Positions 1-64,000 of a DNA stretch of 64,000 nt are shown here, one piece after another. Source of the stretch: Gluconobacter sp. Gdi (GTDB lineage: Bacteria > Pseudomonadota > Alphaproteobacteria > Acetobacterales > Acetobacteraceae); the NCBI RefSeq assembly GCF_014132155.1, contig NZ_BLJQ01000002.1:186001-250000 (forward strand), in the 5' to 3' direction. A program made the translations under genes and the position numbers. The notes under the pieces are model-generated. The model ran no database searches and was not told the DNA's origin. It was given only the letters and a program-made list of their open reading frames with translations. Positions within the stretch are counted from its first letter, which is position 1. Each line of letters begins with the position of its first letter.

Positions 1-1008
1 AGCAGTTTCGACGAAAACCGAAACCTGGTCATTGTTCATCAGCAACGCGGATTTTGGCACCTGGACAACATCGTTTTCCGAAACACTCAGATTGGCCGAA
101 GCGAATATACCCGGCCGCAGCTGGCCGTTCGTATTGGGGCAAACAACGTAAACGTTGAGCCGCCGTGTATCAGGCTTCAATTCCGGGTCCAGTGTTGCAA
201 CCGGGCCGGAGCAGGTCTGACCGGGGAGGGCCGGGAACGTGACATCCAGTGTGGCTCCTGCCGTGATGTCAGCTATGCGGCTTTCCGGCACGGCCGCAGC
301 GACCCACACGGAAGAGAGATCCAGCAGCGTCATCTGAATGGCCGTTGAGTCCGTGATGTTCTGCCCCACAGCCATGTTGGCGGCGGAAACAACACCATCA
401 ATGGGCGATACGAGAGGGACCTGTCCTTTTGCAGCGTAATCGGAGCGCGCGCCCAGAACCTGTAGCCGCTGATGGGTTCTCTGGGCTTCTGCTTCTGCCT
501 GAGCCAGATCATTGCGTGCAGATTCGAGGTCTTTCACGGCATTTCCGCCAGCAGCGAGCACGCCGCGCGCCCGGTCATAGGCACGTTTGGAGAAATCCAG
601 TGCAGCGCGGGCCCGACGATCGTCGGCCCAGGCCTGATCCAGATCGCTGGCTGCAATCGTCGCCAGTACCTGCCCACGTGAAACATGCTGGCCGAGCTGA
701 ACTGCCACACTCATGATCCGGCCCGTTGCTGGTGCCAGCACATTGACCTGATGATCGGGTATGGCAACCACCTGCGCAGGCAGAGTCACCCCTGCCGTGG
801 CATGCGACAGGGAAACCGGAGCGATCACAAGGCGTTTCTGCAAAGGGCTGCCATCCCGCAAGACGAGACTACCATTCTGCCGGGCAAACATAGGTTGCTC
901 GGGGATAGCCGCATGAGGCGGAGCGAAGAAATAGGTTCTCAAGAAAAGAACAAGGAAAACCAGACCCAGCAGGCCGAGAGCCAGAGCGCTGGCGCGCGCA
1001 ACACGCAT
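1..1008 (-). CDS. RND efflux periplasmic adaptor (HlyD/CzcB-like), C-terminus cut by window edge
   Basis: This is a membrane fusion protein that would link an inner-membrane RND pump to an outer-membrane channel. Translation of the minus strand is open from an ATG at 1008 to the window edge, giving 336 residues without a stop. The N-terminus carries one hydrophobic anchor (about residues 7-24). A lipoyl/barrel-sandwich half-motif follows (VLAPATGRIMSVAVQLGQHV), then an Ala/Arg/Glu-rich helical hairpin. The second half-motif is PLVSPIDGVVSAANMAVGQN, followed by beta-barrel sequence. The partner pump would lie to the left of the window. The substrate cannot be inferred. Family assignment is firm, subfamily is not. 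Confidence 0.85.
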   Translation of the reverse strand, partial: MRVARASALALGLLGLVFLVLFLRTYFFAPPHAAIPEQPMFARQNGSLVLRDGSPLQKRLVIAPVSLSHATAGVTLPAQVVAIPDHQVNVLAPATGRIMSVAVQLGQHVSRGQVLATIAASDLDQAWADDRRARAALDFSKRAYDRARGVLAAGGNAVKDLESARNDLAQAEAEAQRTHQRLQVLGARSDYAAKGQVPLVSPIDGVVSAANMAVGQNITDSTAIQMTLLDLSSVWVAAAVPESRIADITAGATLDVTFPALPGQTCSGPVATLDPELKPDTRRLNVYVVCPNTNGQLRPGIFASANLSVSENDVVQVPKSALLMNNDQVSVFVETA

Positions 1009-1226
1009 ACTTTTTGAAACCCCCGTATCTGCCAGACGACCAATGCCGCAAATGCGGCAGAAGCATGAACCGTCCTGCTACTTCAGAACCCCGACGATTT
1101 CATGGCAAGCGCTACGTGACATAATCATCGGTCAGCATCACTAGAAGCTGAAAACTTGGATTTTCTAAAGGCTTCCAGCAACATATTGCAAAAATTTTAT
1201 CGTTTTGACCCAAAAATTACATAAAA

Positions 1227-1259
1227 AAAGCAGCTCACTCCCAGAGGATGAGCTGCTTT
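1227..1259 (-). terminator. Rho-independent terminator of ompW
   Basis: The arms AAAGCAGCTCA and TGAGCTGCTTT pair perfectly over 11 bp around an 11-nt loop. On the minus strand the hairpin is followed by a run of seven T. It sits 26 bp beyond the ompW stop. Confidence 0.9.
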
Positions 1260-1284
1260 GGCCGTCTTGAACTGCTGGAGCAGA

Positions 1285-2070
1285 TCAGAAGCGGTATTCA
1301 ATACCGGCTGCAACCGTGGTCGGGTTCAGACTGTCACGGGCGTGGATGTATGGGCCAGAAGCTCCGCCGCGCTCGTTGATGAAGGCCGGAACGGACAGCC
1401 ACATCTGCTTGGCGTCAAAGTTGAAGAACCAGTTGCCGACGAGCTGATAATCAAAACCAACATTGGCAGCCGGACCAACCGTCGTACGCAGATCAAGCTT
1501 TTGAACCGCACCACCAGCCGGGCTGATATTGTGGAAGAACGCCAGCGTCAGGCCGACACCCACATATGGGTTGAAGCGCTTGTGCGGGCGGAAGTGCCAG
1601 GCCAGCGTCAGCGTCGGCGGCAGAACCCACGTGCTACCCAGATCAACCTTGCCCAGAGCCGTGTCTTCAGCGGCCAGTTCATGACGGGTGCTGGCTGCGA
1701 TCAGATCCAGAGAGATATGATCCGTGAAGAAATATTCGAACGTGAATTCAGGAGCCACCTGATTGGTTGCTTTTACGCGGCCACCGATCACCTTCACGCG
1801 GGAAGACGTATCCTGCGGAAGAACACCCAGAGCAGACAGACGGATCAGGAAATCACCCTTGCCCAGACCGATCTTTGTGTTCGCGCAGGTCTCAAACAGA
1901 CCGCAGTGGCCGGATGACGGGGGAATGATGTTGACCTGTGGTACCGGAGCCGCGGTCATCGGAGCGGAAACAGTAGCCTGAGGAGCAACGACAGGGGCCG
2001 TTGTCTGAGCGAAAGCAGGTGATGCCACCAGACCTAGGGCGGCGACCAGCGCAAGAGCTGAAGTCTTCAT
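1285..2070 (-). CDS. ompW: OmpW family outer-membrane protein
   Basis: The 261-residue protein is an eight-stranded beta-barrel of the OmpW type, thought to let small hydrophobic molecules cross the outer membrane. It has a Sec signal peptide (cleavage near AFA-QT, residue 21) and a short Ala/Pro/Val-rich linker. The barrel contains the OmpW-type stretches LPPTLTLAWHF and NPYVGVGLTLAFF, and the chain ends in an aromatic residue (EYRF). The gene is divergent from an FNR-type regulator with an FNR box between them. OmpW genes are FNR-controlled in other proteobacteria, so oxygen control is likely here. A strong terminator follows. Confidence 0.88.
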   Translation of the reverse strand: MKTSALALVAALGLVASPAFAQTTAPVVAPQATVSAPMTAAPVPQVNIIPPSSGHCGLFETCANTKIGLGKGDFLIRLSALGVLPQDTSSRVKVIGGRVKATNQVAPEFTFEYFFTDHISLDLIAASTRHELAAEDTALGKVDLGSTWVLPPTLTLAWHFRPHKRFNPYVGVGLTLAFFHNISPAGGAVQKLDLRTTVGPAANVGFDYQLVGNWFFNFDAKQMWLSVPAFINERGGASGPYIHARDSLNPTTVAAGIEYRF

Positions 2071-2085
2071 GTTAAAGAGGTTCCA

Positions 2086-2099
2086 TCAACAATAGTTGA
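2086..2099. promoter_or_regulatory. Inverted repeat in the ompW leader
   Basis: TCAAC-AATA-GTTGA is a perfect 5-4-5 inverted repeat 16-29 bp upstream of the ompW start. It has the spacing of an FNR site but its half-sites point the opposite way. It may be an operator or an mRNA hairpin; the function is unknown. Confidence 0.3.
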
Positions 2100-2130
2100 C
2101 TTCACAAAGCACTCCTCCCCACGCCTCACC

Positions 2131-2144
2131 TTGACCTGGATCAA
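2131..2144. promoter_or_regulatory. FNR/FixK-type box between ompW and fnr
   Basis: TTGACCTGGATCAA matches the FNR/FixK consensus TTGAT-N4-ATCAA in 9 of 10 half-site positions. It lies 61-74 bp upstream of the ompW start and 71-84 bp upstream of the chosen fnr start, so it can serve both divergent promoters. Its presence argues against a start codon for fnr at or before the box. Confidence 0.7.
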
Positions 2145-2214
2145 GTCTGGGGAATTATGTGCTATGGGTGTGGCGGCACAGCAAATGTTACAGGCCGGGA
2201 GAGTTCCAATCATC

Positions 2215-2943
2215 ATGACATCAACGCGTATCCCGGACGAAGTCCACGATCGCTGTGCCCACTGCATTGGTCGCGAACATAGTATCTGTAGTGCAATAGA
2301 CGATTGTGATCTTGCTATACTTGCCAGTGAATCTTCAAAAATGACTGTTCCGGATGGGCGTTCATTTATAGAAGAGGGCGAGCCAGCCCATGATTTTTTC
2401 GTTGTGACTGGTGGACGCGTTAAACTTTTTACACTTCTTCCAGACGGACGCCGCCAGATTACCGGTTTTGCTGAAGGTGGAGATTTCCTTGGGCTTGCAG
2501 CGTCCACGAGCTATGCATTCGGTGCAGAGGCGCTCGGCACTGCGGTTCTGTGTCGTTTTCCCCATGCGTCGATGCAGCGACTCACAAGCCGCTTTCCCAA
2601 TCTGGAGCATCGGCTGCGTCAGGAAGCGTCTCGTGAACTGACCCTGATGCAGGCTCGTATGACCCTGTTGGGCCGAAAGACGGCGCGCGAGCGTCTTGCA
2701 ACCTTCCTGATGGAGCGCGCCCGGCTGCTCTCAGCGCCAGTACCAGAGCCTCATGCGCCGATTGAGCTGGATCTACCCATGCCACGGACCGATATCGCGG
2801 ATTATCTTGGACTGACTATTGAAACAGTCAGCCGTGTTCTGAGCGCCTTTAAACGGGAAGGTCTGATAAGCATTCGTGGCATTACTCACATTACAATTAT
2901 GCAACCTGACCGCATCGCTATAATTGCGGAAGGCCTCGAATAG
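2215..2943 (+). CDS. fnr: FNR-type Crp-family transcriptional regulator with iron-sulfur cysteines
   Basis: The 242-residue protein should be an oxygen-responsive regulator. N-terminal cysteines 14, 17, 25 and 31 (CAHC, then C, then C) and Cys113 in the cyclic-nucleotide-like barrel fit the E. coli FNR pattern of an N-terminal cluster plus one internal cysteine. A [4Fe-4S] cofactor is therefore expected. A dimerisation helix follows, and a C-terminal helix-turn-helix carries the FNR recognition triad E..SR in ETVSRVL. I chose the ATG at 2215, preceded by GGGAGAG, because upstream in-frame starts would put the FNR box or its promoter inside the gene. From memory, an FNR-type regulator called GoxR is known in Gluconobacter oxydans; this may be its counterpart. 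Confidence 0.87.
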   Translation: MTSTRIPDEVHDRCAHCIGREHSICSAIDDCDLAILASESSKMTVPDGRSFIEEGEPAHDFFVVTGGRVKLFTLLPDGRRQITGFAEGGDFLGLAASTSYAFGAEALGTAVLCRFPHASMQRLTSRFPNLEHRLRQEASRELTLMQARMTLLGRKTARERLATFLMERARLLSAPVPEPHAPIELDLPMPRTDIADYLGLTIETVSRVLSAFKREGLISIRGITHITIMQPDRIAIIAEGLE

Positions 2944-3019
2944 AAGTTTATTTACCGGGAAGCCACATTCCCGCCACGAAGTGCTGGTGTCTTCCTGCCA
3001 GATGATTACAGGAGACTTC

Positions 3020-3466
3020 ATGAAAAACCGTATTTTCTTCCGTTCGCTTCTTGCTGTCAGCCTGCTGACCGGTTCGGTTTCAGTAGCCTCCAAGGCCTAC
3101 GCAGCCGATCCGGCTGCAGCTACGCAGAGCACTCAGAATGACTTCCTTGGGAATCTTGCCCAGAAAGAAGACAATCTCAACAACCGCGTGAAGAACTACC
3201 AGACGCAATCTGCTGCGGCCCAAGCTGAGCGCACCCAGAAAATCCAGGCACTCAAAGACAAGTACGCGAATGCACCGGCCAACGAAAAAGCCAACATTCA
3301 GAACAAGATTAACAGCGAGCGTGACAAGCTGAATACAGCCCGTACCGCACAGACGGAAAAACTTCAGAAGCTGCGCAATGCGCCGCAGGAACAGAAGAAC
3401 CGTCTGAATGCACTGGGCAAGAAGAGCCGCAGCGATGCGACGAACTTCCTGAACGGCGGTCTCTGA
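3020..3466 (+). CDS. Small secreted alpha-helical (coiled-coil) protein, unknown function
   Basis: The 148-residue product has a typical Sec signal peptide (positive MKNR start, hydrophobic core, cleavage near AYA-AD, about residue 30). The mature part is almost entirely charged helix rich in Gln, Lys, Asn and Ala, with heptad-like spacing and no cysteine. I do not recognise a named family. A good Shine-Dalgarno (AGGAG) precedes the ATG at 3020, and a strong terminator follows. The gene lies 76 bp after fnr in the same direction and could share its transcript. A periplasmic or envelope-stress role is possible but not shown. Confidence 0.75.
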   Translation: MKNRIFFRSLLAVSLLTGSVSVASKAYAADPAAATQSTQNDFLGNLAQKEDNLNNRVKNYQTQSAAAQAERTQKIQALKDKYANAPANEKANIQNKINSERDKLNTARTAQTEKLQKLRNAPQEQKNRLNALGKKSRSDATNFLNGGL

Positions 3467-3476
3467 GACAGCCTCA

Positions 3477-3510
3477 CCAGCCGGATTACTCCGGCTGGCA
3501 TTCTTTCTTA
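3477..3510 (+). terminator. Rho-independent terminator after the secreted helical protein
   Basis: CCAGCCGG and CCGGCTGG pair perfectly around a 6-nt loop and are followed by the T-rich tail CATTCTTTCTT on the plus strand. Confidence 0.8.
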
Positions 3511-3512
3511 CG

Positions 3513-4964
3513 TTACAGAGAGCGAAACGCTTTCATAGCCCGGTCCCGACCTTCCTGAAGCTCGACGATCGGATGTGGGTAAGTCTTTCCCAAAATGACG
3601 CCAGCGTGGCGCAGTTCATTTTCCCGCGCGTTCCAAGGCTCGAGCAGTGCCTTTCCTGAGAGCTTCTTCAGCTCTGGCACCCATTGACGGATATAATCGC
3701 CGTCTGGATCAAATTTCACACCCTGTCTGGTCGGATTAAAAATCCGGAAGAACGGCGCGGCATCAATGCCCGTGCCAGCAACCCACTGCCAGTTCATGGC
3801 ATTGCTTGCCCAATCCGCGTCCACCAAAGTGTCACGGAACCAGGCTTCCCCTTCACGCCAGTCAATCAGCAGATGCTTCGTCAAAAATGACCCGACGATC
3901 ATTCTTGCCCGATTATGCATCCATCCCGTCACCCAAAGCTGTCGCATGCCAGCATCCACAACAGGAATGCCGGTACGTCCCTGTTGCCACGCTTCCAAGT
4001 CTGTCTGGCTCGAGCGCCACGACATAGATGAAAATTTCTGATTCAGGCTGGTCTTGGGCAGAAGAGGTTGATGAAAAAGGGTGTATTTCGCGAACTCTCG
4101 CCACCCGATTTCGGAGAGAAAAATTCTCGCGCCTTCTTCGGAAGCGCCTTTACGCTGAATCGCGGCCCAGACCTGCCGCGGAGAGACCGCCCCGGACGCC
4201 AGATAAGGGGACAGGCGCGAAGTTCCTTCACGCCCTAGCTCGTCCCGGCCGGTTCCATAACGGGTACAGTCATGCTTCACGAAGTCCTCCAGGTGCTCCT
4301 GTCCCTCGGTTTCCCCCGGCTCCCAGTTAGACCGCAACCCGGCGGCCCAGTCAGGCTGGGTGGGGAGGAGACTCTTCTCATCAAGACGATGATCCGGAAG
4401 CAAATCGTCCTTAACAGGGAAGAACGACAGGTGGGATGGCGCATCTACAGGATCCGGAACGTCCTGAAGCTGAAACGCTTTCCAGAAGGCCGTGAAAACG
4501 CGATAGAATTTTTCTTCCTTCGTGCGGACCCGTTCAGGATCCAGCAGGACTGTTCCCCATTCTGCCTTCGCCGAGACGTCGTTTTTGCTGAGCGCATCAG
4601 CAATACGGTCGTCCTGTTCCCGTTCTTTGGCATGAAACCGGTGATGCCAGAAAACGCAATTAGCGCCGGTTTCTTTTGCAAGCGCAGGGATCAGCGTCTC
4701 TGCGGAGCCATGAAGCGTCAGGAGCGCACCATGGTGTTGAGCCAGAGATTTTCTTAGCTCGGCCAGTGCGCCATGCAGCCACCACCGGGATGCCGCTCCC
4801 AGACGGTGGAGTGCAGGTGTCTCATCATCAAGAACGTAAACGCAGATCAGCGGTCGCCCGGTTTCCACAGCAGCCTGTAGGGCGGGATGATCGGCAAGGC
4901 GAAGGTCATCCCTGAACCAGACGATGACAGGGGATTCTTTAGTCTGTGACGCGCGGGCAAGCAT
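3513..4964 (-). CDS. phrB: Deoxyribodipyrimidine photolyase (CPD class I)
   Basis: The 483-residue flavoprotein repairs UV-induced cyclobutane pyrimidine dimers using blue light. The N-terminal alpha/beta antenna domain begins VIVWFRDDLRLADHPAL. The C-terminal FAD domain carries the photolyase signature stretches TGIPVVDAGMRQLWVTGWMHN and DADWASNAMNWQWVAGTG. Length is usual for the family. The antenna chromophore cannot be told from sequence alone. The gene stands alone, converging on the helical protein gene with its stop 3 bp beyond that gene's terminator. Confidence 0.95.
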   Translation of the reverse strand: MLARASQTKESPVIVWFRDDLRLADHPALQAAVETGRPLICVYVLDDETPALHRLGAASRWWLHGALAELRKSLAQHHGALLTLHGSAETLIPALAKETGANCVFWHHRFHAKEREQDDRIADALSKNDVSAKAEWGTVLLDPERVRTKEEKFYRVFTAFWKAFQLQDVPDPVDAPSHLSFFPVKDDLLPDHRLDEKSLLPTQPDWAAGLRSNWEPGETEGQEHLEDFVKHDCTRYGTGRDELGREGTSRLSPYLASGAVSPRQVWAAIQRKGASEEGARIFLSEIGWREFAKYTLFHQPLLPKTSLNQKFSSMSWRSSQTDLEAWQQGRTGIPVVDAGMRQLWVTGWMHNRARMIVGSFLTKHLLIDWREGEAWFRDTLVDADWASNAMNWQWVAGTGIDAAPFFRIFNPTRQGVKFDPDGDYIRQWVPELKKLSGKALLEPWNARENELRHAGVILGKTYPHPIVELQEGRDRAMKAFRSL

Positions 4965-5043
4965 TCGGCTCTCTTTCCGAGGGTATGAAAGGACTGAGGG
5001 TCAAAACCTCGAAAACAGCGCTCACAGAGTGCGTGAGCTGAAA

Positions 5044-5976
5044 TTAAGCGTGCTTTGCGTCGGATGGTTTCACAGTTTGTGTCGACGCGGGCAGCGGCTT
5101 GTGCTCCCGGCCAGAATAATTGGTGATAATGGTCCGTACAGCGCCTGCAGCTTCTTCAGCAGCCATGATAGCCGTGTCGCCCCACGCATTATCCAGGGAA
5201 TGAGCTGGAACATCGTGAAGCTGTGTTGCTGCCCCGGCTTCCTTGCCATCTGGTGTGATGACATGCCAGACGATCTCGATGTGCTGCATCAAAGTTTTAT
5301 CGACTGTCCCCGCAGTTGTGACCTTCACGACGCCCTGAACCGTAAAATCCGCGTTTTTGGCGTTGGTCTGCACAGAGTTTGTCTTGTCGGGCAACGAGGC
5401 ATAGAACGCCCGAGCTAGAGAGGTATTTCCGTCGCCGGGCGCTCCTTTAACGCCTTCAAAATAGATATGAGCGGCACGGCGCATGAGGCTGTGAGGGTCC
5501 TGCTGCATCATATCCGCCTGAATACCGGTCAGGAGATTGGCCAGTTCCGGAGCTTCCTGCATGGCGGCGCCCTTAATGGCCAACGGATCTCCCGCACTCC
5601 AGCCTGCCATATCAACTGGTGCACCATCGCCTTCAGCACGCGCTTTCCCCTCAGGCGTCATGATGACGTAGTGCGGCACTACGGCTCCGTTGCGGGTGCT
5701 TGCGCTCAGTTTCAGCCACCAGTCACCAGGTTTTTTCGGCTGGGCAATAGCCGGAACCGACTGCGCCACCATGGCTTCCGCAACGTCATGAGCCCACAGA
5801 TTTGCAGCATCATCGGACAACAGGGACTCAGAAGATGTCGGAACGGCCAGTCGGGCAGGAGGCAGGTTTGCCGTTGCGAGCTGCCGGGCCTGTTGTCCCG
5901 GGTCCGAGAACGGGCGAGGCATGCTGAAGCAGCCAGCCAGACAGAGGGGCAGCAGAACAGGCAGAAAACGGCGCAT
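5044..5976 (-). CDS. Putative lipoprotein of unknown function, downstream of tonB
   Basis: The 310-residue protein starts with a lipoprotein signal peptide ending in the lipobox LAGC (Cys16), so it should be lipid-anchored in the envelope. The rest is a mixed soluble domain with no motif I recognise. Its C-terminal third contains a repeated beta-rich segment (FTVQGVVKVTTAG, then IEIVWHVITPDGKE) that suggests a small beta-sandwich. It follows the tonB-like gene by 72 bp on the same strand, with a strong hairpin in the gap. Cotranscription with partial termination is plausible. No function is assigned. Confidence 0.75.
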   Translation of the reverse strand: MRRFLPVLLPLCLAGCFSMPRPFSDPGQQARQLATANLPPARLAVPTSSESLLSDDAANLWAHDVAEAMVAQSVPAIAQPKKPGDWWLKLSASTRNGAVVPHYVIMTPEGKARAEGDGAPVDMAGWSAGDPLAIKGAAMQEAPELANLLTGIQADMMQQDPHSLMRRAAHIYFEGVKGAPGDGNTSLARAFYASLPDKTNSVQTNAKNADFTVQGVVKVTTAGTVDKTLMQHIEIVWHVITPDGKEAGAATQLHDVPAHSLDNAWGDTAIMAAEEAAGAVRTIITNYSGREHKPLPASTQTVKPSDAKHA

Positions 5977-6004
5977 CAGGGCTCCGGAACAGTGATAAAG
6001 AGAC

Positions 6005-6032
6005 CGGCGAAGTGTAAGGGATCACTTCGCCG
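6005..6032 (-). terminator. Hairpin between tonB and the lipoprotein gene
   Basis: CGGCGAAGTG and CACTTCGCCG form a perfect 10-bp stem with an 8-nt loop. On the minus strand it is followed by GTCTCTTT. It could end or attenuate the tonB transcript before the lipoprotein gene. Confidence 0.7.
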
Positions 6033-6048
6033 ATGTCGAAACTGCGGA

Positions 6049-7164
6049 TCAGCGGCGGATCAGAATGTAATTGATCGTCACATCGATATCGAAGTGATCG
6101 CCCTTCATGTCAGGCGGCACGGGCGGCAGTTTGGCCCCCTGGAACATACCCGTCGTGGCAGCATCCAGTGAGTAGGAGCCGGACTGGCCCGTTAGCCGGA
6201 CTGTTTTCACATGCCCGAATCTGTCCAGAACAACATGGACAGAAGACGGACCATCCTCTCCGGCGCGGGCGGCATCTTCCGGATAATACATGTGAGACCG
6301 GATCCAGCGATCAATCTCGCTGCCGTAGTCTTCACTGACGCCCTTCACGCTGGTGCGTGTCTGATAAGGCGCGTTAATAGCGCCATTCATGCTGAGCGGC
6401 CCCAGCGACATGTCAATCGGTCCGCCCGATCCCGCCGCACGTCCACGACGATGCCGGTAGGGTGACGGCTGTTCACCGAAGGACAGATCCATCGGATGGG
6501 CGAGTGGATTGTTGTTCTGCGATCGGTTCGAGCGATGGGCACGATGACTGTGCGACGTCGTCTGCGTGCTTCGCTGGCTGGGTGCGGCGCCCGGCGTAAC
6601 CTGCTGAGACGGCGTGGTTTTGGGAATCTCGGACGACGACTCTTCGGGCACAGGCGGGGCCGATGGCGTTTCAGGCGTCGGCACGGCAGGTGTTGGCGCA
6701 GATTGCTGTTGCTCTGGCTGCTGCTGTTCCTGCTGGGTTTCTTCTTGGCTCTGGGCAGGCGGTGGTGGCGGAGCGCCCCCCTGATCATTGGCGCGCGGTC
6801 CCTGCATGCTGCTTTTTGAGGGAGGCTGATCAAAGACCATCTCAACCTGCGGCTGCTCACTTCCTGCAGGTGAACCATGCACGCCCTGATGCTGCGTAAG
6901 CAGCAGGGCGAGGACTGCCGCATGAAGGCCAGCAGAAATGCAGAACGGAACAATAGGCCCCGGTTCCACAATGGTCTGTGGGCGCATCATGGGCGTCAGG
7001 ACGGGACGAACCGGGCTTTTCGCAGGTGGGACATAATCCTTCAGCCGGGACCGGAATCCCTTCGGTGACTGAAGATGTGCATTCACAGGGCGTAAGGACG
7101 CAGCGAACAGCTTTGGCTCGCGACGCTCCACCTTGCCATTGGCAGACGGCATTTTCCCGCTCAT
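6049..7164 (-). CDS. tonB: TonB-family energy transducer
   Basis: The 371-residue protein should carry proton-motive-force energy from ExbB-ExbD to TonB-dependent receptors. About 70 cytoplasmic residues precede a single hydrophobic segment (about 71-93). A long periplasmic spacer rich in Pro, Gln, Glu and Ser follows. The C-terminal domain contains the TonB-type YPEDAARAGEDG segment, a V-L-D-R-F-G-H-V strand and the sequence LPPVPPDM. The cytoplasmic N-terminus is longer than in E. coli TonB. No exbB or exbD is adjacent. Two TonB-dependent receptors occur later in this window and are possible clients. A hairpin follows the gene. Confidence 0.85.
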   Translation of the reverse strand: MSGKMPSANGKVERREPKLFAASLRPVNAHLQSPKGFRSRLKDYVPPAKSPVRPVLTPMMRPQTIVEPGPIVPFCISAGLHAAVLALLLTQHQGVHGSPAGSEQPQVEMVFDQPPSKSSMQGPRANDQGGAPPPPPAQSQEETQQEQQQPEQQQSAPTPAVPTPETPSAPPVPEESSSEIPKTTPSQQVTPGAAPSQRSTQTTSHSHRAHRSNRSQNNNPLAHPMDLSFGEQPSPYRHRRGRAAGSGGPIDMSLGPLSMNGAINAPYQTRTSVKGVSEDYGSEIDRWIRSHMYYPEDAARAGEDGPSSVHVVLDRFGHVKTVRLTGQSGSYSLDAATTGMFQGAKLPPVPPDMKGDHFDIDVTINYILIRR

Positions 7165-7361
7165 AGGTTGCGGGCCTGCTCAAAAGAGGAAAGGTGGCGG
7201 CAAGTCATCGCCAGGCTTTATGCACCAGGGCGGGCGGGTTCGTCATCCGGCAGGCTGGTATCCGGTCTGGGGGTGGGCATCGCGTCTGTCACTATCATGG
7301 CAGTAATGGGCAGTTCACGAAAGAGACAAAGCGCCATGTTCCTGGCAGGAAAGACAGCTTC

Positions 7362-8012
7362 ATGACAGACAGTCTCATATCGTGTCTTTCCGTTGATCCG
7401 GATGTTGCAGCCGCAGTTCGCAGGATTGGTCCCTGTCGCCTTCAGGGAAGAGGCGATCAGGAGCCATATGACGCCCTCCTCCGTGCCATCGCCGGGCAAC
7501 AGCTCCACGGTGTGGCTGCGCGCCGTATCTTCGGGCGGCTATGCCTTCTTGGCCCTGAGGCGTCCGAGGATGGCACGCCTCCAGCACCTGATGCCCTTCT
7601 TGCTTTGTCCGAAGATGCTCTGCGTGCCTGCGGCCTGTCTGCCAGCAAGCAGAGCGCCATGCGGGGCGTTGCGCAGGCTCGCTTGGATGGACTTGTGCCC
7701 AGCCGACAAGATGCTGATGCACTGGAAGACGAGGACCTGATCCAGCGGCTTATAACCCTTCGTGGTGTCGGACGATGGACCGTTGAGATGCTGCTGATGC
7801 TGACGTTGAACCGGCCCGATGTGATGCCGGTGGATGACTTTGGTGTCCGGGAAGGCTGGCGCCGGATTAAAGGGCTGGACATTGCGCCGAAGCCCAAAGC
7901 CCTGAAAATTGAAACGCTTCCCTTTTCCCCACATCGCTCCGCGCTGGCCTGGTATTGCTGGCGCGTGGCGGAAGAAGGGCGAAAAACTGCTCCCAACGTG
8001 TTGACGGGTTAG
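7362..8012 (+). CDS. alkA: DNA-3-methyladenine glycosylase II (AlkA-like, HhH-GPD)
   Basis: The 216-residue base-excision repair enzyme removes alkylated bases from DNA. The helix-hairpin-helix (LRGVGRWTVEMLLML, residues 133-147) is followed by the Gly/Pro-Asp segment PVDDFG, where Asp159 is the predicted catalytic residue. An earlier family motif is seen in AIAGQQLHGVAARRI. It lacks the N-terminal extra domain of E. coli AlkA and matches the short bacterial form. I chose the ATG at 7362, preceded by AGGAAAG; longer in-frame openings run through the promoter region. The stop overlaps that of the convergent esterase gene by 4 bp. Confidence 0.88.
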   Translation: MTDSLISCLSVDPDVAAAVRRIGPCRLQGRGDQEPYDALLRAIAGQQLHGVAARRIFGRLCLLGPEASEDGTPPAPDALLALSEDALRACGLSASKQSAMRGVAQARLDGLVPSRQDADALEDEDLIQRLITLRGVGRWTVEMLLMLTLNRPDVMPVDDFGVREGWRRIKGLDIAPKPKALKIETLPFSPHRSALAWYCWRVAEEGRKTAPNVLTG

Positions 8013-8788
8013 TCTGGAGAGTTGGCCGGTTCGTTGAGGAACGTCATCATTTCAGCAATGAAAGGGCGGGGCTGCTCCGCATGAAGCCAGTGACCTGCGC
8101 CCTCCAGCGTTTGTATCCGGGCATGGGGAAACAGTGCCATGATCAGGGGGTGGTGCTCCGGCCTGACATAGTCGGAATTGCCCCCACGAAGGAAAAGAGC
8201 AGGCCCTTCATAAGGAATAGCCTGAATTTCAGGCCAATCTTCGATCAGACGTATCCCGTGCGTAATGTCATCAAATCCAATGGCCCAGCCCGGCGTGCCG
8301 TCGAGGCGAACATTCTGAGCCATCAGTTCCGCGACGGCTCTGCTGCCTGTGACGGGTTCCAGCAAGTCCAGCGCGCCACTCCGGGTCAGGTCTGGCGGAA
8401 ACGTGATGGCATCCAGTCGGGCAATCATATCTCCATGGCCCTGCTGGGTCCGCGCGGGGGCCATATCAGCGACCATCAGGCGGACTACACGGTCTGGCTC
8501 TGCCAGAGCGAGCATCATTGCAACCTTCCCACCCATGGAATGTCCGACGACCGAAAAGGAATCGACCCCGAGATCATCAAGGGTTTCCAGCACATCGTGC
8601 GCCATGGCGGCGTAGCTAACGGGACCGTGCGGACTGTCTCCGTGATTGCGAAGGTCCAGGGCGATCGTCCGAAATGTCTGGGCTGCCTCACGCTGAAGAA
8701 AACCAAGATTACGGGCGCGTCCAAACAGTCCATGCAGGAAAACGACCGTTTCCTGTCCATCCCCGCGTTCGATGGCGTTGAGTTTCAT
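8009..8788 (-). CDS. Alpha/beta-hydrolase, YbfF-like esterase
   Basis: The 259-residue cytoplasmic hydrolase has a full catalytic triad by pattern: nucleophile Ser84 in GHSMGG, Asp206 in GGNSDYV and His233 in GAGHWLH. The oxyanion segment is FLHGLFGRARN, close to the acyl-CoA/ester hydrolase YbfF of E. coli. The true substrate is unknown. The start at 8788 has a well-placed GGAAGGA; a longer opening to 8821 lacks a good ribosome site. The 3' end overlaps alkA tail to tail. The promoter is divergent from the ClC gene. Confidence 0.85.
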   Translation of the reverse strand: MKLNAIERGDGQETVVFLHGLFGRARNLGFLQREAAQTFRTIALDLRNHGDSPHGPVSYAAMAHDVLETLDDLGVDSFSVVGHSMGGKVAMMLALAEPDRVVRLMVADMAPARTQQGHGDMIARLDAITFPPDLTRSGALDLLEPVTGSRAVAELMAQNVRLDGTPGWAIGFDDITHGIRLIEDWPEIQAIPYEGPALFLRGGNSDYVRPEHHPLIMALFPHARIQTLEGAGHWLHAEQPRPFIAEMMTFLNEPANSPD

Positions 8789-8868
8789 GCATGATCCTTC
8801 CATGACAGCGGTTGATCGCAAGCAGCGTTCCAGCCAAACAGAACTACACCTGCCGCCGGGGAGACCTC

Positions 8869-10695
8869 TTGTCCACCAGTCCCACCCGTAACGAATTGCG
8901 TTTTCGCGTGAGTCGCCATCTGCGCGAGCTCCTTCGTCACCCCACTCAGGCTCCCGTGACGCTGCGTGCGATGGTGCGAGCTGACGAGATCTGGCTGACT
9001 GTTCTGGCTGCCGTGGTCGGGGGACTGTCCGGGCTGTGTGTTGTGATTGTTACAACCGTCACCCTGTTTCTTCACAGCGAACTATTCGGTCGCGGGAACA
9101 CTGTGGACGGTCACCTTTCCGGCCTGACATGGCTCCCTCCATGGCGTCTTCTCCTCGTCCTGACACTGGGCGGCCTTGTCCTTGGAATATTCGGTGCGGT
9201 GGTTGCAAAAGTTATGCCACGCCGTCCGGTCGATCCCATTGAAGCCAATGCTCTGCATGGTGGTCGCATGTCTGTGCGAGACAGCACGATCGTTGCGCTT
9301 CAAACGATCTTGTCCAATGGCATAGGGGGCTCCATCGGCCTCGAAGCAGGGTTTACACAGATTGCCTCTGCTCTTGGGTCCCGCATTGGCCAGTCTTTCC
9401 GGGTCCGTCGTGAGGATCTGCGTGTTCTGGTGGGCGCGGCTGCTGGCGCGGCTATCGGTGCGGCATTCAACGCGCCCGTGGCAGGGGCTTTTTACGCCTT
9501 TGAACTCGTGATTGGCTCTTACTCTCTCGTCAGTTTGTCACCCGTCGCTGTGGCGGCTCTTGCCGGTGTGGGTGTGGCGCATCTGTTCGGTCACATGCCT
9601 GCCGCGGTTGTGATTGCAGACCCGGGGACCCTGACGTGGGATGGGAGTGTCAGTGTTGTTGTCATCAGCATTCTGTCTGCTCTGACCGCCATCGGCGTCA
9701 TGTATTGTGTGACCCAGACCGAGGTTCTGTTTCGCAAGCTCCCTGGCCCTGTGTGGCTGAAGCCTGCTGTCGGCGGACTGATGGTTGGTGGGTTAGCAGT
9801 CATTCACCCATCAGTCCTGTCGGCGGGACATGATGCCATGCGAGTGGTTTTTGCGGGATGGATTACGCCCCGTCTGGCCCTTGGCCTGCTGATATTGAAA
9901 GCGCTGGCCTCCTGCATTTCCATCGGCTCCGGATTTCGCGGGGGGCTGTTCTTTGCATCTCTGTACCTCGGTAGCCTTGCCGGGACAGTGTATGGCGCGC
10001 TGCTTGAATGGATCGGCTTGGCGCCAGTGTCCCTGACGGCTTGTGCTCTGATTGGCATGAGCGCCATGGCCGTGGCCATCATCGGTAGCCCCATGACCAT
10101 GGTGTGCCTGCTTCTGGAACTGACAGGCAGTATTTCCATGAGTGGTGCAACATTCGTGGCCGCTGTTTTGTCGCTCCTCACTGTGAGGCGTCTGTTCGGC
10201 TACAGCTTCGCCACATGGCGCTTTCATCTGCGCGGTGAATCCATTCGCTCTGCCGTGGATATCGGGTGGATGCGCTCTCTGAACGTTCGGCGCATGATGC
10301 GCGGACAGGTGCGAACCATCTCTTCTGACACCCCCCTGAACCGGGCACAGGCTCTTTTTCCGTTGGGCTCCGCGCAGAGAATTGTCCTGCTGGATCGGGA
10401 CAGCCGCTATGTGGGGATGGTTAACGTGGCAGAGCTCCAGGCCGTTCCCGCGGCCTCAACGCCTGTTCAGAGCCTCGCCCATTTCGAAAACGCCATGTTG
10501 ACGCCTCTGCTGACAGTTCGGGAATCTGTAGAGCTGTTCGAACGTGCAGAAGCCGATGCCCTCGTTGTCGTGGAAGATCTTCAGTCCCGTCAGGTGGTTG
10601 GTATCCTGACGGAACAGCACGCTCTGCGTCGCTATGCCGAAGAGCTTGAGCGCAGTCGCCGAACACTGGCCGGCGAAGAGGGATCAGCCGTGTGA
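8869..10695 (+). CDS. ClC-family chloride channel/antiporter with C-terminal CBS pair
   Basis: The 608-residue membrane protein has about ten or more hydrophobic helices of the ClC fold, then a cytoplasmic pair of CBS domains (last ~130 residues). It should move chloride or another anion. The filter motifs are altered. The GREGP loop reads GLEAG, keeping the gating glutamate, and the GSGIP serine loop is not recognisable (DPIEANALHGG at that place). The third motif reads GGLFFASLYLG. The start is uncertain: I prefer TTG at 8869 after GGGGAG, but an upstream TTG at 8812 would add 19 residues. Ion selectivity cannot be called from sequence. Confidence 0.88.
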   Translation: MSTSPTRNELRFRVSRHLRELLRHPTQAPVTLRAMVRADEIWLTVLAAVVGGLSGLCVVIVTTVTLFLHSELFGRGNTVDGHLSGLTWLPPWRLLLVLTLGGLVLGIFGAVVAKVMPRRPVDPIEANALHGGRMSVRDSTIVALQTILSNGIGGSIGLEAGFTQIASALGSRIGQSFRVRREDLRVLVGAAAGAAIGAAFNAPVAGAFYAFELVIGSYSLVSLSPVAVAALAGVGVAHLFGHMPAAVVIADPGTLTWDGSVSVVVISILSALTAIGVMYCVTQTEVLFRKLPGPVWLKPAVGGLMVGGLAVIHPSVLSAGHDAMRVVFAGWITPRLALGLLILKALASCISIGSGFRGGLFFASLYLGSLAGTVYGALLEWIGLAPVSLTACALIGMSAMAVAIIGSPMTMVCLLLELTGSISMSGATFVAAVLSLLTVRRLFGYSFATWRFHLRGESIRSAVDIGWMRSLNVRRMMRGQVRTISSDTPLNRAQALFPLGSAQRIVLLDRDSRYVGMVNVAELQAVPAASTPVQSLAHFENAMLTPLLTVRESVELFERAEADALVVVEDLQSRQVVGILTEQHALRRYAEELERSRRTLAGEEGSAV

Positions 10696-10760
10696 CGGTT
10701 CACCCTTGGCATTGACGTCTATGCGCTTCAACATGACAGTCCATTCACAGGAGAACACTC

Positions 10761-11228
10761 ATGTCCAACACCCCTGAAGATCGTCTCGCCGCCCTTGAAA
10801 TCACGTTGCCGGAAGCTGCTGCACCGGTTGCGAATTACGTCACGACTGTCCTGACAGGCAATCTGCTGGTCGTTTCGGGGCAGCTTCCTCTCGTGGATGG
10901 CAAGCTGCTCATTACCGGCAAGCTGGGCGACGAAGTCTCTAATCATGCAGGTGTAGCCTGTGCACGCGCATGCCTCATCAACGTCATTTCCCAGGCCAAG
11001 GCCGCTCTGGGCGGTGATCTGTCCCGCATCAAGCGGGTTGTGCGTCTCGGCGGTTTCATTGCCTGCACACCTGAATTCACGGAACATGCTGTTGTCATGA
11101 ACGGTGCGTCCGATCTCGCGGTTGAAGTCTTCGGAGATGCAGGTCGTCACGCCCGTTCCACAATCGGCGTTCCAAGCCTGCCAGTGAATGCACCGGTTGA
11201 AGTGGAAGCCCTGTTCGAAGTCGTCTGA
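10761..11228 (+). CDS. RidA/YjgF-family protein
   Basis: The 155-residue protein belongs to the longer (~150 aa) branch of the RidA/YjgF/YER057c family of trimeric chorismate-mutase-like folds. RidA proper hydrolyses reactive enamines and imines. The family core is visible in VVSGQLPLVDGKL and the C-terminal ARSTIGVPSLPVNAPVEVEA. Arg132 sits where RidA has its carboxylate-binding arginine. Imine deaminase activity is therefore possible but untested for this branch. A clear AGGAG precedes the start. Two strong hairpins follow the stop. Confidence 0.87.
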   Translation: MSNTPEDRLAALEITLPEAAAPVANYVTTVLTGNLLVVSGQLPLVDGKLLITGKLGDEVSNHAGVACARACLINVISQAKAALGGDLSRIKRVVRLGGFIACTPEFTEHAVVMNGASDLAVEVFGDAGRHARSTIGVPSLPVNAPVEVEALFEVV

Positions 11229-11240
11229 TTTCACCGGACT

Positions 11241-11300
11241 GGATGGGCTTCTTTCCCATCCAACTTCATGGAAAAGACAGCAAAACGTTGTCTTTTCCAT
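11241..11300. terminator. Two tandem hairpins after the RidA-family gene
   Basis: The first hairpin pairs GGATGGG with CCCATCC (11241-11261). The second pairs ATGGAAAAGACA with TGTCTTTTCCAT (11268-11300, 12-bp perfect stem). Neither has a long T run on the plus strand. They may stabilise the upstream mRNA or stop transcription. Confidence 0.6.
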
Positions 11301-11354
11301 GCCTGATCAACACGTTTGCCCTATGGGTTATGTACGTTTGCAGGATCAGCCGTC

Positions 11355-12542
11355 ATGAGCGCCTCTACTCCCCCACCATCAGAAACGACTGAGTGGACGC
11401 TGACGCTTCATGCGTCCATCCATGAAATCGGCCCGGCTGAATGGAATGCATGCGCCGGCGACGAAAATCCGTTTGTGTCCTTCGGGTTTCTTTCGGCTCT
11501 GGAAGACAGTGGATCCGTTGCGGATCGAACCGGATGGCTTGTCAGACATGCTGCACTACGCGCTCCCAATGGAACGATCGCAGCGCTCGCTCCTCTCTAT
11601 GGAAAAGCCCATTCCATGGGTGAATATGTCTTCGATCAGTCCTGGGCCCGGGCCTATGAGGCTGCTGGAGGGCACTATTATCCCAAGTTCCAGTGCGCGG
11701 TTCCGTTTTCTCCAGTCCCCGGTCCGCGCCTTCTTGTCCGGCCTGATCAGGTGGAACCACAGGCCGTCGCACGAGCGCTGGCATCGGCTTTAATGCAAGC
11801 GGCCGGGCAGCTAGGTCTGTCCTCCGTACATGCGACATTTTGCGATGACGCCTCGATGGAGGCATTTGAAAGCGCTGGATACCTCAAGCGCTTAGGCATT
11901 CAGTATCACTGGCAAAATCAGGGATATGCGTCTTTCGAGGATTTCCTGAATGCCCTGTCATCCCGTAAGCGCAAGGCCATTCGCAAGGAACGAAAAACAG
12001 CCCAGACCGCTGGCCTTACATTCGTGACAAGGCAAGGAGCGGACATTACCGCTGCGGACTGGAAAGCCTTTTATCGATTCTATCAGTCTACGGTCGATCG
12101 AAAATGGGGGAGTGCTTACCTGTCTGAAAGCTTTTTCCCGATGCTTTCAGAGCGCTTAGCCAATAGCGTCGTCCTGATGCTCGCGGAGTATGAAGGTCGC
12201 CCTGTGGCGGGGGCCCTGAATCTGATGGGGAAAGATACTCTCTTCGGGCGCAACTGGGGATGTGACGGTGAGTGGCCCTTCCTCCATTTTGAGTTGTGCT
12301 ACTATCAGGCCATCGATTTCGCCATTGCCCATGGGTTGACCCGTGTGGAAGCTGGCGCTCAGGGGGAACACAAGATCCAGCGTGGCTATCTGCCAGCTCT
12401 TACGCGCTCTGCGCACGCCTTTTTGGATCCAGGACTAGGAAGAGCTGTTGCGGCTTTTCTTGAAGAAGAGCGGAGCGCTCTTCTGGATGAAGCCGAAGCC
12501 CTGGCAGCAGGCTCTCCATACCGTCAGGACGACTCGTCCTGA
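11355..12542 (+). CDS. GNAT/FemAB-like acyltransferase (DUF482/COG3146 type)
   Basis: The 395-residue protein matches the DUF482 group of GNAT-fold, FemAB-like proteins, annotated as peptidoglycan-recognition or N-acyltransferase-like. The family features seen are NPFVSFGFLSALEDSGS near the N-terminus, the basic SSRKRKAIRKERK stretch mid-protein, and the C-terminal VEAGAQGEHKIQRGYLP. No signal peptide is present, so it acts in the cytoplasm. The true substrate is unknown for the family. I chose the ATG at 11355; a longer opening from TTG at 11316 is less likely. The stop lies inside a perfect hairpin. Confidence 0.8.
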   Translation: MSASTPPPSETTEWTLTLHASIHEIGPAEWNACAGDENPFVSFGFLSALEDSGSVADRTGWLVRHAALRAPNGTIAALAPLYGKAHSMGEYVFDQSWARAYEAAGGHYYPKFQCAVPFSPVPGPRLLVRPDQVEPQAVARALASALMQAAGQLGLSSVHATFCDDASMEAFESAGYLKRLGIQYHWQNQGYASFEDFLNALSSRKRKAIRKERKTAQTAGLTFVTRQGADITAADWKAFYRFYQSTVDRKWGSAYLSESFFPMLSERLANSVVLMLAEYEGRPVAGALNLMGKDTLFGRNWGCDGEWPFLHFELCYYQAIDFAIAHGLTRVEAGAQGEHKIQRGYLPALTRSAHAFLDPGLGRAVAAFLEEERSALLDEAEALAAGSPYRQDDSS

Positions 12543-12545
12543 CGG
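12521..12545. terminator. Hairpin overlapping the GNAT-like gene stop codon
   Basis: CCGTCAGGAC and GTCCTGACGG form a perfect 10-bp stem with a 5-nt loop, and the TGA stop lies inside the second arm. There is no T run, so it may protect mRNA rather than terminate. The right arm sequence recurs just after flgF (13364-13375). Confidence 0.5.
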
Positions 12546-12618
12546 GTGCAGTTAACGATTGGGAAAGGGTCTGACAGTTAAGCTTCCTCCATGACAGTGG
12601 AATGCCGGAGCTTCAGCC

Positions 12619-13359
12619 GTGGAGAACAGCACCTATATTGCCCTTTCGCGCATGGATGCCCAGCAACGCGCCATGTCGGTGGTGGCAGACAACATGTCCA
12701 ATGCTTCCACGGTTGGTTACAAACGCGAAAACGTTCTGTTCAGTGACTACCTTTCCCGGCAGCACGGAAGTACCCAGCCCACGGGCGCTGAGACCCAGGC
12801 CTATACTCAGGATCGCGCGACCTATCGTGACTTCCAGCAGGGCGACATGCAGCAGACGGGAAACCCGCTCGATCTTGCCTTGGGTGGAGAAGGGTATTTC
12901 CAGGTGCAGACCGCCAACGGTGTGCGACTGACGCGCGCTGGCCGCTTTGAAAAGCAGCAGGACGGAACGGTCGTTGACGAAAGTGGTAACGCCCTTCTGG
13001 ACCGGGAAGGGCAGCCCATCGTGCTGCCCGCAACGGATCATCAACTCACCATTTCTTCGGACGGTGTCATAACCACTGAAACCGGTGAAACCGGGCAGAT
13101 CGGTATCGTGACTGCACGGGACAATAACACTCTCCAGGCTGAGGGCAGTCATCTTCTCCGATCAGACCAGCCAACCGATGCCGTGGACAGGCCTTCGATC
13201 CTGCAAGGCATGGTCGAAGGCAGTAATGTGCAGATGATGTCCGAGGTCACGAAGATGATGGATATCCAGCGCAATTTCGATTTCATGGCGCAGTTCGTCA
13301 ACGCCGAGGCGACACGTCAGCAGAACGCCATCGATAAAATCGTTCAGGTCTCCGCCTGA
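12619..13359 (+). CDS. flgF: Flagellar proximal rod protein FlgF
   Basis: The 246-residue protein is a proximal rod component of the flagellar basal body, exported by the flagellar type III apparatus. The N-terminal rod signature is DNMSNASTVGYKRE. A central GEGYFQVQ strand and the C-terminal helix typical of rod/hook proteins (SEVTKMMDIQRNFDFMAQFV) are present. Translation starts at a GTG (12619). It is the first gene of flgF-flgG-flgA, with 33 bp to flgG. Confidence 0.93.
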   Translation: MENSTYIALSRMDAQQRAMSVVADNMSNASTVGYKRENVLFSDYLSRQHGSTQPTGAETQAYTQDRATYRDFQQGDMQQTGNPLDLALGGEGYFQVQTANGVRLTRAGRFEKQQDGTVVDESGNALLDREGQPIVLPATDHQLTISSDGVITTETGETGQIGIVTARDNNTLQAEGSHLLRSDQPTDAVDRPSILQGMVEGSNVQMMSEVTKMMDIQRNFDFMAQFVNAEATRQQNAIDKIVQVSA

Positions 13360-13392
13360 CAGACGTCCTGACGGGACAAGGATTAAAGCCAC

Positions 13393-14184
13393 ATGCGCGC
13401 ACTCGATATCGCTGGAACGGGCATGCAGGCCCAACAGACCAACGTTGAAACCATTTCCAACAACATCGCGAACATGAGTACGACCGGATACAAACGGTCC
13501 CGTGCTGAGTTCCAGGATCTCATCTACCAGAATATCCGTCGGGTCGGCACGAGTTCGTCTGATACAGGCACGACTGTGCCTGCTGGTGCACAGGTTGGTC
13601 TGGGCGTGAAAACAGCCGCTATTTATCGCATCAACGATCAGGGTAGTCTTGAACAGACCAGTAACTCTCTGGATCTAGCCGTGCAGGGCAAGGGATACTT
13701 CCAGATCCAGCTACCCTCCGGACAGTTGGCTTACACGCGAGACGGCACATTCTCGATGGACAATACGGGATCGCTCGTCACAGCAGATGGTTACCAGCTA
13801 AGCCCGACCATCACGATCCCCAATAACGCCCAGAGTGTCAGCATTGATCAGTCCGGGCAGGTCAGCGTAACCGTCGCCGGGCAGAACAATTCAACGGTTG
13901 TCGGTCAGCTCCAGCTTGCGACCTTCACGAATGAAAATGGCCTGGATGCGATGGGTCAGAACCTGTTTACGCCCACCACAGCTTCTGGCGATGCGATGCT
14001 CGGAACCCCGAACACAACGGGCTATGGCAGTGTCATGCAAGGCTATGTTGAAAATTCGAACGTCAATGTTGTGACGGAAATCACAGATCTCATTACGGCG
14101 CAGCGTGCATATGAAATGAACAGCAAGGTCATTACGTCAGCAGACGACATGATGCAGACGCTCAACAATCTTGGCGGCCGCTAA
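13393..14184 (+). CDS. flgG: Flagellar distal rod protein FlgG
   Basis: The 263-residue distal rod protein has the FlgG hallmarks: start MRALDIAGTGM, NNIANMSTTGYKRS, GKGYFQIQLPSG, and the C-terminal ENSNVNVVTEITDLITAQRAYE. Length is exactly as in the family. It lies between flgF and flgA; the flgA start is only 2 bp after the stop, so the three genes should be one operon. Confidence 0.96.
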   Translation: MRALDIAGTGMQAQQTNVETISNNIANMSTTGYKRSRAEFQDLIYQNIRRVGTSSSDTGTTVPAGAQVGLGVKTAAIYRINDQGSLEQTSNSLDLAVQGKGYFQIQLPSGQLAYTRDGTFSMDNTGSLVTADGYQLSPTITIPNNAQSVSIDQSGQVSVTVAGQNNSTVVGQLQLATFTNENGLDAMGQNLFTPTTASGDAMLGTPNTTGYGSVMQGYVENSNVNVVTEITDLITAQRAYEMNSKVITSADDMMQTLNNLGGR

Positions 14185-14186
14185 CC

Positions 14187-15176
14187 GTGAAAGGAGGGTG
14201 GTGGCAAGTCGGACTGCTGGTGTTTTCAGTTGTCGCAACGGGTTCCGTCCATGCGGCCACGCTCCGCACGAATATCAGTATCGATCATGCCCGTGTTCAT
14301 CTTTCCGATCTGTTTTCAGGCCTGACGTCAGCGCAGGATGCCGATATCGGAGACGCTCCTGCACTTGGCGCGAATTATGTTGTAGGTGGCCCGCAACTGA
14401 CAGCGATTGCTGCACAGTTTGGTGTGGACTGGCCAGACGCATCCCCTTTGGTCTCCACAACCGTGACGCGGGCAACACGTTTAATCGGGGAAGATGATAT
14501 TCTACCGGTTTTGCGCCAGGGGCTGGATCTGCCTCAGGATGCACATGTTGAAATTACCCTAAGTGGTTTTCGGCTCGTGCCGGTTCCTGCGCAGGAGCAG
14601 ACGGTTCCCATTCTTCTGCATCTGGAGCGTCCACCACGAGGGGGTGGCCATTTCAATGCTCGTATGGAAGTTCCATCCAGATCGGGTGGGAAAGCAACAT
14701 CCTTTTCGGTGAATGGCTCTGTGACCATGGAGGTCCGGGCCGTGACGCTTCGTCATGGGCTTCGTCCGGGGCAGCCTGTGCTGCCTGAAGATGTGAGTGT
14801 TACTTTGGTCCGGTCATCCGATGTGCCTGAAGACGCGTTGCAGACCGTTGATGATGCAGTTGGCCTGGAAGCAAGAGGCAGTCTGTCTGCGGGACAGGTT
14901 CTGGCATCCTCGCAACTTGTGCACCCTCAATTAGTGCGCCGGGGATCGCCCGTGGTTCTGTCGTACACCTTGCCGGGAGTTCGCCTGACAGTGTCAGGAA
15001 CTGTTCTGGAGGCAGGCGGCAAAGGCGATACTGTTCATATCTACAATGCCAACAGCCACATGGTTTTGACGGGGCGCGTCATCGGACGAACTGAAGTAGA
15101 AGTCATCCCGGACATTGCCCCTCTTTCTGCTGACAGCCGAAACCGTCCCGCAGCCATGAGCTTGCCTACGTTATAA
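14187..15176 (+). CDS. flgA: Flagellar P-ring assembly chaperone FlgA
   Basis: The 329-residue periplasmic chaperone helps assemble the P ring. It has a signal peptide (about 1-24, VHA-AT) and a C-terminal SAF-type domain with VTLRHGLRPGQPVLPEDVSV and GTVLEAGGKGDTVHIYN. The start is a GTG 2 bp after flgG, so translation is likely coupled. In many alphaproteobacteria flgH follows; here the next gene is on the other strand and unrelated, so flgH and flgI must lie elsewhere. Confidence 0.9.
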   Translation: MKGGWWQVGLLVFSVVATGSVHAATLRTNISIDHARVHLSDLFSGLTSAQDADIGDAPALGANYVVGGPQLTAIAAQFGVDWPDASPLVSTTVTRATRLIGEDDILPVLRQGLDLPQDAHVEITLSGFRLVPVPAQEQTVPILLHLERPPRGGGHFNARMEVPSRSGGKATSFSVNGSVTMEVRAVTLRHGLRPGQPVLPEDVSVTLVRSSDVPEDALQTVDDAVGLEARGSLSAGQVLASSQLVHPQLVRRGSPVVLSYTLPGVRLTVSGTVLEAGGKGDTVHIYNANSHMVLTGRVIGRTEVEVIPDIAPLSADSRNRPAAMSLPTL

Positions 15177-15180
15177 AGAA

Positions 15181-15206
15181 GCCTGAAACGCTGATACATT
15201 TCAGGC
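15181..15206. terminator. Shared terminator between flgA and the RND pump gene
   Basis: GCCTGAAA and TTTCAGGC form a perfect 8-bp stem with a 10-nt loop. On the minus strand it is followed by TTCTTTATAA, fitting termination of the pump gene. On the plus strand it lies 5 bp after the flgA stop. Confidence 0.65.
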
Positions 15207-15237
15207 TCCAAAATGAACAGCAGTCCGCTCGTCTGGC

Positions 15238-18200
15238 TTAACTCTGGTTCTGCACACTGTTGGGCATAGCGCGGTGCTGGAAGAGCTTTCCAATGCGGAG
15301 CATCATTCGCCGGACCCATTTTCCAATCGCATCCATCCAGAGATAGACGATCGGAGTAGTATAAAGCGTGAGCAACTGACTTACGATCATGCCTCCGAGC
15401 ACAGAGACGCCCAGCGGGGCTCGCATCTCGCTCCCGTAACCATGTCCGATGATAAGCGGTACGGCACCGAGGGCCGCAGCGAGAGAGGTCATGAGAATTG
15501 GGCGGAAACGCGTGATGGATGCTTTGAAAATGGCATCCTTGGGCGACAATCCATCATGGCGCTCTGCATGAATGGCAAAGTCGATCACCAGAATAGCGTT
15601 CTTTTTCACAATGCCTGTTAGCAGGATGATGCCGATAACAGCAACAACGCTGAAGGGCATTCCAAAGCACCATAGCCCTATGATGGCGCCAATGCCGGCA
15701 GAGGGCAGCGTGGAGAGAATGGTGATGGGATGAATCAGGCTCTCATACAGAATGCCAAGCACAATATACATGACGGCAATGGCTGCTGCGAACGCCAACA
15801 GTGCATTGATCATGACTTTGGTTGTATCGCCCGCTGTCCCGGTGAATTCGCCCAGAACACCTTCTGGAGCATGGGTGCTTTTTAGCGTGTCCTGAATGAG
15901 CTGAACACCTTGGGCGTAGGTCACGCCGGGCGCCAGATCGAAGGAAATAGCGGTCGAATAGTACCCCGAACGATGGGTGACATCGAGCGGCTGCTGTTTC
16001 CAGAGAATGGAAGCCACGTTTTCAAGCGGGATCATCTTTTCTGTCGAAGACGATACAGCGGCACCGCTGGAACTGTTGCCGGAAATCTGGTTGGCCAGTG
16101 AGTTCTGAATGGACGCCGTTGCAAGAGATGCAAACGTGCTTTCAGTTCCGCTGGTGGAGGCCTTGGCTCTAATCAGGTTGGACGCCACACCACCTGCCGC
16201 TGTGCCAGCAGAAGTTGAAATCCAGACCTGATGCAGCATGTTGGGATCAGTTCGATACTGCGGCCCCAGAACCATGACGACCCGGTGTGTCGTCAGGGGA
16301 AGGTGGATCGTGGAGACGATGGTCTGGCCGTAGGAATCATATAGAACATTCTGGATGAGCTGCGGTGTGATGCCATACCGTGCTTCCGTATCGCGATGGA
16401 CCGTGACGTAAGCAGCGACGGACTGGCTTTCTGTCGCAGAAGAAAGGTTGACCAGCTTTCCTGAGGCCCGCAGCGCCCCAAGCATTTTGGGAAGATAGCC
16501 CGTGAGGCTGGCAATATCTTCACTGCGCAGAACATAGCGGTAAGCACCGGTGTTCTTCTGGCTGCTTCCCCCTTGGCTATTGCCGCCGACATTCCAGAAC
16601 ATCACGTCTGCTCCCGGTTCAACGGGAACAGCCTTGCGAATACGGGCCAGCACTGTGGCTACCGGAGCGCGCTCGCTTTTTTCCTTCAAATGCAGGTAGA
16701 GCTGGCCGGAGTTTTTATCGTTACTGAAAATAGTCGTGGATGTTACGTCCGGGTCCCGCTGCACGATTGCACCGACAGCACGCAGCCTGCGGTCAATTTC
16801 ATCAAAGGACATGGTCGCATCGCCTTGGATGCGACTGCCAATCAGGGAAATATCCTGCTCAGGGATAAATTCCTTGGGCATGACGATGACTGAACCCACG
16901 AGCAGGATAAAACTCAGGGGAAGGGTCAGACCCATAAGGATCGTGTGCCGCAGACACCAGTGCATGGAGCGAGCGTAAAGACGTACGAGGCCATCCAGCC
17001 CCGCTTCAGTAAAGCGCACGATGGCGCCTGTAAGACCCTTACGGGGAGCGGTCCCATGATCAATTTCAAGCATGCGGGCGCACATCATGGGCGTCAGGGT
17101 GAGGGACAGCCACATTGAAATCACGATGGCTGAAATCATCGTCATGCAGAACTCGAACATGATCGAGCCTGCAGTACCCGGCAAAAACAGCAGAGGAATA
17201 AACACCGCTACAAGCGAGGCACTGATGGACAGGACCGTGAAGCCGATTTCTGACGAGCCAACAATGCTGGCTTCGTAATGATCCATCCCGTCTTCAATGT
17301 GCCGGGCAATGTTCTCGAGCACCACAATGGCATCATCGACAACGAACCCGACAGCGATCGTCAGGGACATCAGAGATAGAACATCCAGAGTAAAGTTGAA
17401 GTAGGCCATTGCGGCCAGCGTGCCGGACAGGGCAATCGGCACAGTGACGGCCGGGATGACAGTGGTCATGACCCTGCGGAAGAAAAGCAGGATAACCAAG
17501 ACCACCAGAATGACGGAAATGATGAGGGCGTCTCTCGCATCATCAAGGGCAGCGCGAACGGAGCGGGATGTATCCAAGCCAACAGTTAATTTGACGCTAC
17601 CCGGCAGACCCTCTCGCAGTTTGTCCAGATTAGCGTTGATCCCATCAACGATCGCCACTGTGTTGGCGTGGGGCTGGCCGGAAACGATGAGCGTAATGGC
17701 CCGGTGACCATTGATGTAGCTCGTTTGATAAACGTCCTGCACACCATCGTAGACGTTTGCGACGTCCTTGAGGCGGACGGGATACAGTCCGTTCCGGTAG
17801 CCGACAATCAGATCCCTGTATTCGCTCGCTTTGACGGCCTGATCATTGGTCGACAGCAGCATGCGTGTGCCATGACTGTCGATGAAACCCTTTGGGGTGA
17901 AGGCATTGGCAGAGGCGAGGGCCGAGCGGATATTCTCAAGCCCGATGCCCCATTTATACAGAGGTCCCGGATTAAGCTCCACACGAACGGCCGGGTTCGA
18001 TGAACCAACGACCTCCACGCGGCCTACCCCTTTGACCTTCGCCAGATAAGGTTTGACCTGAATATTGGCCACATCATAGAGCTCGGCCTGTGTCAGCTGG
18101 TCTGTCGTGACACTGAGCAGGTAAACCGGGAAACCACTGCCATCCAGTTTGAAGGCCTGCGGATCATCGTCGAGTGTGCCAGTGGGAAGATCGCTGCGGG

Positions 18201-18543
18201 CAGCCCGAAGAGCTGCCTGTACGTCTCGCAGGGCACCGTCAATGTTCCGGGAGGACGAGAACTCAATGAAAATCTGCGCCTGACCCTGGCTCGTGTCAGA
18301 CTCAATGCTCTTCACATCGGCAATGGAGCCAAGACGCCGCTCCAGCGGGGTCGTGACAGATGTTGCCATCTGCTGCGGGTCCGCACCCGGCTGTGATGCC
18401 ACGACCATGATATTGGTTGTGGTGGCATCAGGCATCGTCGCAACAGGCAGAAGAGGATAGCAGATGACGCCGGCCATGAAGATGGCAAGAGACATCAGGA
18501 TTGTTGCGACGGGGCGGTCAATGAAAAAGCGGCAGAAATTCAT
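15238..18543 (-). CDS. RND multidrug efflux pump, HAE1/MdtB-like inner-membrane subunit
   Basis: The 1101-residue protein is a full-length AcrB/MdtB-type proton-driven exporter. It begins MNFCRFFIDRPVATILMSLA and has two large periplasmic loops. The proton-relay pair of TM4 is present in VGFVVDDAIVVLENI. Hydrophobic helices occur at the N-terminus, at about 330-540 and near the C-terminus. The sequence is nearer to the MdtB/MdtC branch than to AcrB. No adaptor or outer-membrane factor gene is next to it, so it must share one encoded elsewhere. A hairpin terminator follows. The substrate is unknown. Confidence 0.9.
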   Translation of the reverse strand: MNFCRFFIDRPVATILMSLAIFMAGVICYPLLPVATMPDATTTNIMVVASQPGADPQQMATSVTTPLERRLGSIADVKSIESDTSQGQAQIFIEFSSSRNIDGALRDVQAALRAARSDLPTGTLDDDPQAFKLDGSGFPVYLLSVTTDQLTQAELYDVANIQVKPYLAKVKGVGRVEVVGSSNPAVRVELNPGPLYKWGIGLENIRSALASANAFTPKGFIDSHGTRMLLSTNDQAVKASEYRDLIVGYRNGLYPVRLKDVANVYDGVQDVYQTSYINGHRAITLIVSGQPHANTVAIVDGINANLDKLREGLPGSVKLTVGLDTSRSVRAALDDARDALIISVILVVLVILLFFRRVMTTVIPAVTVPIALSGTLAAMAYFNFTLDVLSLMSLTIAVGFVVDDAIVVLENIARHIEDGMDHYEASIVGSSEIGFTVLSISASLVAVFIPLLFLPGTAGSIMFEFCMTMISAIVISMWLSLTLTPMMCARMLEIDHGTAPRKGLTGAIVRFTEAGLDGLVRLYARSMHWCLRHTILMGLTLPLSFILLVGSVIVMPKEFIPEQDISLIGSRIQGDATMSFDEIDRRLRAVGAIVQRDPDVTSTTIFSNDKNSGQLYLHLKEKSERAPVATVLARIRKAVPVEPGADVMFWNVGGNSQGGSSQKNTGAYRYVLRSEDIASLTGYLPKMLGALRASGKLVNLSSATESQSVAAYVTVHRDTEARYGITPQLIQNVLYDSYGQTIVSTIHLPLTTHRVVMVLGPQYRTDPNMLHQVWISTSAGTAAGGVASNLIRAKASTSGTESTFASLATASIQNSLANQISGNSSSGAAVSSSTEKMIPLENVASILWKQQPLDVTHRSGYYSTAISFDLAPGVTYAQGVQLIQDTLKSTHAPEGVLGEFTGTAGDTTKVMINALLAFAAAIAVMYIVLGILYESLIHPITILSTLPSAGIGAIIGLWCFGMPFSVVAVIGIILLTGIVKKNAILVIDFAIHAERHDGLSPKDAIFKASITRFRPILMTSLAAALGAVPLIIGHGYGSEMRAPLGVSVLGGMIVSQLLTLYTTPIVYLWMDAIGKWVRRMMLRIGKLFQHRAMPNSVQNQS

Positions 18544-18623
18544 GCCGACAGCTTATCCCCGATTATGGTCTTTGGGTCATTACTATTAGGACACGAAAAG
18601 TCATTTTCGTACCGTGAGAGTGG

Positions 18624-19430
18624 TCAGTAATCGGGCATTCCGCCTGGTTGGGATGAAGGCTGCCTGCAATAATAAAGTTCAGCTAGGCGCGGCGGCAAAA
18701 GGTCTGTCAGGCGCGCTCCTAACCCCAGCCAGAAGGGAAACATAATTCGCCTCTGACCGCGCAGGGTTCCGCGTAAAATGCGACGGACGGCCTTGTCTGT
18801 GGAGACCAGCCCCGGCATGGGAAAACGATTGGCCTGTACCATCGGGGTTTCCACAAAACCGCAACAGACGCTTGTAAGTGAAATGCCCTGTCGCTCCAGA
18901 CTGGGCGCACTGGCAACAATAAAGCGATCAATTGCAGCTTTGGACGCTGAATAAGACGGTGTGCCGGGATAAGAGACGAAGCTCGCGACCGAAGACATCA
19001 CACAGATGCGGCCTCGCTGGCCATTTGCATCTGGTTTCTGCTGTCGCATCTGCTCGATCGCTGGAAAAACGGTATTGAGGGCACCTGTCAGATTCGTCTC
19101 GAAAATGGCTCTGGCGTGCTGTTCCCGTTCCGCGACCAAAGGAATATCCCCAGCGGTAGGAGGAAGGCCGCCAGTCAGGCCCGCGCAGGCAAAGACCATG
19201 TCCAGTCTGGAGGGTGCAGACTTTTTGATCCAGTCCTCCATTTCTGGTCGGTCTCGAACGTCTAGAGTGCGCGTGTGAACCGTTGAGCCCAAGGGCTCAC
19301 ACTGGGACTTAGTGAGCGCCAGACCTTCCGGATGGATATCGCCCAGAGACAGGAACTGCCCAGGCCGGGAAAGGCGCCGTGCCAGTCCCTGACCAATTCC
19401 AGAACCGGCTCCTGTAATAAGGATCGTCAT
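18624..19430 (-). CDS. Short-chain dehydrogenase/reductase (classical SDR)
   Basis: The 268-residue NAD(P)-dependent oxidoreductase has the cofactor motif TGAGSGIG (residues 6-13), a catalytic serine region CVMSSVASF and the active-site YSASK with Tyr160 and Lys164. The usual NAG motif appears as ACAG. The substrate is unknown. Its start overlaps the stop of the upstream lipoprotein hydrolase gene by 4 bp (ATGA), so the two proteins are translated together and may act on the same compound class. Confidence 0.87.
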   Translation of the reverse strand: MTILITGAGSGIGQGLARRLSRPGQFLSLGDIHPEGLALTKSQCEPLGSTVHTRTLDVRDRPEMEDWIKKSAPSRLDMVFACAGLTGGLPPTAGDIPLVAEREQHARAIFETNLTGALNTVFPAIEQMRQQKPDANGQRGRICVMSSVASFVSYPGTPSYSASKAAIDRFIVASAPSLERQGISLTSVCCGFVETPMVQANRFPMPGLVSTDKAVRRILRGTLRGQRRIMFPFWLGLGARLTDLLPPRLAELYYCRQPSSQPGGMPDY

Positions 19431-20614
19431 TGTGCGGGGCAGTTATTCGCGGGCTTCTGTCCGGCAAGAAGGGTCCGCGCGAAACTGTGGGCGTCTGTCG
19501 TGACAGCAGGCAGGGTGCCGCTGTGGCTGGCTCCGCCATAGGTTGTGTGGCTGACGGAGGTGCCTGCTGCACACAGCGCATTCACCAGACGACGCTGCTC
19601 GGTTGGGGAGGAATGCAGATCCTGCGCGCCCGTCGCAATCATGACAGGCGTTGAGAGCGACAGGGACGGATATTCAGCCCATTTCAGTGCTGGCGCCAAT
19701 ACAGCATCGGCGCCGGGCTTGAGCATCGTCGCGGGGGTCAGGCCTGAACGATGGACCAGCGGAAAAAAATCCGAGCTGCATGTGTTTGCGGCATCGTGCA
19801 TGAGGGCAAGAGCCCGGTTTGTGAAGACAGCGTTGGCGTCAAACGATGGGTCGGCCTGAGCCAGAGACGCGCCAAGAGACAGGAGCTCCGGAACAACTGG
19901 GGAAAAACTGCGCGGATTACGAGGATGCAGAAGATCCTGAATACCCTGCGCATCCAGATAGGGCGGGGCAACAGCGATCGTTCCCAGAATATGCAATTGA
20001 GGCGCGTAGGATGCCGCCATTGCAGAGGCCGCCAGAGCAGCCTGAGCGCCTTGCGAATGACCACTGAGAAGCACTGTCGTTGAGATCGAAGGAAGGCGTT
20101 CGTGAGCAGCTCGCACGGAATCCAGGACGCTCATCCCTTCTGAACGGGCATTGAGAAGCAATGCCTCGCCGGGCTCCCCAAGACCCGGATAGTCTGTGGC
20201 AACGATCGCAAAGCCCTGTCGCAGCCAGGGACCATAAAAGCGTTCCTGCACAGTCCCGAGGCCCATAACAGAAGGCGCACATGTCAGATGCAGGCCACTT
20301 TCTCCATGAGCCCAGGCCAAGACAGGCCACCCACCAACGGGCGGCTTGCCTGCGGGAACCAGAACTTCCGCTGACACCCGAACAAGCTGCTTTGGATTAC
20401 GGGCATCTGCGCTGCGATAAGTGAGGCGCCAGGCCTGGCCCGGAACATGGGAAATCATGTGATCCAAACGCATGGCTTGACCCGCTGCCACCGGCACGCT
20501 GACGGAATAGGAGTCTCCGTCATCCTGCGATGCACAACCGGACAGGGCGGCACCGAGAGAGGTAAGGCTGAAAAGTGTAGCGCCCATCGTTCGGCGGAAG
20601 CGAATGAATGTCAT
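19427..20614 (-). CDS. Lipoprotein alpha/beta-hydrolase (secretory-lipase type)
   Basis: The 395-residue protein has a lipoprotein signal with lipobox LSGC (Cys27), so it is membrane-anchored on the outside of the cytoplasm. The catalytic core shows the oxyanion stretch LAWAHGESG, the nucleophile Ser187 in GHSQG, and an aspartate in ATGAQDLHSSP. A histidine in GGASHSGTLP would complete the triad. The pattern resembles secretory lipases and feruloyl-esterase-like enzymes; the substrate is unknown. A possible later start at the Met at 20587 would keep the lipobox. It is coupled by ATGA overlap to the SDR gene. Confidence 0.82.
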   Translation of the reverse strand: MTFIRFRRTMGATLFSLTSLGAALSGCASQDDGDSYSVSVPVAAGQAMRLDHMISHVPGQAWRLTYRSADARNPKQLVRVSAEVLVPAGKPPVGGWPVLAWAHGESGLHLTCAPSVMGLGTVQERFYGPWLRQGFAIVATDYPGLGEPGEALLLNARSEGMSVLDSVRAAHERLPSISTTVLLSGHSQGAQAALAASAMAASYAPQLHILGTIAVAPPYLDAQGIQDLLHPRNPRSFSPVVPELLSLGASLAQADPSFDANAVFTNRALALMHDAANTCSSDFFPLVHRSGLTPATMLKPGADAVLAPALKWAEYPSLSLSTPVMIATGAQDLHSSPTEQRRLVNALCAAGTSVSHTTYGGASHSGTLPAVTTDAHSFARTLLAGQKPANNCPAQ

Positions 20615-20746
20615 GGTAACTCATGGTCTCCTGAGGAGGAAAACGCATCATAGCAGCGCCGGTTGTCTCCGGGGAGCCATCCTGACTTGGAGGCGAGGCC
20701 ATCCGGCGCTACAGAAGATGCCACAGAAGACAGAAAGGAACCGACT

Positions 20747-20998
20747 ATGAGCGATACCCCTCCCGACCGCCTGTGCGCCAGCCCGGACAGCCCATACTAC
20801 AATGAAGACGTGCTGAACCGCGGCGTTGGTGTTCGCCTCAAGGGCGAAGAGAAGACCAATGTTGAGGAATACTGCATCAGCGAAGGCTGGGCCCGTTTGT
20901 CTGTTGGCAAGGCCGTGGACCGCAAGGGCCGTCCGATGACCCTGAAGGTCACGGGGACGGTTGAGGCCTGGTTCAAGGACGACGAAAAGGACGCATGA
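20747..20998 (+). CDS. DUF3297 family small protein
   Basis: The 83-residue soluble protein matches the DUF3297 family (SPYYNEDVLNRGVGVRLKG near the start, GRPMTLKVTGTVEAWFKD near the end). Function is unknown. AAAGGAA lies just upstream of the ATG. The last codons overlap the nucleoside hydrolase start by ATGA, so the two genes form a translationally coupled pair. Confidence 0.85.
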   Translation: MSDTPPDRLCASPDSPYYNEDVLNRGVGVRLKGEEKTNVEEYCISEGWARLSVGKAVDRKGRPMTLKVTGTVEAWFKDDEKDA

Positions 20999-21948
20999 TG
21001 ACGCAGGTCAGCCCCCGCCGGATTATTATCGACACGGATCCCGGTCAGGACGATGCCGTGGCGATCCTGCTGGCGCTGGCCTCGCCAGAACTGCAGGTCG
21101 AAGCGATCATGACCGTTGCTGGCAACGTGTCGCTCGCCCAGACCACGAAAAACGCCTGCGCCCTGCTCGAACTGGCAGGGCGTGAGGATGTACCGGTTTT
21201 TGCCGGTGCCGCACGGCCTCTTCATAAGGCGCCGATCAGTGCGGAATACGTGCACGGTGAAACCGGAATGGGGGGCGCTAACCTGCCAAACCCTCGTCTC
21301 CGTGAGCAGCCGATGGACGCGGCTACCCATCTGATCGATGTGCTGCGGAAGGAGCCGAAAGGCGCCATTACGCTGGTTTGCCTGGGTCCTCTGACCAATC
21401 TGGCACACGCCCTGACGCACGCCCCGGATATTGCGCCCAAAATTTCCCGGATTGTCGCAATGGGTGGCGCGCAGCGCGAAGGTGGAAACATCACACCAAC
21501 TGCGGAATTCAACTTCTTCGTTGATCCCCACGCTGCGAAAATCGTGATGGGTGCAGGCATTCCTGTCACGCTGCTCCCGCTCGATGTGACCCATCGCGCC
21601 ATCGCGACTCCTGCGCGGCTGGCACCGATTGCTGCGCTCGGAACACCTGTGGGCGATATGGTTGTCCGGATGCTGGGTGCTGAAGACCGCTTTGAGAAGC
21701 TGAAATATGGATGGGAAGGCGGTGCACTCCATGACCCGCTGACGATTGGCTGGCTGCTGCGGCCAGACCTGTTCTCCGGACGGGCCTGTAACGTCGAGAT
21801 CGAGATTGAAGCACCGCTTTGTCTGGGACAGAGCGTTGTCGATCTTTGGAAGGTAACCGATCGCCTCCCTAATGCGTTATGGATTGATCACATTGATTCC
21901 GACGCGTTCTACACTCTTCTTACCGAAAGACTGGCCCGTCTGGTTTAG
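20995..21948 (+). CDS. Inosine/uridine-preferring nucleoside hydrolase
   Basis: The 317-residue enzyme cleaves the N-glycosidic bond of ribonucleosides. The family's calcium-binding signature DTDPGQDD lies near residue 14. Later family stretches are LVCLGPLTNLAHAL and NFFVDPHAAKIV, and ALHDPLTIGWLL holds the active-site histidine and aspartate. Length is normal. Starts at 20995 and 20998 are both possible. It is coupled to the upstream DUF3297 gene and probably works in nucleoside salvage. Confidence 0.93.
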   Translation: MMTQVSPRRIIIDTDPGQDDAVAILLALASPELQVEAIMTVAGNVSLAQTTKNACALLELAGREDVPVFAGAARPLHKAPISAEYVHGETGMGGANLPNPRLREQPMDAATHLIDVLRKEPKGAITLVCLGPLTNLAHALTHAPDIAPKISRIVAMGGAQREGGNITPTAEFNFFVDPHAAKIVMGAGIPVTLLPLDVTHRAIATPARLAPIAALGTPVGDMVVRMLGAEDRFEKLKYGWEGGALHDPLTIGWLLRPDLFSGRACNVEIEIEAPLCLGQSVVDLWKVTDRLPNALWIDHIDSDAFYTLLTERLARLV

Positions 21949-21987
21949 GGTCTTCTTTTGTCAGCCCATGACTCTGGAGCATCGAAC

Positions 21988-23223
21988 ATGACAGATTCTA
22001 ACCCGCAGGATCGCTTCTCCGTCGTCATCGTTGGTGGGGGTGCTGCAGGTATCACCATTGCAGCGCAGCTTCGACATCAGCGACCCAACCTGTCGATTGC
22101 AATCATCGAACCGTCTACGACGCACGCCTACCAGCCGGGCTGGACGCTGGTTGGAGCCGGCGTGATGACGCTGGCGGAAACGCTCCGTCAGGAAGGTGGC
22201 CTGATTCCGAAAGACGTGACCTGGCTGCGAGACAGTGTGGTGTCTTTCGATCCTGACGTGAACACGGTGACGCTCGAAAGTGGCCGTGTAGTGGAATATC
22301 GTCGGCTGGTTGTATGTCCCGGGCTTCAGTTGGACTGGGATAAAATCGAGGGACTACCCGAGACGCTGGGCCGTAATGGCGTGACGTCCAACTATTCCCG
22401 TGAAACGGCTGCCTACACATGGGAATGCATTCGTCATCTTGATGGTGGAAAGGCGCTCTTCACCCAGCCTCCTATGCCCATCAAGTGTGCTGGGGCACCG
22501 CAAAAGATTGTGTATTTGGCGAGCGATCACTGGCGCAAGGAAGGGTCGCTTCACCGCACGGAAGTCGATTTCTGCATGGCGGGCGACGCGCTGTTTGGCG
22601 TGGCCTACTACGTGCCTTCCCTCCAGAAGCAGATCGATTTTTATGGAGTCAATCTTCATAAGAAAGAGAACCTCATCAAGGTCGATGGGGAGAAACGCGA
22701 AGCCACCTTCCAGATTGTTGGCGCGGACGAAACTGTTGTTCGTTCATTCGACATGCTGCACGTTGTTCCGCCACAGTCCGCCCCGGACTTCGTCAAGAAA
22801 AGCCCCCTTGCCAATGCCGCTGGCTGGCTGGATGTAGACCCTACAAGTCTGCGTCATGTGAAGTACGATACCGTTTTCGGCGCTGGAGATGTTCTGGGCA
22901 CAAGTAATGCCAAGACAGCTGCTGCCGCGCGCGAGCAGGCTCCCGTTGTGGTCGCGAACCTGCTGGCTTCTCTCGACGGCCGCCCTCAAACAGGGGCGTA
23001 TGATGGATATGGTGCCTGCCCACTGACAGTGTCTTACGGCAAAGTCGTGTTGGCAGAGTTCCTGTATGGCGGGAAGGTTGCTCCGAGCTTTCCGTATGAT
23101 CAGCGGAAACCCAGCCGCTTTGCTTGGCTCCTGAAAACCGAAGTTTTCCCCCGCCTGTACTGGCATGGAATGCTCAAGGGGCATGATGTCAAGGTCAAGC
23201 ACAAGGTCAAAGAAAGCGCCTGA
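21988..23223 (+). CDS. sqr: Sulfide:quinone oxidoreductase, mitochondrial (SQOR) type
   Basis: The 411-residue flavoprotein should oxidise sulfide to a persulfide and pass electrons to quinone. The Rossmann motif VVIVGGGAAGITIA is at the N-terminus. Both redox cysteines of the mitochondrial-type enzymes are in their expected contexts: Cys167 in PIKCAGAPQK and Cys344 in YDGYGACPL. The FAD-binding GAGDVLGTSNAKT and the C-terminal membrane-facing part (LYWHGMLKG) also fit human SQOR. I chose the ATG at 21988 with GGAG upstream. A strong terminator follows. No persulfide dioxygenase is adjacent. Confidence 0.85.
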   Translation: MTDSNPQDRFSVVIVGGGAAGITIAAQLRHQRPNLSIAIIEPSTTHAYQPGWTLVGAGVMTLAETLRQEGGLIPKDVTWLRDSVVSFDPDVNTVTLESGRVVEYRRLVVCPGLQLDWDKIEGLPETLGRNGVTSNYSRETAAYTWECIRHLDGGKALFTQPPMPIKCAGAPQKIVYLASDHWRKEGSLHRTEVDFCMAGDALFGVAYYVPSLQKQIDFYGVNLHKKENLIKVDGEKREATFQIVGADETVVRSFDMLHVVPPQSAPDFVKKSPLANAAGWLDVDPTSLRHVKYDTVFGAGDVLGTSNAKTAAAAREQAPVVVANLLASLDGRPQTGAYDGYGACPLTVSYGKVVLAEFLYGGKVAPSFPYDQRKPSRFAWLLKTEVFPRLYWHGMLKGHDVKVKHKVKESA

Positions 23224-23247
23224 CCATATGGGTTGATAGAGGAATAA

Positions 23248-23290
23248 AAACAGGCCGGGAGAATATCCCGGCCTGTTTTTATTTTTTTTC
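23248..23290. terminator. Strong bidirectional terminator between sqr and a TonB receptor gene
   Basis: AAACAGGCCGGGA and TCCCGGCCTGTTT pair perfectly over 13 bp around a 5-nt loop. T-rich sequence follows on the plus strand and AATAAAAA precedes it, so it can serve both converging genes. Confidence 0.92.
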
Positions 23291-23336
23291 AAGAAGGGTA
23301 GGCTTATTTAATAGGCCCCCCTCTTAAATTTACGCC

Positions 23337-26300
23337 TTAGAGAGACACATTCACACCGAAATGGAACGATCGCAACACAAGTCCCTTCTGGCTCCATGCG
23401 GAGTTGTACAGATAGGAGCCATACGTCGCGAAGTCGTATGGGGCTCTGAAACCAAGCAGGTTATAAACGTTCGCGTAGACGCTCCAACGACTATTGATCC
23501 GGTAGTTGACGTTCAAATCAACATCCCAGAATGCCTTGGTATGGCACTGGCTAGGCGTATAAGCCTGCTGGATGGAACTGAAGCTGGAGCAGGTATTGCG
23601 GGTTCCTGGGCCCGTTTGATCTTCAGCCACCGTCTTGTAGCCGCTGGTGTAATAGACCGTCGGCGTAACAGCGAGGCTTTTGTAAATGAAGGTGTTTGAC
23701 CAGTTTGCGCGCCAGCGAGGCGTTCCCGACGCTGAAACGGCACCATAAGGACCAATTGTTCCAGCATAATGCTGCACCTGCCCGTCAGGCGTTGTCAGAT
23801 TAAAGCTGTGAACATACGTAGCGCTGCCAGTGCTGATCCAGCGCACATCATGCAGGACACCTGGCAGACGGGATGTTGCAGAAACTTTGAAATCTACACC
23901 ATCTGTGACGACCTTATTGGTGTTCAGGTAGCCAAGATTAATGAGGGCAGGGCGTGGCGGCGCATCCGGATGCTGTGCGTCGACGATTTCAGGAGTAACG
24001 CTGACGCCAGCCGGAAGACTTTCACCGGCCAGATAGGCTTCAGCAACGGAGGTGGTGCTGACTGGGTTTGGTGCGATGTAATTTGATTTCTTGATGTAAT
24101 AGTAATCGAAGCTAAAGTTTAGCCAGTCGGTTGGCTTGATTAGAGCACCACCAGTGAAATTGGTGGCAATTTCTGGTTTCAGGTTCGGGTTGCCAGCAAC
24201 ATTTGATCCGATGCTGTATGATTGAGCATAGGTATCCGGTGTCCCGTTCGGGTTTAGATGCTGGTTAATCCAGGCCTGATTGCGGGGCTGATAGGTCGTG
24301 TAACCGACGTTGGAACCGCCCGTTTCTGCAAAGCTTGGAACGCGGAAACCACGGGAGAATGTGCCGCGTAGTGAGAACTGCTTGACGGGGGTAAAGATCA
24401 GGCCAGCCTTCGGCGTGTAGTGGCTAAAGCCTTCTGAATAATGATCGTATCGGCCAGCAATGTTGCCAGACAGCATTTTGTGGAACGGAAGACCGAGCTC
24501 GAAAAAGCCGGATTCAACCCAACGGCTGCCTTGCGCATTGAATGGATTGATCGCACCTGTGTACTGCGCTGTCGGATCGGACGGATCGTAAGGGTTGGCA
24601 CTGGGGTCGTTGAGAGATTCGTAACGAACGTTGCCACCAATCGCGAGATCGACCGTTCCACCAGGCAGTTTGAACAGGCCTTTGCTAAGCGACATTTCTC
24701 CAGAATATTCCTGCGTGCGCGCATTCATGACGTTAGGCGGCGCAATGGCTTTGCGAACGGCATTGGTATTTTTGGAGGGGTCGACGAAGTTGTAGGTGCC
24801 ATTGGTGATGGCATCCTGAATTCCGCGAATTGTCGGAACGCCCAGAATGGTCTGTTCAAGCGTTGTGTTCATGCCGACGAAATTAACGTCGTAATTCCAG
24901 TCAGAGCCCCAGTTGGATGCGGCGGAGCCATTGTAACGTGCGGAGCCGCGGAAATTCTGGCTCAGCTGGGTGTTCACGCGCTGAATATCGCTGAACATAC
25001 CAATGACCTGCGCCGCCTGACCCTGCGCTGCAAATGGGTTGTTGGGGTTAAGCGATCCATCAGGCAGATACACCGGCAGGGGCGTGCTCAGTGTATTCGC
25101 TGCTCGGGATTGAGACTGCGCGCGGATACTGACAGGTGTACCTGTATAGGTTGAAAGAGCCTGAGAATAGGTAAACATCGCGGTCAACTGGGAGCGCGGG
25201 GTGACCTGCACGGTTGTATGAATGGTTGCGTTGATGCGGCGCAGGGACGGAGAGACCTGTGAATAATCGCCCACAGCATTCTGAGTGCAGGCCTGACTGA
25301 TGGAACCTGCTGGCGTTCCTGCCGCGTTTCCGCTGACCAGGGAGCCAAAAGAGCCGCACCCAGCAGCAGGGTTCAGAAGTTGATAAGCTCCAATACCTCC
25401 GCGACCGCCATCACTCGGGCGGACGACTGTTGCAGGCGTGGCACCAAAATTCGCAATGGAGCCATCAGATGCAAGAACGTTTGTGTTTCCGTTTTCGCCG
25501 CCGAGTTTGGTCAGATCTCCGGTTTTATAGGGATAACCAAGTTGACGGTTATAAAGGGCATCGTCCTGCTGGTATTCGGAGTTGATATAGACGTTATATC
25601 CATCCCGGTGCAGATCACCGAAGCCGTAGGTTGCATAAAGCTTCTGATGTCCGGTATCGCCGCGTTGAGACAGGCCACCCTCGGCATTGCCTTCAAAACC
25701 CTTGATTTCTTTGCGGGTCACATAGTTGATGACACCAGCAACCGCGTCGGCACCGTAACGGGTAGCCGCACCGTCTTCCAGAACATCAGTGGATTCCATG
25801 ATGGAGGACGGGATCCAGTTGGTATCGACGAAGTTGCGCTGTCCGTCATCCGAAAGGGGATAATAAGACAGTCGCTGCCCATCCATCAGCACCAGCGTTG
25901 AATCGGAACTGAGACCACGGAGCGAGGGAGCGGAAGCGCCACCTGCGAAAGCGCCATTGGCGGAGAAAGCGTTGGTCAAACTGCCCGCGCCGTTGGAGGA
26001 CAGGGCCTGCAATGCGTCTGTTACGTTGGCAAATCCACGCCGCGCCATGTCTGCCCGGCTGATATGCGTGATGGGTGACATGCTGTTGACGTTGGGATCA
26101 TGCAGCAGCGAACCGGTCACCGTGACATTTTCGGAGCGGACAGACTCGATCTGTTGCAGATCCTTTTTCTGCACACGCGTAACTCTCGATGCCGTAGCAG
26201 TAGAGCCTGTTGGTGGAAGTGCAGGAACTGACTGCTGAACAGGAGCAGTAACTTTCGGTGCACTCTTTTTGGTAGTGGAATGTTGTTTGGCAGGAGCCTG

Positions 26301-26426
26301 CGCATGAGCTCCTGCGACTGGCAGAGCACTATATGAAATGCCTGCCAGGAGCGTAATTTTTAGAAAACCTGTTGGCATGCTCCGGAAAATCCCGGCGCGA
26401 CCTTGCTTGGGTGGAGACGCTGACAT
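23337..26426 (-). CDS. TonB-dependent outer-membrane receptor
   Basis: The roughly 1029-residue protein has a signal peptide ending near AHA-QA, an Ala/Pro/Thr/Ser-rich linker, and a TonB-box-like ENVTVTGS segment. A plug domain follows with SLRGLSSDSTLVLMDGQRL and DGAATRYGADAVAGVINYVT. A large beta-barrel ends in FHFGVNVSL. The plug is of the type common among alphaproteobacterial receptors with long barrels; the ligand is unknown. I chose the ATG at 26426; an in-frame GTG at 26495 would add 23 residues. No substrate-specific neighbours are present. Confidence 0.9.
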   Translation of the reverse strand: MSASPPKQGRAGIFRSMPTGFLKITLLAGISYSALPVAGAHAQAPAKQHSTTKKSAPKVTAPVQQSVPALPPTGSTATASRVTRVQKKDLQQIESVRSENVTVTGSLLHDPNVNSMSPITHISRADMARRGFANVTDALQALSSNGAGSLTNAFSANGAFAGGASAPSLRGLSSDSTLVLMDGQRLSYYPLSDDGQRNFVDTNWIPSSIMESTDVLEDGAATRYGADAVAGVINYVTRKEIKGFEGNAEGGLSQRGDTGHQKLYATYGFGDLHRDGYNVYINSEYQQDDALYNRQLGYPYKTGDLTKLGGENGNTNVLASDGSIANFGATPATVVRPSDGGRGGIGAYQLLNPAAGCGSFGSLVSGNAAGTPAGSISQACTQNAVGDYSQVSPSLRRINATIHTTVQVTPRSQLTAMFTYSQALSTYTGTPVSIRAQSQSRAANTLSTPLPVYLPDGSLNPNNPFAAQGQAAQVIGMFSDIQRVNTQLSQNFRGSARYNGSAASNWGSDWNYDVNFVGMNTTLEQTILGVPTIRGIQDAITNGTYNFVDPSKNTNAVRKAIAPPNVMNARTQEYSGEMSLSKGLFKLPGGTVDLAIGGNVRYESLNDPSANPYDPSDPTAQYTGAINPFNAQGSRWVESGFFELGLPFHKMLSGNIAGRYDHYSEGFSHYTPKAGLIFTPVKQFSLRGTFSRGFRVPSFAETGGSNVGYTTYQPRNQAWINQHLNPNGTPDTYAQSYSIGSNVAGNPNLKPEIATNFTGGALIKPTDWLNFSFDYYYIKKSNYIAPNPVSTTSVAEAYLAGESLPAGVSVTPEIVDAQHPDAPPRPALINLGYLNTNKVVTDGVDFKVSATSRLPGVLHDVRWISTGSATYVHSFNLTTPDGQVQHYAGTIGPYGAVSASGTPRWRANWSNTFIYKSLAVTPTVYYTSGYKTVAEDQTGPGTRNTCSSFSSIQQAYTPSQCHTKAFWDVDLNVNYRINSRWSVYANVYNLLGFRAPYDFATYGSYLYNSAWSQKGLVLRSFHFGVNVSL

Positions 26427-26543
26427 GAAAAGCGGTTTCCTTGCGCGTAACGTTTTAACTGTATCTTCGGTTACAAAATTGAAAGGAAACGTCACTGCTC
26501 CGCAATAGAAACAAACACATCCAGCATCAAGAATTTCTAATGT

Positions 26544-26559
26544 GTGTCATAACCGACAC
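26544..26559. promoter_or_regulatory. Inverted repeat upstream of the TonB receptor gene
   Basis: GTGTC-ATAACC-GACAC is a 5-6-5 inverted repeat in an AT-rich 277-bp gap, about 118 bp upstream of the receptor start. It is placed like an operator but does not look like a standard Fur box. The rest of the gap (26427-26703) shows no gene. Confidence 0.25.
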
Positions 26560-26703
26560 TATTGTTTCAAAGTGTGTTATACTTCTGTATCGCAAGTATT
26601 GGCAAGTGTAGTTCAATATAACTACGGAATGTTATCGGATAAAAAACTCCCCTTTTTAGGATAACAAACAGAGTTTTCTCCAACCCACTCTGAAACCATC
26701 ACC

Positions 26704-27222
26704 TCATTTGAACCGGCAGGGCTGATCTGTGGTCGGCTGTTCATTAGTCTGAATGACCATGAGTGTCACAGCATCATCGCCGACATTTCCTGCAAAATGT
26801 CCGATGTGACCTTGTGAGTCCTTACGGCTCATTTGGTCTTCACCCAAAGAAACATCCCCTGGTCCCATCTCGACACGTGTTCCGTCCATTGCGGTAACGT
26901 ACCATGTGCCTTTGAGAGGAATGATCCACTGGACTTTCGGGTCAGGGTGCCAGCTTCCATCCCAGTGTGGAGGTTGCACGGTAGAAATGATCTGGGCCTG
27001 TCCGCTCTTGAGGCGGTCCTGCCATTGCGGGCCTGCTGGCTTGGACATGGTTTTCAGAATGTAATTGTGAAACGGACAGCGCGTCATATGGCTGACGCCA
27101 TTATGGTCCGTCCAGTTGTGCCAGTAATATGCTGTGGGAGGTGCAGGATCTGCAGCTTCAGCCGCGTGACAAAATGCGGTAACGCCAAGAGCAAAAGCGA
27201 ACAGCAGAGAGATAGGGCGCAT
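26704..27222 (-). CDS. Secreted cupin-fold protein
   Basis: The 172-residue protein has a Sec signal peptide (cleavage near AEA-AD, residue 23) and a single cupin barrel. Metal-binding-like histidines appear in PPHWDGSWHPDP, and the second cupin motif is GPGDVSLGEDQ. Two cysteines in the mature part could form a disulfide in the periplasm. The substrate is unknown. It starts 3 bp after the stop of the upstream VOC-protein gene and is surely cotranscribed with it. Confidence 0.8.
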   Translation of the reverse strand: MRPISLLFAFALGVTAFCHAAEAADPAPPTAYYWHNWTDHNGVSHMTRCPFHNYILKTMSKPAGPQWQDRLKSGQAQIISTVQPPHWDGSWHPDPKVQWIIPLKGTWYVTAMDGTRVEMGPGDVSLGEDQMSRKDSQGHIGHFAGNVGDDAVTLMVIQTNEQPTTDQPCRFK

Positions 27223-27225
27223 GGC

Positions 27226-27789
27226 TTATTGTTCCTCATGTCGTGCTGGGGGCTGATAGCGAGGCTTTGGGGCGATATCGTCAAAGCGGCTGCGTGAGGG
27301 CGTGGACAGAAGCTCGATAATCATGCCCCACGGCGCACGGCCGTAGCAGAACATGTTACTAGGGCCAGCTTCGAGAGAAGGCTGCCCCTGTGGCTCTGTC
27401 AGAAGTTCGCCACCCGCTTTGGTGAAGCGGGTGCAGGCCGCATGAATATCGTCAACATAGACGGCAAAGTGCTGTACGCCGAAGTCACAGGCGCGGACGG
27501 CCGGTCTCTGGTCTGGGCCATGAATTTCAAAGAGTTCGAGCCCAGGTCCATGCCCCAGAGACATCATACACATCTCCCAGACCACGCTGCCGGTTGGCAG
27601 CCCGAGTATCTTCTCTGTCTGCGGACCCTGTTGGGGGTGGGTGTGGGTAACGTTGCGGTATAGCGCAACAGCGCCTAGTGCGGCTTCGAGAAAGCGGATG
27701 GCAAGGTTGATGTCGGGTACGGTCACACCGACATGGTCGATACCTCGCGGAAGTCCTGAATGGTCTGCACTCACGGAGAGATCCTTCAT
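27226..27789 (-). CDS. VOC-superfamily (glyoxalase/dioxygenase-like) protein
   Basis: The 187-residue cytoplasmic protein has two beta-alpha-beta-beta-beta modules. The first has HVGVTVPDINLAIRFLE with a metal-ligand-like histidine, the second VQHFAVYVDDIHAAC. A closing MIIELLS supplies a likely metal-binding glutamate. Members include lactoylglutathione lyases and extradiol dioxygenases; the sequence does not settle which. It is followed after 3 bp by the secreted cupin gene, so the pair may process the same small molecule on either side of the inner membrane. Confidence 0.8.
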   Translation of the reverse strand: MKDLSVSADHSGLPRGIDHVGVTVPDINLAIRFLEAALGAVALYRNVTHTHPQQGPQTEKILGLPTGSVVWEMCMMSLGHGPGLELFEIHGPDQRPAVRACDFGVQHFAVYVDDIHAACTRFTKAGGELLTEPQGQPSLEAGPSNMFCYGRAPWGMIIELLSTPSRSRFDDIAPKPRYQPPARHEEQ

Positions 27790-27865
27790 GGTTATGAAGG
27801 TCTCAACCTGTGAGTTAAAGAACGGTTGCGGTCAGCCGTTCACATTAGTGACGAACTATGTCAGT

Positions 27866-30454
27866 TCAGGCGTCGTCGATCGGACGTTTCGGGAGGAGCG
27901 CCGGTACGAAGAAGAGTGTGCAGATCAGTGTGCAGCCCAAAGACATGAGAAGCAGACGGCCCATGCTCGCAGTGCCCGGATGAGCAGATGTTGCTAGCGA
28001 TCCAAACGCCGTTGCTGTTGTAAGGGCAGAAAATAGAACAGCGCGTGCGGTCGGAGAGGTCAGCGGTCCCTTGATGCCTTCGCGCCAGTTCATCACGAAA
28101 TAGATATTGAAAGACACGCCAACCCCGAGAAGCAGGGGAAGAGCAATGATGTTGGCGTAATTCAGTGTCTCTGGAACCGTGACAATCAGGATGACAGTCA
28201 GGAGAGCCGAGAGCAGTAGCGGTGCCATGACAAGCGCTGCATCCAGAATGCGGCGCAGCACCACCAGAAGAATGATGCCGATCATGATCAGAGCCGAAAT
28301 GGCGGCAATCGTGAAGGCATGGACGATGGTGTTCGCGCTTTCGGTGATCTCCATGGCCGGCCCACTGATATCCGGATTGACCGAACGCAACTGGGACACA
28401 AACCTATGCATCACGGGCGTCTCGGAAATCTGTCCTTTGGGATGGATCGTCAGGCGCTGGCGACCATCAGGAAGTGCGTAATCCTTCCGAATATCGTCGG
28501 GGATATTGTCGATCGTGATGGGCTTCGGCTGAAGCGCCGTGCGGAGCATGGAGAGCTGATCCGGCAAAAAGCGTGTCAGGGCATGGCTGGCATTGACCAG
28601 TGTTGCGTCAGGGGCTGTCGAGAGCGTGTTGAGAGCCTGGCGGATTTTTTCCAGCGGTGCGGGGAGCTGATCTTTGACGCTGTCCAGTTTAGCCGCCGCT
28701 GCAATGGCAGAGGCCCGAATGGCCGCGGCATCCGGCGCAGGTAATGGGTCCTGAACGGTAATTGTCGGGAGAAGGATGGAAGCCGTGTCCTCGATCATAG
28801 CCAGTTTGTCGGTCTGATCATCCGGGACAAGCGCCCCCAGCCACAACACATCATGGACGCTCGACAGCTTGGAGAAAGCCGCCGCGTTCTTTGCCGCATC
28901 CTCAACATTCGGCACCAGAAGTTGAGCAAAATATGGGGTGGTGAGGGGATTATCTTCCAGAAGATGAAGGGCATGCATGCCCTCCGTGTTCGGGTTCTTC
29001 GTGTGGAGAGGATCTGCATCGAACTTCAGCAACGGCATCAGGGCAACGCCCACGACCCCGAGAAGTGCGAAGACGCCCACGACCTTTCTGCGCTTGTGAC
29101 GCAGCATGTGATCGACGGGCGCCATGAACGTGAAGCCGGGCTCACCTTTCCCGAGCTTCGCCCGGAAGAGCGTCAGCAGGGCCGGGAGCAGTGTCATGGT
29201 GCACAGGAAGGCAATCAGCATCCCGAACCCTGCAATCAGGCCCAACTGAGCAACGCCGATGAAGCTTGTCGGGGTGAAGGCCAGAAAGCCCGCAGCGGTT
29301 GCAAGTGACGCGACCAGAATCTGTGCGCCACTCTCCTGTCCAGTGAGAACGAGGGCGTCATGCAGAGACGGCATGGAGCCATCTTCGTTGCGCTGTCCCC
29401 GGAAGCGGACGCTGTACTGGATGGCAAAATCCACTGCAATGCCCACGAACAGGATCGCGAACGCCACCGAGATGAGATTGAGTTCCTTCACGCTAAGCGC
29501 AGCAAAGCCGGTCGTCAGCAGAAGGCCTGCAATCAGAGTCAGCAGAATGGGAACAATGACGCGGATGGAATGCACGGCCAGAACCAGCCAGAGTGCGACC
29601 AGAACCAGCGAAATGACCAGACCGAACACCATGCCATGGGCAACGGTCGAGAACTCTTCGTCGTTGAGCTTGACCTCGCCAGTAATGCTGCCGGTGGCCT
29701 GACCGGACTTTACGAATTCAAGGCTGTCGATCGCCTTGCGCATCGCCGTTGTGGCGCCCTCTCCGGGTTGAAGGGAGCTATAATCCAGCTTGGGCTTTGT
29801 GACGACGAATTCGTAGCGGCTGCCAAGCTCGGCCAGACGACCGACAAGAAGATTCTGCCAGGACAGATCCTGAGGCTGACCAGCCGCGGCCTTGGTCAGA
29901 GAGTCCGCAAAGCCGTCCAGAGCGCCGTTGAAGCCACTAGGAATGCCTTGCCCGGCCTTGATACCGTCCCCAATCAGGCCAAGGGCACCGAACAGGCCGC
30001 GGGCTGAGGGATCTGCTGCCAGAGTTCCAAGAAAAGGCTGGGCTGAAACGATGGAATCCAGAAGGGGTTCGAGGTCCTTCTTATCCAGAAACAGGAAGCC
30101 GTGACTGTTATAAAACGGATTATCGCCCGGCAGGCTGACCATTTCGAAGTGCGCATGGTCTTTGCTGAGTTCGGCAGCAAGGGCGCGGGCCGTGGCGCGT
30201 CCCTGTTCGGGGATGCGGCTGTCGATGATGGCGACGAGCTGATTGTCATCCTGCGGGAAGAGACGGTTCATCTCATCCGTCCGCTGTTTCCAGGGCAGGG
30301 TGCTGGCAAACATCTTGCCAGTATCAGTTGTCACACTCAGGCGCATGATACTCAGTGCGACACATCCCGCACAGAGGAGCGCAAACAGAACCACCACCAG
30401 TGGCGCACGACGTGCACAGGCGGCATTTAGCCGGCCGATCAGATCCGAAAACAT
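27866..30454 (-). CDS. hpnN: HpnN-type RND/MMPL hopanoid transporter
   Basis: The 862-residue inner-membrane protein has the RND layout: one N-terminal helix, a large periplasmic domain, five helices, then a repeat. It best fits HpnN, which moves hopanoids to the outer membrane in alphaproteobacteria. The early periplasmic stretch LSVTTDTGKMFAS and the helix-4-like FVGIAVDFAIQYSVRFRGQR support this. A matching C-terminal helix is LLLGVGVSFNIYFVMNWREG. Length fits HpnN. I chose the ATG at 30454. No other hopanoid gene is next to it, so a generic MMPL transporter remains possible. Confidence 0.8.
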   Translation of the reverse strand: MFSDLIGRLNAACARRAPLVVVLFALLCAGCVALSIMRLSVTTDTGKMFASTLPWKQRTDEMNRLFPQDDNQLVAIIDSRIPEQGRATARALAAELSKDHAHFEMVSLPGDNPFYNSHGFLFLDKKDLEPLLDSIVSAQPFLGTLAADPSARGLFGALGLIGDGIKAGQGIPSGFNGALDGFADSLTKAAAGQPQDLSWQNLLVGRLAELGSRYEFVVTKPKLDYSSLQPGEGATTAMRKAIDSLEFVKSGQATGSITGEVKLNDEEFSTVAHGMVFGLVISLVLVALWLVLAVHSIRVIVPILLTLIAGLLLTTGFAALSVKELNLISVAFAILFVGIAVDFAIQYSVRFRGQRNEDGSMPSLHDALVLTGQESGAQILVASLATAAGFLAFTPTSFIGVAQLGLIAGFGMLIAFLCTMTLLPALLTLFRAKLGKGEPGFTFMAPVDHMLRHKRRKVVGVFALLGVVGVALMPLLKFDADPLHTKNPNTEGMHALHLLEDNPLTTPYFAQLLVPNVEDAAKNAAAFSKLSSVHDVLWLGALVPDDQTDKLAMIEDTASILLPTITVQDPLPAPDAAAIRASAIAAAAKLDSVKDQLPAPLEKIRQALNTLSTAPDATLVNASHALTRFLPDQLSMLRTALQPKPITIDNIPDDIRKDYALPDGRQRLTIHPKGQISETPVMHRFVSQLRSVNPDISGPAMEITESANTIVHAFTIAAISALIMIGIILLVVLRRILDAALVMAPLLLSALLTVILIVTVPETLNYANIIALPLLLGVGVSFNIYFVMNWREGIKGPLTSPTARAVLFSALTTATAFGSLATSAHPGTASMGRLLLMSLGCTLICTLFFVPALLPKRPIDDA

Positions 30455-30525
30455 GGGGCCTACCCTTAACAGAACGGGCAGAATTTCCCTACCCCAACCT
30501 GACATTTCCGCCATCATGGGGCACA

Positions 30526-31125
30526 ATGGAAGCCATGACGTGGACTCTCGATGGCTTGGCTGAACATGAAAGTGTAATCAAGGGCAGCACTTTCCTTGCG
30601 CGCGCGGCTCCTGTTGCAGATGAAGCCGCAGCACTGGCGTTCTTCGCCGAGGTTGCTGTCCCGGACGCGACTCATAATTGCTGGGCCTTCCGGACGGGTC
30701 AAAGATACCGTGCCAGCGATGATGGAGAGCCCTCCGGAACAGCAGGGCGCCCGATCCTTTCTGCGATTGAGGGGCAGGATTTCGACAATGTGATGGTTGT
30801 CGTCACACGGTGGTTCGGTGGTGTAAAGCTGGGAGCCGGTGGGCTTGTTCGGGCATATGGCGGTGCGGCTGCGGCCTGTCTGCGAGAGGCAGCCAAAATC
30901 GAGCGGATCGAAACTCTGCCCCTGCGGTTTCATTGTCCCTTCTCGGTTTACGCGCAGGTTGAAGCCAAACTGCCGGGGTGGCGGGCAGAAAAGACACTGT
31001 GTGACTTTGATGCAGAAGGTGCGTGGTTGACTGTCGCTGTGCCTGTTGACGAGGCAGACATGATCACGGAGTACCTGCGAGATCTGACACGTGGCCAGAT
31101 GGCCATCTCTCGCCCGGATCTATAA
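30526..31125 (+). CDS. YigZ/IMPACT family protein
   Basis: The 199-residue protein belongs to the UPF0029/IMPACT family, related to YigZ of E. coli. The conserved core is NCWAFRTGQRYRASDDGEPSG, then VVVTRWFGGVKLGAGGLVRAY. The family has a ribosomal-protein-S5-like fold and may touch RNA or the translation machinery; the exact role is not settled. The start may be 30526 or 30535. It diverges from hpnN across about 71 bp. Confidence 0.9.
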   Translation: MEAMTWTLDGLAEHESVIKGSTFLARAAPVADEAAALAFFAEVAVPDATHNCWAFRTGQRYRASDDGEPSGTAGRPILSAIEGQDFDNVMVVVTRWFGGVKLGAGGLVRAYGGAAAACLREAAKIERIETLPLRFHCPFSVYAQVEAKLPGWRAEKTLCDFDAEGAWLTVAVPVDEADMITEYLRDLTRGQMAISRPDL

Positions 31126-31227
31126 AAAACTAAATAAAAAAGTTATAAATAAAATCTCTCTTTACATACTGTGTAATATGAGGCTCACTCGTTTTCGTTG
31201 CCTCTTCATGTCAAATTGTGGTTCTCG

Positions 31228-32922
31228 ATGCTTCTTTCTGTCGTCTCTTTCCGTCATGAAAGAAGCCTCATTGCCGGAGTGCTTCTGTTGACGGCTAATC
31301 TGGGCCATCACGCAGGCGCCCAGACGGCTCCTATGAAAACCAGCCCGATTGAGTCTCCTCCCATTGAGGAGGAATGGATCAAGGTTCCTTCCACCGAGCG
31401 ACCGATCATTCAGGATTATCCTCATGCCGGCGTGGTCGGTCAGCCACGGCGAATCACTGCCAAGCAGAACCGTGCACCGAATGGTCATCAGGGGCCGTGG
31501 GGTGATTTCAACTACGGAAACGGTGAAGCCGCCGGGTTTGGCCCGGTTGGCCGCTATGGCGCGGCGGCTTGGGCGGAGGACTGGAGTTACCTGCGAGACA
31601 AGAGCAAGCGTACGGACTTTTTTGATCCGCTCAAATTTATTGCCCTGAACAATAGTCGCACGATCTGGCTGACCTTGTCGGGGGAATCGCGGTTACGAAA
31701 CTGGTATGAGGAAGCGCCATTTCTGGGGCGCAGTGGAAAAGCCCAGTCAGGCCGCTTCGGCATTCGGAACCTGATCGGGGCAGACTTGCATCTGGGTGAG
31801 CATGTCCGTCTTTTTGGGCAGCTCATCAATGCGGATGCAGGGGGCTGGAAGGGGTTTGGATATGGCTCGACATATCGCAAGAGGCTGGACCTGCAACAGG
31901 GCTTTGTTGAGCTGAAGGGCAAGGTTGCCGGAGCACATACAGGCTTTATGTTTGGACGCCAGCAGTTCCTCGATGCTCCGTCCTACATATTGTACAATCG
32001 CGAAACCCCAAACGTTCCTCTGTCCTGGAATGGTGGTCGGTTTTATGCTCTCTGGCCCCGGATCCGTGTGGACGCATATGATTTCGTTCAGACGAAAACA
32101 GACAGTCGTCTCATGTTCCACAATACCGAGGATTACGGAACGCGTCTTTATGGTGGAAACACCACGATGATCGTTCCAGCATTTTCCGTTGGAGGCGAAT
32201 GCGTGCATTCGTTTCTGGACCTGTTCTACATTCGGTACAGATACAGCAGCGGTCTCTCGGCGGTGCCAACAGCAGCACGTGTTCTTAAAGGAACATCCTC
32301 TCGGGGCAATCTGGGATTTCGCTGGTATGGAACATCCGCCTCCGTCGAATACTCGGTGGGAGCACTCTACCAGAACGGAACATTCCAATACGCCGGGACA
32401 GAGCGGAAAAGCAGCGTTCGTGCGTGGGCCGTCAACACGATCATAGGCTACAGACATACACCTTCTCCCTTGCATCCCTTCCTGGGTGTGCAGGCAGATA
32501 TTTATTCCGGTGGGTCAGATGGTCAGAATGGAACGGTGCACACTTACATGGCACCGTTTAATCCACAGACCAACTATCTGGATACGACAACCTATATTTC
32601 ACCGTCCAATCTGGTGAGCCTGTCTCCGGTTATCAGCATCACACCCTGGAAAGGATTTGCGTCCCTGCGTCTGAAGGCACCGTTTATGTGGCGGGAAAAC
32701 GCAAACGGGGCGATCTGGAGTTCATCCGGCCCATACACATTCGCTCATGCTTATCGGGGAGGATATGTGGGCGTCGTACCACAGGCATCGTTGACGCTTC
32801 AGCTGAACCATCATCTGACCTGGCAGATCTATGGAGCGCGGTTCATGGCATCACAGAGTTTGCGCAAAGCGGGGGCGCAAAGTGGCAGCTATGCGCAGTC
32901 AAACGTGACATTCAGGTTCTAG
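31228..32922 (+). CDS. Alginate-export-type outer-membrane porin
   Basis: The 564-residue protein is an outer-membrane beta-barrel of the alginate_exp (AlgE-like) family. It has a signal peptide (hydrophobic core SLIAGVLLLTANLG, cleavage near AGA-QT). The family stretch LSGESRLRNWYEEAPFLG begins the barrel, TGFMFGRQQFLDAPSYILYN follows, and the last residues are NVTFRF with a C-terminal phenylalanine. The true substrate may be an organic acid or oligosaccharide rather than alginate, as no alginate genes are nearby. The start is uncertain (ATG 31228 or TTG 31198). Confidence 0.83.
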   Translation: MLLSVVSFRHERSLIAGVLLLTANLGHHAGAQTAPMKTSPIESPPIEEEWIKVPSTERPIIQDYPHAGVVGQPRRITAKQNRAPNGHQGPWGDFNYGNGEAAGFGPVGRYGAAAWAEDWSYLRDKSKRTDFFDPLKFIALNNSRTIWLTLSGESRLRNWYEEAPFLGRSGKAQSGRFGIRNLIGADLHLGEHVRLFGQLINADAGGWKGFGYGSTYRKRLDLQQGFVELKGKVAGAHTGFMFGRQQFLDAPSYILYNRETPNVPLSWNGGRFYALWPRIRVDAYDFVQTKTDSRLMFHNTEDYGTRLYGGNTTMIVPAFSVGGECVHSFLDLFYIRYRYSSGLSAVPTAARVLKGTSSRGNLGFRWYGTSASVEYSVGALYQNGTFQYAGTERKSSVRAWAVNTIIGYRHTPSPLHPFLGVQADIYSGGSDGQNGTVHTYMAPFNPQTNYLDTTTYISPSNLVSLSPVISITPWKGFASLRLKAPFMWRENANGAIWSSSGPYTFAHAYRGGYVGVVPQASLTLQLNHHLTWQIYGARFMASQSLRKAGAQSGSYAQSNVTFRF

Positions 32923-32929
32923 AAAACTA

Positions 32930-34882
32930 TCAGTTCAGGACGGGTTCTGACCTGTCCTCTGGCAGTGGGGGTGGCTCGATCATCACGGGCGGAAGAATGT
33001 CTTCCAGACTGGCTTGGATAGCTTTCTCGGAAAAACGCTCTTTCAGCAGCTTCCTTGCGGCCGCTATCTGAGCCTTTGCCGCAGATGGCACCAGAAGAGC
33101 AGCTGTTTTTTCCGCAAAATCTTCCGCACTGTCAGCGATGGATTTTGTCCATAGCGGATTGGACGCATCGACCAACCCCTCTGCTGCAATGGGCGTCATG
33201 ACAATTGGCAGCCCAACAGACCACGCATCCAAAACTTTCCCCTTGATCCCTGCACCATAACGGAGTGGAGCGACACAGAGCGACACGTCAGACAAGGTCT
33301 CTTGAAGGTTGGACACGTGCCCCGTCACTTCTATGTCTTTGTCTGCAAGCATGTGAACTGCATGCGGCATGGCGCTGCCGATGAGGCGACAAACAAGATT
33401 GGGAATGCGTTTCTTAAGGCGCGGCAAAATATCCAGAATGAGCCATTTTGCAGCGTCTGTGTTTGGGGCATGGGCAAAGTGAGCGACAAACGCAATGACG
33501 GGCTTGTCCTGGTGTCGACGGGAACGGGTTTTGACGGGAACCGCCCAAGGGACAACATGGATATTGGCCGTAGGAACCATCCGCTCCAGTTGTTTGGCTT
33601 CGATCGAAGAATGCGTCAGAACGCTATCGGCCAGCCAGGCACACATGTTTTCCCGCACTTCAATTCGCATTGCTGTGCGCACAAGCTCTGGACGGCTTTC
33701 CACAGCGGCCTGACGACGCAGGCGAAGGGACGCCAGATCCGCAACACTCCAGAGCAGTGTGGCTGTTGGGGCAAAGGCGCGGCACAGGGCAGCATAGCTT
33801 TCAGCATTATTCAGGCGATGCAGGTAAACTACGTCTAACCCAGGTCCGAGCCGTTTGAGGGCCTCTTCAGGTCCCGTGAAAACCGGGGGCATAAGGCAGT
33901 CGATATTCATAACTGCCAGATGCGCCTGATCCTGCTCTGTGGGGGGCTGGCGGGAGGCTATGAAACAGCATCGGTAGCCCAATGCCTGCGTCGCTCGCAT
34001 GTGAGACAACAAAGCGACCGATCCTGCATCTCTTGTGGAGTCAGGAGCTCTGTCATCTATGAAAAGCGCACAGGGAGCAAAAGAGAGAGCGTCCTCATGG
34101 CGGCGGCTGGCTTTTTGAGCGAGAGTGCGAGCCTCGAGACTGGTAATGTTTGACGCGCTCTGGTGTCGAAGCGCATCTGCTGATTTTGTGAGAAAAGACA
34201 AGGCGTCACGTCTTGCCTGCGGTGTAATCAGGCCTTGGATCAGGGCGTTGAAATGCTTTTTGAAAGCATCATCCAGGTGATCTGCCCGTGGTAAGAAAAC
34301 GGGATCTCCGAAACGCTCCTGTCCATGCAGAAGCTGGATAGTATGGTCTTGCAACGGATCAAGCGCAGTGCTGAACACGTATTCGAAGCCGTATCGGCCG
34401 GACTGGAAACCAGCGTCCCGTAAATCCCGCCGGAATTGGTTCGCTGGAAAATGTGCGGTGGGAGCGCCATCAATGACCGCGGTCAGCCAGACTGTTCGAT
34501 CCAGATTCAGGTCATCTCGGACCCAGCCTGCAATACGTAGGCGGTCAGTAATATCTATGGAGCCGACAAGAGCACTGGGCAGAGGCTCAATATAAAAAGG
34601 GGAACCGTTCAGGGGGTAGTCATGCTTGCTGTCCCGAATTTCAATAATGCCTCCTTCATGAGGAGGACATTCAGGCCAGGACCAGTCAAACGCGCAATAT
34701 CCTGCTCTGGCGAAGTCGGCCAAATCAGTACGGAATATTTCAGCGGTCACCTCATCGAGGAGGCGGCCATTCTGAAAAAACCGCAGGCAGACAGGCTGAT
34801 CAGGCTCCTCCAGATCTAAAGCCCATCCGGCGATACGATTGCGATTGCAGACATCAATGTAACCTGCCAGAGGGTGCGGCAC
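32930..34882 (-). CDS. Glycosyltransferase (GT4-like) with two N-terminal repeat domains
   Basis: The 650-residue cytoplasmic protein ends in a GT-B, family-4-type donor domain, with FVAHFAHAPNTDAAKWL, the acidic/loop motif VAPLRYGAGIKGKVLDAWSV and an EGL closing motif. Its first ~210 residues hold two ~100-residue repeats, each opening with a G-x-ID...R-RIAGW pattern (GYIDVCNRNRIAGWALD and GSIDITDRLRIAGWVRD). It starts 23 bp after the Hint-domain protein stop, so the two are one operon. I infer it may glycosylate that secreted protein, or build a surface glycan used with it. Donor and acceptor are unknown. Confidence 0.83.
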   Translation of the reverse strand: MPHPLAGYIDVCNRNRIAGWALDLEEPDQPVCLRFFQNGRLLDEVTAEIFRTDLADFARAGYCAFDWSWPECPPHEGGIIEIRDSKHDYPLNGSPFYIEPLPSALVGSIDITDRLRIAGWVRDDLNLDRTVWLTAVIDGAPTAHFPANQFRRDLRDAGFQSGRYGFEYVFSTALDPLQDHTIQLLHGQERFGDPVFLPRADHLDDAFKKHFNALIQGLITPQARRDALSFLTKSADALRHQSASNITSLEARTLAQKASRRHEDALSFAPCALFIDDRAPDSTRDAGSVALLSHMRATQALGYRCCFIASRQPPTEQDQAHLAVMNIDCLMPPVFTGPEEALKRLGPGLDVVYLHRLNNAESYAALCRAFAPTATLLWSVADLASLRLRRQAAVESRPELVRTAMRIEVRENMCAWLADSVLTHSSIEAKQLERMVPTANIHVVPWAVPVKTRSRRHQDKPVIAFVAHFAHAPNTDAAKWLILDILPRLKKRIPNLVCRLIGSAMPHAVHMLADKDIEVTGHVSNLQETLSDVSLCVAPLRYGAGIKGKVLDAWSVGLPIVMTPIAAEGLVDASNPLWTKSIADSAEDFAEKTAALLVPSAAKAQIAAARKLLKERFSEKAIQASLEDILPPVMIEPPPLPEDRSEPVLN

Positions 34883-34905
34883 GGTAGCGAATTATCCTCG
34901 GAGTA

Positions 34906-36468
34906 TCAGGCGGCTTTAAGGGGTAAAAAATTCCGTGCGTATTGCTTCAGGCGATCGTGAATACGTGCGAGTTCCGGCCCGTCTTCCAGCCTGGGGGCAC
35001 AATAGCGTGGAGGCTGTTTGGAAGTCTGCGGGTATAGATCATCGTATTCGCTAGCGTTGTGGAACATCCCGCGTGAGTTATCGTCCAGAAAGCTTTCTGA
35101 TGGTGCTCCCTCTGCGAGCAAGACGTCATGGCTTTCAAGCTCGATATGGATGTAGCGGATCTCTGAGGGTTTCTCGATCTGAAGAATAGAAAGGTCGTTG
35201 ACCAGATGAAGAGCCGGAATGAGGCGTCCGTCGATGAGCATCGCGTGCAGCGGGGAAACCATTAGATCCCGACGTGGCAGTCCGTCGCCAAGAGAACCCG
35301 CACGAAACAGAATAGGCAGGATATCCCGGTTTCCATAGGCAAAAATCGGATCATAGGCCCGCCGTCCGATCCAGCGGATTGGATGATGCTTTCCCGAGGC
35401 AGTGAGAACGATGTCGCCAATAGAAAGCTGTTCGACAGGCCGCTCTCCCTGTGGTGTCGCGATCAGGGTTCCGGGGCAATAGCAGGGCGTGCCGACAATC
35501 AGATCCAGTCCGTTTCCCGAAGGTGCAGTCTGGAAATAATAAGGAGAGGAAAAATCGTCTGCCACCCCAATGCTGTGCAGAACCTGGCCGCCAGACATGA
35601 TTTCCAGAGTAGAACCACTGGAGGGGCTGACGCTTCCGCCATTATGGACCAAAACGCCACTGACTGTAGATGCTGTATTTCCCAGGTCGGTAAAGCTGAT
35701 TGTCGTCTGAGCGTTATTCTTGAAAATTCCCGTTAGATTAGCGTTGTGATCCAGAATGATCGTTCCGCCATTGCCTGTAACGTTTGTGGCATTTTGGTCT
35801 GCACTAACGGATAGGACGCCCTTAACGCCTACTGTGACGTCCGAAAGCGTGCCGGATTTCTGAAGAACTGCGCCGCTTCCTATAGTGATATGGTCAGCGC
35901 TTCCTCCAGACAGGATCAGGGTTCCGCTTGCTGGTTGCTGACTGGAGCTTGTTATACCTACCGTTGCAGTGTGAAGTGTTCCACCATCGGAGACGATCTG
36001 TGTTGCTGCATACTGAGCATACTGAATCGTCATAAGGCCCCCGGAGGTCAGCCAGCCGCCACTAATATTGACGTTGTAGGAAATACCCCCGTTTTCGATA
36101 ATGGACGTCGCTAATGGGCCAAGCGTTGTATTACTGGCGAATGCTCCGGATTGAATGGTTTGGGTGGACGATTCAAAAACGAAGTGCTGCTCGCTGATCA
36201 TACCCCCGCCGCCTGGAAAACTTGTCCCGGAGATTATGGTGTTGAGTGCACCTGCAGAATTTTCGATAATCTGCGAGCCGGGAACGCCCGTATAATGAGG
36301 GAGCGCTGACCAGTCTGGAGATACGGGTGTGGAACTTGCTATGATTTTCGCGCCATCTACGACAGTCCCGCTTGTGACGACCTGTGATGTAGTGGAAGTC
36401 GAGCCTCCCGACACAATCGTGTATGTTTGTCCTGTCTGGGGGGATGTATAAGTGGACGAAGTTGCCAT
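34906..36468 (-). CDS. Hint-domain protein with AIDA-like Ser/Gly repeat region
   Basis: The 520-residue protein has an N-terminal half of ~20-residue imperfect repeats rich in Ser, Gly, Thr and Asn (repeating SGG, NGG, DGG turns), as in AIDA-type adhesin passengers. From Cys329 a Hint (hedgehog/intein, Hint_2 type) domain follows: CYCPGTLIATPQGERPVE, then LMVSPLHAMLIDGRLIPALH. No classical signal peptide or autotransporter barrel is seen, so export may use a non-Sec route. Hint domains can self-cleave; whether this one does is unknown. A paralogue is at 56430. The start is likely the Met at 36468. It is cotranscribed with a glycosyltransferase. Confidence 0.82.
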   Translation of the reverse strand: MATSSTYTSPQTGQTYTIVSGGSTSTTSQVVTSGTVVDGAKIIASSTPVSPDWSALPHYTGVPGSQIIENSAGALNTIISGTSFPGGGGMISEQHFVFESSTQTIQSGAFASNTTLGPLATSIIENGGISYNVNISGGWLTSGGLMTIQYAQYAATQIVSDGGTLHTATVGITSSSQQPASGTLILSGGSADHITIGSGAVLQKSGTLSDVTVGVKGVLSVSADQNATNVTGNGGTIILDHNANLTGIFKNNAQTTISFTDLGNTASTVSGVLVHNGGSVSPSSGSTLEIMSGGQVLHSIGVADDFSSPYYFQTAPSGNGLDLIVGTPCYCPGTLIATPQGERPVEQLSIGDIVLTASGKHHPIRWIGRRAYDPIFAYGNRDILPILFRAGSLGDGLPRRDLMVSPLHAMLIDGRLIPALHLVNDLSILQIEKPSEIRYIHIELESHDVLLAEGAPSESFLDDNSRGMFHNASEYDDLYPQTSKQPPRYCAPRLEDGPELARIHDRLKQYARNFLPLKAA

Positions 36469-36704
36469 GAACGATGTCACCCGAAAAATGTAGAGAATCC
36501 ATGGCAATATCCGTTCCTGTTTCAGGATATGGTATTTGCAGAATTCTTACTTGTATTTCTGATTCCCCCCTCGATTGGAGGGATGAAAGGAATGTAATAA
36601 TTCAATACGGGTTTTTTGAATGGGAGTGTCGGTAATAATTCGTTAATTTAACTGCTTTTTAGCAATTAAATGATGAATTTTTTCATGGATGAAGGCTTTT
36701 TACT
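36469..36704. other. AT-rich gap between radA and the Hint gene
   Basis: The 236-bp stretch is AT-rich and should hold the Hint gene promoter (minus strand). Short inverted repeats are visible, such as CCCTCCAATCGAGGG and ATGAATTTTTTCAT, but no classical terminator for radA. I see no gene in it. Confidence 0.5.
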
Positions 36705-38105
36705 TCAGCTTTCGGAAGGGCTGAATAATTCTACCAGATCCGTGAGATGCCCGATTTCCCGTAGCTTGAGACCGGCTGGCGGTTTGACCCGTGCCGAGGC
36801 AGAAGATACTCGCCTTGGGAGAATGGCTTCTCCAAATCCCAGTTTTGCAACTTCCTTGAGTCTCAGATCCGCCTGACTGACCTGCCTGATCTCACCTGAG
36901 AGACCGACCTCGCCGAAATACGCGGCTGTTGAAGATGTTGGGTGGCCTGTCGCTGCGGAGATCAAGGCCGCGGCAACGGCCATGTCTGCGGCAGGCTCAT
37001 TGACTCTTAACCCGCCAGCCACGTTCAGGTGAACGTCCATGTTGGCGAGTTTCAAGCCGCATCTTGCATCCAGCACGGCCAGCAGCATGTTCAGGCGAGA
37101 CGTATCCCATCCGACAACGGCGCGACGTGGTGCCCCGTCTCCAGCCTTGGGGGACAGCAGGGCCTGAACTTCCAGAAGAACGGGCCGTGTGCCTTCAAGG
37201 CCGGCAAACACAGCCGATCCAGCAATGTTGCCGCGTCTTTCGGCGAGGAACAGGGCGGAAGGATTGGGAACCTCCGTCAGCCCCGTATCAGTCATGGCAA
37301 AGACGCCAATTTCGTCGGTTGCGCCAAAGCGGTTTTTGGCTGCACGCAGGATGCGGAACTGATGACCACGATCACCTTCAAAATACATGACAGCATCAAC
37401 CATGTGTTCCAGCACACGTGGCCCTGCCAGAGACCCTTCCTTCGTGACGTGACCGATCAGAATCAGGGCAAAGCCAAGCGTTTTGGCGAGACGGATGAGT
37501 TCAAAAGCACTCGCTCGGACCTGCGCTACGGACCCTGGGGAGCTTTCTACGCTTTCCAGCCACATGGTCTGAATGGAATCAATGACCACGACAGTATGGG
37601 ACCGATCGTTTTCCAGCGATCCCACGATGTCTCCGACATTGATGGAAGCCGCTAGATCCAGGGAATCCAGTGTCTTGCTGTCCCGGTCCAGCTCCAGTCT
37701 CTGCGCGCGAATGCGGATCTGATCGACGGATTCTTCGCCCGAGACATACAGAACCTTGTGACCACTCCGAGCCAGCGCACAGGTTGTCTGGAGCATCAGG
37801 GTGGATTTACCAATACCCGGATCACCGCCAACCAGAACAACGGATGCAGGCACAAGACCGCCGCCAAGAACGCGATCCAACTCTGCAATACTTGTTGTAA
37901 TGCGTGGGGGCGGCTTGGCCTCGCCATCAAGACGAACGGTCTGAAGACGCCCGGTGCTCAGCTTGCCCGTTTTGCGGGCTGTGGGTTCGGAAGTTTCCTC
38001 AACCAGCGTGTTCCATTCCCCGCACGCTTCGCATTTGCCCACCCATTTGGAATAGACAGCCCCACAGGACTGGCAGACAAAGCGCGCGGTTGGTTTCTTG
38101 ACCAA
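36705..38105 (-). CDS. radA: DNA repair protein RadA
   Basis: The 466-residue RecA-related ATPase promotes branch migration in recombinational repair. It has the N-terminal four-cysteine zinc finger FVCQSCG...GKCEACGEWN, Walker A GGDPGIGKST, the RadA-specific KNRFG motif and a C-terminal Lon-protease-like domain. The start is a TTG at 38105, giving MVKKPTARF, as expected for the family. It lies 77 bp after a small membrane-protein gene that ends the mlaE-mlaF run. Confidence 0.96.
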   Translation of the reverse strand: MVKKPTARFVCQSCGAVYSKWVGKCEACGEWNTLVEETSEPTARKTGKLSTGRLQTVRLDGEAKPPPRITTSIAELDRVLGGGLVPASVVLVGGDPGIGKSTLMLQTTCALARSGHKVLYVSGEESVDQIRIRAQRLELDRDSKTLDSLDLAASINVGDIVGSLENDRSHTVVVIDSIQTMWLESVESSPGSVAQVRASAFELIRLAKTLGFALILIGHVTKEGSLAGPRVLEHMVDAVMYFEGDRGHQFRILRAAKNRFGATDEIGVFAMTDTGLTEVPNPSALFLAERRGNIAGSAVFAGLEGTRPVLLEVQALLSPKAGDGAPRRAVVGWDTSRLNMLLAVLDARCGLKLANMDVHLNVAGGLRVNEPAADMAVAAALISAATGHPTSSTAAYFGEVGLSGEIRQVSQADLRLKEVAKLGFGEAILPRRVSSASARVKPPAGLKLREIGHLTDLVELFSPSES

Positions 38106-38182
38106 GGGAATCTCTCTTCACATGGACTCTGGGTGCTCCCGATATAGGGAGTGTTCCCGTTATGATCCAGTCAGAGAAGGTA

Positions 38183-38386
38183 CTAGTCGTCTGTTCGGAT
38201 GATGATGCGGGCCATGATGCGTGCAGCCGTTACGATCAGAAGCAGGATGAGCGCCTGAATAAGGATATTCTGGCTTTTGGGCGGGTGCATAAACAGAATG
38301 AACACCATCGGCAGCGCGATGAGATATGTCAGACCAAGACGCTGCCAGACTCTGCGGGAAATGGGAGGGCGTCGGAACGGCTTCAT
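38183..38386 (-). CDS. Small two-helix membrane protein downstream of mlaF
   Basis: The 67-residue protein has a basic N-terminus and two hydrophobic segments (about 18-34 and 41-61), so it is probably an inner-membrane protein. I do not recognise a family. Its start overlaps the mlaF stop by ATGA, which argues strongly that it is translated and tied to the lipid-transport genes. A role as accessory or regulator of that ABC transporter is inference only. Confidence 0.65.
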   Translation of the reverse strand: MKPFRRPPISRRVWQRLGLTYLIALPMVFILFMHPPKSQNILIQALILLLIVTAARIMARIIIRTDD

Positions 38387-39171
38387 TTGCGAAGTTCCAT
38401 GGTGATCGGTCCTTCCCGGCGTCCATGCGTGAACTGGTCCACCATTGCATTGCCTGAGTTCATCAGGTCTGCGGCCAGCCCCTGCCAGACCAGTTTGCCC
38501 TGGTAAAGCATGGCAGCCTGATTCCCGATCCGCTGCGCTGAAGCCATGTCATGCGTAATGGCGATAGCCGTTGAGCCCAGCTTTTGCACGCAATCCACGA
38601 TCAGTCCGTCAATGACGGCCCCCATGATGGGATCAAGGCCTGTAGTCGGTTCGTCGAAGAACAGGATGTTGGGCTGTCCGGCAATAGCGCGAGCCAGTCC
38701 GACGCGCTTTTGCATACCGCCTGACAGCTCAGAAGGGCTGAGCTGCCCAACGGAGGGGTCCAATCCAACCTGCTGGAGGATTCCGCCTGCCAGTTCACGC
38801 GCCTTGGATCGGGACGGAACTGGGCCGTCACGGTCTGAGTGCTTGGCCCGAAGCCCGAACGCAATGTTGTCCGCAACGCTCATGCTGTCGAACAGGGCGG
38901 CGTTCTGGAACAGCATGCCAATCTGTCGCCGCAGGACTTCCTGCCGCCCGCGTGGGGCAGTGAGAACGTTCTCGCCGTCAATTTCGATAGTGCCAGCATC
39001 GGGCTCGATCAGGCCAAGGATACACCGCAAAAGAACGGATTTTCCTGAGCCGGAGCCGCCAATGATGACCATGGAGGTGCCGGTCTCGACATCAAGGTCG
39101 ATCCCGTCGAGCACGACCTTGGAGCCGAACGCTTTCGAAAGGCCGCGGATGCGGATTTTGGGTGTGCTCAT
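38383..39171 (-). CDS. mlaF: Mla-type phospholipid ABC transporter ATPase
   Basis: The 262-residue ATPase would power phospholipid movement between the membranes for outer-membrane asymmetry. Motifs present are Walker A GGSGSGKS, signature LSGGMQKRVGLARAI, Walker B ILFFDEPTTGLDP and the switch histidine in AITHDMAS. It overlaps mlaE upstream by 4 bp and the small membrane protein downstream by 4 bp. No mlaD-type MCE gene is adjacent. Confidence 0.92.
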   Translation of the reverse strand: MSTPKIRIRGLSKAFGSKVVLDGIDLDVETGTSMVIIGGSGSGKSVLLRCILGLIEPDAGTIEIDGENVLTAPRGRQEVLRRQIGMLFQNAALFDSMSVADNIAFGLRAKHSDRDGPVPSRSKARELAGGILQQVGLDPSVGQLSPSELSGGMQKRVGLARAIAGQPNILFFDEPTTGLDPIMGAVIDGLIVDCVQKLGSTAIAITHDMASAQRIGNQAAMLYQGKLVWQGLAADLMNSGNAMVDQFTHGRREGPITMELRK

Positions 39172-39953
39172 TGGGAAAAGAACAGATCTGTGAGGAGGTA
39201 ATCAAACAGCAGAAGCAGAATGGAGGCGCCCACGACGGCCGCTGTGGTGGCTGAACCCACACCTTCCGCGCCGCCGCGGCTGTTATAACCGTGGTAGCAA
39301 CCCAGAAGAGCAATGAGGAAGCCGAAAGCCGCTGCTTTAACCAGACCGACCACTACGTCCATGGTCTTCAGCGAATCCAGCGTGGCCGTGATGTAGGTGG
39401 ATGGTGAAAAACCTAGTTTTGCGACCGATACGGTGAAACCGCCAAGAACACCCAGAACGTCCGCCACGATGACGAGACAGGGCAGGGCGATGGTTCCCGC
39501 CAGAAGACGTGGCGTCACCAGATATTTCATCGGGTTAGTCGATAGTGTCGTCAGGGCATCGATCTGATCGGTGACGCGCATAGTCCCGATCTGGGCAGAC
39601 ATTGCAGCACCGACACGTCCGGCAACCATCAGTCCTGCCAGAACCGGCCCCAGTTCGCGGGTGACAGCCAGAACCACAATCCCGGCAATGGCGCTCTGGA
39701 CGTGATACTGCCCAAACCCGACATAGGACTGCAAAGCGATGACGGCCCCGGAGAACAGGGCTGTCAGGGCCACAACCGGAAGGGAGAAGAACCCCGTTTC
39801 GATCAGCGTGGACAGGAAGATGCGCCAGTAGAACGGTGGCCGCACGAGATGCGACAGCCCTTCCAGCGCAAACATGGCGAGAGCACCCGACTGGCGGACG
39901 AGTCCGAGGACGGCACGGCCAAGGGCCGCTATGGGATCAAGAACGGCATTCAC
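39168..39953 (-). CDS. mlaE: MlaE-type lipid ABC permease
   Basis: The 261-residue inner-membrane permease has about five to six hydrophobic helices and the MlaE signatures ALFSGAVIALQSYVGFG, TRELGPVLAGLMVAGRVGAA and GTMRVTDQIDAL. It starts at GTG (39953). It heads a coupled mlaE-mlaF-small-protein series. The gap of 48 bp to the upstream psp-associated gene on the same strand leaves open that both sets share a transcript. Confidence 0.92.
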   Translation of the reverse strand: MNAVLDPIAALGRAVLGLVRQSGALAMFALEGLSHLVRPPFYWRIFLSTLIETGFFSLPVVALTALFSGAVIALQSYVGFGQYHVQSAIAGIVVLAVTRELGPVLAGLMVAGRVGAAMSAQIGTMRVTDQIDALTTLSTNPMKYLVTPRLLAGTIALPCLVIVADVLGVLGGFTVSVAKLGFSPSTYITATLDSLKTMDVVVGLVKAAAFGFLIALLGCYHGYNSRGGAEGVGSATTAAVVGASILLLLFDYLLTDLFFSQ

Positions 39954-40001
39954 CCTTCAGCCCCTACCCTGCGCGCCCGGCTACGTCAAAGTCTGTCTTG
40001 C

Positions 40002-41417
40002 TCAGGCGGAGCGTTCCAGGTCACGGAACTGGCGCTCCAGCGCAAAATCCGGGGAGGTTACGAACTGTTCCATGCGTGCCAACCTTGGCTCCATACGAGC
40101 CAAGCGGTCGTTCAGGCGCACCAGAGTATGGTTTGAACTGAAAGGTGTCGTCTCCGGGGCGTGGCGTTGCTTATGACGTGCGCTCTGATCCCTGGCTGTA
40201 TGAATAACCTCTTCATACAGATCGACAGCACGGCGTGTGTAATAGACATGTGGCGCATCGCCTGAGGATGATTGTCCTCCCGTGCGACGGTCAGCCATTC
40301 GTGTTTCCCAATTTCGTGTGAAAGCAGAAAGGCCTTCAGCAATATCGGTCCAGAGAGCACCAAAAAAGGATTGCCCAGTCCGTTTGCGATAACGCTTGGC
40401 GTGACGCAGGACTAGCCAGACGCAGACCACGATCAGAACAAGACGAAGGCCGCCCAGATGGTGGCCGTTGCTATGTTTGCCGAAAGAGCCAAGAGCCTCC
40501 CAGCCTTGCTGCGTGCCGGAATCGAAATTCACGGACTGACCGAGGCTGGCCAGAATGTCTTTTGCGATGGCCTGCCCGTCCACTGGCGCGGCTGCGCCGA
40601 CGTGAACTCCCGGGCTGGTCGTGTGAACCGTCAGGTCTCCGGAGCCATAATGACCGCGGGATAATGTTCCTGAAACACTATCGACCAGAACGTTCCCAGA
40701 GCCATAAAGTGACAGGCTGGCTGAGATGGCACTGACATGTGCTGTAATATCGGACGAACCGAGATCCCGAATGGAGAGGTTCTCTACTGAGCCACTCCTG
40801 AGCAGCATGTTTCCTGATGATGTCGCGGACAGCTCAACACGAGGTGCTGTTACCAGCCCGACAAGCAGGTCTCCGCTTGAGAAATTGAGAACGTGTACAT
40901 CGCCTGTCACCGTAGCAATGGAAACATTGCCGGATCCGGTCATCCGCAGATCCACACCCGTTGCGCTGTTGACGCGTACGTCACCGCTTCCGGACAAGCC
41001 GCTGAGATGGCCGGATGACCCTGTGACAGTGATGTCGGTCTTGTTGCCGCGGAGATGGATATTCGTCCCGGCTGGAACCTGAATTGTCGAGCTGGCTTCG
41101 GTGCTGCAGGACGGGTCACTCAGAGCAAGTTTGAGTGTCTTGTCCTCGGCGGCTGTCAGGTTGCCATTGCCCTGAAGAACCTTCGCTGTATCACCCTCAA
41201 CAATATGAAGGTCTGTCAGGCAGGTCGGTGCCAGTTCCAGCGTAGCTCCCGTGACGGAGCTTACACGTTCTGGACTTGCAAACGCTGGGGGCGCCGGGGG
41301 AGCAGGAATGGCAGGGGCTGCGTCCTGAGAGAGGGCCGGGCTGATCGTTCCTGTAGCAAGCAGGAGGCCGAGGATGCTCCCTGCAAAACGTACCAGATCG
41401 TGGGATATCTTCATCAT
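40002..41417 (-). CDS. PspC-tailed, toast-rack-like envelope protein of the psp locus
   Basis: The 471-residue protein sits where PspC is expected but is built differently. A signal-like N-terminus (1-30) leads to a large beta-repeat region (about 50-275). This region is full of short GSG/GDV turns such as SGSGDVRVNS, MTGSGNVSIAT and YGSGNVLVDS, as in DUF2807/DUF4097 toast-rack domains. One transmembrane segment follows (about 322-338), then a cytoplasmic part. The last 35 residues (RMEPRLARMEQFVTSPDF, then ERQFRDLE) closely match the C-terminus of E. coli PspC as I remember it. It overlaps the upstream beta-repeat gene by 1 bp. I infer a stress-sensing partner of PspA/PspB. Confidence 0.7.
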   Translation of the reverse strand: MMKISHDLVRFAGSILGLLLATGTISPALSQDAAPAIPAPPAPPAFASPERVSSVTGATLELAPTCLTDLHIVEGDTAKVLQGNGNLTAAEDKTLKLALSDPSCSTEASSTIQVPAGTNIHLRGNKTDITVTGSSGHLSGLSGSGDVRVNSATGVDLRMTGSGNVSIATVTGDVHVLNFSSGDLLVGLVTAPRVELSATSSGNMLLRSGSVENLSIRDLGSSDITAHVSAISASLSLYGSGNVLVDSVSGTLSRGHYGSGDLTVHTTSPGVHVGAAAPVDGQAIAKDILASLGQSVNFDSGTQQGWEALGSFGKHSNGHHLGGLRLVLIVVCVWLVLRHAKRYRKRTGQSFFGALWTDIAEGLSAFTRNWETRMADRRTGGQSSSGDAPHVYYTRRAVDLYEEVIHTARDQSARHKQRHAPETTPFSSNHTLVRLNDRLARMEPRLARMEQFVTSPDFALERQFRDLERSA

Positions 41418-42628
41418 CAGCCTCCCTGTTTTGGTGTATCGCCTTGAGGCGGCATGACTGGAGCTGTTGGCGTCGAAGGAGCAGGCGGCGGTGCCACAGT
41501 GTCCGGAAGGGGAGTCTGCGGCAGCTTCTGAGGAGTTTCCGACGGCGTCGTGGGGACATTGACTGAGGGTGTCTGCTGTGTCGGGGTGGGGGTACTTGGT
41601 ACGACGGCAGCCGGGGGTGATGCGGCGACAACAGGAGGTTGAACGGCTTCCTGTTCCTGCTGAGCCGGTTTCTGAGGCACTGGTGCCGGTGTCGGTGGCG
41701 CGGATGTTGATGGAGCCGGAACAGAAGGCTGGCTGATCTGCGGAGACGTTTCTGTTGAGGCTGGCGGCTGAGGAGCCGGCACCGAAGCTTTGGGAACGGG
41801 CGGAGGAGCGACTGGTAGCGTCGTCGTAACTGGTGGTGCGGCCGGTGCCACGACAGTCGGCGGCGGAGCCACTGCCGCCGGGGTTCCGACATTTACCGCG
41901 CCACTGCCAGACCGAACGATCGGGCCGGAGACGCGCTCAATATTGACGGCGCCTGTGCCGTTGGCTGTCACCGTTGCAACGGAAGCGTTGCCATGAACGG
42001 TGGCGGTCGCATTGTCTGACGTCACGATCGTCAGGGCTTCGATACTACCCTGCGAAACCATGAAAGAGGCGTCGTTCGACAGTTGTGCAGATAGAGCGGT
42101 CAGCTGTGCAGAGTCGGCGATCAGCGTTGATGTGCCGGAAGCCACGATCTGGGCCGCCCGTTCGAGAGAGCCGATATGCACACTGGAGGCACCATGCATG
42201 CTCAGATCAAGGGACTGCGTATTCTCGATATCCATTGTCGCGGAGTCGAGGCTGGCATCAAGGGACGCCAGTTTTCCTTTGATGATGAAATGTGTGTCAT
42301 GGCTGTCATGGATTGAGACGCCAGTATAAGGCGACACACTGATCGTGACCTTACCATTGGGCGCGCAACTTTTCGTGGCGATGGAGATGCGGCTGTCTGA
42401 CTCTTCCTTGCCGCTGCGCATCGTTACCTGCGTTGCATTGCTGCTGTCTAAAGTAGCGCCGTCTTTCATGCCTGGGTCTACGACGATCCGCACCTGACCT
42501 GTGCAGGGAATCGCCATATCCAGATCAGATCCGGACATGGTGACGCGCGCGGCCTGAGCCGGGTAGGCAGAAACTGCTCCTGTCAGCATGGACAGCAGCA
42601 GCATGCGCAGGGCGGTGCGGGATGTCAT
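41417..42628 (-). CDS. Secreted beta-repeat (toast-rack-like) protein with proline-rich tail, psp locus
   Basis: The 403-residue protein has a signal peptide (about 1-26, PAQA-AR). A beta-repeat domain to about residue 245 resembles DUF2807-type domains (repeating strands such as LDLSMHGASSVHIGSL and ATVTANGTGAVNIERV). A ~150-residue tail of Pro, Ala, Thr, Val and Gln follows. There is no membrane anchor after the signal, so it is periplasmic; the tail could span or bind peptidoglycan. It overlaps pspB by ATGA upstream and the PspC-tailed gene by 1 bp downstream. It is probably a paralogue of that neighbour's sensor domain. Confidence 0.7.
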   Translation of the reverse strand: MTSRTALRMLLLSMLTGAVSAYPAQAARVTMSGSDLDMAIPCTGQVRIVVDPGMKDGATLDSSNATQVTMRSGKEESDSRISIATKSCAPNGKVTISVSPYTGVSIHDSHDTHFIIKGKLASLDASLDSATMDIENTQSLDLSMHGASSVHIGSLERAAQIVASGTSTLIADSAQLTALSAQLSNDASFMVSQGSIEALTIVTSDNATATVHGNASVATVTANGTGAVNIERVSGPIVRSGSGAVNVGTPAAVAPPPTVVAPAAPPVTTTLPVAPPPVPKASVPAPQPPASTETSPQISQPSVPAPSTSAPPTPAPVPQKPAQQEQEAVQPPVVAASPPAAVVPSTPTPTQQTPSVNVPTTPSETPQKLPQTPLPDTVAPPPAPSTPTAPVMPPQGDTPKQGG

Positions 42629-42867
42629 CGTGAACTCCTAGCTCTCCAGCCCGGGATATCCTCGTCGAGGATGCGTTCGAGCTGGTCGATCCTTTCTTCC
42701 AGACGCGTAGCATGGGCCTCGGCCTGTGTCAGGGCAGCCTGCAGATGTGGGTCTGCGATGCCTTGATTGGGAAGGTTGCCCGTCCGGGCACGCAACAGGC
42801 GCGGGCCTAGGACGAGCGCCGGGATAAAGCCAAAAAGCAGGACAAGAGCGACGATATCCTCATTCAT
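42625..42867 (-). CDS. pspB: PspB-like membrane protein
   Basis: The 80-residue protein has one N-terminal transmembrane helix (about 5-23) and an amphipathic cytoplasmic helix with leucine-heptad spacing (AHATRLEERIDQLERILDED), as in PspB. It follows pspA by 25 bp and overlaps the next gene by ATGA. PspB with PspC relays envelope damage to PspA. Similarity is in architecture and position more than in exact residues. Confidence 0.75.
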   Translation of the reverse strand: MNEDIVALVLLFGFIPALVLGPRLLRARTGNLPNQGIADPHLQAALTQAEAHATRLEERIDQLERILDEDIPGWRARSSR

Positions 42868-42892
42868 GACTCAGACTTTCTTGCAGCAGTCA

Positions 42893-43576
42893 TCAGGCTT
42901 CGCGCTTCTTTTCCGCAATCCGGCGTTTCAGAGTCTCGAATTCATCTTCTACTGCTGCATCCGTTTCCAGAGCGGCCAACTCTTCGTGCAGGGAGGGGCG
43001 ACCAGACCGACGTCCCAGATCATAGGCCTCGGCTTTGCCTTCCAGTTCATCCAGAGCGCGCTCGACCTGTTCGAAACGGTTCAGCGTGTCGTCAATGCGG
43101 GTATCGTAGAGCTTTTCACGTGTCTTGAGGCGGCCTTCTGCCGTGCGGGCACGCATGGTCAGGGTTTTCTCACGGGATTTCGCATCCGCCAGTTTGGCCT
43201 GAAGCTTGGTGATGTCGTCGTTCTGTTGCTCAAGACCTTCCGTGACCTGTGCAATCTGGCGCTCAAGCCCTTCGCGGGACTGTTCGACCGTGTGACGGGC
43301 TGAGAGCGCCGCCTTGGCCAGATCGTCCCGGTTGCGTTCGATGGCCAGTGTGGCTTTGCGGTGCCATTCGTCTTCTTCGTGCATCATGGTGCGCACGCGG
43401 CGTTCAAGCTGTTTGCGCTCGGCGATGGTGCGGACGGCCTGACTGCGCACTTCAACGAGCGTGTCTTCCATCTCCTGAATCACGAGACGGATCATCTTCT
43501 GCGGATCCTCGGCCGTGGCGAGAATCGCATTGAGATTGGAGTTCACGATATCGGCGAGCCGAGAAAAAATACCCAT
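42893..43576 (-). CDS. pspA: Phage shock protein A (PspA/IM30 family)
   Basis: The 227-residue coiled-coil protein begins MGIFSRLADIVNSNLNAIL, the PspA membrane-binding helix, and continues with the family stretch DPQKMIRLVIQEMEDTLVEV. It binds the stressed inner membrane and, in enterobacteria, inhibits PspF. The ATG at 43576 has AGGAAAG upstream. The gene is divergent from pspF across 112 bp. Confidence 0.95.
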   Translation of the reverse strand: MGIFSRLADIVNSNLNAILATAEDPQKMIRLVIQEMEDTLVEVRSQAVRTIAERKQLERRVRTMMHEEDEWHRKATLAIERNRDDLAKAALSARHTVEQSREGLERQIAQVTEGLEQQNDDITKLQAKLADAKSREKTLTMRARTAEGRLKTREKLYDTRIDDTLNRFEQVERALDELEGKAEAYDLGRRSGRPSLHEELAALETDAAVEDEFETLKRRIAEKKREA

Positions 43577-43688
43577 GACGCTTTCCTTCCTGAGAACTGG
43601 ATTAGAGCACAATGACCTGTCTTGTCAGCGGGCTCGTTTTGGGGATGTTATGGTTGTGACAATCTGAAGTGGCGAACGAGGCTCAGAA

Positions 43689-44741
43689 ATGGCGAGATCC
43701 ACCCAAGCGGACGAGGTTCCGACACCCATCGGGCGGGCTCCGGCATTTCTGGCGATGCTGGACCAGATCTCCCGTCTTGCTCCCCTGAAGCGCCCCGTTC
43801 TGGTGATCGGAGAGCGCGGGACTGGCAAGGAGCTGGTGGCCGCCCGCCTTGCTCTCTTGTCGGATCGTTGGGACGCACCTTTGGTCAAGCTGAACTGCGC
43901 GGCTCTTCCGGAGGCGCTGTTGGACAGCGAACTGTTCGGACATGAGGCTGGCGCGTTTACGGGTGCGCAGAAGCGGCGTTTGTCCCGGTTCGAGCGTGCG
44001 GACGGCGGAACGCTGTTTTTGGATGAAATTGGCACGGCCTCCCTTGCCGTTCAGGAAAAACTGCTCCGCGTTATCGAGTACGGCAGCTTCGAACGCGTTG
44101 GCGGCAGTGAGACGATCCGCGTTGATGTGCGCTTGATTGGTGCGACCAACGCTGATCTTCCGGCCATGGCGCGGGACGGAACATTCCGCCCGGACCTGCT
44201 CGACCGACTGGCATTTGATGTGGTCAATGTCCCGCCTCTGCGAGCCCGGCAGGACGATATTCCCCTGCTGGCCGACCATTTTGCGACGCGGATGAGCGCG
44301 GAGCTTGGCCGTAAGCTTTTTGCCGGGTTTTCCCAGAAGGCTTTGCAGCGGCTGATTGACTACCACTGGCCCGGCAACGTCCGTGAGCTTCGGAATGTGG
44401 TGGAGCGCAGCGTGTATCGTATGGATCAGCCTGAGCGCCGTCTGGATGAGATTGTGCTTGATCCGTTCGTCACGCCTGACTGGAGCAGTGTGATGGCTCC
44501 AGCCTCTACCGGGGAAGGTCATGTTCAGGGAGACGTTCCCCAAACCTTCCCGCTGGATTTTGCTGAGACAGTTAAAGGTCATGAACGTGCGTTGCTGGAA
44601 GCGGCCCTCAAGGAGGCGCAGTTCAGCCAGCGGCAGGCCGCAGATCTTCTGGGGCTGACTTATTATCAGTTCCGCCACCACCTGCGGCTGCACGGTCTGG
44701 CCGACAAGGAAGCGCGGAAGGCCCTGACCAAAAAAGGATGA
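43689..44741 (+). CDS. pspF: PspF sigma-54-dependent activator
   Basis: The 350-residue AAA+ enhancer-binding protein has no N-terminal receiver domain, as in PspF. Walker A is GERGTGKE (41-48), the sigma-54-contact loop is GAFTGA (88-93), Walker B is GGTLFLDE, and the arginine-finger region is RPDLLDRLAFDVV. A Fis-type helix-turn-helix lies at the C-terminus (RQAADLLGLTYYQFRHHL). It should activate the divergent psp operon and be held off by PspA. I found no exact GG-N10-GC sigma-54 promoter in the gap. Confidence 0.92.
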   Translation: MARSTQADEVPTPIGRAPAFLAMLDQISRLAPLKRPVLVIGERGTGKELVAARLALLSDRWDAPLVKLNCAALPEALLDSELFGHEAGAFTGAQKRRLSRFERADGGTLFLDEIGTASLAVQEKLLRVIEYGSFERVGGSETIRVDVRLIGATNADLPAMARDGTFRPDLLDRLAFDVVNVPPLRARQDDIPLLADHFATRMSAELGRKLFAGFSQKALQRLIDYHWPGNVRELRNVVERSVYRMDQPERRLDEIVLDPFVTPDWSSVMAPASTGEGHVQGDVPQTFPLDFAETVKGHERALLEAALKEAQFSQRQAADLLGLTYYQFRHHLRLHGLADKEARKALTKKG

Positions 44742-44847
44742 ACGCAGTTTCATACCTGGGTTCATGCATGAAGTGTGCCAGATTTTGTGGTGTAGGGATT
44801 TTCAGGAATGATGCCGTTTGGAGGGTGAGTCATTTGCGGGAAATTTG

Positions 44848-44929
44848 ACCATTAATTGGTAAATCAGGCCAAAAACTCTAACGCGCTTCAATCGATGAGA
44901 AATGCTCAATTAAACCATTTAATATGGTT
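44848..44929. promoter_or_regulatory. Paired ACCAT/ATGGT-type inverted repeats upstream of cysH
   Basis: The 284-bp AT-rich gap before cysH holds two related palindromes: ACCATTAATTGGT (44848-44860) and AACCATTTAATATGGTT (44913-44929). They lie 65 bp centre to centre, a spacing compatible with DNA looping or a dimer-of-dimers regulator. No known cys regulator site is matched, so this is a candidate only. I see no gene in the gap. Confidence 0.35.
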
Positions 44930-45025
44930 ATACAAAATAAAATAGTTGAATAATAGGTGAAGCGCGCCTATGTCTCCTTCACGTCGTGATTCTGGCGCGT
45001 GTGAACAGGGATATGGGTGCAGTAA

Positions 45026-45706
45026 ATGCCTCTCTCACAATCCGAACTTCAACATCTTTTGGATACGCCGGAGAGTCACGCACTTGAGGAGGCGCTCGTG
45101 AGCCTGAAAGGCCGCGTCGCTGTTATTTCCTCATTTGGAGCTGAGTCGGCCATTCTTCTGGATGAGATTGCCCGGATAGACCCGTCCGTGCCGGTTTTCT
45201 TTCTGGATACGCGGCGCCATTTCCCGGAAACGCTCTCCTATCGTGATGAGCTTTCCGATGCGCTCGGCCTTCAGGACGTCCGGACTATTTCTCCCTTGGC
45301 TCGGGAACTTGAGAACAGAGATCCACAGGATCAGCTCGCGGCATTCGATCCGGATGCCTGCTGCGCCCTGCGCAAAGTGGAGCCTTTGGAGTTGGTGCTT
45401 CCGGAATTTGATGTCTGGCTGACCGGGCGCAAGCGCAGTCAGGCCTCAACACGGGCGGCTCTTCCCATTGTGGAACCACAGCCGGATGGCACCGTGAAGC
45501 TCAACCCGCTTGCGGGATGGGGCATGGAGAAAATCGAAGCAGAGATGCGTCGTCGGAACCTGCCGCGGCATCCTCTGGTTTCAAAAGGATACACTTCGAT
45601 TGGCTGTGCGCCTTGCACACGGCCGGTTGGAGACGGAGAAGACGGGCGGGCAGGTCGTTGGGCCGGTCTGACCAAGACAGAATGCGGCATTCATCGGCCA
45701 GCATGA
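45026..45706 (+). CDS. cysH: Adenylylsulfate (APS)-type reductase CysH
   Basis: The 226-residue enzyme reduces activated sulfate to sulfite with thioredoxin. The PP-loop-type SSFGAESA opens the domain. Cysteine pairs 112-113 (CC) and 194/197 (CAPC) are those that hold a [4Fe-4S] cluster in APS-using reductases, and the catalytic Cys220 is in ECGIH. APS rather than PAPS is therefore the likely substrate, although an APS kinase is encoded two genes on. It overlaps or abuts cysD and heads the cysH-cysD-cysNC operon. Confidence 0.92.
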   Translation: MPLSQSELQHLLDTPESHALEEALVSLKGRVAVISSFGAESAILLDEIARIDPSVPVFFLDTRRHFPETLSYRDELSDALGLQDVRTISPLARELENRDPQDQLAAFDPDACCALRKVEPLELVLPEFDVWLTGRKRSQASTRAALPIVEPQPDGTVKLNPLAGWGMEKIEAEMRRRNLPRHPLVSKGYTSIGCAPCTRPVGDGEDGRAGRWAGLTKTECGIHRPA

Positions 45707-45720
45707 ACATGGAGCGGACA

Positions 45721-46551
45721 ATGACGCGGACACAAACCCTGGCGGAACCGCGCGTCATGGATGATCTTGACCAGCTCGAAGCTCAGAGCATTTTCATCCT
45801 GCGTGAAGCCTATCGGAAACTGAAGCCCCTCTCGCTGCTGTGGTCCCTCGGGAAAGACAGCAACGTCATGGTTTGGCTGGCGCGCAAGGCGTTCATGGGG
45901 CGCGTACCGTTCCCGGTCATGCATGTGGATACCGAGAAGAAATTCCCGGAAATGTACGCCTTTCGGGATGAGTACACCAAGAAGTGGGATCTGGATCTCC
46001 TTCTGGGATACTGCCCACCAGTCGAAGAAATCGATCCGTCCCTGCCGCCCGCTGCACGTTCTGCAGCGCGCAAGACGGCGGGTCTGGCGGCAATGATCGA
46101 CAAGCACAAGCTGCGTGGCGTGATTGCTGGTATTCGCCGTGACGAGCAGGCCACACGTGCCAAGGAGCGTGTGTTCAGCCCGCGTGGTGCGGGTCATCGC
46201 TGGGATGTTCGCAATCAGCCGCCCGAATTCTGGGATCAGTATGCCACGCCGTATGAAGATGGCATGCATATTCGCGTGCATCCGTTGCTGGCTTGGCGGG
46301 AAATCGACATCTGGCGCTACATCGAACGCGAAGGCATCCCCCTCGTGGATCTGTATTTTGCCAAGGATGGTAAGCGTTATCGCTCTCTGGGTGATCAGGA
46401 CATCACAAGCCCGATCGAGAGCAATGCCACGACCGTAGCCGAGGTGATTGCCGAGCTGGAAAGCAGCAAGACATCCGAGCGCGCCGGGCGTGCCATGGAT
46501 CATGAATCAGAAGACGCATTCGAGCGTCTGCGCGTGGCGGGGTATCTGTAA
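45721..46551 (+). CDS. cysD: Sulfate adenylyltransferase subunit 2
   Basis: The 276-residue PP-loop ATP sulfurylase subunit makes APS from sulfate and ATP together with CysN. Family motifs are [38 protein letters not shown] and [16 protein letters not shown] chose the ATG at 45721, which has GGAG six bases upstream. Starts at 45703 and 45709 are in frame, and the first would overlap the cysH stop by ATGA. Confidence 0.94.
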
Positions 46552-46552
46552 G

Positions 46553-48433
46553 ATGGGTGACATTATCGCAACCCAGGAACTCTCTGGGGCGTATCGCGCG
46601 GCCGCCACGCCGATCGTGATCGTCGGGCATGTCGATCACGGTAAATCCACTCTGATTGGACGTTTGCTCTACGATACTGACAGCCTTCAGGACGGCAAGC
46701 TGGCGCAGATCGTTGAGAGCAGCCGCAAGCGTGGTCTGGCGGTGGAGTGGAGCTTTCTGCTCGACTCCCTTCAGATCGAGCGCGATCAGGGTGTAACGGT
46801 CGACTCCACGCGGATTCCGTTTCGTCTCGGCTCCCGTGAGTTCGTGATTGTGGATGCGCCAGGTCATCGCCAGTTCCTGCGCAACATGATTACGGGTGCT
46901 GCCGATGCGGAAGCTGCCGTTCTGGTGGTGGATGCTCAGGAGGGTGCGCAGGAGCAGACGCGGCGTCATGCCATGCTGCTGCGTCTGATCGGGATCCGGC
47001 ACGTCATTGTGCTGCTGAACAAGTCCGACGTTCTGGGCTTCGACGAGGCCAAGATCGTTCAGGCCGAGTCTGATGTCCGTCAGCTTCTTGGTCGTCTGGA
47101 AATTGAAGTTGAAGCCGTTGTTCCGGCGTCTGCGCGTGATGGTGACAATATTGCCAGCCGTTCCGAGCGGTCTGCTTGGTACAAGGGGCCGACGCTGATC
47201 GAGGCTCTGGCCAATGTGCCGCCGCCGACGTCCCGTCTGTCTTTGCCGTTCCGGATGCCGGTGCAGGACGTTTATCGCTTTGATGGCGTGCGTTACGTTG
47301 CCGGCCGGATCGAGCGTGGCACTGTCCGTGCGGGCGATCGTCTGGCAATTGGTGCCCAGGGCCAGATTGCAACCGTTGCAGAAGTTTGCCGCTGGCATGC
47401 GCCGGAACTGCCAGTTGCTGGTGCGGGTGAATCCATTGCGCTGCGCCTGGAGCCGGATCTGGTGCCGGATCGTGGGGACCTGCTGTTCCCGGCAGATGAT
47501 AAAGCGTCAGCACCAGAGCGTTCTGCCCGTATTCGCACGCGTCTGTTCTGGCTGCGGGGTGAGCCCCTTCGTGTTGGGGAAAGCTTCACGCTTCGTCTGA
47601 CGACAGCAGAGCATGATGTGACGGTGGCGTCCATTGATGCGGTTGTTGACCTGGATGACCTGACATTGCGTCAGGGCGATGAGGTCCCGCCGGACGGATT
47701 TGCTGAGATCACGCTCGCGGCTTCTCACGCCGTACTGTTTGACCCGTTCTCTCCGGGAATGGGCGATGGACGTGGTGTTCTGGTCGATCGTCATCAGCGG
47801 ATTGTTGGCGGCGCACCGCTGATTGGTCCTGCTGAACTCGAAGATGGTGTTCATGCGATCCACCCGACGGCCAGCCGTATTTCTGCTGTCCAGCAGGCTC
47901 AGACGCGTGGTCATAAAAGTGGCGTGTTCTGGCTGACGGGCCTCCCGGGCTCCGGCAAAAGCACTGTGGCTCGTGCGGCAGAAGTGTCTCTGGCGGGACA
48001 GGGCGTGAAAGCCACCGTTCTGGATGGAGATACGTTACGGGCCGGACTGTGCAGCGATCTGGGTTTCTCGCCGGAAGACCGTCGCGAGAATATTCGTCGT
48101 GCAGCGCATGTCGCAAAAATTCTGTCTGAGAGCGGCCAGGCCGTGGTTGTCGCGCTGGTCTCGCCCCTTCAGGCAGACCGTGATCTGGCGCGCCAGATTG
48201 TGGGTGAGGGCTTCCACGAGATTTTTGTGGATACACCTCTGGAAACCTGCGAACAGCGTGACCCCAAAGGGCTCTACGCTGCAGCGCGCTCGGGAAAAAT
48301 TCCAGAGTTCACGGGTGTTTCAGCGCCTTACGAAGCTCCCTTGTCTCCTGAGCTGCGGCTGGGAGCTGACCGGACGGAGGCTGAGACTGTTAGTGAGTTG
48401 ACGGGCTTTGTGCTCCGGGTTGTTCAGCCCTGA
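46553..48433 (+). CDS. cysNC: Bifunctional CysN GTPase / CysC APS kinase
   Basis: The 626-residue fusion has an N-terminal elongation-factor-like GTPase (G1 GHVDHGKST at 25-33, G3 DAPGHRQF, G4 NKSD) that drives ATP sulfurylase. Two beta-barrels follow, then a C-terminal APS kinase starting near residue 460 with P-loop GLPGSGKST. It begins 1 bp after cysD. The kinase would make PAPS, which the [4Fe-4S] CysH does not strictly need, so PAPS may serve other sulfations. A strong terminator follows. Confidence 0.95.
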
Positions 48434-48460
48434 TTGCAGGCTAATTAAAGTGACTTCAGA

Positions 48461-48490
48461 AACGGCGGGCTTTGTCCCGCCGTTTTTTGT
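48461..48490 (+). terminator. Rho-independent terminator of the cys operon
   Basis: AACGGCGGG and CCCGCCGTT form a perfect 9-bp stem with a 6-nt loop, directly followed by a T-rich tail (TTTTGTTT). Confidence 0.92.
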
Positions 48491-48827
48491 TTCAAGCCTT
48501 TTTCACTATGCGCGTGTCGTCGCATTTTGATCCGGCCGTGCTGTCTGTCAGCGAAAGAGGCGGGGCGCTGCCTCTTTGTGCTTTGACGGCTCTTAATTCG
48601 AAATTCGACGGTACAGGCATATAATAAAGCTGCCGCCCGGAAGATATCACACAAAAAGCAACATTCATCACGTATTTATGTGATGGATATCGGCGGGTCG
48701 ATAAATATCTCTTATCGTAAATTATACATAATAATATCAATGAATTATGAATTAACGGTCTCTATCATATTCGTAAAATATCATTTCGGAGTCATAGGAT
48801 AACAAGGATTTTGTGACGAAATTATCG
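48491..48827. other. Gene-free AT-rich leader before the tpiA-like operon
   Basis: No convincing gene is seen. Base composition drops sharply to AT-rich from about 48600. Short repeats include TCACGTATTTATGTGA and a near-direct repeat TATCATATTCG/TATCATTTCG (about 48762-48788), which could be regulator sites for the downstream operon. Confidence 0.4.
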
Positions 48828-48860
48828 TTGATTAAGTTATTTATAACAGTATAGTTGTTA
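48828..48860 (+). promoter_or_regulatory. Promoter of the tpiA-like operon with overlapping inverted repeat
   Basis: TTGATT (-35, 48828-48833) and TATAGT (-10, 48850-48855) are 16 bp apart and 36 bp upstream of the start codon. The -10 element is embraced by the inverted repeat TAACA-N7-TGTTA (48844-48860), a likely repressor operator for the DeoR protein encoded in the same operon. Confidence 0.55.
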
Positions 48861-48890
48861 CGAATCGGGTGCTCAAATCGGAGATGGACG

Positions 48891-49655
48891 ATGGAGCGTG
48901 ACGCTATCTGGGTTGGTACAAGCTGGAAAATGAACAAGGGGCCCGCAGCATCTGTTGCGGCCGCTAACGAGCTTGCACGGATGTCTTTCCCGACAGTTCT
49001 CCAGCCGTTCGTCATCCCACCATTTACGTCTCTAAAGGATGTCTGTGACAGGCTTTCGGGAAGCCGTGTGGCAGTAGGTGCACAGAACATGCACTGGCAG
49101 GATGAGGGCGCGTGGACCGGAGAAATTTCCCCGACCATGATTTCTGAATGTGGTGCGGAACTGGTGGAAATTGGTCATTCAGAACGCCGGACCTATTTCG
49201 GAGAAACGGATCAAACCGTCAATCTCAAGGTTCATGCGGCTCTGCGACATGGATTGAGGCCGCTCGTCTGTATCGGTGATACGGCCGATGAATATTCTTA
49301 TAACGTAACAAATGAAACTCTGGCACGCCAATTGAAGATCGCCCTTCATGGGGTGTCTGAAGACGATGTTCCACAGGTTCTCATTGCATATGAACCTGTC
49401 TGGGCCATAGGTGCATCAGGCCGTCCTGCAGATGCAGCTTTCGTTGAGAGAACGCATAATCACCTGCGGAAGCTCCTGATTAACATTGCCGGATCCAGTG
49501 CAGGGTCTGCGGTCAAGCTCCTCTATGGCGGAAGTGTCACGCAGGACAATGCGGCCGGTTATGTCGCTCTGCCTCACGTGAATGGAGTGTTCGTTGGGCG
49601 GGCTGCCTGGAATGTGGAGCATTTTCAGGCGTTGGCTGAGGGGGTCATCGCATGA
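48891..49655 (+). CDS. TpiA-family isomerase, probable tetrulose-phosphate isomerase (LerI/EryH-like)
   Basis: The 254-residue TIM-barrel enzyme has all triosephosphate isomerase catalytic residues: Lys in SWKMNKG, His in EIGHSERR, Glu in AYEPVWAIG, and the phosphate loop GGSV. Its neighbours argue against a glycolytic role. It sits with an RpiB paralogue, a DeoR regulator, an ABC sugar importer and a DhaK-DhaL kinase, the set known for erythritol/erythrulose catabolism. There the TpiA-like protein interconverts L-erythrulose 1-phosphate and D-erythrulose 4-phosphate. The ATG at 48891 follows GGAG. It overlaps the next gene by ATGA. Being the genome's ordinary tpiA remains possible. Confidence 0.8.
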   Translation: MERDAIWVGTSWKMNKGPAASVAAANELARMSFPTVLQPFVIPPFTSLKDVCDRLSGSRVAVGAQNMHWQDEGAWTGEISPTMISECGAELVEIGHSERRTYFGETDQTVNLKVHAALRHGLRPLVCIGDTADEYSYNVTNETLARQLKIALHGVSEDDVPQVLIAYEPVWAIGASGRPADAAFVERTHNHLRKLLINIAGSSAGSAVKLLYGGSVTQDNAAGYVALPHVNGVFVGRAAWNVEHFQALAEGVIA

Positions 49656-50491
49656 TGCCCCAAGCAACTTTTGAAACGCGCTCGGCTTCTGCGCGCCGCC
49701 AGAACATCCTGGACTATGTTCGGGATCGTGGTGGTGCACAGATTGATGAGTTGGCCGGACGTTTTGTCACCAGCCGCATGACCATTCACCGCGATCTTCA
49801 GGTGCTTTCGGAACGCGGAGTTTTACGTCGTGTGCATGGGGGGGTGACTACGCCTCCAAAAGCGTTTTCAGAGGGCAGTATTTCCCAGCGAAGCCATCGG
49901 GCGATGGAAGCCAAGCAGGCTATCGCGGCTGTGGCGGCAGGCCTTGTCGAAGAAGGTGAAATCATTGCACTGGATGATTCAACAACATCCCGCGTTCTGG
50001 CTGAGCGTCTGACTGACAGTGCCTCTCTTACAGTTGTCACGAACAGCATGGGTACTGCGAACCTGTTCACCAGCAAGCCCAATGTGAATCTTCTGCTGCT
50101 TGGCGGTCGCTATAACATGGATTTTGACGCGTTCTTCGGAACCCTGTGTGAGCAGGCCGCGGCATCGCTGCGCGTCAACACGCTGTTCCTGTCCGTCGCA
50201 GCAATTCGCGGAATGACGGCGTATCATCAGGAGCAGGATATCATCAAAGCCAAGCAGGCCTTGATGAATATTTCCGATCGCAAAATCCTGCTCGTGGACA
50301 GTACGAAATTTGGTGTCATCACGCTCAATCGTTTTTCCGATTTAACGGAATTCGATGTGGTGATCACGGATTCAGGTCTCGAAAAAGACCTGGAGGACAC
50401 GCTCCGCAATGCGGGGATCAATCTGAAAATTGCGGAAATCTCCACCGTCAGGACGAGCGGATCAAGCACCTCCCCTGAACGTAACCCATAA
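49652..50491 (+). CDS. DeoR-family transcriptional regulator
   Basis: The 279-residue regulator has an N-terminal winged helix (RRQNILDYVRDRGGAQIDEL, then MTIHRDLQVLSERG) of DeoR type. A C-terminal sugar-phosphate-sensing domain follows, with DDSTTSRVLAERL and LLLLGGRYN. It most likely represses its own operon and responds to a phosphorylated sugar intermediate. The gene overlaps the tpiA-like gene by 4 bp and is followed by the rpiB-like gene after 15 bp. Confidence 0.9.
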   Translation: MMPQATFETRSASARRQNILDYVRDRGGAQIDELAGRFVTSRMTIHRDLQVLSERGVLRRVHGGVTTPPKAFSEGSISQRSHRAMEAKQAIAAVAAGLVEEGEIIALDDSTTSRVLAERLTDSASLTVVTNSMGTANLFTSKPNVNLLLLGGRYNMDFDAFFGTLCEQAAASLRVNTLFLSVAAIRGMTAYHQEQDIIKAKQALMNISDRKILLVDSTKFGVITLNRFSDLTEFDVVITDSGLEKDLEDTLRNAGINLKIAEISTVRTSGSSTSPERNP

Positions 50492-50506
50492 AGACGGAGA
50501 AAAATC

Positions 50507-50989
50507 ATGCGTATTGCGATTGGAGGCGATCGGGCCGGAGAAGGTCTTGCAGGCCTCATTGCTGCACATCTTCGCGCCACAACACCGCATACGGTTGTTG
50601 ATATGTCCCATCCTGAAGATGATCATCCTGAGCTCTATTCGGAGCTAAGTGAGCGGGTCGGTCTCGCGATCACGCACGGGGATTTTGATCGGGGAATCCT
50701 GTGCTGCGGAACGGGAATTGGCGTTTGTATTTCCGCCAATAAAATTCCGGGAATTCGGGCTGCGCTAACGCACGACACCTATTCTGCAGAACGTGCTGCC
50801 CTTTCAAACGATGCCCAGATCATCACCATGGGGGCACGCGTCATCGGGCCGGAACTGGCCAAAAGCATTGTGGATGCCTGGTTGGCGCATAGCTTTGACC
50901 CGTCTGGGCCGTCCGCAGGCAACGTTGCGGGCATTGAAGAATTGAGCCGGAAATATTCCGAGCATCATCTGCAAACATCCAACTGCTGA
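50507..50989 (+). CDS. RpiB-family sugar-phosphate isomerase (EryI/DerI-like)
   Basis: The 160-residue enzyme is of ribose-5-phosphate isomerase B type. The catalytic cysteine is in [13 protein letters not shown] and the phosphate-side histidine in HDTYSAERA. The usual first motif DHAG reads DRAG here, an unusual change of a substrate-contacting histidine that may reflect a shorter substrate. In erythritol pathways the RpiB-like partner converts D-erythrulose 4-phosphate to D-erythrose 4-phosphate. Context favours that role over ribose 5-phosphate, but this is inference. Confidence 0.85.
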
Positions 50990-51048
50990 AAATACTTCCC
51001 CTGTTTCCGATCTGATTCCGGAACGGGTTATCTGGAAAGACGACGAAC

Positions 51049-51969
51049 ATGAAAAAAGCTCTTTTCCTTGGTGCTGTTCTGGCCGCAACGCCACTTGCTG
51101 CACAGGCCGCTGACACCAGCACACCGCTGCGCTTTGTTCTGATTCCGAAAGTTGTCCATCCGTGGTTTGACAAGCTCAATACGGGTGCTCGTGCCGCAGC
51201 AGACATGATCACCAAAACCACGGGACAGAAAATCGAAATCGAATACCGTGCGCCGCAAACAGCTGATGTCTCTTCCCAGAATGACATCATTGAAAGAGCG
51301 ATTGCTACTCATCCTGACGGACTTATTCTTGATCTGCTGGACGAGAAGGGAAATCGCGCGACGATGGATGAAGCCATCGAGCAGAAAATTCCCATGACCG
51401 TTTTCGACTCTCTTCCTCCGGAGGGCATGAATATTACGGCAGTGGGCGCCGATTTCTGTGAGCAGGGAACGATTGCGGCGGAACGGCTTGCCACATTGAT
51501 TGGCAAAAAAGGTGAAGTGGCCATCATGATGGGTGTGCCAACAGCGCCTAACCACACTTTGCGCGCAGAGTGTGAAAAGAAGGTCTTTGCAAAATACCCG
51601 GATATCAAAGTTGTCGCGACCGGGATCGACAACGACAGCATCGAGACAGGTCAGAAACAGGCCTCTGCCATCATGCAGGCGCACCCCAATCTCGTGGGAT
51701 GGGTTGCCTGTGATGCATCTGGTCCTGTGGGCATCGGGCAGGCCATCCGGGAAAGCGGGAAGGCAGGGAAAGTTCAGGAAGTCGGCCTCGATAACCTGAA
51801 CGATATGCTTCAGCTCATTCGGGACGGTGTTGCGGAATCAACAGCGTCCAGCCGCCCGGAAATGCAGGGTTACTGGGCTGTCGTCTCTGCATGGCAGAGC
51901 GCGATGGGGCAGAAAACACCCAAATACATCGATACGGGCATCGACGTCATCACCAAGAAAACCCTTTGA
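51049..51969 (+). CDS. Periplasmic sugar-binding protein (RbsB-like)
   Basis: The 306-residue protein has a clear signal peptide (cleavage near AQA-AD, residue 20) and a two-lobed type-I periplasmic binding fold. FVLIPKVVHPWFDKLNTGA at the N-terminus resembles ribose/autoinducer-binding proteins. It delivers a sugar to the ATPase and permease encoded next. The ligand is not set by sequence; operon content suggests a four-carbon ketose. Confidence 0.88.
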   Translation: MKKALFLGAVLAATPLAAQAADTSTPLRFVLIPKVVHPWFDKLNTGARAAADMITKTTGQKIEIEYRAPQTADVSSQNDIIERAIATHPDGLILDLLDEKGNRATMDEAIEQKIPMTVFDSLPPEGMNITAVGADFCEQGTIAAERLATLIGKKGEVAIMMGVPTAPNHTLRAECEKKVFAKYPDIKVVATGIDNDSIETGQKQASAIMQAHPNLVGWVACDASGPVGIGQAIRESGKAGKVQEVGLDNLNDMLQLIRDGVAESTASSRPEMQGYWAVVSAWQSAMGQKTPKYIDTGIDVITKKTL

Positions 51970-51997
51970 GCCTGGCTCTGAGGCAGGAGTAACGATC

Positions 51998-53503
51998 ATG
52001 GCGGTTCTCCAGGTTGAAGCTGTCCGTAAAAGCTATCCCGGTGTGGTCGCGCTCGATCACGTCGATCTGACGCTTGAGCCGGGCAAAATCCATATCCTGG
52101 CCGGCGAAAATGGTGCGGGTAAATCAACGCTGATCAAGACCCTGACAGGTCTTGTCACGCCTGACGAAGGAAAGGTCCTGATTGAGGGGCAGGATGCTCT
52201 GGCGGATCATAGCCTTTTCTCCCGTATTGCTTACGTACCGCAGGAACTGAATCTGTTTCCGTCCATGACGGTTGCTGAAAACATGTTCATGCCGTTCCAT
52301 CGTTCGGGATTTGGTCATCTGACAATTTCCCGGAAGGCCATGGAAGCGGAGGCAGCCCGTTTTATCGAGCGCTTTGGGATTCATGCCCGGCCGGGACAGA
52401 CCGTCAGTCGCATTAGCGTATCAGATCAGCAACTGCTTCAGATTGCGCGTGCGGCCTGCCGGGATGAGTTCAAGGTTTTGATCCTGGATGAACCGACATC
52501 CTCCCTCACGGCGAACGAGACGGAACATCTTTTCCGCATCATTACCACGTTGCGGGACAGTGGCTGTGCAATTGTTTTTGTCTCGCACAAAATGGAAGAA
52601 ATTTTCAGTCTGGGAGACACCGTGACTGTTCTGCGCAATGGTCGCAGTGTCGGTACGTACCCGATGGACGGCATGACGGAAGATCAGCTTATCCGTCTTA
52701 TGTCTGGCAGTTCTGTTCAGCTTGAAGAGAAATTCCAGCCGCGGGGTGCCATTGATGATTCTGATATTCTTCTGAGTGTTGAAGGCCTGACGGGACCGGG
52801 CTTTTCAGATGTTTCTTTTCAGCTCCGTCGTGGCGAAATTCTTGGTTTTGCGGGGCTGGTGGGGGCTGGTCGTTCGGAAGTGATGCAGACCATGTTCGGG
52901 TATCATTCCGCAAAATCCGGACGGTGCATGTTTAACGGTAAAGAAATACCTCGTGGCCGAACAGATCGGGCTGTGGCTATGGGCATGGTCTATCTTTCCG
53001 AAGAACGGAAACATCACGGTATTTTTCCGCTTCTGAGCGTGCGCGAAAACATCAGCCTTTCCGTTCTGGAAAAGATGAAGCGCGGCGGCATTATTTCGTC
53101 CGGAAAGGAGAAATCAATCGTTTCTGAAACGATTCAGAAATTTGATGTGCGCACATCTTCCGTCGGCAAGAAAATTGTCTTCCTGTCCGGTGGAAACCAG
53201 CAGAAAGCCATTATCGGCCGTGCCATGGCGCGTCGTCCTCGCATTTTGATTTTCGATGAGCCCACAAAGGGTATCGATATCGGCACGAAATTCCAGATCT
53301 ACCGCATCATGCAACAGCTCGCGGAAGAGGGCGTCGGCATCATCCTCGTCTCTTCTGAAATGACTGAATTGCAGCGCTGCGCAACGCGAATCATCACCAT
53401 GTACGGCGGTCGGACCACCGGGTCGTTCGACCAGGCTACCACTGACGTCAATACGCTTGTGGGCGCGATCATCGGCGCCACGGAGACCCGTCATGTCGCT
53501 TGA
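51998..53503 (+). CDS. Sugar ABC transporter ATPase, two nucleotide-binding domains (RbsA-like)
   Basis: The 501-residue protein has two NBDs. The first has Walker A GENGAGKST, Walker B VLILDEPTSSL and a degenerate signature (ISVSDQQ). The second has a degenerate P-loop (GLVGAGRSE), signature LSGGNQQKA and Walker B ILIFDEPTKGID, as usual in the RbsA/XylG class. AGGAG precedes the ATG at 51998. The end overlaps the permease start by 11 bp. Confidence 0.93.
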   Translation: MAVLQVEAVRKSYPGVVALDHVDLTLEPGKIHILAGENGAGKSTLIKTLTGLVTPDEGKVLIEGQDALADHSLFSRIAYVPQELNLFPSMTVAENMFMPFHRSGFGHLTISRKAMEAEAARFIERFGIHARPGQTVSRISVSDQQLLQIARAACRDEFKVLILDEPTSSLTANETEHLFRIITTLRDSGCAIVFVSHKMEEIFSLGDTVTVLRNGRSVGTYPMDGMTEDQLIRLMSGSSVQLEEKFQPRGAIDDSDILLSVEGLTGPGFSDVSFQLRRGEILGFAGLVGAGRSEVMQTMFGYHSAKSGRCMFNGKEIPRGRTDRAVAMGMVYLSEERKHHGIFPLLSVRENISLSVLEKMKRGGIISSGKEKSIVSETIQKFDVRTSSVGKKIVFLSGGNQQKAIIGRAMARRPRILIFDEPTKGIDIGTKFQIYRIMQQLAEEGVGIILVSSEMTELQRCATRIITMYGGRTTGSFDQATTDVNTLVGAIIGATETRHVA

Positions 53504-54512
53504 AACCACGCTCCCTGGAGCAACTCCCACTCCTCCAAAGGCGTCTTCCATTCGTGCGCTTATAGCCAGAATGGTCGCCAATCCGCTGGGTGGCGTCATT
53601 GGTGCGATGATCCTGATTTTCGGGATTTCGTGTCTGTTGTCGCCGCACTTCCTGACGTCATTCAACATGATCATCATTGCGCGTGCGCTCGCGTTTATCG
53701 GTCTGGTCACCATTGGGCAGGCCGTCTTGATGATTCTTGGCGAGCTTGACCTGTCCGTTGGTGCGATTGGTGGCCTCGCTGGCGTCGTTGGCGGAATGCT
53801 GATGGTGCAGGTTGGTTTGAATCCCTGGCTCTCGCTCGCTCTGTGCCTGCTGATGGGGGCAGGATGTGGCTTGCTGAATGGCCTGCTGATTACTCAGCTT
53901 CGTCTGCATTCTCTGGTGCTGACTATCGGTATGGCGGGTGTCTATGGCGGCGCCAATCTGGTGGCGACACGCGGCGTCGCCATTACCGGGGTGCCGCATG
54001 AAATCAGTTTCCTTGGTAGAGGTCTCGTCCTCGGCGTCCCGGTTCCATTTCTGGTGCTGCTGGTATGTCTGACGGTTGTTGCATTCGTCATGATGCGTAC
54101 GCCTGTCGGGCGCTACATTTACGCCATCGGGAGCAACCCGCAGGCTGCAAGAATGCTCGGTATTCGCGTCAATGCCATTCGTATGGGCGCGTTTGCTCTC
54201 GCTGGTTTCCTGTCTGCTCTGGCTGGCATTCTCATGGTCGCGCGTCTCGGAACAGCACAGCCATCCATCGGTGACACATGGGTTCTGTCTCCGATTGCGG
54301 CAGCCGTCATTGGTGGCGTTGCAACAACGGGTGGTCTGGGTAGCCCGGTTGGCGCTGTTCTGGGTGCCGTGATCATCGGGATCATTGAAGACATCATCGT
54401 CCTCTTTGGCATCTCGCCGTACTGGCAGTCCGTTGTGAGCGGCGGCATCGTTGTGCTCGCCATCTCTCTGGACTCCCTCGCCCGTCATTACCTCAACCGC
54501 GACGCGTCCTGA
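53493..54512 (+). CDS. Sugar ABC transporter permease (RbsC-like)
   Basis: The 339-residue inner-membrane permease has about eight to ten hydrophobic helices and RbsC-family signatures GELDLSVGAIGGLAGVVGG and GSNPQAARMLGIRVN. Its start lies within the end of the ATPase gene, so the two are translationally coupled. It completes a binding protein-ATPase-permease importer. Confidence 0.93.
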   Translation: MSLETTLPGATPTPPKASSIRALIARMVANPLGGVIGAMILIFGISCLLSPHFLTSFNMIIIARALAFIGLVTIGQAVLMILGELDLSVGAIGGLAGVVGGMLMVQVGLNPWLSLALCLLMGAGCGLLNGLLITQLRLHSLVLTIGMAGVYGGANLVATRGVAITGVPHEISFLGRGLVLGVPVPFLVLLVCLTVVAFVMMRTPVGRYIYAIGSNPQAARMLGIRVNAIRMGAFALAGFLSALAGILMVARLGTAQPSIGDTWVLSPIAAAVIGGVATTGGLGSPVGAVLGAVIIGIIEDIIVLFGISPYWQSVVSGGIVVLAISLDSLARHYLNRDAS

Positions 54513-54551
54513 CCGTCAGCAGCTTTTCATCCTGATAAAGGAGAGACTCAC

Positions 54552-56306
54552 ATGACCAAGATCTGTGGCGATGCTTCCGAATTCGCAGCCTCGGCCCTGC
54601 ATGGATACAGCATGGTGCATCGAGACCTTGTCAAAATGGTCCGGGGTGGTGTTGTGCGCGCCAAACTGGGTTCAAAAGGCAAGGTGGCTGTCGTCGTGGG
54701 GGGAGGATCAGGGCATTATCCCGCATTCATCGGGTATGTGGGAACTGGTTTTGCAGATGCGGCCATTGCTGGAGATATCTTTGCGTCTCCGTCAACACAG
54801 GCCATTCAAAGCGTCGTGCGTCAGGCTGATCTCGGAGGAGGCATTCTTCTGGGCTTTGGCAATTATGCTGGAGATGTTCTGAACTTTGGTATCGCTGCCG
54901 ACAGGTTGCGGGCAGAGGGATATGACGTTCGCATTCTTGCAACCATGGATGACGTGGCCAGTGCGACAGAAAACGAGAGAGAGCGTCGGCGCGGTATTGC
55001 GGGTGATCTGACAATTTTCAAGATTGTGGGCGCTGCGGCGGAAGAAGGGCTGGATCTGGACTCTGTCGAGCAGATTGGTCACCGCGTAAACCGTCAGACA
55101 CGAACATTCGGCGTTGCTTTCGATGGCTGCACGCTGCCGGGCGAGGCAGACAAGCTGTTTCACGTTCCGAATGCCCGAATGGCGCTTGGGCTTGGTGTGC
55201 ATGGGGAGCCGGGGATCGGGGAGGAGAGCATTCCAACGCCGCAGGTCCTGGCACAGATCCTGCTGGAAAAAGTCCTAAGCGAACTGCCTGCCGGGGCATC
55301 CCGGCGTGTGGCTCTGACTCTCAACGGGTTGGGAAGCACGAAACAGGAGGAACTGTTTGTTCTGTGGGAAGCACTGGCGCCCCTGTTGGAAAAAGCAGGT
55401 CTGACGGCTGTAGCCCCTCTGGTTGGAGAATATGTCACCAGTCTTGATATGGCAGGCTGTTCACTGACCTTGACCTGGCTTGATGAAGAACTGGAGCGCC
55501 TCTGGTGTGCTCCGGTTGATACGGCTGCGTTGCGCCATGGCTTGATTGAAGAGGTAGGTACAACCTTCGAGGACGCGCCAGCCGAGACCAGCGTGACATA
55601 TATGAAATCGTCCACAGCAGAAGGGCGGCGAGGCGGTCAGTGCGTCTCGGGAGTTATGATCACCTTGGCCGAGGCTCTTGCCGCGGCAGAAACTGAACTG
55701 GGTCATATCGATGCGGTGGCAGGAGATGGAGATCATGGTCAGGGAATGGCCCGCGGTTCGGCTGCTGCCAAAGCCGCGGCCGCCAGAGCCGCGACTTCAG
55801 GGGCTGGGCCTGCAACTACTCTTTCAGCAGCGGCAGATGCCTGGGCGGATCGTGCGGGCGGAACGTCTGGCGCTTTGTGGGGCGAGGGCCTGAGAGCTTT
55901 CAGTCTAGCGCTGGACGACAATGCGCTTCCTTCTTCAACGCAGCTTGCTCAGGGAGTAAGGCAGGCAATGGAGCGCATCATGTCTCTTGGGAAAGCCAAG
56001 CCTGGGGACAAAACCCTCATTGATGCTCTCGTGCCATTTGTGGAAATGCTTGAGCAGGAGCTTTCAGGTGGTGCGGCTCTGCCCGTTGCGTGGTCTAAGG
56101 CCGCCAATGCCTCACAAGCCGCCGCCGAGGCTACGAAAGATCTTCTCCCCCGCATGGGGCGCGCTAGAACCCATGGTGAAAGAAGCAAGGGTCACCCTGA
56201 TGCGGGGGCTCTTTCTCTCGCGCTTTGTGTCGGTGTGGTGGGAAAGGAACTGCAGACCCAGCTTCTTGAAGATGAGCAAAAACGCACAGTTTCTCTGGGG
56301 GAGTAA
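54552..56306 (+). CDS. DhaK-DhaL type ATP-dependent ketose kinase, probable erythrulose kinase
   Basis: The 584-residue protein joins a DhaK domain (about 1-330) and a DhaL domain (about 370-584), as in ATP-dependent dihydroxyacetone kinases. His217 in LGVHGEPG is the residue that binds the ketose covalently, Asp108 is in NYAGDVLNF, and DhaL has the Mg-binding GDGDHG. The active-site loop reads GHYPAF (His55) instead of the GHEPxH of true dihydroxyacetone kinases. That change is, from memory, typical of the tetrulose kinases LerK/DerK. With the TpiA- and RpiB-like genes this supports erythrulose as substrate. Dihydroxyacetone remains the main alternative. Confidence 0.85.
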   Translation: MTKICGDASEFAASALHGYSMVHRDLVKMVRGGVVRAKLGSKGKVAVVVGGGSGHYPAFIGYVGTGFADAAIAGDIFASPSTQAIQSVVRQADLGGGILLGFGNYAGDVLNFGIAADRLRAEGYDVRILATMDDVASATENERERRRGIAGDLTIFKIVGAAAEEGLDLDSVEQIGHRVNRQTRTFGVAFDGCTLPGEADKLFHVPNARMALGLGVHGEPGIGEESIPTPQVLAQILLEKVLSELPAGASRRVALTLNGLGSTKQEELFVLWEALAPLLEKAGLTAVAPLVGEYVTSLDMAGCSLTLTWLDEELERLWCAPVDTAALRHGLIEEVGTTFEDAPAETSVTYMKSSTAEGRRGGQCVSGVMITLAEALAAAETELGHIDAVAGDGDHGQGMARGSAAAKAAAARAATSGAGPATTLSAAADAWADRAGGTSGALWGEGLRAFSLALDDNALPSSTQLAQGVRQAMERIMSLGKAKPGDKTLIDALVPFVEMLEQELSGGAALPVAWSKAANASQAAAEATKDLLPRMGRARTHGERSKGHPDAGALSLALCVGVVGKELQTQLLEDEQKRTVSLGE

Positions 56307-56388
56307 GGGAAAAACGGGCGCTTTCTCAGAGAAACGCGTCAGGGGAGGCCTTTTCTTGAGAACTCCTGACCTGGCGAAAGTGAAAGGG

Positions 56389-56415
56389 CAGGAGCTTTCT
56401 CACCAAAAGCTCCTG
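56389..56415 (+). terminator. Hairpin after the kinase gene
   Basis: CAGGAGCTTT and AAAGCTCCTG form a perfect 10-bp stem with a 7-nt loop, followed by ATCCTTTT. It lies between the convergent kinase and Hint genes. Confidence 0.65.
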
Positions 56416-56429
56416 ATCCTTTTAACGGC

Positions 56430-58160
56430 TTAGCCGAAAGAAAGCTGGAGCGCTGAATCGTCCTGGCTCTCCAGAAGATATGGCCCTGCGTTCAGAACCT
56501 GAACTTCCAGCATCCCGATCGCATCAGCATTCCGGTTTCCCAGAGACACCAGAGCATTGCCATTCGTCCAACGGGTTTCACCGTTGGTTTCAGCGTACCA
56601 GCCCGCATCCTCGGATGCAGAAAGATGGGACGTGATGGAATGGCAAATTGTGCTGTCCCAGAGTTTGATTTGCCCAACCAGAACGCCGAGATTGCGACGG
56701 TCATCAACAAATGGACCAATAACATCTGCAGGGCGGCTGCTTCGTGAAACCAGACGAACCGATGTGACGCCCGGCTGGATCTGGAACAGAACCGATCCCT
56801 GCATTGTCCGTGATGGATAAATCACGGTGTTGTCCGTCGTGACCAAATGCAGATCATGGTCATCAGTTTGTTCTGCGGGATGCGACGTTTCGCCAATATC
56901 CAGCTTGGTCGCACGTTCCAGAAGCGCAGAGTAAAGCGGTTCGACCTGCTCGCGGTTTACACCGAGCGGCGCCGCAGCATCAGACACCCATGTCTGATTG
57001 TTCAGGCGAACAACATCTCCGGTCTGTTCGAACGAAGTGCGGTTTCCCGTGTCCAGATAGCTTTCAGCTTCTGCTCCATCGGCGATAAGAACGCCGTGTG
57101 TTTCGAGTTCCACATGGAAGATTTCGAAAAAGCTCTCGGACGTATCTGTCGTGATGGAACGACCATTGACCAGCATCCGCGCCGGAACCATCAGATCATT
57201 CAGATGCAGGCAGTGCTCCGAGGTAACACGAAGGTCCTTGTGTGGGATGTTATCAGCGAGTGCATTGGCCTTGATGCAGACGGGCCATTTGTCAGGATCT
57301 GCACTGGCTTTGACGTCCACAAAACGACGGCCCACCCAGCGAATTGGTTCTGGCTGAAGTTTGCCATTCCGTTTGACCATGACCAGATCGCCAATCTGCA
57401 AGGTTTCAACAGCCTTTTCACCATCTGGCGTTAAAATCATGGTTTTGGACAGATAGCAGACCGTCACCCGGATGCCGCCGCTATCGTACTGACCCGACGA
57501 CGCTGAGACGTCGAACGTATGACCATTATAGGCAGTCGTATCCAAGCCCACGGACTGTACAAGCTTACCTGCTGAATAAACATTCAAGGTCGAGCCACTG
57601 ACACTGGCTGACATGCTGGAACCAGCCTTGAAGTCTGCAAATGTCAGCAGAGAGCCAGAGGTAATGTCCAGACCGCTGATAATGGCGCCTGAATGAACTG
57701 TATAAATTCCACCGGAAGACACCGTGGCGCTAATGGACGACGCACCAGCCTGCACGGAGAATTCTCCGCCATTGGCAACAGTCGTATAATAGTCCTTAGA
57801 TGGGCCGTAGCTGTTGCCGAACTCCTGGGCAAAGCCACCAGAGGAAACGGTGACGTTACTGAGCACACCGCCTCGGTTATTGATTTCAGCACCGGAAAAA
57901 ACCGTGACACCTGTGACTGTCGCGCCGGAATAAGTGTAAAGCCGAGCGCCATTGGCAGCATATTTCGCGCCGCCAGAACTCAGTACGATGCCCGAGGCGC
58001 TTCCACTTTTGACATTGACAACGCCGCCCGAAGAAACAGCGATGCTGCTGGCTTTCCCGCCACCTGAGACATTCAGTGTGCCGCCACCACGGACAACGAA
58101 ACCGCTTTGTGTCGTACCGCTAACGGTCGTGGAGCTGCCTGAACTGACTGTCGTTGTCAT
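56430..58160 (-). CDS. Second Hint-domain protein with AIDA-like repeats
   Basis: The 576-residue protein is a paralogue of the Hint protein at 34906. Residues 1-230 are short repeats with SSGG, NRGG and SGA turns (for example VSSGGVVNVKSGSASGIVLS), forming a likely beta-helix. A Hint_2-type domain starts at Cys235 (CYLSKTMILTPDGEKAVETL) with the later VTSEHCLHLNDLMVPARML. Beyond it is an extra ~130-residue domain. No standard signal peptide is visible. The ATG at 58160 has AGGAA upstream. Unlike its paralogue it has no glycosyltransferase neighbour. Confidence 0.82.
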   Translation of the reverse strand: MTTTVSSGSSTTVSGTTQSGFVVRGGGTLNVSGGGKASSIAVSSGGVVNVKSGSASGIVLSSGGAKYAANGARLYTYSGATVTGVTVFSGAEINNRGGVLSNVTVSSGGFAQEFGNSYGPSKDYYTTVANGGEFSVQAGASSISATVSSGGIYTVHSGAIISGLDITSGSLLTFADFKAGSSMSASVSGSTLNVYSAGKLVQSVGLDTTAYNGHTFDVSASSGQYDSGGIRVTVCYLSKTMILTPDGEKAVETLQIGDLVMVKRNGKLQPEPIRWVGRRFVDVKASADPDKWPVCIKANALADNIPHKDLRVTSEHCLHLNDLMVPARMLVNGRSITTDTSESFFEIFHVELETHGVLIADGAEAESYLDTGNRTSFEQTGDVVRLNNQTWVSDAAAPLGVNREQVEPLYSALLERATKLDIGETSHPAEQTDDHDLHLVTTDNTVIYPSRTMQGSVLFQIQPGVTSVRLVSRSSRPADVIGPFVDDRRNLGVLVGQIKLWDSTICHSITSHLSASEDAGWYAETNGETRWTNGNALVSLGNRNADAIGMLEVQVLNAGPYLLESQDDSALQLSFG

Positions 58161-58711
58161 GTGATTCCTATGCTTCTTCGTCGACGCTAAATGTGAATAG
58201 TTTGTTTTAAGCAAACTAATATTATGATTTCAGGCGGTTTTTGTAAAATGGAAATATTTATTTTCATGATTTTCCACGGCAGAAAGATCAAAAAGAAAAC
58301 ACCGAGTTTCTAAAAAGTCCTGATCTTTTCAGGAGAAATATTTTTTGAGAAAAATGCATTCTAGAGGGCGGCGTTAATCGGAATTTTCATATTGGATTCC
58401 GAATGTGAGACGGAGCGAGGCCAGAAAAGCGCTCGATATTTTCAAATCATGGATGGCCTGCGGTAGCATAGTCTTCTCTGGAAATGCCGCCTTTCCAGCA
58501 AATCTGAGAGGCCCATTTGAGATGTGGAGAGACTGATGATCTCGATAACGTCATGTCCCGAGCTCTTTGCTTAGAACAGCAACCCTAAGAGAGTGTTGAT
58601 TGGAAGAAGCGTTGGCGAATGGAATTGAAGAGGAATTTCCGGAAGCGGGAGCTTCACTGTAAGAGAATTTCCTATCGTTGATTTTGGTATCAGGGGCCTG
58701 TCTGTAATCTC
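58161..58711. other. Gene-free 551-bp region between divergent Hint and TetR genes
   Basis: No convincing gene is seen. The Hint-proximal half is very AT-rich and holds a small hairpin (TCCTGA...TCAGGA, 58318-58334) followed by a T-rich stretch. The TetR-proximal half is closer to average composition. Promoters for both flanking genes must lie here. Confidence 0.45.
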
Positions 58712-59344
58712 ATGAGTGTTTCTTCCGTCCCCGTGCGGCGGCGTACGCAGGCTGATCGTAGCGCCTCGACGCGTGCCAAGGTTGTGCAAGCGGCCGTCAA
58801 TCTACTTCAGACGCAGGGCTATGCCGCGACAACAATACAGCGCATCGCAAAGGCGGCGGGTGTCAGTCTTGGGGCGTTGCAGCACCACTTCCCCACAAAA
58901 TCACTGATTATGGCCACGGTCCTGCGTCATTATGCTCTTAAGCGCGCGCGCCTCTACAGGCAGGCCATCAGCAACAAGGAAACACCTGAGCAGCGTGTTG
59001 ATGCCATGCTGGATACGATGTGGGCACTCGTGACCGCCGGGCCGGAATTTATTGCGACGGTGGAAATAGAGCTGGCAAGGCGAAGCGATCCGGATCTGGA
59101 AGAAGTGACGGCTCCGGTTCTTGCCCGCATTGACCAGTTCATGACGCGGTGGCTGTCCGGAAAGCGGGGTGTGGCGCCCAGTCAGGAGTTTATTGATCTG
59201 CGACTTCTGAATGCTGCGCTTTTGCGCGGGTTAGCAGTTGAAACGGCACGAGGCATTCCGCTGGAGGATCTCTATCGCTCCTTTGAAGTCTGGCGCAGAT
59301 TTGCCCGTGAAGAATTCCTTCGGATTGCCTTGAAAACTCCCTGA
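58712..59344 (+). CDS. TetR-family transcriptional regulator
   Basis: The 210-residue protein has an N-terminal TetR helix-turn-helix (TTIQRIAKAAGVSLGALQHHF) after a basic stretch, and a helical ligand domain. It precedes a creatinase-like hydrolase, an MFS transporter and a TonB-dependent receptor on the same strand and is the likely regulator of that group. The effector is unknown. Confidence 0.9.
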   Translation: MSVSSVPVRRRTQADRSASTRAKVVQAAVNLLQTQGYAATTIQRIAKAAGVSLGALQHHFPTKSLIMATVLRHYALKRARLYRQAISNKETPEQRVDAMLDTMWALVTAGPEFIATVEIELARRSDPDLEEVTAPVLARIDQFMTRWLSGKRGVAPSQEFIDLRLLNAALLRGLAVETARGIPLEDLYRSFEVWRRFAREEFLRIALKTP

Positions 59345-59409
59345 TTGAGAGGGCTGGAAACGTCTCGCACGGACAGGGTCGAATCATTCCGATACGCAAA
59401 TAATTTATC

Positions 59410-59438
59410 TTGACGCACAACAAACAAGTAGGTCGTAT
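59410..59438 (+). promoter_or_regulatory. Candidate promoter of the creatinase-like gene
   Basis: TTGACG (59410-59415) and TCGTAT (59433-59438) are separated by 17 bp and lie about 64 bp before the start codon. The -35 match is good and the -10 match moderate. Confidence 0.4.
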
Positions 59439-59501
59439 TGCTTTTATAAGAATTTGAATGGGAGCGTTGAGAGACCTCCCTCCAGCACAACAGGGTCAGA
59501 C

Positions 59502-60656
59502 ATGACAATGCCGCCTCTTACTGCTTTGCAGGTTTCTCCCGCCGAAATGGCCGAACGCCATAAGAAGGTCCGGGAAAAAATGGAGGCAGCCGGCCATGCG
59601 GCGTATGTCTCTTTTGATCCTGACAACATTTATTACCTGACAAATTTCGCTAATTTCGTTCATGAGCGTCCATTTGTACTGGTTCTGACTGCCTCGGACG
59701 CGACGTTCATTGTTCCCAGGCTTGAGATCCCGCATGTGGAGCGGCACAAGGTCGGTGCCCTGACACTTGCGGAGTATGCCGAGTTCCCAGCCCCTGCTGG
59801 CGCGCGATGGTCTGATCGTCTGGCGAACATTCTGGCAGCACAGGGTACAATCGGTATTGAGGCGGCCTGTCCGGCTTATTTGCAGGCAGCGATCGGACCT
59901 CGGTGCCAGATCCTGAATATCGTTGATGACGTCCGGCAGATTAAGTCTGCCCATGAGATTTCACGTATCGCGTGGACAAGTGACGTGATGACCAAGGCTC
60001 TTGCCATGATGATGGGCAAGGTCAAGCCAGGTGTGATGGTGGCTCAGGCCATTTCAGACGTGACACCCTATTTTTACCACCGCTGCCTGACGGAAGCACC
60101 GGCTTATAATGTCATGTCCAGCAAGGCTGCCGGTCTTATCCAGCCGCCTGCCTATACAGACGATCCGCATAATTTTTCATGCCTGACCGCACCTTGTGAA
60201 CCAGGAGGTCCGTTCATGGGGCTTATTGCGGGGCGCATTAACGGATATGGCGCGGAAATCGAGCGAACGTTCTTTCTGGATCATATCCCCGAAGACGCGA
60301 AACGCCCCTTCGATACCATGATGGAAATGCGCCACAAAGCGTACGGTATGCTCAAACCGGGTGCGATTGGTTCCGAAATTGATGCGGCCTGCCAGGCTAT
60401 TGCGCATCGTGCGGGCTATGAAACGCCGCTGCACCGGACCGGCCACAGTTTCGGTGTTACCAGTCATGAAGCTCCGTTCCTTGCTTTGGGTGAAGATAAC
60501 GTCATTCAGCCGGGTATGATTTTCAGTGTTGAGCCGGGAATTTATATCAAAGGGCAGGGCGGATACCGGCATTCGGATACAGTTCTGATCACTGAAGCCG
60601 GATACGAAATACTGACAAAATATCCCGATGAAAAAGAAAATCTCATCGTTCGTTAG
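59502..60656 (+). CDS. Creatinase-like M24 (pita-bread) hydrolase
   Basis: The 384-residue protein has the N-terminal and catalytic domains of the M24 family but not its metal site. The first aspartate is lost (MGLIAGRINGYG), the second is Glu (AEIERTF), and the last glutamate is replaced (GGYRHSDTV). His315 (GHSFGV) and Glu344 (VEPGIY) remain. This is the pattern of creatinase, and His223 in DPHNF falls where creatinase has its catalytic histidine (alignment from memory). It is therefore unlikely to be a metallo-aminopeptidase; a C-N hydrolase on a guanidino or amide compound is plausible. It is encoded with transporter genes. Confidence 0.8.
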   Translation: MTMPPLTALQVSPAEMAERHKKVREKMEAAGHAAYVSFDPDNIYYLTNFANFVHERPFVLVLTASDATFIVPRLEIPHVERHKVGALTLAEYAEFPAPAGARWSDRLANILAAQGTIGIEAACPAYLQAAIGPRCQILNIVDDVRQIKSAHEISRIAWTSDVMTKALAMMMGKVKPGVMVAQAISDVTPYFYHRCLTEAPAYNVMSSKAAGLIQPPAYTDDPHNFSCLTAPCEPGGPFMGLIAGRINGYGAEIERTFFLDHIPEDAKRPFDTMMEMRHKAYGMLKPGAIGSEIDAACQAIAHRAGYETPLHRTGHSFGVTSHEAPFLALGEDNVIQPGMIFSVEPGIYIKGQGGYRHSDTVLITEAGYEILTKYPDEKENLIVR

Positions 60657-60728
60657 GCCTGAGGCACACGCTGATTTTTCCTGACGAAGTTTGTTTTTTC
60701 ATTCTCCCTTGTGTCGGGAACGCTATCG

Positions 60729-62072
60729 ATGACTATTTCAGAACGGCTGGAGCAGCTTCCGTTTTCCCGCTTTCATTACAAGCTCCTTCTGGTGGGGGGA
60801 GCAGGGTACTGCTTTGACGGGCTTGATGGAGCCATTTTGGCATTCGTGATGCCCGCTATTCAGCATTTATGGGGCCTGTCCCTGTCACAACTGGGGCTAT
60901 TGGGCAGCTCCGCGTTTTTGGGATATTTCATTGGTGCGCTGTGTGCCGGTTTGATTGCAGACAGATGGGGCCGCCGATCCGTCATGATGTGGGCTTTGGC
61001 CTGCTATTGTCTGGGATCGTTGGCTTCGGCCTTCTGTACAAACTGGCACAGCTTTCTTCTGACACGGATGATCGCGGGTCTTGGGACTGGCGCTGAATCC
61101 GCCATTATCGCTCCATATCTTTCAGAGTTTGTGCCGCGTCGTTATCGCGGAGCTTTTACTGGTGCTCTGGCTGGCTTCTTCTCGTTTGGTTTTGTTGCTG
61201 CGGCTCTGCTGGGATATGCCCTGATCCCGGGATCATCGGACGGGTGGCGTTGGGCGCTGGCTCTGACAGCCTGTCCGGTGATTTTGCTCCTTTGGTGGCG
61301 CAGATCTCTGCCTGAATCTCCCCGCTGGCTTCAGATCGTCGGGCGGGGACAGGAAGCTCATGCTGTTCTTAGTGGAATCGAAAGAGAACTAGGGCGCCCA
61401 TCGGTGGCTTATAAGGCAGAAAGCGCGCCGTCATCACCATGCACGCGTATGTCCAAGCAATTCACGCAGCTTTTGTCGGCACGCCTGCGCAGGGTCACCG
61501 TCATGAGCTGGCTTCTCTGGATGTCCATTACGTTCAGCTATTATGCGTTCTTTTCCTGGCTGCCTACGCTTCTGATCGCTCGGGGTTTTACCATTGCGCA
61601 TAGTTTCGGCTTTTCAATCGCAATCTACGTGGCACAAATTCCCGGGTATTTCAGTGCTGTTTATTTCAATGAAGCGTGGGGACGAAAAGCGACCATTGTA
61701 GGTTATCTAGCTGCCGCGATGATCAGCGCTCTTGGTCTGGGGATGGCGAGTTCTTCGACCGCAGTTCTCGTATCCGGCCTTCTGCTCTCCTTTTTCATGA
61801 ATGGAACGTATGCCGGGGTTTACGCCTACACTCCTGAGATTTTCCCAACGTCTCTCCGCGCGACGGGCATGGGAACAGCATCGGCACTTGGTCGAGTAGG
61901 AGCGATTGCTGCCCCGCTCTTGATCGGTGCTGCATATCCAAAAGTAGGCTTTGCAGGAGTGTTTGGTCTGACAGCCGTCATTTTGTTCGGTGGCGCGCTC
62001 AGTATCCTCCTGTTCGGACCGTCCACCAAAAACCGTTCTCTGGAGGCGATTACTGGAGATTACGGCGTGTAA
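60729..62072 (+). CDS. MFS transporter, metabolite:proton symporter type
   Basis: The 447-residue protein has twelve predicted transmembrane helices. It carries MFS signatures, including the loop 2-3 motif GLIADRWGRRSVMM and the repeat in FNEAWGRKATIV. The APEIFP-like motif TPEIFPTSLRATGMG is typical of the sugar-porter/metabolite:H+ symporter branch. It lies 72 bp after the creatinase-like gene on the same strand. The start is ATG 60729, with an in-frame GTG at 60711. It probably imports the hydrolase's substrate. Confidence 0.9.
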   Translation: MTISERLEQLPFSRFHYKLLLVGGAGYCFDGLDGAILAFVMPAIQHLWGLSLSQLGLLGSSAFLGYFIGALCAGLIADRWGRRSVMMWALACYCLGSLASAFCTNWHSFLLTRMIAGLGTGAESAIIAPYLSEFVPRRYRGAFTGALAGFFSFGFVAAALLGYALIPGSSDGWRWALALTACPVILLLWWRRSLPESPRWLQIVGRGQEAHAVLSGIERELGRPSVAYKAESAPSSPCTRMSKQFTQLLSARLRRVTVMSWLLWMSITFSYYAFFSWLPTLLIARGFTIAHSFGFSIAIYVAQIPGYFSAVYFNEAWGRKATIVGYLAAAMISALGLGMASSSTAVLVSGLLLSFFMNGTYAGVYAYTPEIFPTSLRATGMGTASALGRVGAIAAPLLIGAAYPKVGFAGVFGLTAVILFGGALSILLFGPSTKNRSLEAITGDYGV

Positions 62073-62112
62073 GTCACGTCTGCCTCCACGCGTCCCTCTT
62101 CATCAAATACGC

Positions 62113-62128
62113 TCATGCGAATGCATGA
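62113..62128. promoter_or_regulatory. Inverted repeat upstream of the second TonB receptor gene
   Basis: TCATGC-GAAT-GCATGA is a perfect 6-4-6 inverted repeat 45 bp before the receptor start codon and 40 bp after the MFS stop. It is a candidate operator; no matching regulator is known to me. Confidence 0.35.
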
Positions 62129-62172
62129 AACACGCCACCTTCATAACCGGAGATATTCCGGGGAGACCTGAA

Positions 62173-64000
62173 ATGTTCCGATATAGCAATTATTTTCTTC
62201 TGTGCGGCACCGCTCTTGCCATGACGCTTTCCGTCTTTACGGCAACATCTGTCGCGGCCCCAATCACAAAGGGCGCAGTTCACAAACATGCGTCTCACCC
62301 CAAAGCTGGGACAACTGTAAAAAAGCCTGTGTTGTCTCCCGTTCAGCATAATCGCAAGGCCATGCAATCTTCGCAACCTGAGACGATTATGGTTCGGCAG
62401 ACGAGAAACGTGTTTGGGCAGGCGGCGAGACAGAAGCAGGGCGTTTCAGTCACTCATATCGATGCTGCGGATCTTGCAAGGCATCAGGTGACGGATGTTA
62501 AAGGTCTGATGAATCTTGCACCCAATCTCACAGTGCAGCCTCAAGGTGCGAGTTCCAGTGTCAATTTTACATTGCGTGGTGTGGGGTTAAATGATTTTAC
62601 CTCCAACAATACGCCATCCGTCATGACCTATGTGGACGGCGTAGCTTTGCCTATTGGATATATGGCAGGCGCTGCGATGTTTGATATGGCGGGTGTGGAT
62701 GTCACCAATGGGCCATCGGGTTACACGCACGGACAAACCGTGACAGCAGGTGAGATCAACGTTCAAACGGCGGACCCGACGAAGGCGCTTCACTATGGTG
62801 CGTCTGAAGACATTGCGACCTATAATCGCAGCATTACCAACCTTTACGTATCCGGCCCCATCACCTCCAACGTGCAATACCGGATTGCTGGTTTTACTCA
62901 GCAGGGGGGAGGCTTTCAGAAGAATATTAACACAGGCCAGACTTTGGGAAATGCCAACAAAGGCGGTTTGCGTGCAAAGGTTGCCTGGCAGCCTGACGAT
63001 AAGACGAACATCGTTTTTAGTGGGAACTGGATGCAGGATAATTCCCAGGCTACTGGCGTTTATAATATTCAGGACCTATCGAGAAATACGCCAGCTTACA
63101 GCAATAACAGGGATACCTCGTGGGGCTTTCGCCCGGAATTTCTCAAGTTGTCAGGCAATGAGGGACAGACCAAACCATCTTATAACAACACCTTCTGGGG
63201 GGCAGGCGTTAATATCACGCGGAACCTAGGATTTGCGAACCTGACAACCATTAGCGCATTCCAGCAGATGTACGTTCATAATCTCATGGATCTGGATGGC
63301 ACGCGCTATGCAATCTATGACGTGGACGTCAACACGAACGCCAATATGTTCTCTCAGGAGGTCAAGTTAGCATCGCGTAACTCACAGTCACGCCTTCAGT
63401 GGACGGTGGGGATGTATTATGACCGCACGCAAATGCGTTCTTCCATTTTTAATGATTATTCCCAGTCCGGGTCCCGGCCTTATGTGCAGCGGACCAGCTA
63501 TAATCAGGATCAGCAGGCGTTCAGTCAGTATGGCCATTTGCGCTTTGCCCTTACCAAGCGGCTGCATCTTCAGGCGGCCCTGACGCATGAATCCGATGAC
63601 CGTACGCTCTACAATATGCGGACTATGCGGTATAACACTCCGGCGTATCCAACGCCTTTTGACAACCGGTATGGCCGACATGGTGCTCTGACCAATCAGT
63701 TTTCCGGAATGGGTGGCATTGAATATCAGGCGTTCAATAATCTGATGTTTTATGGGTCAATTCGGAAAGGGTTCAAGCCGGGCGGGTTCACAGCCAACAA
63801 TACGGTTGTTGACTCGCAGCTTAATCCAACAAAGCCGGAATCCCTTCTGGCTTACGAAATTGGTTTTAAGTCCGACTATATGCATCATAAGCTGCGTATT
63901 AACGGCGATGCGTTCTGGTACGATTATCATAATCAGCAGATGGTTGGGCTAGCCGTTATCCCACGTTATGGCGTGGTCGGCCAGTACGTCAACATTCCCA
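62173..64000 (+). CDS. TonB-dependent outer-membrane receptor, C-terminus cut by window edge
   Basis: The open frame runs from an ATG at 62173 (GGGGAG upstream) to the window edge, 609 codons without a stop. It has a signal peptide (about 1-27), a basic His/Lys/Pro linker, a TonB-box-like TIMVRQTRN, and a plug with VNFTLRGVGLNDFTSNN and YVDGVALP. Barrel strands follow, such as FYGSIRKGFKPGGFTANN. The plug segment that usually reads GPQGTLFG is changed to GPSGYTHG. It follows the MFS gene and may bring the hydrolase substrate across the outer membrane. The ligand is unknown. Confidence 0.88.
   Translation, partial: MFRYSNYFLLCGTALAMTLSVFTATSVAAPITKGAVHKHASHPKAGTTVKKPVLSPVQHNRKAMQSSQPETIMVRQTRNVFGQAARQKQGVSVTHIDAADLARHQVTDVKGLMNLAPNLTVQPQGASSSVNFTLRGVGLNDFTSNNTPSVMTYVDGVALPIGYMAGAAMFDMAGVDVTNGPSGYTHGQTVTAGEINVQTADPTKALHYGASEDIATYNRSITNLYVSGPITSNVQYRIAGFTQQGGGFQKNINTGQTLGNANKGGLRAKVAWQPDDKTNIVFSGNWMQDNSQATGVYNIQDLSRNTPAYSNNRDTSWGFRPEFLKLSGNEGQTKPSYNNTFWGAGVNITRNLGFANLTTISAFQQMYVHNLMDLDGTRYAIYDVDVNTNANMFSQEVKLASRNSQSRLQWTVGMYYDRTQMRSSIFNDYSQSGSRPYVQRTSYNQDQQAFSQYGHLRFALTKRLHLQAALTHESDDRTLYNMRTMRYNTPAYPTPFDNRYGRHGALTNQFSGMGGIEYQAFNNLMFYGSIRKGFKPGGFTANNTVVDSQLNPTKPESLLAYEIGFKSDYMHHKLRINGDAFWYDYHNQQMVGLAVIPRYGVVGQYVNIP

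Follow-up and report, generated by a model that had tools for sequence, protein, structure and literature searches.

A toastrack protein with a PspC-type tail in the phage-shock locus of Gluconobacter sp. Gdi and related Acetobacteraceae

The phage-shock locus in the analysed 64,000-nucleotide stretch of the Gluconobacter sp. Gdi genome (the window) encodes, in the place of PspC, a 471 aa protein, TR471, which, judged from its sequence, is probably a remodelled PspC that carries a periplasmic sensor and would form a membrane switch with its own type of PspB. A second toastrack protein of the operon, TR403 (403 aa), is in this reading linked to the Mla genes (Table 1).

Table 1. Features of the psp-toastrack-mla region (positions in the window)
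Feature	Position	Strand	Evidence or remark
mlaF (ABC ATPase gene)	38383-39171	-	named by sequence and position, no profile
mlaE	39168-39953	-	48 nt after TR471; Pfam MlaE 249.8 bits; conserved neighbour
TR471 (471 aa)	40002-41417	-	signal-like N-terminus, toastrack beta-helix, one TM helix, PspC tail
TR471 PspC tail, residues 427-467	40017-40139	-	TIGR02978, alignment, tail profile
TR471 helix 321-347, including predicted TM segment, basic stretch after	40377-40457	-	model; hydropathy of G. cerinus orthologue
TR471 toastrack domain, about residues 59-274	40596-41243	-	predicted model and Foldseek
TR403 (403 aa)	41417-42628	-	signal-like N-terminus, toastrack fold, Pro-rich C-terminus; model, structure matches
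pspB, type accompanying toastrack-tail genes	42625-42867	-	TIGR02976 53.4 bits, cut-off 51.7; tree
pspA	42893-43576	-	TIGR02977 282 bits, cut-off 243
CTGACAAG element before pspA	43621-43628	-	TGACAAG exact in 11/16 toastrack operons
pspF, divergent	43689-44741	+	TIGR02974 504.8 bits
Sigma54-type site TGGCACACTTCATGCA	44765-44780	-	past pspF stop, oriented back through pspF toward pspA
Candidate PspF-binding palindrome TGGCCTGATTTACCA	44857-44871	-	7/8 positions, shuffle p 0.02; suggestive only

TR471 passes the Pfam DUF2807 cut-off (27.2 bits, cut-off 24.2) and scores slightly under that of DUF4097. Its predicted structure (mean pLDDT 69.3) has a well-modelled beta-helix part, which matched DUF2807-type crystal structures in Foldseek with a probability of 1.00 (best E 1.7e-3), and low confidence in the TM and tail parts; signal peptides and topology of both TR471 and TR403 were judged from sequence and hydropathy. 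The membrane domain of PspC (PF04024) was not present in TR471 in the Pfam scan, and nothing in the whole genome scored over its cut-off, the best match being a 418 aa frame elsewhere (16.3 bits). The original prediction of a beta-repeat protein in the PspC place beside pspAB that lacks the usual PspC membrane domain is thus confirmed by the DUF2807 match, the gene order, and the PF04024 search. TR471 lies near pspB in the pspF-linked operon with TR403 intervening, and the reading frames overlap by 4 bases (pspB/TR403) and by 1 base (TR403/TR471). Both RpoN and PspF are encoded by this genome.

The C-terminal residues 427-467 of TR471 correspond to positions 81-121 of the 121 positions of TIGR02978 (E 4.1e-7, 29.9 bits); the score does not reach 104, the cut-off for full-length proteins, and a match of the tail only is not expected to. 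A profile made from 24 toastrack-protein tails retrieves both E. coli K-12 PspC (E 2.7e-5) and 19 Acetobacteraceae PspC proteins (E 1e-13 to 2e-8), while several divergent PspCs of this family give weak matches (1e-4 to 0.06) or none. V453 of TR471 is the equivalent of E. coli PspC V105, the valine required for PspC-PspA signalling, and it is retained in 23 of the 24 aligned tails; the sole exception, in locus L063, has M instead and an altered tail end. A chance match between coiled coils is a very improbable explanation of this likeness. The tail comprises just about 40 residues, and the C-termini of some PspBs resemble it weakly (tail-profile E of about 0.4 and above), but fixed residues correspond between toastrack tails and PspCs, the tail gene lies near pspB, TIGR02978 matches the tail with an E of 4e-7, and none of 20,000 shuffled decoys scored better than an E of 2.3 with the tail profile. 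The resemblance to PspC proposed earlier for this tail is therefore upheld, and an absence of profile similarity in the last 40 residues, named then as a refuting case, is not what was found.

Among 299 sampled Acetobacteraceae genomes, 44 contain pspA; 30 of these encode PspC beside it, and the other 14 encode toastrack-tail proteins only. Single-protein searches reached 14 proteins, and one contig scan gave two named loci. The toastrack gene order beside pspAB is conserved in 15 further Acetobacteraceae loci, and the second refuting case, a canonical pspC elsewhere with the pair not conserved beside pspAB, was not encountered. The PspB proteins of toastrack operons group with those from pspA-free loci in which pspB stands together with a toastrack-tail gene: 16 toastrack operons and 7 such loci form one clade (99/94), and the grouping of PspBs of pspA-free loci with the pspABC PspBs of four of the same genomes was rejected (p-AU 5e-5). 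A tail match was also obtained in 37 of 385 alphaproteobacterial genomes. One locus per genome was inspected (37), and a toastrack-tail fusion was found in none of the 35 inspected loci from outside Acetobacteraceae, in a sample with few genomes per family, which rare fusions could escape. Those 35 loci contain PspC or PspC-like proteins and one chance-looking match (L127); two of the genomes (L094 and L095) encode an additional TM-tail protein of 78-80 aa. All 44 pspA genomes of the Acetobacteraceae sample have rpoN, as do 202 of the 255 genomes that lack pspA, and the idea that rpoN is retained solely for psp was dropped on this account.

TR403 is not recognised by Pfam (DUF2807, 11 bits), and its toastrack fold is seen in the predicted model only, which matches 3ljy_B (E 1.6e-5) and 4qrk (E 7.1e-6); C42 and C88 are its conserved cysteines. 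The mlaEF genes are downstream in all 16 toastrack operons. In each of the 16 psp-less loci examined, TR403 is directly upstream of mlaE and TR471 is missing, and this persistence of TR403 indicates that it is not a dedicated sensor partner. Of the proposal of a secreted beta-repeat partner encoded between pspB and the 471 aa protein, the beta-repeat part stands, as a toastrack fold in the model, but a dedicated partnership does not. The best reading makes TR403 a toastrack protein linked to Mla and independent of Psp, encoded in the same operon as the psp genes. TR403 occurs in 22 genomes that lack pspA; the loci examined come from 16 of them plus L063/L156, and the genomes G030, G066, G116, G118, and G170 are outside this set. 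Some genome matches of TR403 carry in-frame stops; in the 16 examined psp-less loci it is a single open frame, the match having overrun the frame end. Locus L059 has N in its sequence, the part upstream of mlaE is missing from L144 and L145, and the distant mlaE paralogues L146-L148 were left out of the counts.

The likeliest role of TR471 would be that of a periplasmic sensor feeding PspA/PspF. The N-terminal membrane domain of PspC would have been exchanged for an exported toastrack beta-helix and one predicted TM helix, with the cytoplasmic tail signalling to PspA retained, and TR471 with its own PspB type would act as the membrane switch. Upon sensing the periplasmic state, the toastrack would free the tail, which would bind PspA, and the resulting release of PspF would let sigma54 transcription begin. 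The contacts of the tail with PspB and PspA are suggested by analogy with E. coli and Yersinia; in E. coli, PspC69-119 with PspB is enough for PspA binding and psp induction (PMC3068692). TR471 might instead be an anchor or effector whose tail holds PspA and PspB near Mla, with no sensing and no PspF control, which would agree with the protection of Yersinia from secretins by PspB and PspC alone (PMC5596341). We regard this as unlikely. Locus L063 does retain pspB-TR403-TR471 in a genome with no detectable pspA, no rpoN, and no PspF over the cut-off, and there the pair of pspB and TR471 may serve another role, but its changed valine and tail end look as if contact with PspA were no longer needed, and no TR471 occurs in the 16 psp-less loci examined.

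Toastrack operons and canonical loci differ in the position of promoter sites. Sites were scored by a weighted match to the sigma54 consensus TGGCACG-N4-TTGCW, at a threshold of 17 set after the first scores had been seen; E. coli pspA, as a positive control, scored 17.9 of 19.9, and, as a measure of the chance rate, 152 sites of at least 17, psp sites included, were present in the 1.21 million strand-bases of fetched loci. Of the 30 canonical loci, 27 have such a site immediately ahead of pspA, and of the 15 toastrack operons compared, none does. In all 16 toastrack operons it is 31-51 nt beyond the pspF stop and faces pspA, while within 60 nt behind pspF it was found in 0 of 28 canonical loci (L066 and L082, with no pspF match in the stretch, were left out of the 30). 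In the unlinked pspB2-toastrack-tail loci it precedes pspB2 (6/6), and in the four pspABC loci of genomes with unlinked pspB2 it is 288-329 nt upstream, as found by scanning the whole intergenic region. With a promoter site behind pspF, the PspA/PspF switch would be wired differently from what the original prediction had pictured.

An induced transcript starting beyond pspF would cross this gene antisense before reaching pspA. We tentatively consider, with somewhat less than even confidence, a self-limiting noncontiguous operon, in which PspF, held by PspA, would fire the sigma54 promoter behind its own gene, and each induced transcript would cross pspF antisense and then pspA-pspB-TR403-TR471-mlaEF; antisense transcripts would cut PspF synthesis, and the PspC with a periplasmic sensor would couple the envelope or Mla lipid state to this circuit. 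The conserved element beside pspA may provide basal expression. It is also possible, though rather doubtful, that the site behind pspF yields nothing beyond a short RNA antisense to pspF and that pspA is driven by the proximal CTGACAAG alone: the sigma54 site is 1.2 kb away from pspA, and TGACAAG precedes pspA in 11 of 16 operons, with a similar element in the rpoN-less L063. The same kind of site, however, appears to serve psp-gene expression where it precedes pspA or pspB2, and no sigma70-type promoter was found before pspA by a consensus scan. A weak scan saw no terminator-like site on that strand between the sigma54 site and pspA, over which the noncontiguous operon would have to be read.

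In some Alphaproteobacteria, PspC of pspFABC is replaced by several Toastrack proteins, e.g., ANQ40502.1 (Ravi et al. 2024, PMC11237479), and the pair that had been presented as unfamiliar is to this extent already in print. The Gluconobacter locus shares with those loci the order pspF / pspA pspB with several Toastrack proteins after it, and the two are very likely of the same kind. The available part of PMC11237479 mentions no PspC tail on a toastrack, moved sigma54 site, or Mla link; new beside it are the latter two, the kept valine, the PspB grouping, and the split of pspA genomes between PspC and toastrack-tail proteins. It describes PspCs with a divergent PspB-like C-terminus and argues that Toastrack is intracellular, a claim that a periplasmic toastrack would qualify. 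TR471 resembles PspC of E. coli and Yersinia (TIGR02978) in its tail with the V105 equivalent, its place after pspB, and its pspF-linked operon, but has a signal-like N-terminus, a toastrack, and one TM helix instead of PF04024, and one extra gene intervenes between it and pspB. With LiaG/LiaF-type and DUF2807/DUF4097 Toastrack proteins it shares the fold and the link to a PspA system; unlike in these, its toastrack is N-terminal of the TM helix and probably periplasmic, and a PspC tail is C-terminal. As in noncontiguous operons (reviewed in PMC7154746), an opposed gene is situated between the promoter site and the operon genes in the sequences of all 16 operons, but in this case the gene in between encodes the activator of the operon itself, and read-through is putative. 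The comparison of toastrack operons with canonical loci provides a clear case of a promoter site behind its own activator gene.

Whether the PspC tail acts in the cytoplasm or flips across the membrane is debated, with conflicting data (PMC3068692). In a naturally occurring PspC that has one TM helix and whose N-terminal domain is probably exported, the tail would be held on the inner side, and this question can be tested with simple fusions. With its putative periplasmic toastrack and an operon adjoining the genes of the Mla phospholipid transporter, TR471 may also represent the part of the Psp sensor that receives the input.

A palindrome picked by eye, TGGC-N7-GCCA, occurs with 7 or all 8 of its positions matched in 12 of the 16 toastrack operons and in 20 of the 28 canonical loci, and with a shuffle p of 0.00 to 0.15 in these loci it is suggestive only. 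The range of the original prediction, 40002 to 43576, omits the sigma54 site (44765-44780) and mlaE-mlaF (38383-39953). An antisense ORF of 360 aa (43683-44765) extends over pspF with its codons in register with those of pspF; a low frequency of TTA, CTA, and TCA codons would probably suffice to leave it open.

Our profile searches bear out the original prediction that TR471, the 471-aa protein with a signal-like N-terminus, a toastrack beta-helix and one transmembrane (TM) helix, ends in a PspC tail: its residues 427-467 match positions 81-121 of the 121-position PspC model (E 4.1e-7), and by sequence this tail is PspC. The usual PspC membrane domain had been predicted to be absent, and no PF04024 match above cut-off was found anywhere in the genome. 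A profile built from 24 toastrack-protein tails, with 20,000 shuffled decoys as a control (best E 2.3), picked up E. coli PspC with E 2.7e-5; 19 Acetobacteraceae PspC proteins scored between 1e-13 and 2e-8. Divergent PspCs scored worse (L056, L069 and L074 at 1e-4 to 4e-4; L076, L078, L054 and L058 at 0.003 to 0.06), and no convincing match came from L060 or from the PspCs identified at L075, L077 and L079. The residues fixed in the aligned toastrack tails (R445, E450, T454, F458 and L460 of TR471) are spaced identically to those fixed in PspC (R97, E102, T106, F110 and L112 in E. coli). The tail has changed more slowly than the rest of the protein (88% vs. 35% identity in P0008, 78% vs. 31% in P0009).

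E. coli PspC69-119 together with PspB is reported to bind PspA and to induce psp (PMC3068692). TR471 retains this end and has the remainder of PspC replaced; it is most likely, by direct inference, a PspC with periplasmic input. Multiple Toastrack proteins in place of PspC have been described in some Alphaproteobacteria (PMC11237479); beyond that paper, searches of the open-access literature on Toastrack and PspC, on phage shock in Gluconobacter and in acetic acid bacteria, and on pspF with antisense turned up no other report of this. Neither 'psp' nor 'phage shock' appears in the main text of an RNA-seq study of G. oxydans 621H (PMC5756330).

A change of V125 in Yersinia PspC is reported to abolish the PspC-PspA interaction, and V105D in E. 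coli to abolish PspC-dependent signalling (PMC6003685). E. coli V105, the V of VTS, aligns with V453 of TR471, and valine occupies this position in 23 of the 24 aligned toastrack tails, the single exception being M in L063, whose genome (G022) gave in profile searches no pspA match, no rpoN match and no PspF above cut-off. Upstream of pspB in L063, a stretch at about 3265-3430 resembles a pspA promoter region and pspA start (blastn against L041, 78% over 60 nt, E 3e-7; PspA by tblastn, E 0.007). Judged by eye, VTS is lost in the operon PspCs of L054, L056, L058 and L060, which belong to genomes also carrying an unlinked pair of pspB2 (a pspB away from pspA) and a toastrack-tail gene, as if the toastrack-tail protein had taken over PspA binding in those four genomes.

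AlphaFold2 models TR471 (mean pLDDT 69.3, pTM 0.52) with a beta-helix spanning roughly residues 59-274, where most 10-residue blocks score 83-97, a single long helix (321-347) and, at lower confidence, helices 351-379, 390-416, 430-453 and 456-470. Foldseek ranked DUF2807-type crystal structures at the top (probability 1.00), with no E value ≤1e-3. The model of TR403 has the same fold as the TR471 toastrack, with its Pro-rich end at low confidence; it resembles 3ljy_B (E 1.6e-5) and 4qrk (E 7.1e-6). The signal-like N-terminus, the cysteines invariant in the alignments (C42 and C88 of TR403, C104 of TR471) and a run of basic residues following the TM helix suggest that the toastrack would be periplasmic and the tail cytoplasmic.

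Features of the locus and further sites in the window
Feature	Position	Strand	Remark
pspA	42893-43576	-	
pspB	42625-42867	-	
TR403	41417-42628	-	403 aa
TR471	40002-41417	-	471 aa
pspF	43689-44741		divergent from pspA
mlaE	48 nt after TR471		Pfam MlaE
mlaF	next after mlaE		ABC ATPase gene; name from sequence and place
sigma54 site	44780-44765	-	TGGCACACTTCATGCA
sigma54-type match	9204-9219	-	
sigma54-type match	28212-28227	-	
sigma54-type match	55249-55264	+	
sigma54-type match	63297-63312	+	
360-aa ORF	43683-44765	-	antisense over entire pspF
533-aa protein	34906-36507	-	N-terminal part repetitive

Among 299 sampled Acetobacteraceae genomes, 44 contain pspA. Beside pspA, 30 of these have a PspC match that begins no later than model position 13 (spanning only 12-60 in G043); in the other 14 the match is restricted to the C-terminal part, inside long toastrack frames, and begins at position 35 in G048 and at 74 or later elsewhere. 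Conservation of gene order, proposed earlier as a check, was found in the 15 toastrack operons read (13 from the sample, plus G. cerinus and G. frateurii), all arranged pspF / pspA pspB TR403 TR471, seven with two TR471-type genes. TR471 is 94% identical to its counterpart in G. cerinus NBRC 3267, which places this Gluconobacter near that species. In six genomes (L055, L057, L059, L061, L064, L065) pspB2 adjoins a toastrack-tail gene away from pspA; four of these also carry pspFABC, and pspA was not found in the two others, G128 (85% complete) and G145 (66%). Eight loci (L047-L053, L072) carry a separate, tail-less toastrack gene after pspABC; in five of these eight genes a TM segment near the N-terminus exceeds the hydropathy threshold. 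In addition to the operon pspA, G153, G196 and G263 encode another PspA homologue, which is divergent (83.8-87.3 bits).

In the PspB tree, a single clade (99/94) unites the PspBs of 16 toastrack operons with seven from pspA-free toastrack-tail loci. Constraining the four pspABC PspBs of four of the same genomes to group with the seven (p-AU 5e-5) or with the 16 (p-AU 7e-5) was rejected, in a tree of 83 columns with weak inner forks and groups named by locus type beforehand. By this phylogeny, PspB goes with the toastrack. Toastrack-operon PspAs also form one clade (SH-aLRT 100).

Downstream of the last toastrack gene come mlaE and mlaF in 15/15 loci, in the window and in L063. No mlaE was seen beside psp in canonical loci (PspC beside pspA), several of whose stretches are short, and the roughly 1.5 kb covered upstream of mlaE contained no psp or toastrack gene in 11/11 canonical-pspC genomes with sequence there. 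TR403 occurs in 36/299 genomes, 22 of them without pspA; in all 16 pspA-free genomes examined (L063 counted apart) it is one open frame ≤218 nt before mlaE-mlaF, and these stretches contained no TR471, pspB, pspA, pspF or tail match. Because these pspA-free loci keep TR403-mlaE-mlaF without TR471, TR471 is associated with psp and TR403 with Mla.

By consensus scan, 27/30 canonical loci (7/8, 4/4, 12/13 and 4/5 in four groups) have a sigma54 site ahead of pspA, as against 0/15 toastrack operons; the window has none there either. In 16/16 toastrack operons, window included, such a site lies 31-51 nt past the pspF stop codon, directed back through pspF toward pspA; within 60 nt beyond this codon, 0/28 canonical Acetobacteraceae loci have one, more distant sites being present in L076 (230 nt) and E. 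coli (250 nt). Single matches are not proof, because the window has five vs. 1.06 expected; the argument is the fixed place in 16 loci, the near relatives among which are not independent. A scan of the minus strand between this site and pspA found no terminator-like site. A sigma54 site precedes pspB2 by 49-135 nt at all six unlinked loci, and the same scan found none in L063. The Gdi genome encodes RpoN; in G008 the match to the RpoN DNA-binding domain is split into two separate pieces (C1:720243-720815). The 360-aa ORF antisense to pspF starts at the sigma54 site and is probably a by-product of codon usage.

The toastrack-tail fusion was found in 0/35 tail-bearing genomes outside Acetobacteraceae. 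In two genomes outside this family, a 78-80-aa TM protein with a PspC tail lies beside pspC (L094 1495-1731, minus strand; L095 1354-1596, plus strand), so the tail also exists as a detached module; in L094 a second PspB-like ORF of 73 aa (1242-1463) follows. Elsewhere in the window, the 533-aa protein has an apparent Hint-type domain, judged by eye (CYCPGTLIATPQG...).
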